From NCBI GenBank assembly GCA_030620115.1, contig JAUXFG010000043.1:1-25768 (forward strand): a DNA stretch of 25,768 nt, written 5' to 3'. How positions within the stretch are numbered: position 1 is the first letter of the stretch; the number at the start of each line of letters is the position of its first letter. Positions 1-25,768 of the stretch are shown piece after piece. The DNA is from Candidatus Fermentibacterota bacterium (GTDB lineage Bacteria; JAFGKV01). The notes under the pieces are model-generated. The model made no database searches. It saw nothing but the letters and a program-made list of their open reading frames with translations, and was not told the DNA's origin. Made by a program: the position numbers and the translations under genes.

Positions 1-21
1 AAAGGAGCAAATAAAGAGTGT

Positions 22-39
22 GGGGGGGGGGGGAGGGGG
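22..39. repeat. Poly-G tract (G12-A-G5)
   Basis: Twelve consecutive G (22-33), one A, then five G, in the leader about 145 bases upstream of trmB. The surrounding 1-180 stretch is purine-rich and carries no convincing gene. The tract could form a quadruplex on the plus strand or slip during replication. A sequencing length error is equally possible. Confidence 0.8.
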
Positions 40-71
40 TATTTGGAATTGCGGGATTGCGGCGATGGGGG

Positions 72-130
72 ATTGAATCTGCCGGCCGGCGGAAACGTCC
101 AACATCGAATATTGAACATCCAACATCGAA
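72..130. repeat. Dispersed intergenic repeat, copy A
   Basis: The first 25 bases (72-96) match 5886-5910 with only two differences, centred on GCCGGCCGGCGGAAAC. Both copies are followed by CAACATC/TCGAA-type tandem words (to 130 here, to 5937 there) and then purine-rich sequence. Both lie between genes and contain no reading frame. This is a repeat family of unknown role. Confidence 0.7.
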
Positions 131-183
131 GGAGAAGAGGGGATTGAAGGCGGAGAAGCGGAGGAGAATTGAGATGAAGGGGT

Positions 184-780
184 GTGGGCGTTGATCGTGC
201 TATGAGAATCCTTCTTGACACTGCTCGTCTGGAAGCACCGCTATGCTGGCGCTATGTGTTTGGCGCCGATCTTCCGGTGGAAATCGAGATCGGCTCAGGC
301 AAGGGGCGATTTCTCAAAGAGGAAGCCGCACGGCGCCCTCACTGTGGGTTCCTTGGTGTGGAATATGGGGAGAAATGGGCGCGGCATGCGGTGAACTCGT
401 TGTCAAAAGCGAAGATCTCCAATGTGAGAATCGTAGTGGCTGAAACGGTATCGTTTTTCGATCGCTTTGTTCCTTCGGGAACGGTTCAGGCCGTGCATAT
501 CTACTTCCCTGATCCATGGCCCAAGAGACGCCACGCAAAGCGAAGGATCTGGCAGCCTGAGTTTGTTCAGCAGGTGCTTCGTATATTGCGCGACCACGGG
601 ATGATCTGCTTTGCCACCGACATTCGGGGCTACTTCCTGAAGATTCAGGAGATGCTCTCCGCAGAGCCAACTCTGGAGCAACGGGTTATCCCGAAAGATG
701 GACCCATGACGGGTTATTCCAGTAAGCTTCTCGCACAAGGGCGTCCCGTCTTTGCCGCCATGTTTGTCAATACAGGGTAG
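184..780 (+). CDS. trmB: tRNA (guanine-N7-)-methyltransferase
   Basis: Transfers a methyl group from S-adenosylmethionine to N7 of G46 in the tRNA variable loop; cytosolic, usually monomeric. The 198-residue frame has the Rossmann SAM-binding motif EIGSGKGRFL (about residues 35-44), the acidic strand end GVEYGEKW, and the family signature PDPWPKRRHAKRR (about 111-123). The C-terminal stretch TGYSSKLLAQGRPVF matches the region that ends the catalytic domain. The length is slightly below the usual 210-240 because the N-terminal tail is short. The start is uncertain: GTG at 184 has the purine-rich AAGGGG almost touching it, while an in-frame ATG at 202 has no ribosome binding site. The gene stands alone between a repeat-bearing leader and the hairpin at 842. 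The assignment is secure. Confidence 0.93.
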   Translation: MGVDRAMRILLDTARLEAPLCWRYVFGADLPVEIEIGSGKGRFLKEEAARRPHCGFLGVEYGEKWARHAVNSLSKAKISNVRIVVAETVSFFDRFVPSGTVQAVHIYFPDPWPKRRHAKRRIWQPEFVQQVLRILRDHGMICFATDIRGYFLKIQEMLSAEPTLEQRVIPKDGPMTGYSSKLLAQGRPVFAAMFVNTG

Positions 781-793
781 CCCGGTATTTCGA

Positions 794-822
794 TTGCTGA
801 TGGAGTGTGGTCGGGCTATATT
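794..822 (+). promoter_or_regulatory. Weak sigma-70-type promoter candidate for the ABC operon
   Basis: TTGCTG (794-799), a 17-base spacer and TATATT (817-822), with the start codon of the ABC ATPase 80 bases downstream. The -10 is 5/6 but the -35 is only 3/6, so this is tentative. Transcripts from here would carry the hairpin at 842-879 in their leader. Confidence 0.3.
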
Positions 823-841
823 TTTTCCATGAGCAAACGAT

Positions 842-879
842 TGAATCTGATGCTCCTCCTATGGAGAGCATCAGATTCA
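842..879 (+). terminator. Long stem-loop between trmB and the ABC operon
   Basis: Arms 842-855 and 866-879 are perfectly complementary over 14 bases. The inside adds three more pairs (TCC/GGA) after one bulged C, closing on a TAT loop. No U-tract follows; the sequence goes on to the strong Shine-Dalgarno AAAGGAGG (889-896) and the ATG at 902. It may be a terminator for trmB lacking the U-run, or a leader structure controlling the ABC genes. Confidence 0.6.
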
Positions 880-901
880 CCTTCGGTAAAAGGAGGTTGG
901 C

Positions 902-1837
902 ATGGTAAGCTTCGATAGTGTGGAGAAGGTCTACCCCGGTGCTCTCGGGAAGAAATCGGTTCGAGCACTCAAGGGTGTGAGCTTCTCTCTAGAAGGCGCG
1001 GAGGTTGTGGCCTATGTGGGGCCCAATGGCGCCGGGAAGACCACAAGCCTGAACATCCTCATGGGGTTGCACGCACCTACATCGGGAAGAGTATTGATAG
1101 ACGGGAAGTCTCCCCAGGAACCCAAAACAAGAGCGTCAATCGGGTATCTGCCGGAGCGGCCCTACTTCTATGAACAACTCTCGGCGAAACGGTTTCTGAT
1201 GCTGTGTGGACGACTCTCCGGAATGGACCGCTCCCTTCTCCAGCGACGAGCCTCGTCCCTCTTGGATGAGTTGGGGCTGGCAGATGCGGCGCATCGGAAG
1301 CTGAAGGCATTCTCCCGAGGGATGCTCCAGAGGCTGGGTATGGCACAAGCCCTGATACATGACCCGGATCTCTTGGTTTTGGATGAACCCCTCGGCGGCC
1401 TTGATCCATTGGGTCGACAGCTTGTCAGGAGGATGATTACTGATGCAAGGGCACGGGGCAAGACGGTGTTCTACTCCAGCCACATCCTCTCGGATGCCGA
1501 GTTGATTGCCGATCGAGTTGCGGTTCTTGCCGGGGGTAAGCTTGTGAAACTGGCCTCCCTGGATGAGCTGACGAGAAGTACCGAAGGAAAGCGGGAAGTA
1601 TCGTTGGCGCCCAGTGCCGACCTGTCCATGGAAAAGATGCAGGCGCGGTGGCCGGAGGGGACTGCGGTGGGAGATGTCTGGCTGCTGACGGTTGACGAGG
1701 AGGGGCTAGAGCAATTCCTCAGCCAAGCAATTGCCGACGGAGCATATATTCGTGAAGTCCGTGTGGCTCAGCAGACGCTGGAAGATACGCTCGTCCAGTT
1801 GATTCGGGGAAGTTCAGAGCGGGGAGGTGGGGAATGA
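902..1837 (+). CDS. ABC transporter ATP-binding protein
   Basis: The nucleotide-binding subunit that would power the membrane partner encoded immediately downstream. Visible motifs in 311 residues: Walker A GPNGAGKTT (40-48), a signature of the FSRGM type (137-141) in place of LSGGQ, Walker B LLVLDE (157-162), D-loop GGLDP, and the H-loop His at 194. A C-terminal extension of about 90 residues after the ATPase core is typical of ABC-2 type ATPases (CcmA/NosF/YxlF-like exporters). A strong ribosome binding site AAAGGAGG ends six bases before ATG. The stop overlaps the permease start (ATGA), so the two are translationally coupled. The substrate cannot be read from the sequence. Confidence 0.9.
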   Translation: MVSFDSVEKVYPGALGKKSVRALKGVSFSLEGAEVVAYVGPNGAGKTTSLNILMGLHAPTSGRVLIDGKSPQEPKTRASIGYLPERPYFYEQLSAKRFLMLCGRLSGMDRSLLQRRASSLLDELGLADAAHRKLKAFSRGMLQRLGMAQALIHDPDLLVLDEPLGGLDPLGRQLVRRMITDARARGKTVFYSSHILSDAELIADRVAVLAGGKLVKLASLDELTRSTEGKREVSLAPSADLSMEKMQARWPEGTAVGDVWLLTVDEEGLEQFLSQAIADGAYIREVRVAQQTLEDTLVQLIRGSSERGGGE

Positions 1838-2658
1838 AAGTCATCTCTGCTATCGCGACTCATTCATTCCGGGAAATCCTGGGCACCAGGATTCTCTACA
1901 GCATAATCGCCTATGCGGCTTTGGTAATGCTCTTCGCCATACTCGCCAGCCAGTGGACCATTGGCGAAGAGGTCAGATTCATCACGGACATGGGTCTTGG
2001 CGCCATGCTCTTTCTTGGGCTCGTACTGGTCATCACCAGAGGGGCCGTCACACTCAGCAGGGAAATCGAGAAAAAGACCGTGCTCGTGATGCTGGCCAGA
2101 CCGATACATCGCTGGCAGTTCGTAGTGGGGAACTTCCTTGGTATGGGCCTTGTCCTCCTACTCCTGGTCTTCTCGCTGCTCTTGGTCCTTGTACTCATTC
2201 TTCTGCCTATGGGAGGGGCTGTCTCATGGCCTCTGTTGGGGGCTGCCTGGGGGGTCTTTCTCGAACTGCTCATGATCTCGGCAGTGGCGCTCCTTGCCAG
2301 CAATCTATCATCACCCGTATTGGCGACGCTCATAACCCTCCTGGTCTTCCTGGCAGGGCACATGGCCTCCAATCTCCATGTGTGGATTTCCCAAGCGGGG
2401 GATCTTAAGGATCTGCATCTTCCCGAGTCGATGCTGCAGGTGGCGCAAGCCTATCAATCCGGCCCCGCACACTGGTTCCTACAGGCGGCGTATTATCTCT
2501 TGCCCAATATGGCTCACGTGAATTTCAAGATGAATGCGGCCGATGCCATTTCTATTCCGGGAGCCCGTTTGGTCGCCGGAACCGTTTATGCGTTTGTGTA
2601 CAGTATCATAGCCACATGGATCAGTATCGCGATATTCGGCAGGCGGGATATGCGATGA
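1834..2658 (+). CDS. ABC-2 type transporter permease
   Basis: Integral inner-membrane partner of the upstream ATPase. The 274-residue protein has about six hydrophobic segments: near residues 20-40, 52-70, 105-128, 138-160, 165-180 and 248-268. The periplasmic-side stretch between the last two is long (about 182-247). After the second segment, SREIEKKTVLVMLARPIHRWQF matches the conserved coupling-helix region of ABC-2 family 2 permeases. The start ATG overlaps the ATPase stop and has the purine-rich GGGAGGTGGGGA just upstream. The end overlaps the next gene by ATGA, so three genes are coupled. An exporter is inferred; the cargo is unknown. Confidence 0.85.
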   Translation: MKVISAIATHSFREILGTRILYSIIAYAALVMLFAILASQWTIGEEVRFITDMGLGAMLFLGLVLVITRGAVTLSREIEKKTVLVMLARPIHRWQFVVGNFLGMGLVLLLLVFSLLLVLVLILLPMGGAVSWPLLGAAWGVFLELLMISAVALLASNLSSPVLATLITLLVFLAGHMASNLHVWISQAGDLKDLHLPESMLQVAQAYQSGPAHWFLQAAYYLLPNMAHVNFKMNAADAISIPGARLVAGTVYAFVYSIIATWISIAIFGRRDMR

Positions 2659-3437
2659 GCAGAATTACCTCAGCAGCAATATGGCTCGCGGGTTTGGCTT
2701 TGCTGGTTTTCGGTCTCATAATGATCGACGGACGTGCAACGAATCTGCATCCCTCCGCTGACCCGATGGAGAAATGTGTGGAGTTGAATTCGGCAACTCT
2801 ATCCATGCTATCGGTGGGGAATCGTCCTCTTGTGGCGGACTATCTTTGGATCGATGCCGTACAGTATCTTGGAAAAACGCTCGCCCAACACCATCATGAG
2901 ATCATTGACGGCAAGGTCGTCTGTGTCGGCTTCCCCGCAGAGAAGCTCGATCGTGCGGCCGAAATCTTCTATGAGCTTGCGAATCGTACCGTGGAGGTGG
3001 ATCCACACTTCACCTATGTCCATTATATGGGTGCGCTCTTTCTGAATGATCCACATACTGATCCCGACCGAGCAGTGAACCTATTGCACACAGGCATACT
3101 GAACAACCCCAAAGACTGGCAGCTGAGATTCTGGTTCGCCTATCTCAATCTCATGCTGAAACGGGATCGGGAAACAGCCCTGGAGCATATGAAGCTTGCC
3201 GCTGAAATGGAGGGCTGTCCCCAGTTCGTTTTGGACATCAGGGATAGACTGTTTACTGCGCCGGATCGACAATTGGCCACAATGTTCTTGGCCGGCATGT
3301 TGCAAAAGGCCAGAAGCGAAATGGAGCGAAAGCGGATCAGGCAGCAGATGGATGAGCTTGATTCCGGCGTGGATCTGCGCCAGCTTCTGCATGATCATCA
3401 CGCTCATGACCATGACCATCACCATGGCCATGATTGA
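2655..3437 (+). CDS. Membrane-anchored helical-repeat (TPR-like) protein with His-rich C-terminus
   Basis: Not a named family for me. The start chosen is ATG at 2655, overlapping the permease stop (ATGA); a frame extension to ATG 2616 would overlap the permease by 43 bases and is less likely. At 260 residues, one N-terminal hydrophobic anchor (about 6-24) precedes a soluble region. This holds the motif NRPLVADYLWIDAVQYLG and TPR-like helical pairs (AAEIFYELANRTVEVDPHFTYVHYMGA; AVNLLHTGILNNPKDWQLRFWFAYLN). The last 15 residues contain nine His and four Asp, a likely metal-binding tail. Its coupling to the ABC genes suggests a role in the same export or assembly process on the outer face of the membrane. 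Confidence 0.75.
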   Translation: MSRITSAAIWLAGLALLVFGLIMIDGRATNLHPSADPMEKCVELNSATLSMLSVGNRPLVADYLWIDAVQYLGKTLAQHHHEIIDGKVVCVGFPAEKLDRAAEIFYELANRTVEVDPHFTYVHYMGALFLNDPHTDPDRAVNLLHTGILNNPKDWQLRFWFAYLNLMLKRDRETALEHMKLAAEMEGCPQFVLDIRDRLFTAPDRQLATMFLAGMLQKARSEMERKRIRQQMDELDSGVDLRQLLHDHHAHDHDHHHGHD

Positions 3438-3504
3438 ATCAATAGCTTGACCGCAACCCTGAATGGGATCTCCGAGTAAGCCGCGTTCCCAGGAGTCAGT
3501 ACCG

Positions 3505-4599
3505 ATGTCGAAGACAAGACGCTATGGTTTCATAGACGATATGAGGGGTCTCGTCGTGGTGATGATGGCCTTGGGGCACAGTTCGTACTACTTCCACTCC
3601 ATGTGGAAAAGCCTGGATTATACTGACCCGTTTTTTGACAATCTGTCGCAATTCCTCATCCGATTCCAGGGGTATCTCTGCGCGCCTGGTTTCCTTATCC
3701 TGGCGGGAGCCATGGTGTGGCTCTCGTTTTTCAGGAGTCGTGCCCGGGGGCTCAGTGCGGGCGCCATACGGATGAAATTCATCAAGAGAGGCCTTTTTCT
3801 GATTCTCGTGCAGATGACCTGGGTCAATGCATCGTGGTCGGGCTTTCGATCGTTTCGACTTTTCCACATGGGGATCATTAGCTGCATCGGTATCTCGGTC
3901 ATTCTTCTTTCACTCATCGTGGCATTCCGATGGCAGATGCGGCTGGCCATCGGAATGGCCATCACTGCCGCCCTGCCCGTTCTCATCAACATCCCTTACG
4001 ACATGGACCATACGCTCCAGCAAGCGTTGGCACAGACGTGGGTCGATGCGGGGAAATTCAACGTCTATCCCGTGCTGCCATGGTTCGCATTGGCGGCCTT
4101 GGGATCGGTCATTGGAGAGGCTTGGTTCGTCCGCTGGAAGGAGAAGGCGGCTCTCTATACACTGGCAGTGGCCGTGGCCGCGCTCCTCTTGGGGACCATG
4201 CTGCGTGTGCGCGAAGGCTATGGCACGACGTTTAGCTGTGACGCAGTGGGCACTTATTCATTCTACCTCATTCAGAAGTACCCCCCAAATGTGGTGCACA
4301 ATCTCTGGGCCTTTGGCGGCATAAACCTGTGGATGAGTTTCCTTGTCGGTGTGGGGCCACGCATAGAAGGACTTCTGCGCCCTCTGAAGGTGTATGGCTC
4401 AGTTCCGCTCTTCTTCTACATGCTTCACATTCCGATCTTGGCGATCTTTGCGAAGCGACTTGGTTTCTTCTACCGCCAGGGCGGAACAGGAGCCGTGTTT
4501 CTGGGGTGGATCGGCCTGCTCTTGATCATGTATCCACTCTGTAAGGCCTATGGTGCGTTGCGTTCTCGAACCACGAACCCGATTGTTCGGATGCTGTGA
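3505..4599 (+). CDS. Multi-pass acyltransferase-like membrane protein (HGSNAT/DUF1624-like)
   Basis: A 364-residue polytopic protein beginning RYGFIDDMRGLVVVMMALGHSSYYF, which resembles the start of the HGSNAT-catalytic/DUF1624 family (usual form ID-x-RGL-x-MVLMALDH) and, more distantly, acyltransferase-3. The usual ALDH is ALGH here, but the His is kept. About nine or ten hydrophobic segments follow, including FLILAGAMVWLSFF and FYMLHIPILAIFA; the latter resembles the conserved YxLHxP region of these families. The ATG at 3505 is preferred over the in-frame ATG at 3463 because AGGAG (3491-3495) sits nine bases before it. It probably transfers an acyl group to an envelope glycan or lipid; the acceptor is unknown. 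Confidence 0.7.
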   Translation: MSKTRRYGFIDDMRGLVVVMMALGHSSYYFHSMWKSLDYTDPFFDNLSQFLIRFQGYLCAPGFLILAGAMVWLSFFRSRARGLSAGAIRMKFIKRGLFLILVQMTWVNASWSGFRSFRLFHMGIISCIGISVILLSLIVAFRWQMRLAIGMAITAALPVLINIPYDMDHTLQQALAQTWVDAGKFNVYPVLPWFALAALGSVIGEAWFVRWKEKAALYTLAVAVAALLLGTMLRVREGYGTTFSCDAVGTYSFYLIQKYPPNVVHNLWAFGGINLWMSFLVGVGPRIEGLLRPLKVYGSVPLFFYMLHIPILAIFAKRLGFFYRQGGTGAVFLGWIGLLLIMYPLCKAYGALRSRTTNPIVRML

Positions 4600-4625
4600 G
4601 CTGACGAAACCGAAGCGCGAGTCCG

Positions 4626-4663
4626 TGGTTATCGCGCGTGCTCGTCGACCCGCGAGGTAACCA
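4626..4663 (+). other. Imperfect stem-loop in the gap before the radical SAM gene
   Basis: TGGTTA plus TCGCG (4626-4636) pairs with CGCGA, two bulged G, TAACCA (4651-4663), giving eleven pairs around a 14-base loop. No U-tract follows. It could end the upstream transcript or lie in the leader of the next gene. Confidence 0.4.
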
Positions 4664-4726
4664 TAGAGACGTGATTTCCCTTAGCTATTATTCCGATCGT
4701 TTAACCACGCATTACCGAGGTCTGGC

Positions 4727-5797
4727 ATGAAGATCACTGCACTGCTCCGATTCGCTTGGCGGGCCGGGCGGACATGGTTTGGGAGACTCCCGGCGCCGTA
4801 TAAGCTCACTTTCTCCATTACCTCGCGGTGCAACTTGCGGTGTGCCTCCTGCAATATCTGGAACCAAAAGATAGACGATGAGCTTTCTACCGAGGAGATC
4901 GACAAATTCTTCAGATGCAACCCCGATATCTACTGGCTCGATCTCACAGGTGGCGAGGTGATGTTGCGGCCTGATCTGCCGGATATTCTTGCTTCAGCCG
5001 CACGCCACTTGCCACATCTGTTCCAACTGCACTTTCCATGCAACGGCACGCTTCCCGAGCGCACGGGGCGCATTACGGAGAGCGTGGTGGCGCGGGGAAT
5101 ACCAAAGGTGGTGGTGAGCGTCAGCATGGATGGGCCGCCCGAGCTTCATGATGAACTTCGCGGCAAGCACGGTACGTGGGATCGAGCTGTTGAAACATAC
5201 AAGCGAATCAAGGGAATCTCCGGTGCAGAGGTCTACTTCGGCATGACGGTGACGCATAAGAATCTCTCGAGGATCGTGGAGACCGTGGATGCGCTCTCCG
5301 AGAGTATTCCGAAGTTCGGGCCACGGGATCTTCACTTGAATATCGCCCATGACACCTTCTACTACGGACATCCTGACATCGTGGCTTTGGATCCCCAGGC
5401 GGTGGAACAGCAGCTCGCCCGCTTCAGCCGGTGGCGGGGGGTACCCACCAATCCCGTGCTCCTTCTCGAGTGGCTCTATCAACGGCGCGTTCCCGAGTAT
5501 CTCCGCACGGGGAAAAGCCCCATACGTTGTCAGGCCCTCTCCTCATCATTATTCATCACTTCCCGCGGTGACGTGTATCCATGTACCTCGTACGAACGGA
5601 AACTTGGCAGTCTTCGGGAAACAGACTATGAGCTGTCCCGAATCTGGGATCTGGAATGCTCGAAGGAGCTGGCGTTGGAGATACGGAATGGCCGTTGCCC
5701 CGGTTGCTGGACACCCTGCGAGGCCTACCAGTCCATTATTGCCGCCCTTCCAAGAAAAAATGCGTGGATTAGGGGGGATTTGGGAAAAGGAATGTGA
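4727..5797 (+). CDS. Radical SAM / SPASM-domain protein
   Basis: Cleaves S-adenosylmethionine using a [4Fe-4S] cluster held by C35-x3-C39-x2-C42 (ITSRCNLRCASC). The strand-2 GGE motif LDLTGGEVMLRPDL and the SAM-contact region VVVSVSMDGPPELHDELRG follow the usual radical SAM order. The C-terminal third has SPASM-like cysteines: RCQAL, a Cys in DVYPCTSYERKLGS, and a final C-x2-C-x3-C (C324, C327, C331), so one auxiliary iron-sulfur cluster is likely. The length of 356 fits stand-alone SPASM enzymes. GAGG ends six bases before the ATG. No precursor peptide or obvious partner gene lies beside it, so the substrate is unknown; modification of a peptide, carbohydrate or lipid is possible. Confidence 0.85.
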   Translation: MKITALLRFAWRAGRTWFGRLPAPYKLTFSITSRCNLRCASCNIWNQKIDDELSTEEIDKFFRCNPDIYWLDLTGGEVMLRPDLPDILASAARHLPHLFQLHFPCNGTLPERTGRITESVVARGIPKVVVSVSMDGPPELHDELRGKHGTWDRAVETYKRIKGISGAEVYFGMTVTHKNLSRIVETVDALSESIPKFGPRDLHLNIAHDTFYYGHPDIVALDPQAVEQQLARFSRWRGVPTNPVLLLEWLYQRRVPEYLRTGKSPIRCQALSSSLFITSRGDVYPCTSYERKLGSLRETDYELSRIWDLECSKELALEIRNGRCPGCWTPCEAYQSIIAALPRKNAWIRGDLGKGM

Positions 5798-5885
5798 AAT
5801 CTGGTGATCTGAAATCTAAAAGCTGGGGGAATGGGGAGGAAAGGAAAATACGTGATTGCTGGAATGGGGGAATGCGAATTGAGGA

Positions 5886-5937
5886 ATTGAATCCGCCGGC
5901 TGGCGGAAACATTCAACATTCAACATCCAACGTCGAA
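5886..5937. repeat. Dispersed intergenic repeat, copy B
   Basis: Partner of the repeat at 72-130: 5886-5910 matches 72-96 in 23 of 25 bases, including GCCGGCTGGCGGAAAC. It is followed by tandem CATTCAACATTCAACATCCAAC words ending in GTCGAA. The same GCCGGCTGGCGG motif recurs at 11035-11046 and, with one change, at 6340-6351. Confidence 0.7.
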
Positions 5938-6013
5938 ATCCGAAGAGGGGGAGGAGGGGATGGGGGGAGAAGACAGCGTTCAGCGTTCGGATGACAAAAC
6001 GAGGAGCAGGGAG

Positions 6014-6113
6014 AGATTCTTCGCTCCTTGGAGTCGCTCAGAATGACAGGGGTTTGAGGAAGAAGGAGTGGAAGTGTGTGTCATTCTGAGGGAGAGGAGC
6101 GACTGAAGAATCT
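6014..6113. repeat. Inverted repeat with 35-base arms
   Basis: Arms 6014-6048 and 6079-6113. Each arm begins AGATTCTTC and ends CTCAGAATGACA when read inward, and the outer 9 and inner 12 bases are identical between arms. The central 14 bases differ but use the same words (GCTCC, AGTCG). The loop is 30 bases. Similar TTCTTCGCTC...CAGAATGACA repeats are common in bacterial intergenic DNA; their role is unknown. Confidence 0.75.
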
Positions 6114-6240
6114 GGGCGGGGGAATGCTGGAACGGGAAAAAAGGGAAATGCGGAATGGGGGAATGAGGAATGAAACGACGATGCTGATCGCGGTCTGCAT
6201 GAAGAGAAAGCCTGGGCCCATGAAATACTCAAGCGAGCCG

Positions 6241-6269
6241 TTGACATAGACAGGCGCGTATACTAGCAT
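6241..6269 (+). promoter_or_regulatory. Sigma-70-type promoter candidate for the phoH cluster
   Basis: A perfect -35 TTGACA (6241-6246), a 17-base spacer and TAGCAT (6264-6269, 4/6). The predicted start near 6276 would give a leader of about 195 bases that contains the whole inverted-repeat element at 6284-6443. Confidence 0.45.
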
Positions 6270-6283
6270 CTGTTGGTGTTAGT

Positions 6284-6443
6284 CCGCATTTCTCACCGGC
6301 CATCTGCTGCAGCGTTGCATTTGGCCCTGCCTGCTGTCCGCCAGCTGGCGGACAGAGGGTACGCCTGCGGAGTCCTCGGTCGCAAGCCTTGCAGCCACAG
6401 CCAACTACACCGCTTCGCGGACGAAAACCGATGAGAAGTGCGG
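6284..6443 (+). repeat. Inverted-repeat element or structured leader upstream of phoH
   Basis: The ends CCGCATTTCTCACCGG (6284-6299) and CCGATGAGAAGTGCGG (6428-6443) are inverted repeats matching at 14 of 16 positions and enclose 128 bases. Inside lies a perfect 22-base palindrome at 6334-6355 (core TCCGCCAGCTGGCGGA). There is no reading frame. It could be a miniature mobile element, a dispersed repeat unit, or a folded 5' leader of the phoH message. Confidence 0.55.
6334..6355. repeat. Perfect 22-base palindrome
   Basis: The two 11-base halves are exact reverse complements, centred on CAGCTG. The core CCGCCAGCTGGCGG differs by one base from the CCGCCGGCTGGCGG found in other gaps of this window (5893-5906, 11033-11046). 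Confidence 0.8.
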
Positions 6444-6471
6444 GATAGGCGGCCTACACGGAGGTATGTAT

Positions 6472-7425
6472 TTGAGCGAGCCGGAGTCTGATCAAAGGGA
6501 CGTGTGTATCACTCTCTCTGAGATCGATCCTATCAGATTGTTTGGACAGAATGATCAGTGGCTTCGCCAGGTGCGTCGCAGGACAGATGCGAGGGTGGTG
6601 GCCAGAGGTCATGAGCTTCGCATCATTGGAGAGGCCCAGGAGGTGCAACGACTCGAGACGTTGTTTCTCTCTCTCATCCGGCTGGTGAAGCAGGGGCGTC
6701 GGCTCGAAGCAGATGATTTCGAGATATCCCCAGAGCGACAGAGACATGGCGTCACGGGACAAACCACCGACGCGATCACGACACCGCGCAAGGAGGTGCG
6801 GCCGAAGACTGCGGGTCAGGCTGCCTACCTTGAGGCAATGCAAAGCAAAGATATCGTTTTCTCCATCGGTCCTGCCGGCACGGGGAAGACGTACTTGGCG
6901 GCGGCTATCGCCATTTCCGCGCTTTCCCATCATGAGGTCAGACGGCTCATCCTGGTGAGGCCGGCAGTGGAGGCTGGAGAGAAGCTTGGCTATTTGCCAG
7001 GCGATCTCAGGGAGAAGGTGGACCCATATCTGAGACCACTGTACGATGCCCTCTATGATCTGATGCCGTTGGAACGGGCCAAACGGCTCATGGCCATGGA
7101 GGCCATTGAGATCGTCCCGCTGGCATTCATGCGCGGCCGGACGCTCAATGACTCGTACGTAATCCTCGATGAAGCGCAGAACACCACACCGCTGCAGATG
7201 AAGATGTTCTTGACGCGCCTGGGGAACAAATCAAAGGCGATCATCACGGGGGACATCACTCAGATCGATCTGCCACAAGGACAGATTTCCGGTCTTATCC
7301 ATGTCCGGCAGGTGCTCCGAGACGTCAAAGGAGTTGCGTTCGTGGAGCTTGGGCGAGCCGATGTGGTCAGACACCCACTTGTGCAGAAAATCGTCGAAGC
7401 GTACGAGCGTCTGGAGAATAGCTGA
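6472..7425 (+). CDS. phoH: PhoH-family ATPase (YbeZ-type)
   Basis: Cytosolic ATPase of the PhoH/YbeZ group, which works with YbeY in RNA and ribosome quality control. Motifs (numbered from ATG 6466): an N-terminal KH-like region (about 15-75), Walker A GPAGTGKT (135-142) and Walker B-type ILDEAQNT (233-240), then TGDITQIDLP. The start is revised: GGAGG (6460-6464) is only one base from the ATG at 6466 but seven bases from the in-frame TTG at 6472, so TTG is the better start (317 residues). The gene overlaps the next by one base (TGATG). Order and partners match the phoH-yqfF-ybeY cluster of many bacteria. Confidence 0.92.
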   Translation: MSEPESDQRDVCITLSEIDPIRLFGQNDQWLRQVRRRTDARVVARGHELRIIGEAQEVQRLETLFLSLIRLVKQGRRLEADDFEISPERQRHGVTGQTTDAITTPRKEVRPKTAGQAAYLEAMQSKDIVFSIGPAGTGKTYLAAAIAISALSHHEVRRLILVRPAVEAGEKLGYLPGDLREKVDPYLRPLYDALYDLMPLERAKRLMAMEAIEIVPLAFMRGRTLNDSYVILDEAQNTTPLQMKMFLTRLGNKSKAIITGDITQIDLPQGQISGLIHVRQVLRDVKGVAFVELGRADVVRHPLVQKIVEAYERLENS

Positions 7426-9611
7426 TGCGTGTGATTCCAAAAGGACTCTCCAAACGATTCACCAAAGGCTTTTCTGACCATAAGAGGGCGGCTTCACTTT
7501 CCGGGGCATGGTTGTGTTTCGGGATATTGCTTCTCCTGCTGCGTCCGTCGGCCGAGATGTCGGACTTGCCGTTCTATGAGGCGGGCCAGGTGGCGGATCG
7601 AACCATTCTCGCGCCATTCACGTTTAGCATAAGCAAGGCCAAAGGCGAGATCGAACGTGAACAGGATGAGGCTGCCGCTCGCGTGCCACCGGTCTTTCGG
7701 CGGGTAGCGGAAAATCCTTTGCGTGCCCAGATGAAGCTGCGGATTCTCGAGGATGCCGTTTCATCGTGGCGCAGCCTGCCGGATAGCTCGCTTGAACCCG
7801 AGGAGATGGTGACGCCGGGGTTCACGCTGTCGGCTGCAACCCTGGCGCTGTTGGCGCAGGATTCGACGCGTATCGAGATCTTTCAGGCGACTGAAGATCT
7901 GTTCCCCACATTGTTCGCACGGCATATAGCGACTCGTCTCGACATGATGGGTTCCGCCCCGCATTTTATCATATTGGAAAGTGACTCGGTGGAGACGAGC
8001 GTGGCAGTAGAATCCCTCTCCACGAAGGAGCATGTCCGTGTTGATCTCAGCCACATGGTCAGAGTTCGCCATCCTGACCACGAGTTATTGGCAAGGGCTG
8101 TGTATGAGCTGTCGGCGCCCATGGTGGCGCCGACGCTCGTTCTCGACCAAGTGGAGACTGCCCGCCGACAAGAGGAGTCTGCGAAAGCAATCTCCCCGAT
8201 AAAAGGGAAGCTCCTTGCTGGGGAGATCGTGGTAGAGGCGCACACAAGGGTCACTGAGCAGGATGCTGAGGAGTTGCGGAGCTTGCGAGAGGCGTATGCT
8301 GCCCGCGCCATGGCGGGGCACGATGTCGGGAGTTTTCTTCCTGTGCTTGGCCATCTCCTCTGGATTGGCTTGTTCCTTGGCTTGGTAGCCGGATTCTTGG
8401 TGGCCATGGCGCCGACCGCACTGCGCTCCCCGTCGGATACTACGCTGATGATACTCGTTCTGGCCATCGGCGTGGTGGCAAGCTATGGGATACGATGGCC
8501 ACTAGAGGGTCCTGCTGGACTGGTCCCCCTGGCCATAGTCGCAATGCTGGCCACGATCTTCTTTGACGAAGGCGTGGGTTTTGGCCTCACCATACTCGCA
8601 TTTCTCATGGCTGGCAGTCATTTTCGATTCGATGTCGCGGGATTGGTGCCTCCCCTGGTTGGAGCGTTTGCCGCGGTTTTCCGCTTGAGGCAATTGCGAA
8701 AGAGACGTGATTTCTATCTCACCGCACTGTGGATCTTTGCCGCCGCATCCCTCGCCAGTCTCCCCATGGGGCTGCTTTCATCATCCGATCTGCGAACCCT
8801 TCTGAGGATGATAGGCTACAGTGCCGTGAATGCCGCGGTGAGCAGCATCGTCGTGATGGTTGCTCTTCCGGTGCTGGAATCACTCTTTCACCGTGCGACT
8901 GATCTGCGGCTGCTCGAGCTTTCAGACATGAACCATGTCCTTCTTCGCCAGCTGGCGCTCAACGCCCCCGGCACCTATCAGCACAGCATGATCGTGGGCA
9001 ACCTAGCCGAAGCCGCATGTGAGACGATTCGCGCCAATGCCCTTTTGGCGCGGGTGGGGTCCTACTATCATGACGTCGGCAAGATCACCAAGCCCGAGTA
9101 TTTTGCGGAAAACCAGTCTTTCAACGAGAATCCCCACGACAAGCTTTCGCCGAAGATGAGTGCCTTGGTGATTGCTTCACACGTAAAGGAGGGGCTGAAG
9201 CTTGCAGTCCAGGAACGGCTCCCTCCTGTGATCGTGGATTTTGTTGCACAGCATCACGGGACGACTTCCATTTCGTTCTTCTATAAGAAGATGAAGGAGC
9301 AGAATCCTGATGCGCGGATCGATCCGGGGGATTTTTCCTACCCAGGCCCGAAACCGGCAACTCGCGAGACAGCAGTGGTCATGCTGGCTGACGCCTGTGA
9401 AGGTGCGGTACGCTCGCTCCAAGAGCCCACGGCCACACGGATTCGGCAAGTCGTGGAGAAAGTGATACACGAACGATTGATTGGGGGGCAGCTCGATCAG
9501 AGCAATCTGACTTTCCGAGATCTGGAAAAGATCAGAGAGAGCTTCGTTCCGCTCCTCGTGTCGGTACATCACCACAGAGTGAAATACCCTGAGGGCAAAA
9601 AGGAGGAATAG
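7425..9611 (+). CDS. pgpH: 7TM-HD family phosphodiesterase (PgpH type, probable c-di-AMP hydrolase)
   Basis: Members of this family (Listeria PgpH, Bacillus YqfF) cleave cyclic di-AMP to pApA. The 728-residue protein has an N-terminal membrane segment (about 23-40), a large extracytoplasmic 7TMR-HDED domain (about 45-300), a cluster of about seven transmembrane helices (about 301-480), and a cytosolic HD domain (about 500-700). The metal-binding residues are visible: H520 in TYQHSMIVGNLAE and H549-D550 in YYHDVGKITKP, followed by ASHVKEG and VAQHHGTT, the further His positions of HDIG proteins. It starts on the last base of phoH. Whether this organism makes c-di-AMP cannot be seen here, so the substrate is inferred from the family. 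Confidence 0.88.
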   Translation: MRVIPKGLSKRFTKGFSDHKRAASLSGAWLCFGILLLLLRPSAEMSDLPFYEAGQVADRTILAPFTFSISKAKGEIEREQDEAAARVPPVFRRVAENPLRAQMKLRILEDAVSSWRSLPDSSLEPEEMVTPGFTLSAATLALLAQDSTRIEIFQATEDLFPTLFARHIATRLDMMGSAPHFIILESDSVETSVAVESLSTKEHVRVDLSHMVRVRHPDHELLARAVYELSAPMVAPTLVLDQVETARRQEESAKAISPIKGKLLAGEIVVEAHTRVTEQDAEELRSLREAYAARAMAGHDVGSFLPVLGHLLWIGLFLGLVAGFLVAMAPTALRSPSDTTLMILVLAIGVVASYGIRWPLEGPAGLVPLAIVAMLATIFFDEGVGFGLTILAFLMAGSHFRFDVAGLVPPLVGAFAAVFRLRQLRKRRDFYLTALWIFAAASLASLPMGLLSSSDLRTLLRMIGYSAVNAAVSSIVVMVALPVLESLFHRATDLRLLELSDMNHVLLRQLALNAPGTYQHSMIVGNLAEAACETIRANALLARVGSYYHDVGKITKPEYFAENQSFNENPHDKLSPKMSALVIASHVKEGLKLAVQERLPPVIVDFVAQHHGTTSISFFYKKMKEQNPDARIDPGDFSYPGPKPATRETAVVMLADACEGAVRSLQEPTATRIRQVVEKVIHERLIGGQLDQSNLTFRDLEKIRESFVPLLVSVHHHRVKYPEGKKEE

Positions 9612-9649
9612 AGTTTGGATCTTCTGATGATCTGTCTTAGGATCTATCC

Positions 9650-10138
9650 GTGTATCCCACAGTGTTCCGATGGGGATTCCGGCACTTCTTGATCTACGTA
9701 AACGGGGATTGTGAGGCCATGGGGTTATCCGTCGAACGGCTCATCCCATGGATCGAGGCGCTTCTTGCCGCGGAGGGCAGCCCCGCTGGCGAAATCAGCC
9801 TGACGTTCCTCGACCGAAATCAGATGGTCTTTTTGAATGAGCAGTATACGGATCGGAAAGGGACCACTGATGTGCTTGCGTTCTCACAGCAAGAGGGCGC
9901 ATTCCCCGCCCCCGATCCTGATTTGCTTGGCGATGTGATTGTGGATGTCAGCTGCGTGCAAGAACAGGCATATGAGTATGGTACGGATCCCGCGGAGGAG
10001 CTTCTTAGAGTAGTGGCGCACGGGGTTCTTCATCTATTGGGGTATGATCACAAGACATCCGAGGAGGAAAAAATCATGAAGGATGCAGAGGAGTCGCACC
10101 TACGAGCCTATGCCAAGAAAGCGAGACCACAGGAATGA
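9650..10138 (+). CDS. ybeY: Endoribonuclease / rRNA maturation factor YbeY
   Basis: Zinc-dependent RNase needed for 16S rRNA 3'-end maturation and ribosome quality control. The zinc motif H124-x3-H128-x5-H134 (HGVLHLLGYDH) is intact, and the substrate-side motif TDVLAFSQ plus GDVIVDV follow the family. The frame opens at GTG 9650 (162 residues). Homology-like sequence begins at FLIYVNGD, so an in-frame TTG at 9689 is a possible alternative start. Purine-rich AGGAT lies just upstream of the GTG. The stop overlaps the next gene (ATGA). It follows phoH and pgpH as in many genomes, and PhoH/YbeZ is its usual partner. Confidence 0.93.
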   Translation: MYPTVFRWGFRHFLIYVNGDCEAMGLSVERLIPWIEALLAAEGSPAGEISLTFLDRNQMVFLNEQYTDRKGTTDVLAFSQQEGAFPAPDPDLLGDVIVDVSCVQEQAYEYGTDPAEELLRVVAHGVLHLLGYDHKTSEEEKIMKDAEESHLRAYAKKARPQE

Positions 10139-11010
10139 GGCTCATTGATCGTTCTATGCTCGCGGTGCTTCTTCCTATTGTGAAGCTGATCCAGAGAATC
10201 GAGAGCTCTTTTGAGGATCGGCTGAGAGCCGTTTCTAGGCGTGATCAGTCGGCGGCGAAGGCACTCAAGGCGTTGAGGGTGGCGACTTCGGAGGAGGGGA
10301 ATCTCGAGGAAGACGAGCGGAAGATGATAGATCATATCTACGAGCTCTCCGAGACGCTGGCCAGGGAGGTCATGGTCCCCCGAGTGGATATGGTGTGCTC
10401 CGATGTGACTAATGGCCTGGATGAGGTGGTGCGTTTGATCCAGGAACATGGACATACGCGGATCCCCGTGTACAAGGAGTCAGTGGATTACATCGAAGGC
10501 ATTGTGTATGCCAAAGATGTGCTCATTTCGCAGAGCGGGGACGAAACCAAGCGCTCGGTGCTTGATCTCGCTCGCGAGCCATACTTCATACCCGAGACGA
10601 AGAAAATCGACGAGCTCCTTCGCCACCTGAGACGGAAAAAAGTTCATATGGCCATTGTGGTGGACGAGTATGGAGGCACGGCAGGCTTGGTGACGCTGGA
10701 GGATATTCTTGAAGAGATCGTGGGCGAGATCCAAGATGAGTATGATGAAGAGGAACCGGAGTACGAGAAGCTGGGGCCGGATCATTTTCGGGTCGACGGG
10801 AAGATAAACCTTGATGATCTGAACGAACTGATGGAAACCGATTTGCCAACGGATTCAGTTGATACTGTTGGCGGCTTCATCTATGATCTCCTTGGCCGTA
10901 TCCCTCACGAAGGCGAAGCGGTGGAATGGAATGACCTCCACTTCGTGGTGGAACAGGTCGAGGGGCAACGCATTGCAAAGGTCATTGTCACCCGTGTTGC
11001 TCCCCAGTAG
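10135..11010 (+). CDS. corC: CBS-domain protein of the CorC/HlyC family
   Basis: A soluble member of the hemolysin/CorC group, associated with magnesium and cobalt efflux or membrane transporter regulation. Its 291 residues contain an N-terminal helical part (1-70), the conserved REVMVPRVDM (77-86) opening the first CBS domain, a second CBS domain with VVDEYGGTAGLVTLEDILEEIVGEIQDEYD (174-203), and a C-terminal CorC_HlyC domain (about 215-288, with RVDGKINLDDLNE and TVGGFIYDLLGRIPHEG). The DUF21 transmembrane domain of larger relatives is absent, as in E. coli CorC. It is translationally coupled to ybeY. The nearby mgtE makes a magnesium-homeostasis role plausible. Confidence 0.88.
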   Translation: MRLIDRSMLAVLLPIVKLIQRIESSFEDRLRAVSRRDQSAAKALKALRVATSEEGNLEEDERKMIDHIYELSETLAREVMVPRVDMVCSDVTNGLDEVVRLIQEHGHTRIPVYKESVDYIEGIVYAKDVLISQSGDETKRSVLDLAREPYFIPETKKIDELLRHLRRKKVHMAIVVDEYGGTAGLVTLEDILEEIVGEIQDEYDEEEPEYEKLGPDHFRVDGKINLDDLNELMETDLPTDSVDTVGGFIYDLLGRIPHEGEAVEWNDLHFVVEQVEGQRIAKVIVTRVAPQ

Positions 11011-11031
11011 CGATCTGGCTTCGCTACGGTA

Positions 11032-11102
11032 CCCGCCGGCTGGCGGGCGGGCGCAATTGGGGCACTGGAATGTCCGTCTTCGTCGGTCGGCCAGCCGGCG
11101 GG
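11032..11102. repeat. GC-rich inverted repeat in the corC-mgtE gap
   Basis: CCCGCCGGCTGG (11032-11043) and CCAGCCGGCGGG (11091-11102) are exact reverse complements 47 bases apart, and each side is flanked by a related CTACGG/CTACGC word. The 230-base gap (11011-11240) holds no gene. The motif belongs to the same GCCGGCTGGCGG family seen at 5893-5906. Confidence 0.65.
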
Positions 11103-11240
11103 CTACGCCGAGACGGGATGGAAAGATGGATTGCCGGGTTGGAAAGGATAGAGATTCCTCTCTCTGTCACGTGGCGATTTTCCCCATGATTGAACATAGC
11201 GGTCCATTCCTACGCATGTGCGCAGTGAAGGAGAGGATCG

Positions 11241-12626
11241 GTGACTGATAAGAAGCGTTTGACCACCAAGTTCATCAGAGCAGATACCTACCGCATCGCA
11301 CGCGCCGTACGATTCCTGCTCGAGCGGGGAAGCATCATACGGCTGAAACGATTGCTTTCCCGTTTCCACCCCGCGGATACGGCGGATGTCCTCGAGCACC
11401 TTGACGACGATGAAATGCATGAAGTGTTCAACCTGCTCGACAGGGAGTCCGCTCCTGATGTACTGGAAGAGGTGGAAGATCGAGACCAGGCAACCCTGGC
11501 CGAAGGCCTGAGCGATGAGTTTCTGGCTTCTCTCGTGGAGGAGATGGCCAGCGATGACGCGACTGATCTGATCCAGCTCCTGAGTCCCGAGCGGGCAGGC
11601 CGTGTTCTTGACCTCATTGAGCCCCATGATCAAGCGGAATTGAAACGTCTTCTGGTTTTTGCGCCCCAGACTGCAGGCGCAATCATGGCAGCCGAGTTCG
11701 CCGCAGTGGTGGAGGATGCATTGGTTGCGGAGGCCATTGAGGCAGTCCGAGGCATGGCTGATGAACTGGAAGATATCCACTATGTCTATGTGGTGGACAA
11801 CGAGAAGAGGCTCCGGGGTGTGTTGCCGCTGCATAAGCTCCTCCTGTCGCCGCCGGGGACACCGGTGTCGAGCATTATGATTACCGATGTGGTGACCGTC
11901 CCCCCGGAGCTGGATCAGGAGGAAGTTGCCCTCTTGGCCCAGCGGTACGATCTGGAGAGGATTCCGGTGGTGGACACCACGGGCACTCTGTTGGGTCGCA
12001 TCACCGTCACCGATATCGTAGATGTGGTAAGTGAGGAAGTTGAGGAAGATCTCTCCCGTCTTGCCGGTATTGCCGAGGAAGAGATGGGTGAGCGATCAGT
12101 GACGAGGATATCCCGGCTTCGATTGCCTTGGCTGGTGGTGGGGCTAGGAGGAGGCCTGGCATCCGCGTTCCTGATCAGCCGGTTTCAAACCAGTCTCGAA
12201 GAGCTCATCATCCTTGTGTTTTTTGTGCCCGTGATCACCAATATGGGGGGCAATGTCGGCATCCAAAGCTCGGCCATCGCAATCCGGGGTTTGGCCACGG
12301 GGGAAATCAGCGCGAGCCACATGCTCCCCAGGCTCTGGACGGAGCTGCGTGTGGGGGTGCTGAACGGTTTGGCCACGGGATTGCTCTTGGCGGTTCTGGC
12401 GGGGTTCTGGCAGGGATCTCGCATCGCCCTTGTCCTTGGTCTTTCCATGCTCACCGTGCATATGGTGGCCACGTGCACCGGGACTTTTGTTCCCATGCTG
12501 CTCAAAAGGATGGGTTTTGACCCTGCATTGGCTGCCGGACCGTTCATCACCACCATGAATGATGTTTTTGACCTCTTCGTTTATCTTGGTATAGCCAGCC
12601 TTTTCATGGCACACTGGCGTTCTTGA
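11241..12626 (+). CDS. mgtE: Magnesium transporter MgtE
   Basis: Mg2+-gated magnesium channel of the inner membrane. The 461-residue protein has the full layout: an N-terminal superhelical domain (about 15-135, with the HPADTADVLEHLDDDE repeat region), two CBS domains (about 140-260), a connecting helix, and five transmembrane segments (about 290-458). The pore motif NMGGNVGIQSSAIAIRGLATGEI is intact. The start is GTG at 11241 with GGAGAGG a few bases upstream. It lies 230 bases after corC, so it may have its own promoter, though none is obvious. Its end abuts recO. Confidence 0.94.
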   Translation: MTDKKRLTTKFIRADTYRIARAVRFLLERGSIIRLKRLLSRFHPADTADVLEHLDDDEMHEVFNLLDRESAPDVLEEVEDRDQATLAEGLSDEFLASLVEEMASDDATDLIQLLSPERAGRVLDLIEPHDQAELKRLLVFAPQTAGAIMAAEFAAVVEDALVAEAIEAVRGMADELEDIHYVYVVDNEKRLRGVLPLHKLLLSPPGTPVSSIMITDVVTVPPELDQEEVALLAQRYDLERIPVVDTTGTLLGRITVTDIVDVVSEEVEEDLSRLAGIAEEEMGERSVTRISRLRLPWLVVGLGGGLASAFLISRFQTSLEELIILVFFVPVITNMGGNVGIQSSAIAIRGLATGEISASHMLPRLWTELRVGVLNGLATGLLLAVLAGFWQGSRIALVLGLSMLTVHMVATCTGTFVPMLLKRMGFDPALAAGPFITTMNDVFDLFVYLGIASLFMAHWRS

Positions 12627-12628
12627 GC

Positions 12629-13438
12629 ATGGCGCTGCAGAGGATCGAAGCAGTGGTTCTTCGCACTATTCCCTATTCTGAGACCAGTCTCATTGCCGTG
12701 CTTTTCTCTCGGCAGATAGGGAGGCTCTCGACTATTGCCAAAGGAGCCAGGAGGCCGGGCAAGGCTGCGGCGTCCGCACTGCAGCCTACACATGATATCT
12801 CCTGCATTGTCTATGTGGGGACGGGAGGTGGTCTCAAAACCATTAGTCAGATCGAGCTTGTGGCCGACCGGCCCGGGATAACAAGATCGGCGACTCTTTT
12901 TGGATTGGCAGGTCGAGCCTTGGAGTTGGCCCTAAGCCAAACTCCCCTGGAGGAAGCTTCACCAAATGTGTATCACCTTCTCAATGAGCTTCTGACGACG
13001 TTGGAAAAGGCATCGCAACAGAGTGGCCAGCAGCTCCTTCTCGCGTATGAACTGAAGCTTCAAGGCATTCTGGGATATGGACTTCGTGTGAACTCATGCG
13101 CCCGGTGTGGCCGTGCGGCAGGCAAAAGAAGCATCGCATTGAGCCCTTCGGCCGGCGGCATACTGTGTGAGACATGTAGGGGCGGTGTCGGCGATGTCTT
13201 GTCCCTGGAGCGGGAGGAGCTCTCGGTGCTCCGCGCGATGCTGACTGATCCCATACGAGTCTGGTTGCGGAACGATATCCCCTCTATGGTGCTCACAAGG
13301 CTGGGATTCACGGCCAGGCGCATCTGGGAGCTCCATTCGCCTCTGGATAGATCAAGCTCCTCGGCAGCGTTCTTGGCAGAGGTGGGTTCCGCGCTCTACT
13401 CCCCGGAATCCTCACCGAGAGAGGCATTCGGACATTAG
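12629..13438 (+). CDS. recO: DNA repair protein RecO
   Basis: Recombination mediator that, with RecR, loads RecA onto SSB-coated single-stranded DNA and anneals complementary strands. The N-terminal OB fold is evident (MALQRIEAVVLRTIPYSETSLIAVLFSRQIGRLSTIAKGARR), followed by a helical domain. The protein carries a four-Cys zinc site, CARCG...CETCRGG (about residues 152-185). Length 269 from ATG 12629, close to the family norm. A TTG at 12623 overlapping the mgtE stop is in frame, but the homologous sequence begins at the ATG. recO commonly lies near ybeY; the usual neighbour era is absent and CorC/MgtE stand in its place. Confidence 0.9.
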   Translation: MALQRIEAVVLRTIPYSETSLIAVLFSRQIGRLSTIAKGARRPGKAAASALQPTHDISCIVYVGTGGGLKTISQIELVADRPGITRSATLFGLAGRALELALSQTPLEEASPNVYHLLNELLTTLEKASQQSGQQLLLAYELKLQGILGYGLRVNSCARCGRAAGKRSIALSPSAGGILCETCRGGVGDVLSLEREELSVLRAMLTDPIRVWLRNDIPSMVLTRLGFTARRIWELHSPLDRSSSSAAFLAEVGSALYSPESSPREAFGH

Positions 13439-13490
13439 CTGGTGAAGAGTTTCTTGACGAATTGCACGGCATGGCATCACATTTCGTTCT

Positions 13491-13506
13491 TGCGCGGCAA
13501 CGCGCA
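13491..13506 (+). other. GC stem with GCAA tetraloop before the ceramide operon
   Basis: TGCGCG (13491-13496), loop GCAA, CGCGCA (13501-13506): six perfect pairs closed by a GNRA-type tetraloop in the 143-base gap between recO and the next operon. There is no U-tract, so this is at most a weak terminator or a leader structure. The rest of the gap shows only a weak promoter-like TTGACG at 13454. Confidence 0.5.
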
Positions 13507-13581
13507 CCTAAGGTAAGACACAGGGAGGGAAACGGGATTTGTGCGTGATATCCAGGATCCTTCCCTTCATTCGGAGGCACT

Positions 13582-14763
13582 ATGGACCTTTTTGAGAAAT
13601 GCCACTCGTTTACTCAAGCAAGAGAGGTGATGGCCCTGGGGATCTATCCCTACTTCCGCTCCATCGATCCGTTCCACGGCTCGATCGCCAAGTTTGAGGG
13701 GAGAGAAGTCATCATGATCGGGTCGAACAACTACCTCGGGCTCACGCAGCACCCACGTGTCATATCCGCGGCCAGGGATGCGCTTGAACACTACGGGAGC
13801 AGTTGCACCGGATCCAGATTCCTCAACGGCACCATTGAACTGCATCACGAGTTGGAGCACCGGCTCGCGCGATTCCTTGGCAAGGAGGCCTGTCTTGTTT
13901 TCAGCACGGGGTTCCAGGCGAATCTCGGCGTCATCTCCTCGCTGGTGGACAGGAATGAATTGATCATCACCGACAGGGAAGATCACGCCAGCATCGTTGA
14001 TGGCTGCAGGCTGAGCTTCGGGAAGAACCCGAAGTACCGCCACGGTGACATGGACGAGCTTGAGGAGATTCTCAGGAAGAATGCGGAGCGACCGAAACTT
14101 GTGGTGGTGGATGGCGTGTTCAGCATGGGAGGGGACCTTGCTAACCTGCCTGGCCTGGTGAAGCTGTGCAAGGCATATGATGCACGGCTCATGGTGGATG
14201 ATGCCCATGGGATCGGCGTCATGGGCGCCCATGGGAGAGGGACCGCGGAGCACTTCGGGCTCACGGATGAAGTGGACCTTTTACTGGGAACATTCAGCAA
14301 GTCCATGGCGTCCCTTGGTGGTTTTGTTGCCGGCGATGATTATGTGATCCACTATGTCAAACACCACGCCAGGAGTCTCATCTTTTCTGCGAGCATGCCG
14401 CCGGCATCGGTGGCCGCCACTATTGCGGCCCTGGAGATTCTGGAAGAGGAGCCGGAGCGCGTCCAGCGGCTTCGTGCCATCGCGGACCGGATGCGCGAAG
14501 GGTTTCGGGCACTGGGCTTTGATACTATGCAGAGTCAGACCCCTATCATCCCCATCAAGATTGGGTTGGGAATGATGAGGACATTCCAGATCTGGAAGAT
14601 CCTGCTGAATGAGGGTGTGTTCACCAATCCGGTCATTCCACCGGCGGTGCCGCCGGGAGACGAGCTGCTCAGAACCAGCTATATGGCCACTCACGAAGAT
14701 GAACAACTTGATCGTGTGCTAGAGGTATTCGCCCGAGTAGGGAAGGCAGAAGGCATCATATGA
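13582..14763 (+). CDS. spt: Serine palmitoyltransferase-type PLP enzyme (alpha-oxoamine synthase)
   Basis: Condenses an amino acid with an acyl thioester with loss of CO2; as Spt it joins serine and palmitoyl-CoA/ACP to 3-ketosphinganine, the first sphingolipid step. Seen in 393 residues: NNYLGL near the N-terminus, GSSCTGSRFLNGT, DHASIVDGCRLS, DGVFSMGGDLANL, VDDAHGIGVMG, and the PLP lysine K240 in TFSKSMASLGGF. This lysine region resembles serine palmitoyltransferases more than biotin (BioF) or threonine (Kbl) enzymes. No biotin or threonine genes are adjacent; instead an N-acyltransferase and an SDR follow, which supports the Spt role. GGAGG is four bases before the ATG. Confidence in the fold is very high, in the substrate moderate. 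Confidence 0.82.
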   Translation: MDLFEKCHSFTQAREVMALGIYPYFRSIDPFHGSIAKFEGREVIMIGSNNYLGLTQHPRVISAARDALEHYGSSCTGSRFLNGTIELHHELEHRLARFLGKEACLVFSTGFQANLGVISSLVDRNELIITDREDHASIVDGCRLSFGKNPKYRHGDMDELEEILRKNAERPKLVVVDGVFSMGGDLANLPGLVKLCKAYDARLMVDDAHGIGVMGAHGRGTAEHFGLTDEVDLLLGTFSKSMASLGGFVAGDDYVIHYVKHHARSLIFSASMPPASVAATIAALEILEEEPERVQRLRAIADRMREGFRALGFDTMQSQTPIIPIKIGLGMMRTFQIWKILLNEGVFTNPVIPPAVPPGDELLRTSYMATHEDEQLDRVLEVFARVGKAEGII

Positions 14764-14789
14764 GTAACTCCTTTCGTTACCAGATTTGA

Positions 14790-15905
14790 ATGATGCAGAT
14801 CAGGCAAGTCCATTCGCGCAAAGAGCTGAAGACCTTCCAGCGGCTGCCGTGGAAAATATACCGCCATAAGCCCCTTTGGGTGCCGCCACTGCTCAGTCAG
14901 GAACGTGAACTTCTCTGGCCAGGGAAGCATCCTTTCCATGATCATGCCCTTACGGCCCTCTTTCTCGCCTTTGACGGGGCCGAGCCCGTGGGAAGGATAG
15001 GCGCATGCCTGAACGAGCAGCACAATGTGTACCATGGCGAGCATGTGGGGTTCTGGGGCTTCTTCGAATGCATCGACGACCGGCACGTTGCCCGGGAGCT
15101 TTTGCGAGCCGCGGGGGCATGGCTCAAGAAGCAAGGCCTTGATTCTATGCGTGGACCATTCAACTGGTCCACCAATGAGACATGCGGTCTCCTGGTGGAT
15201 GGTTTCGATTCACCACCCCGCATCATGATGCCGTACAATCCTCCCTACTATGGAGCTCTGATGGAAGCCGCCGGGCTGGCAAAGACCAAGGATCTTGTGA
15301 CCTTCGAGCTCCTTGCATCCGCCCCGGCCCCCCCCCGGATGGAGCGGATCGCCAATCGTGCCAGGAAACGCTCCGGCATCACAATACGCGCCATTGACAA
15401 GAAAGGGCTCAAGAAGGAAGTACACGTCATAAAGGAGATCTACAACGCAGCATGGAGCAAGAACTGGGGATTTGTGCCCATGACCTCTCGGGAGGTCGAT
15501 TTTATGGCGCACGAGCTCGAATCGATCATCGATCCGCGACTCCTGCTGTTCGCTGAGGTCGATGGGGATCCCGCAGGTTTCTGCATGACCTTGCCCGATG
15601 TCAACGAGGTGCTCAAACATCTCAATGGCCGGCTCTTCCCACTTGGGTTTCTCAAGGCCCTTTGGTGGTCCAGGAGAATTTCATTCACACGGCTCCTTAC
15701 ATTAGGGATCAAGGAACAGTATCGACGGAAGGGAATCGAGGTCATACTCATCATCGAAACCCTGCTTCGTGGCCGCAAGGCCGGCTATGTGGGCGGCGAG
15801 CTTGGCTGGGTTCTCGAGGATAATCATTTGATGATACGGGACATAGAGGCCATGGGGGCAAAGCAGAACAAGACCTACCGGATCTACGAATCCTCCACCG
15901 CGTAA
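14790..15905 (+). CDS. bcerS: GNAT-fold N-acyltransferase, probable bacterial ceramide synthase
   Basis: A 371-residue protein with two GNAT-like halves. Conserved-looking blocks include the N-terminal FQRLPWKIYRHKPLWVPPL, the central RGPFNWSTNETCGLLVDGFDSPPRIMMPYNPPYY (about 127-160), IYNAAWSKNWGFVPMT and GIKEQYRRKGIEVILI, the pyrophosphate-binding-like loop. This architecture matches the family containing the Caulobacter bacterial ceramide synthase (bCerS), which N-acylates the sphingoid base; the placement between Spt and an SDR supports it. It starts at tandem ATGs (14790/14793) with little Shine-Dalgarno, 26 bases after spt, probably coupled. A run of nine C (15328-15336) lies in codons near residue 180. 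A generic GNAT of other function is the alternative. Confidence 0.65.
   Translation: MMQIRQVHSRKELKTFQRLPWKIYRHKPLWVPPLLSQERELLWPGKHPFHDHALTALFLAFDGAEPVGRIGACLNEQHNVYHGEHVGFWGFFECIDDRHVARELLRAAGAWLKKQGLDSMRGPFNWSTNETCGLLVDGFDSPPRIMMPYNPPYYGALMEAAGLAKTKDLVTFELLASAPAPPRMERIANRARKRSGITIRAIDKKGLKKEVHVIKEIYNAAWSKNWGFVPMTSREVDFMAHELESIIDPRLLLFAEVDGDPAGFCMTLPDVNEVLKHLNGRLFPLGFLKALWWSRRISFTRLLTLGIKEQYRRKGIEVILIIETLLRGRKAGYVGGELGWVLEDNHLMIRDIEAMGAKQNKTYRIYESSTA
15328..15336. repeat. C9 homopolymer within the acyltransferase gene
   Basis: Nine consecutive C spanning the codons for Ala-Pro-Pro-Arg near residues 180-183 of the GNAT-type acyltransferase. It is in frame as given. Such tracts are prone to slippage and to sequencing error. 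Confidence 0.9.
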
Positions 15906-15907
15906 TC

Positions 15908-16891
15908 ATGCCAACGGATCTCGTGACCGGAGCCAGTGGCTTCATTGGCTCCCACCTGACGGATACGCTCCTGAGCGCAGGCCGCGGTGTCCGTATACTC
16001 CTCCGTCCGACTTCCTCCCTGAAGTGGCTGCCGGAGGAAGCCATCGAAGTGGTAAGAACGGGTTCATGGTCCCCCGAAGCCATTCGACCAGTGGTGGAGG
16101 CCGTTGACACGGTGTACCACGTTGCCGGAACCACACATGCTCGCAATAAGAGGGAATTCTTCGAATTTCACGTTGATGGTACGAGAAGTCTCCTCGAAGC
16201 ATGCAGCGAAGCGACACATCCGCCCAGAAGAGTAGTAATATTCTCAAGCCTGGCCGCCGCAGGGCCGAGTAGAACAGGCCGGCTCCTCACTGAAGAGGAC
16301 GAGCCCCAACCGGTCTCGTGGTATGGGGAAAGCAAACTCGAGCAGGAACGGATTGCCCACTCCTATGCCGAGGCGCTGAGTCTCGTCATCATTCGCCCTC
16401 CGGCGGTGTACGGCCCGAGAGACAGGGATTTGTTCCATGTATTCAAGATGGCGAAGAAGGGTTACTACTTCGCCCTTGCCGGCGGGTCCGGGATGCAGAG
16501 CATGACCTATGTGGACGACATTGTCCGGGGCGCCATACTGGCGGGAAGCAACGACGTGGTCTCGGGTCGAGTATACTATATTGCATCCCACGAGATCACC
16601 ACATGGGCTGGTCTGGCATCGATCCTTTCCTTATTGCTGGGAGTCGGGCAGAGGAGGATCCCGGTTCCTGCTTCAATGCTGCCGTTGGTGGGGTTCCTCG
16701 CGCAGCATCTCTCGCGATTCCGTGGCGTACGCGTTCCCCTGGATAGGAACAAGGCCATGGAGGGGCGCTATCCACATTGGATCTGCTCGCCTGCCCGGGC
16801 CCGGGAGGAACTATGCTTCCGCGCGGTTATGGGGCTCCCATCAGGGGTGGAGAAAACCCTGGCCTGGTATCGCGAGCAAGGGTGGCTCTGA
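15908..16891 (+). CDS. cerR: Extended SDR NAD(P)-dependent reductase, probable ceramide reductase
   Basis: A Rossmann-fold short-chain dehydrogenase of 327 residues. Visible motifs: nucleotide-binding TGASGFIGSHL (7-17), VYHVAGTTHA, VIFSSLAAAG supplying the catalytic Ser, the active-site Y-x3-K in WYGESKLEQE, then RPPAVYGPRD and SMTYVDDIVRGAI, typical of extended epimerase-like SDRs. In Caulobacter a protein of this type (CerR) reduces the 3-keto group during ceramide synthesis, after N-acylation. Here it starts two bases after the acyltransferase stop, and no other cofactor or sugar gene is nearby, so the ceramide role is inferred from context. A nucleotide-sugar epimerase or 3-beta-hydroxysteroid-type dehydrogenase is the alternative. 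Confidence 0.68.
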   Translation: MPTDLVTGASGFIGSHLTDTLLSAGRGVRILLRPTSSLKWLPEEAIEVVRTGSWSPEAIRPVVEAVDTVYHVAGTTHARNKREFFEFHVDGTRSLLEACSEATHPPRRVVIFSSLAAAGPSRTGRLLTEEDEPQPVSWYGESKLEQERIAHSYAEALSLVIIRPPAVYGPRDRDLFHVFKMAKKGYYFALAGGSGMQSMTYVDDIVRGAILAGSNDVVSGRVYYIASHEITTWAGLASILSLLLGVGQRRIPVPASMLPLVGFLAQHLSRFRGVRVPLDRNKAMEGRYPHWICSPARAREELCFRAVMGLPSGVEKTLAWYREQGWL

Positions 16892-16925
16892 ACGCTTAGT
16901 GCTCCATCTCACAAATACGGGTGCC

Positions 16926-18515
16926 TCACGGGCCATCATCCAGGAGGTTGTCGACTTCCCCGGCGCAGTTGGAGGCATCTGACTCGTTTCCACCACCATC
17001 AACCGCCGTGACCCGATAGAAGTAGTTCACCGAGAGATCACCAACCACATCGGCACCAAAGGAGTTCGCATCCGTCCACTGGACGCCGGGAGTGCCCGGA
17101 TCTTCATCGGTGACCGCATCCCCCACTCGGGTCATGGCGGAAATGCCCAGATATGCAGCTTCGCCACGGTAGACATGATAGCCGGCGAGGTCGTTGTCAG
17201 GATCCGTAGATCCAGTCCACGCGAGCTGCAGGTAGTCGGTGTATACTCTGGTTGTGAGGTTCGTCGGTATTGTTGGTGGGAATCCCAGGCTCGCGGTGTA
17301 GCTGAAATCCGCCTGCGGTTCCGCCCATAGCCGGAGATTCTGCACTATCAGCACTGCCTTTTGCTGACTGCTCCACTCCGTGAGCAGCGTGTCTCCTTCC
17401 CCAGTGGAAGAAGAGATGTCGAATGTGTGATACGTGAAGAAGCCACCCAGGTCCTGCGTCAGAATACCCGCGCCCCACGGTGAGCAGTCCGGATCGGCCG
17501 ACACGGTGATATAGAGCAATGGCTCCCCGCTGTTGGTGAATTCGATGTAGTTGCAGCCCAGACCGTATGGAGCGGTGACCAGGGCACTGGAGCCGGAGGC
17601 GGGATACGTGCTATGGGTTGCCAGAAGACCCACCTCTCCGGTAATCGCATCTCCTTCCTGATAGTGAGAGCCGTCATCCCGTGGGCCGGTGAGGTAGTTC
17701 CATGAGGTAAAAATCTGATACTCTTCCTCTATACCCTCGCCGCCCGAGTTGAGAATTTCCTGTTCCGTGGCGGATATGGTATTGGTGCCTTCGGTTAGGG
17801 CACAGCCAAGCCAAATCGTTCGGACGATGTCCGGGTCCCCGGTTGATTCTGCCAGGTATTTGGGCCAGAGCAGCGCCCCATGTTCGGTAAAGCCATCGGA
17901 CACATAGAGATACTTATGGCAGTTGGTCAGATAGTTCCCCGTGGTCAGGGTCCATTCGTTGGCATCAGGGAACACGGACTCCTCGATCCAGCCGGCGGTC
18001 TGTTCCATCCATGCGCCGAACTCGTTGGCGGAGTATGCATACTGGCAGGCCTGATTGAAATGGTGGGCCGCCGAGGCCTGCAGCGCAGGCATATCCATGC
18101 CCGTGGCCAAGACCATGTAGCTGGCCGCTGCCTGGTCGGGATATGAGCCGGCAGTAGGGAAGTCCAACTGCGTATACCCCGACACATCGGGGCCAAGGCC
18201 CAGGAGGTAGATGTCGTACGCACCTTCTAGATCAGACGGGGGATCGGGCCACGACAGCTCTGTCACCATTCTGGTCCTGGAACTGTCTGCCCACTGGGCC
18301 ACCGAAATGGCGTAGTCTGCGGTGGTGGAGTCAGTGCCTGTGGTGGTATAGTGGACCAGGAAGAAGTCGGAGGTGCTGGCAATGGTGAATTCGATCCCTG
18401 AGAGCGTCGGTCTGTCTCTGGTGGGTTGCCTGTGCTGGAGTGAGAGGGAGTACCTCGGATGGGCCCAGGCGGTTGAGATATAAATGGTAAGGATCACCCA
18501 GAGACCGATTCTCAT
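16926..18515 (-). CDS. Secreted zincin-like protein with degenerate active site and C-terminal FN3 domain
   Basis: A 529-residue exported protein. A signal peptide (about 1-18, cleavage near AWA) is followed by a region like the MXAN_6640-type putative metalloproteases of Myxococcus and candidate phyla: YDIYLLGLG, the helix ASAAHHFNQACQYAYSANEFGAWMEQTAGWIEESVFPDANEW, then EHGALLWPKYLAESTGDPDIVRTIW. Where such proteins carry HExxH, this one reads HHFNQ (151-155), so the catalytic Glu and second His are missing; E171 of the ligand helix remains. Residues about 414-520 form an FN3 domain. The ribosome site GGAGGAG lies in the last codons of the adenosine deaminase gene, two bases upstream, so the genes are coupled. 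The function is unknown, possibly binding rather than peptidase. Confidence 0.7.
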   Translation of the reverse strand: MRIGLWVILTIYISTAWAHPRYSLSLQHRQPTRDRPTLSGIEFTIASTSDFFLVHYTTTGTDSTTADYAISVAQWADSSRTRMVTELSWPDPPSDLEGAYDIYLLGLGPDVSGYTQLDFPTAGSYPDQAAASYMVLATGMDMPALQASAAHHFNQACQYAYSANEFGAWMEQTAGWIEESVFPDANEWTLTTGNYLTNCHKYLYVSDGFTEHGALLWPKYLAESTGDPDIVRTIWLGCALTEGTNTISATEQEILNSGGEGIEEEYQIFTSWNYLTGPRDDGSHYQEGDAITGEVGLLATHSTYPASGSSALVTAPYGLGCNYIEFTNSGEPLLYITVSADPDCSPWGAGILTQDLGGFFTYHTFDISSSTGEGDTLLTEWSSQQKAVLIVQNLRLWAEPQADFSYTASLGFPPTIPTNLTTRVYTDYLQLAWTGSTDPDNDLAGYHVYRGEAAYLGISAMTRVGDAVTDEDPGTPGVQWTDANSFGADVVGDLSVNYFYRVTAVDGGGNESDASNCAGEVDNLLDDGP

Positions 18516-18517
18516 GC

Positions 18518-19540
18518 TTATTCTCCTCCCATAGACTCGCCTCTTGGGGCAATAAAGCTATGGTTTTTGGCCGTGGCATGTATGCGGGCCACCGTATCAA
18601 TATCGGTGATCTCGGCCACCAAGCTGGATTCCTTGGCAATGTCCGTACGAGAGACGGTAGCATTGTCGACGCAGATGGCCACAGGCACATCAGCTTCGAG
18701 GAAATCGAAGATCGGGTGTCGCCTCCCCCGTTGCACCGCTCCTGTCTGATAGTTGGACGTAAGGCAGCATTCAACCAGGATCCGATCCTTGGCAAGCCGG
18801 CGCAGGAGCGCCTTGTCCGTGATGGCGGAACAGGCGTGGCCGATTCGTTGAGCGCCCAGCTCGTCAATGGCCTCCCAGATACGTTGTGACCCTTCATCTT
18901 CTCCCGCGTGGACAGTGAGACCCAATCCTCCCTTCCTGGCGAGGTCGAATGCTTCCCGAAACAATCCCGGTGGATTGCCCCGCTCCGCTCCCGCGATGTC
19001 GAATCCCACGACCCCGCACCGGGTGTGGAACTGCTGCCCTTCGCCGATTGCCTGCCGGGCGAGGATCTTCGCGATGTGAGGACCGTGTTGGCGCATGGCA
19101 ATGATGATGAGGCCCGTCTTCATGCCATAGGTTCGGACCGCCCAATTCATGCTGCTGAGCACGGCCTGAATTGCCTGCCGAACAGTGAGGCCGGCATAGG
19201 TGTGAACAATGGGGGAGTACCGGAGTTCCACCAGTGTCACGTTCAAGTCCGCCAGCCTTCCCAGGATGGCTCGTGTGACAAGACGGATATTCTCGTAGAA
19301 CTGCGTGATCCAGAGAGGATAGTGAAACTTGTCCAAGTAGTTCAGCAAAGACGCCTCGTCTTCCGGCTGCATGGTAAGGAGCTTTTCGGTCTCTTCCAGG
19401 GTGGGGCGTGGATTGAGACCATGCCCTTTCATCAGTTCCCATGTCAGCTCCATGGGTATAGAGCCATCAAGATGGAGGTGAAGCTCTGTTTTGGGAATGC
19501 TCTCGATATCTGTGAACCGCACGGGAAACCTCCGTGACAT
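18518..19540 (-). CDS. Adenosine deaminase-family hydrolase
   Basis: Zinc amidohydrolase that deaminates adenosine to inosine or a related purine. The start is placed at ATG 19540 (341 residues, MSRRFPVRFTDIESIPKTELHLHLDGS); the frame remains open another 54 codons upstream, but that stretch is Arg-rich and unlike the family. Metal and catalytic motifs are present: HLHLDGS, HAGED, IGHACS, and ICVDNATVSRTDIAKE, where the usual second Asp of TDDP is Asn, as in many bacterial homologues with TDN. A GGTGA lies eight bases before the start. It is the first gene of a minus-strand pair with the zincin-like secreted protein. Adenosine is the likeliest substrate; adenine or a modified nucleoside is not excluded. 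Confidence 0.85.
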   Translation of the reverse strand: MSRRFPVRFTDIESIPKTELHLHLDGSIPMELTWELMKGHGLNPRPTLEETEKLLTMQPEDEASLLNYLDKFHYPLWITQFYENIRLVTRAILGRLADLNVTLVELRYSPIVHTYAGLTVRQAIQAVLSSMNWAVRTYGMKTGLIIIAMRQHGPHIAKILARQAIGEGQQFHTRCGVVGFDIAGAERGNPPGLFREAFDLARKGGLGLTVHAGEDEGSQRIWEAIDELGAQRIGHACSAITDKALLRRLAKDRILVECCLTSNYQTGAVQRGRRHPIFDFLEADVPVAICVDNATVSRTDIAKESSLVAEITDIDTVARIHATAKNHSFIAPRGESMGGE

Positions 19541-19700
19541 GAGAGTGTCACCGCAGGGAGAGGAGTGCGTACGCGCACCTTCAGTTTGCCTATGGGCGAA
19601 TGAAACAGGAGTCCGCCGAGAACGCAATTTCCCGCGCTGCTTACGGTCTGCACCTCTCCTAAATCTTCTCTGCCAGCCTGACAGCCTGTGACTGGAAAAC

Positions 19701-19728
19701 ATGGCAGCCGGTTCTGCCCGGATGGCAG
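19701..19728. promoter_or_regulatory. Candidate enhancer-binding-protein site upstream of hsp20
   Basis: ATGGCAG occurs at 19701-19707 and again at 19722-19728, 21 bases apart (two helical turns), with an inverted CTGCC (19714-19718) between them. The set lies about 80-105 bases upstream of the predicted sigma-54 start, where activators of that system normally bind. A further CTGCCAG is at 19670-19676. Confidence 0.45.
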
Positions 19729-19780
19729 ATTTTTTATAAATCTATGCATCACATCCAGCCCCCATAGGCAATAACCGGTC

Positions 19781-19797
19781 TGGCACGGTAACTGCAT
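19781..19797 (+). promoter_or_regulatory. Sigma-54 (-24/-12) promoter for hsp20
   Basis: TGGCACGGTAACTGCAT reproduces the consensus TGGCACG-N4-TTGCA with one mismatch (C for the first T). GG at 19782-19783 and GC at 19794-19795 are separated by exactly ten bases, as required. The transcription start would fall near 19807, giving a leader of about 70 bases before the hsp20 ATG. Confidence 0.72.
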
Positions 19798-19811
19798 TCA
19801 ACAATGAATGC
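19794..19811 (+). other. Inverted repeat at the hsp20 transcription start
   Basis: GCATTCA (19794-19800), loop ACAA, TGAATGC (19805-19811): seven perfect pairs overlapping the -12 element and the predicted start. It could be a repressor operator. As RNA it would be only partly transcribed, so a DNA-level role fits better. Confidence 0.5.
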
Positions 19812-19876
19812 TTACAAGAAGCGCAAGAAAGATCCGACCAATGATCTTGCGTGAAAACAAAAAGGAGGTAATTAAA

Positions 19877-20329
19877 ATGGCAATCGTACGGTGGCGTCCT
19901 TACAGTGAGATGTCTAGTCTTCAGAATGAGATGAACAGGCTTCTGGAGACCTTCTATGGCAAGCGTGAGGTTGATGAGGGCGAAGCGTCCTACCCTACAT
20001 GGGGTCCTCGCGTCGACATCCACGAAACTGAGGAGATGTATCTCTTCGAAGTCGAGGTCCCCGGCACATCAAAAGAAGACATCAAGCTCATGGTGAAAGA
20101 GGAGACCCTGACCATCGAGGGCGAGAAGAGGTATGAGCACGAGGAGCACGATCACTGCAATTGTCACCGACAGGAGCGGGTTTTCGGCAAGTTCCGCAGG
20201 AGTTTCACCATGCCTAGCGCGGTGGATTCCGAGAAGATCAAGGCAAGCTACAAGGATGGCATCCTTCGTATCGAGCTTCCGAAGCAGGAAGCAGTCAAGC
20301 CAAAGGAGATCTCCATCTCAGTGAAGTAG
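19877..20329 (+). CDS. hsp20: Small heat shock protein (Hsp20/alpha-crystallin family)
   Basis: ATP-independent holdase chaperone that binds unfolding proteins in the cytosol. 150 residues from ATG 19877, set by the strong AAAGGAGG eight bases upstream. The alpha-crystallin domain runs from about 42 to 138: PRVDIHETEEMYLFEVEVPGTSKEDIKLMV, the beta-strand LTIEGEKR, then ERVFGKFRRSFTMPSAVDSEKIKASYKDGILRIELPK, and the C-terminal I-x-I motif (ISISV) near 146. Unusual is the loop HEEHDHCNCH (88-97), with four His and two Cys, where relatives normally have Lys/Glu-rich sequence; it looks able to bind metal or sense oxidation. It is preceded by a sigma-54 promoter and followed by a strong terminator, so it is monocistronic. 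Confidence 0.93.
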   Translation: MAIVRWRPYSEMSSLQNEMNRLLETFYGKREVDEGEASYPTWGPRVDIHETEEMYLFEVEVPGTSKEDIKLMVKEETLTIEGEKRYEHEEHDHCNCHRQERVFGKFRRSFTMPSAVDSEKIKASYKDGILRIELPKQEAVKPKEISISVK

Positions 20330-20344
20330 GGACAGAAAACAAAC

Positions 20345-20381
20345 AAAGCCGGGCGGCCCAGGCGTGAGCCACCCGGCTTTT
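20345..20381 (+). terminator. Bidirectional intrinsic terminator
   Basis: AAAGCCGGG (20345-20353) and CCCGGCTTT (20372-20380) are perfect complements, with a smaller GGC/GCC hairpin inside. On the plus strand the stem runs into TTTT after hsp20. On the minus strand the stem is followed by TTTGTTTGTTTT, so it also ends the convergent membrane protein gene at 20391. Confidence 0.85.
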
Positions 20382-20390
20382 GGGTCCGGG

Positions 20391-20753
20391 CTAGAACAGC
20401 CCCCTGATTGCCCGAATGGTCCGGAAGACGGCCACGATCATGTTCACGAGCAGGAAGAGCCAGGTAAGAAACGCGAATAGCTCGATCACTCCTCCCATGC
20501 CTTCAGGATCGTTCTTCTCTTCGCGTCGCTGTCTGGCAATGCCGATGTGCCCTTCCTGATAGCTGAATACGAGAAGAGATAGGAGGAGAACCCCTACCAC
20601 GGGCAAGGTCCCCCACCATGTCTTGGGAAGGATCCCCCATCCAATCCAAAGGATGGTCAGCGTTGCCCCGAGGAGGAAGAGAAGAAGCTGAATTCCAACG
20701 AGCATATGTGCTTTGGCGCCCCCAGATGGTGACGCAACCGAGACTCTGTTCAC
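20391..20753 (-). CDS. Small membrane protein of unknown function
   Basis: I do not recognise the family. 120 residues with three hydrophobic segments (about 17-41, 46-64 and 89-110) and a charged loop, RQRREEKNDPEGMGG (about 75-89), between the second and third. The start is GTG at 20753, favoured by GGGAGG five bases upstream on the minus strand; an internal ATG at 20705 has no such site. It converges on hsp20 and shares its terminator, and diverges from the C25 peptidase gene. Base composition resembles the neighbours. Confidence 0.65.
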   Translation of the reverse strand: MNRVSVASPSGGAKAHMLVGIQLLLFLLGATLTILWIGWGILPKTWWGTLPVVGVLLLSLLVFSYQEGHIGIARQRREEKNDPEGMGGVIELFAFLTWLFLLVNMIVAVFRTIRAIRGLF

Positions 20754-20767
20754 AATGGCCTCCCTTG

Positions 20768-20792
20768 AGGTTCGAAATGAGGCACCGAACCT
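20768..20792. promoter_or_regulatory. Inverted repeat in a divergent promoter region
   Basis: AGGTTCG (20768-20774) and CGAACCT (20786-20792) are perfect reverse complements 11 bases apart. They lie in the 181-base gap between the divergent membrane-protein and C25 peptidase genes, just beyond the former's ribosome site. It may be an operator for either gene. No strong -35/-10 pair is visible in the gap. Confidence 0.4.
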
Positions 20793-20934
20793 AACTGAGG
20801 CATCCCCGCCATGGCAAGAGGTTGCGCTGGCGCCCTTGGAGCCTTTCTTATCCTGGGATCCCTTTGTCCCAATTCAACCGATATGAGTCTATTTCGACAA
20901 ATCCAGCGATCCCCGCCTTGAGGAGGTTATCCCC

Positions 20935-23900
20935 ATGCGTGTTTGGTCCCCTATCGCAGTCATCGCAGCGCTTTTTTTGCTTGTCCATGCCGTATCTGCG
21001 GAATGGGTTCCGGTATCTTCCGGCCTACAGAAGTCCGGGGAGACCCATCTCCTGGAAGATTCCGGGGCTGCCATCCGCGTCTCGTTCACTTTTGCAGGGT
21101 ATGACGCCGAGACAGTGATGGCAGATGGCATAGAATGTATCCGCATCGGCGTTCCCGGCATGGCCCCGACTTTGGTGCAAGGCGAACCCGAGCTTCCCAT
21201 CTGGACGAGAAGCGTGATCGTAGCGGATAAGGGGCACGTATCGCTCCGGGTCATCTCGGAAGAATGGGAAGAGGTTTTGTCTCGTCCCGTGCTTCCCTCA
21301 AAGGGAAACCTTCCAAGATCGATAAATCCCCGCAGCGTGCCTTTCGAGTTCGGCGCCACGTATGAGACGGATGAGTGGTCCCCATCTGAGGCGGCGATGC
21401 TCTCCGATCCCTTCATTTTGCGGGACTTTCGGGGAGTGACCGTGGTGGTGCATCCGATCCGGTACAACGGCGCCCGAGGGATGCTGAGGATCTGTCGTGA
21501 GATCACGGTCGAGATTCGGACGGGGGGAACTGGGGGCTTACATGAAAAGAGCCGAGCCCGGAGTAAGCTCTCCAGAGAATTCTCTTGCATGTATGAGCAG
21601 ATGTTCCTGAATCACATCCGGGATGCGCATCCCATCTCCGAGCATGCGGGAAGGATGCTTATCATCACCGCAGACCAGTTCTACGATGATATGGCGAGTC
21701 TTGTGACCTGGAAAGTGGAGAAGGGGATCGATACCAAGCTTGTGAAGTACTCCGAGATCGGAGGAACGGGGGCTTCGGCGGTCAAGAGCTGCATCCAGGA
21801 CGAGTATGATGGGCCTGGCGTGACCTTCGTGCTTCTCGTGGGGGACAAGGAGCACATACCCACGTTCTCGTTCTCGGACGGGGAGGCCGACCCCATGTAC
21901 TCACTGCTTGAGGGTGGCGATGTTTATCCCGATGCTTTTATCTCCCGTTTTAGTGTGCAGAGCAGCGGGGACGTTCAGACCATGGGGATACGGTCGATCG
22001 ACTACGAGCTTTCACCCACAGTCGCCACCGACTGGTATCATAAGGCGACCGGCATTGCGAGCAGCGAGGGGAGCCCTACTGACTGGCAGTGGATGGACGG
22101 ATTCAGAGACAAGATCTTGGCCTACTACTATACTGAGATGGATCAGATATATGACCCGGGAGCTTCCTCATCAGAGGTCACCAGTGCGCTCAATAACGGG
22201 AGAAGCCTGGTTCTTTACATGGGACACGGTTCAACGACGGCCTGGGGCACCACGGGATTCTCAGTCTCCAATATCAACGCACTGACCAATGATTCAATGT
22301 TGCCGGTAGTGAGCTGTGTCGCCTGCTTCAATGGGGATTTCAGCTACAATAACTGTTTTGGCGAGGCCTGGCTGAGGGCAACTCATGATGGCCAGCCAAC
22401 CGGCGCCATTGCATCCTATGCGTCGAGTATCGGCCAATCGTGGGTGCCTCCCCAGTATGGCCAGCAAGGCCTTGTCGACAGCTTGGTCAATGACCGATAC
22501 AATACGGTTGGCGGGCTCCTGTTCATGGGCTCCGTCGCCATGCTGGAACACTATGCGGGCGGCTATGAAGCCCAGGATATATTCAACACATGGATCATCT
22601 TTGGCGACTGTTCCGTCCAGATGAGAACGGACGCGGCGGTGAGCATGCCCGCAAGCTACCCGGCCACGGTGCCGGTGGGAACGCAAGCCGTTGATATCTC
22701 CATCCCCGGCGTATCCGGCGCGCTGGCGGCATTCTCTCAGAATGGAGAGCTTCTTGGTTCGGGCTATACTGATGCAGCGGGGAACGTCCACGTCACGCTC
22801 AATGAGGCACCGACTGTTCCCGGCTCCATGAAGCTAACCATCACGGCATATAACAGAATCCCCATCGTCGAGGATATCCTGATCATTGCCCCGGATGGCC
22901 CCTATGTAATCTACGCGGACAACACAATCCTCGGAGACGGACAGGCCGATGTGGGCGACGAGATCTCCCTGGACGTGACCTTGGAGAATGTAGGCACCGA
23001 GCCGGCATTTGCGGTGCAGGGGACGCTCTCCACGGTCGAAGTGGAGATTCAGATGGGAGACTCGGTGCAGAGCTATGGGGATATCGATGCAGGCAACTCT
23101 GCAGTATCGCAGAGCCCCTACACGTTTGAGATCGGCTCTTTGGCTGACCAGACATCAGTGCCATTTGCGCTCTCTATCGGATCAGGAGATTCCCTCTGGC
23201 TTGGTGCATTCAATATCACGATCCATGCGCCAATCCTTTCCCAGAATGGGTGGACAATGGATGATGCCGCAGGAAATAGCAACGGCCAGGCCGACCCGGG
23301 CGAGACGGTGGGACTCACCGTGGCAGTACACAACAGCGGATCAGGCATAGCCTCTGATGCGGAGCTCACCTTGGATGACTCGGACCCCTATGTCGCCATC
23401 TCCGGACCGGCGACGCAGGATCTCGGTCAGATTCCCGCAGGTGGTCAGGTGTACAGCCCGAGTTTCACCCTGAGTTTTGATGAATCATGCCCCGAGGCGT
23501 ACGCATCCCAGATACCGCTGACATTCGTTTCCAATGGAGGGGCCTACACGGCAAGTGGCAGTCTCACGCTCGTGGTAGGCCAACGAGAGCTTCTCTACGT
23601 GGATAGCGACAATGAGAATACCGAGACACGAATCACTGCGGCTCTGGATGCATGGGGTAGATCATATGTGCGGTGGAACACCTATGAGCCCGGGAATGCC
23701 GTGGTTCCCCTCGATACGCTTCGATCCTACCGCATGGTGCTCTGGGCCTCGGGGGATCAGAATAATTCCAGTATCACCGCCGATAACCGGATCAACCTGG
23801 CTTCCTACCTTGATGAGGGCGGGGCACTGCTTTTCTCCGGGGAGAACTACCTCTCGGCCTATGCGGCCGATGACTTCACCTCAGACTACCTCCACGTGGC

Positions 23901-24528
23901 CTCACATACCATCAGCATAAGTGGCTCACAGGTTGTGGGTGAAGCGGGAGATCCTATCAGCGATGGTATGTCCGTGACGTTGAGCTATCCGGCCGGGCTG
24001 TCTCAGTATCCCGATAGGATCAATCCGGATGCAGAGGCGGCCGTGGTCTTCCGCATGCAGGAAAACAGCTTTCCAGTGGTGATTCGCTACCCGGCGAGCG
24101 GATCCGCGGCGTATCGCATGCTCTTCTTTGGCGTACCATTGGAGGCATTTCCTTCGGGCCGCGGGCGCAATGACATTGAAACCGTAGTGTCAAATTGCCT
24201 GAGCTGGCTTTCAGGTGGCGGCGATATCATCGCGCCCACTATTCCGGGAGACGCGGCATTTGCTTCAGACGGGACTCTCAGCTGGAGCGCATCTACCGAC
24301 AACGTGGGCGTTGATCATTACTGTATCTACCGCAGCTCCTCTGCCCATTTCAACGTGCAAGGCATGGCGCCTGTACGTACCAGCACCGGCACCAGCGAAT
24401 TATTTGGTGGGAGCGTTGGCGATCCCGGCACCAACTACTACTTCAGGGTGGCGGCCAAGGATGCGGCAGGAAACGAGTCGCCGCCTTCGTCCACCGTGGG
24501 TGAGCACGACTACGCGACGGAACGATAG
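20935..24528 (+). CDS. Secreted gingipain-type cysteine peptidase (family C25) with FN3 C-terminus
   Basis: A 1197-residue exported endopeptidase. A signal peptide (1-22, VSA/EW) is followed by a C25 propeptide (about 25-215) and the caspase-like C25 domain (about 235-570). The catalytic dyad is intact: H431 in LYMGHGST and C464 in SCVACFNGDF, 33 residues apart, the same spacing as His211/Cys244 of gingipain RgpB. Then come two Ig-like/CARDB-like repeats (about 655-765 and 770-882, each opening GxGQADxGE/DxxxLxV), a Rossmann-like GATase/ThuA-type domain (about 885-1095), and an FN3 domain (about 1100-1190). No type IX secretion C-terminal domain is recognised. AGGAGG is eight bases before the ATG. 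It probably degrades extracellular protein or processes surface proteins. Confidence 0.88.
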   Translation: MRVWSPIAVIAALFLLVHAVSAEWVPVSSGLQKSGETHLLEDSGAAIRVSFTFAGYDAETVMADGIECIRIGVPGMAPTLVQGEPELPIWTRSVIVADKGHVSLRVISEEWEEVLSRPVLPSKGNLPRSINPRSVPFEFGATYETDEWSPSEAAMLSDPFILRDFRGVTVVVHPIRYNGARGMLRICREITVEIRTGGTGGLHEKSRARSKLSREFSCMYEQMFLNHIRDAHPISEHAGRMLIITADQFYDDMASLVTWKVEKGIDTKLVKYSEIGGTGASAVKSCIQDEYDGPGVTFVLLVGDKEHIPTFSFSDGEADPMYSLLEGGDVYPDAFISRFSVQSSGDVQTMGIRSIDYELSPTVATDWYHKATGIASSEGSPTDWQWMDGFRDKILAYYYTEMDQIYDPGASSSEVTSALNNGRSLVLYMGHGSTTAWGTTGFSVSNINALTNDSMLPVVSCVACFNGDFSYNNCFGEAWLRATHDGQPTGAIASYASSIGQSWVPPQYGQQGLVDSLVNDRYNTVGGLLFMGSVAMLEHYAGGYEAQDIFNTWIIFGDCSVQMRTDAAVSMPASYPATVPVGTQAVDISIPGVSGALAAFSQNGELLGSGYTDAAGNVHVTLNEAPTVPGSMKLTITAYNRIPIVEDILIIAPDGPYVIYADNTILGDGQADVGDEISLDVTLENVGTEPAFAVQGTLSTVEVEIQMGDSVQSYGDIDAGNSAVSQSPYTFEIGSLADQTSVPFALSIGSGDSLWLGAFNITIHAPILSQNGWTMDDAAGNSNGQADPGETVGLTVAVHNSGSGIASDAELTLDDSDPYVAISGPATQDLGQIPAGGQVYSPSFTLSFDESCPEAYASQIPLTFVSNGGAYTASGSLTLVVGQRELLYVDSDNENTETRITAALDAWGRSYVRWNTYEPGNAVVPLDTLRSYRMVLWASGDQNNSSITADNRINLASYLDEGGALLFSGENYLSAYAADDFTSDYLHVASHTISISGSQVVGEAGDPISDGMSVTLSYPAGLSQYPDRINPDAEAAVVFRMQENSFPVVIRYPASGSAAYRMLFFGVPLEAFPSGRGRNDIETVVSNCLSWLSGGGDIIAPTIPGDAAFASDGTLSWSASTDNVGVDHYCIYRSSSAHFNVQGMAPVRTSTGTSELFGGSVGDPGTNYYFRVAAKDAAGNESPPSSTVGEHDYATER

Positions 24529-24539
24529 CCCGAGTTTGC

Positions 24540-25745
24540 CTAAGGGTTCGCTGGAGAAGCCAACTCCAGCAGGATGCGTGACCACTCACGCGCAATGGGA
24601 GGCCACTCGTAGGATCGTACCAGTCTCTTTCCCTGGGACACAAGGTCTTTTGTCAGTTCCGTATCGTTCCGAATACGTTCCAGGGCCTCAGCGAATGCGA
24701 GCGCGGTATTGGCCTCAAGGTAGTGTTTGCCATGCTCCATGCCGAGCCCTTCCACCGCCATACGGGTGGCAATGACTGGGCTGCCGGCGGCCAAGTATGA
24801 CAGGATCTTGAGCCGTGTACCGCTCCCGGCACGCAATGGGGCCACACAGACATCCGCGGCGGCAAGGTAAGGCCAGATGCTGTCCACATAGCCGGTAAAG
24901 GAGATCGCCCCGGTCTGCCGCGCCTCTCCCGGGCCTCCCACCACCACTCCTTTCACGTCCAGGCCGCGCGCCATTGCCGCGGGTAGCCATTCGGCAAGAA
25001 AAAGATCGATGGCCTCCGCATTGGGCGGGTAGTCGGTCTTGCCAAGGAAGAGCACATTGGGATGGGGAAGAAGCGCGGACGCGACGGGCTCATGGGGTGG
25101 CTCCACGCCATTGGGGACAATAGCAACGATGGGGCAGGAAGGGCTCAAGAACTTCCGCAATTGGGCGGCATCGGGCTTCGATGCCACGATGAGGAGATCG
25201 GCCCTACGGTAGAAACGCTTCTCCAGGCGGGCGACGAGGGCGGCAGCCACGCCTTTCCCGCGCTGGCCAAGCACGCGGTGTTCGATGTTGTTGACTGCGA
25301 TGACCAGGGGCACGCCGGCCCTTCGTGCTGCCTCATATGCCGCTCCCGCCGCCCAGAGACCCTCGGTGTGGATCAGGTCAGGCTTGGAGAGCAGGGCTGC
25401 CTGCACAAGCCGCCGGGCGGCCAAAGGTGGGAAGTAGCCGAAGATGCCAGGATTGAACCCCAACCGAGGGAGCATGATACGCGCGGGACGGACCTCGGTA
25501 TAGTGAAGCCCAACGTTTTGGGAAGGCGCCGGTCCGGGGCCGATGTGGCGGAGCTGGAAGCCCTGGCAGTATTGCGCGAGCTTCAGCACTCGTTGCCGGT
25601 TTCCCGTACCCGCAGGTTCCAGAGGATGCCAAAGCAGGTCCACAACCACGGGGCGATGACGAGTCAATGCTCGATCCTTGAGGAGGGCCTTAGGCAGACG
25701 ATGGAGTTCCCTCGCCCCGGTGATGGTTGGGTACACACGGCACAT
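24540..25745 (-). CDS. Family 4 glycosyltransferase (GT-B fold)
   Basis: Transfers a sugar from a nucleotide donor to a lipid, glycan or protein acceptor at the inner membrane face. In 401 residues the N-terminal GT-B half opens with VVVDLLWHPLEPAGTGNRQRVLKLA (about 33-57) and contains PDLIHTEGLWAAG and VIAVNNIEHRVLG. The C-terminal half has VPNGVEP, VLFLGKTDYPPNAEAI, ISFTGYVDSIWPYLAAADVCVAPLRAGSGTRLKILSYLAAGSPVIAT. In this last motif relatives usually read GTRLKILEA; here Ser replaces the Glu. The gene is complete: an in-frame stop lies at 25764-25766 and ATG 25745 is the first start, although the first 30 residues look unlike the family. It converges on the C25 gene with only 11 bases between stops. 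Confidence 0.85.
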   Translation of the reverse strand: MCRVYPTITGARELHRLPKALLKDRALTRHRPVVVDLLWHPLEPAGTGNRQRVLKLAQYCQGFQLRHIGPGPAPSQNVGLHYTEVRPARIMLPRLGFNPGIFGYFPPLAARRLVQAALLSKPDLIHTEGLWAAGAAYEAARRAGVPLVIAVNNIEHRVLGQRGKGVAAALVARLEKRFYRRADLLIVASKPDAAQLRKFLSPSCPIVAIVPNGVEPPHEPVASALLPHPNVLFLGKTDYPPNAEAIDLFLAEWLPAAMARGLDVKGVVVGGPGEARQTGAISFTGYVDSIWPYLAAADVCVAPLRAGSGTRLKILSYLAAGSPVIATRMAVEGLGMEHGKHYLEANTALAFAEALERIRNDTELTKDLVSQGKRLVRSYEWPPIAREWSRILLELASPANP

Positions 25746-25768
25746 GTGGGCGATTCGGTGACCTCAAG

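Follow-up and report, generated by a model that had tools for sequence, protein, structure and literature searches.

An spt-bcerS-cerR operon predicted to make dihydroceramide in Candidatus Fermentibacterota

The bacterial route to ceramides is already known from Caulobacter crescentus, in which spt, acpR, cerR and aasR (CC_1162-1165) together with CC_1154, known as bCerS or CerS, include the same three core families that we describe here in a member of Candidatus Fermentibacterota, as traced through their E. coli and Sphingomonas counterparts (PMC9386255, PMC11324152). In contrast to Caulobacter, the present locus consists of three adjacent genes only, with neither a dedicated acyl carrier protein (ACP) nor an acyl-ACP synthetase, and with no adjacent Lpt or phosphoglycerate head-group genes. 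The E. coli cluster yghO-aasR-epi-acpR-spt (ECD_02850-02854 in BL21) carries homologues of all three genes but differs in that its Spt, of the AcpR-using type, lies on a separate long branch, an ACP and an acyl-ACP synthetase are included and the acyltransferase gene is divergent. The same spt-bcerS-cerR order on a single strand is found on plasmids of Rubrobacter radiotolerans and Streptomyces sp. NBC_01001 and in Myxococcota and Acidobacteriota, although the Spt proteins of these units are only 47-58% identical to the one studied here. The Rubrobacter, Streptomyces and Acidobacteriota units are similarly compact, whereas in those of Myxococcota roughly 440 bases separate spt from bcerS, and in some of them cerR is followed by another bcerS, as at L058, L061 and L062, where this second copy forms a clade of its own (support 100). 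Spt, bCerS and CerR genes, often co-located in uncultured bacteria as they are here, have also been reported with predicted sphingolipids for metagenome-assembled genomes of 38 Black Sea phyla (PMC11334938). The pathway has thus been predicted before for dozens of bacterial phyla and the operon is an ordinary example of it, by which a small phylum joins the bacteria expected to make sphingolipids.

The window, by which we mean the whole 25,768-nucleotide stretch analysed, carries the three genes as open frames on the forward strand. The first, spt (13582..14763, 393 aa), encodes a PLP-dependent α-oxoamine synthase predicted to be a serine palmitoyltransferase; the second, bcerS (14790..15905, 371 aa), a predicted ceramide synthase-type N-acyltransferase of tandem GNAT form; and the third, cerR (15908..16891, 327 aa), an extended SDR predicted to be of the ceramide (3-oxo) reductase type. 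The tight packing described in an earlier note on this DNA, with gaps of 26 bases between spt and bcerS and 2 bases between bcerS and cerR, is borne out by these frames and coordinates, and the motifs that it named are present, namely the PLP lysine (K240) of the first protein, GPFNWSTNE at 122 and GFDSPP at 138 of the second and YGESK at 139 of the third. A putative ribosome-binding site, GGAGG, can be read 5' of spt (13574..13578, forward strand), and a nine-codon leader, MSNSFRYQI followed by a stop, lies in frame with bcerS at 14760..14789 on the same strand, its start overlapping the spt stop within ATGA and its TGA directly preceding the acyltransferase start, an arrangement that may possibly couple the translation of the two genes. 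Comparison of three genomes finds this leader in the window alone; in both siblings the acyltransferase begins at the ATGA itself, by which it overlaps spt at the first junction, and the second junction (bcerS-cerR) is TGACCATG. Taken together, the junctions of the window and its siblings point to a single translationally coupled operon. Scans for promoters and terminators gave no more matches than in shuffled sequence. The trio is preceded by a run of housekeeping genes, the last of which is recO by eye, and the next two genes on its 3' side lie on the opposite strand, the second encoding an adenosine deaminase-family protein. Further along the window (20935-24528) is the gene for a secreted-looking C25 (gingipain-family) peptidase of 1197 aa with a propeptide.

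Within the phylum, sampled as the window genome and two siblings, the order of the trio and its near-zero gaps are kept in all three genomes, with identities to the two siblings of 76 and 76% for spt, 61 and 64% for the acyltransferase and 56 and 54% for the reductase, and because both other genomes share the order the trio is not a product of chance. We also scanned genome contigs with the acyltransferase sequence alone and took the best 80 loci, which come from Myxococcota, Planctomycetota, Gemmatimonadota, Zixiibacteriota, Acidobacteriota, Ignavibacteriota and other phyla; among named contigs no relative was close, the best standing at 53%. In the 80 loci spt adjoins the acyltransferase gene in at least 59 and all three genes occur together in at least 43, both figures being lower bounds because some contigs end early, and given that the loci were picked without using adjacency, this linkage constitutes independent evidence. 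Clusters with all three genes span 2.9-5.7 kb, so that the description of the operon in the earlier note as compact is correct (3.3 kb) but compactness is usual rather than distinctive. When these loci are counted with the window, the siblings and the plasmid records, the arrangements are a divergent cerR followed by spt-bcerS (n = 18), spt-bcerS-cerR (n = 13, including the window, the siblings, Rubrobacter and Streptomyces), cerR-spt-bcerS (n = 13) and cerR-bcerS-spt (n = 5). Since gene order varies between lineages it cannot be read as the order of steps, and the earlier suggestion that the two match carries no weight, the step order itself being disputed, with localisation work in Caulobacter favouring acylation first and other work reduction first (PMC11087976, PMC11324152).

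Together these data suggest that the three genes very probably form one operon making dihydroceramide, a reading that is well supported by family membership and gene neighbourhood, with the product and the individual reactions predicted from sequence. In this scheme Spt would yield 3-oxo-sphinganine, the tandem GNAT bCerS would add a second acyl chain to the amino group and CerR, as an NAD(P)-dependent extended SDR, would reduce the 3-oxo group, the last two steps in whichever of the disputed orders applies.

Assignment of the first gene as a serine palmitoyltransferase is well supported by its family and its neighbourhood, as the earlier note had it, and the enzyme is predicted to condense serine with a fatty acyl thioester. 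In a ranking of PDB sequences its best solved relative is the Sphingobacterium (S. multivorum) SPT 3a2b, at 428 bits compared with 259 for Kbl and 206 for BioF, and 200 of the 385 residues aligned with this enzyme are identical (52%). Asn49, Gly77, Ser78, His135, Asp206, His209, Thr237, Lys240 and Arg364 occupy SPT active-site positions in the alignment, and the features of the reference enzymes are kept, including the PLP lysine within GTFSKS, His138, Asp210, His213, Asn52 and the C-terminal active-site arginine (PMC10196870, PMC9304779). The contacts to PLP and serine named in PMC10196870 are also retained, except for the replacement of Ala79 by threonine and of Met271 by isoleucine, the latter a contact made via the main chain (PMC10196870). 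These residues bear on whether a related lipid might be built from another amino acid by the same three-step scheme, for example a 1-deoxyceramide from alanine or glycine or a sulfonolipid from cysteate. SPT does use alanine and glycine weakly (PMC10196870), euxinic water holds abundant 1-deoxy and sulfono-ceramides alongside Spt-like genes (PMC11334938), and Ala79 of the S. multivorum enzyme is in water-mediated contact with the side chain of the substrate. However, the threonine found at this position is shared with 17 linked loci and with the E. coli SPT, a type for which activity has been reported (PMC9386255), and we dropped the substrate argument from this residue (Thr76) because the E. 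coli enzyme has it too. Asn49, whose contact with the serine hydroxyl is mediated by water, is retained, and the Lys281 that distinguishes the cysteate acyltransferase SulA corresponds to Ala270 at the position computed from the PLP-lysine offset, on which basis identity with SulA was rejected. We therefore regard an amino acid other than serine as an improbable substrate for this operon.

The acyltransferase shares 34.8% identity with E. coli YghO across 99% of its length, and YghO is the counterpart of Caulobacter CC_1154 (PMC9386255), which places it by sequence in full-length homology with bCerS, the link to Caulobacter running through the E. coli protein. A tree of 101 rows joins it in one family with YghO and the counterpart from Sphingomonas, not with unrelated GNATs. 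A curated family search returned nothing beyond a weak Acetyltransf_1 match, and a PDB sequence search with the protein found no significant match and no bCerS structure. An AlphaFold2 model built from 68 sequences (mean pLDDT 94.3) resembles tandem GNAT structures with Z of 21-24 over 278-303 residues and N-myristoyltransferases, whose substrate is a long acyl-CoA, with Z of about 16. The model thus supports a tandem GNAT fold, which together with the YghO homology and the linkage to spt upholds the earlier description of a GNAT-fold acyltransferase of bCerS type, one that would N-acylate the sphingoid base.

The genome encodes two further paralogues of this acyltransferase, on contigs C212 and C146, which are 43% and 38% identical to the operon copy, and either could in principle be the true ceramide synthase, with the operon enzyme acting on a non-sphingoid substrate. 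This is very improbable, since each of the three genomes from the phylum keeps the operon copy next to spt and the pairing recurs in other phyla, whereas the C212 copy groups (support 98) with copies at L083, L089 and L104 that have no spt nearby and the one on C146 is long-branched. A division of function within the family, in which the operon copy serves ceramide synthesis and the C212 paralogue N-acylates another amine and passes the lipid to its exporter, is a doubtful proposal in its own right; if true, it would amount to a second, undescribed lipid acylation-and-export system. The C212 locus (1913-11705) has in a row genes for a TetR-like regulator, an MMPL/RND exporter, the bCerS paralogue, a LolA-like protein and a porin-like protein, with a lysyl-PG synthase-type protein further on, and the paralogue overlaps the exporter gene by 4 bases. 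At L083 and L089 a TetR-like gene lies directly 5' of the spt-less copy.

In a tree of 77 oxoamine synthase rows, the first protein and the known Spts lie within a set of 69 supported at 97, outside which are Kbl, BioF, the genome's own Kbl-like paralogue on contig C8 (support 100 with E. coli Kbl) and the long-branched oxoamine synthases of Acidisoma and Thioclava. There is next to no chance that the first gene encodes BioF or Kbl and has its neighbours incidentally, an identity rejected by this tree and contradicted by both the PDB ranking and the conservation of the trio in many phyla, its high scores against the bioF and Kbl models arising because the families are related. Neither of the two groupings that the earlier note gave as grounds for refutation, of this protein with Kbl or BioF or of the acyltransferase with GNATs unrelated to bCerS, was found, and its reading of a bacterial ceramide operon is supported. 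Scores against the NCBIfam Spt models fall below the curated cut-offs (NF047600, 539.8/640; NF047599, 393.5/500; NF047603, 321/670), which we read as a position outside the lineages concerned because each of the three models is named for a single lineage. A lone Spt-like oxoamine synthase, 55% identical, is encoded on a Priestia megaterium plasmid (L046, 6001-7215), and no Priestia plasmid is among the acyltransferase matches listed.

In the same oxoamine synthase tree the Spts of Proteobacteria are set apart on a long branch of their own (support 100), and these enzymes use a dedicated AcpR, whereas those of Bacteroidetes use acyl-CoA (PMC11324152). The genome, which is 98% complete, has a single PF00550 ACP, which by its sequence is of the housekeeping kind and which lies on another contig (C53), and three AMP-binding proteins, none of them on the contig of the window, and neither an ACP nor AasR was matched within the window. 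A tblastn search with ACP that covered the window together with the 80 loci and the reference loci gave matches only at those of E. coli, Sphingomonas and Nonomuraea, and a dedicated ACP and acyl-ACP synthetase accompanying spt, as in the proteobacterial AcpR-dependent system, were not found in the window. Given the lack of a dedicated ACP and an Spt that falls outside the proteobacterial type, the likely donor is acyl-CoA, or else the single housekeeping acyl-ACP. The lack of a dedicated ACP remarked on in the earlier note holds genome-wide but is nothing special, being usual outside Proteobacteria. A minimal, ACP-free set of three genes would lend itself to reconstitution and to deciding whether acylation or reduction comes first, the point in dispute.

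The N-terminus of the third protein leads directly into the Rossmann motif, with no signal peptide seen by eye; Caulobacter CerR is periplasmic (PMC11087976). The protein is an extended SDR that matches PF01370, with TGASGFIG present in addition to YGESK, and is only 26% identical to E. coli Epi. In the reductase tree it groups with Spt-linked reductases, including the Epi proteins of E. coli and Sphingomonas, and apart from the other SDRs of its own genome, with moderate support along the CerR path (some branches at 86-88), a placement that agrees with the extended SDR reductase first proposed and suggests a CerR-type, NAD(P)-dependent enzyme that would act on the 3-oxo group.
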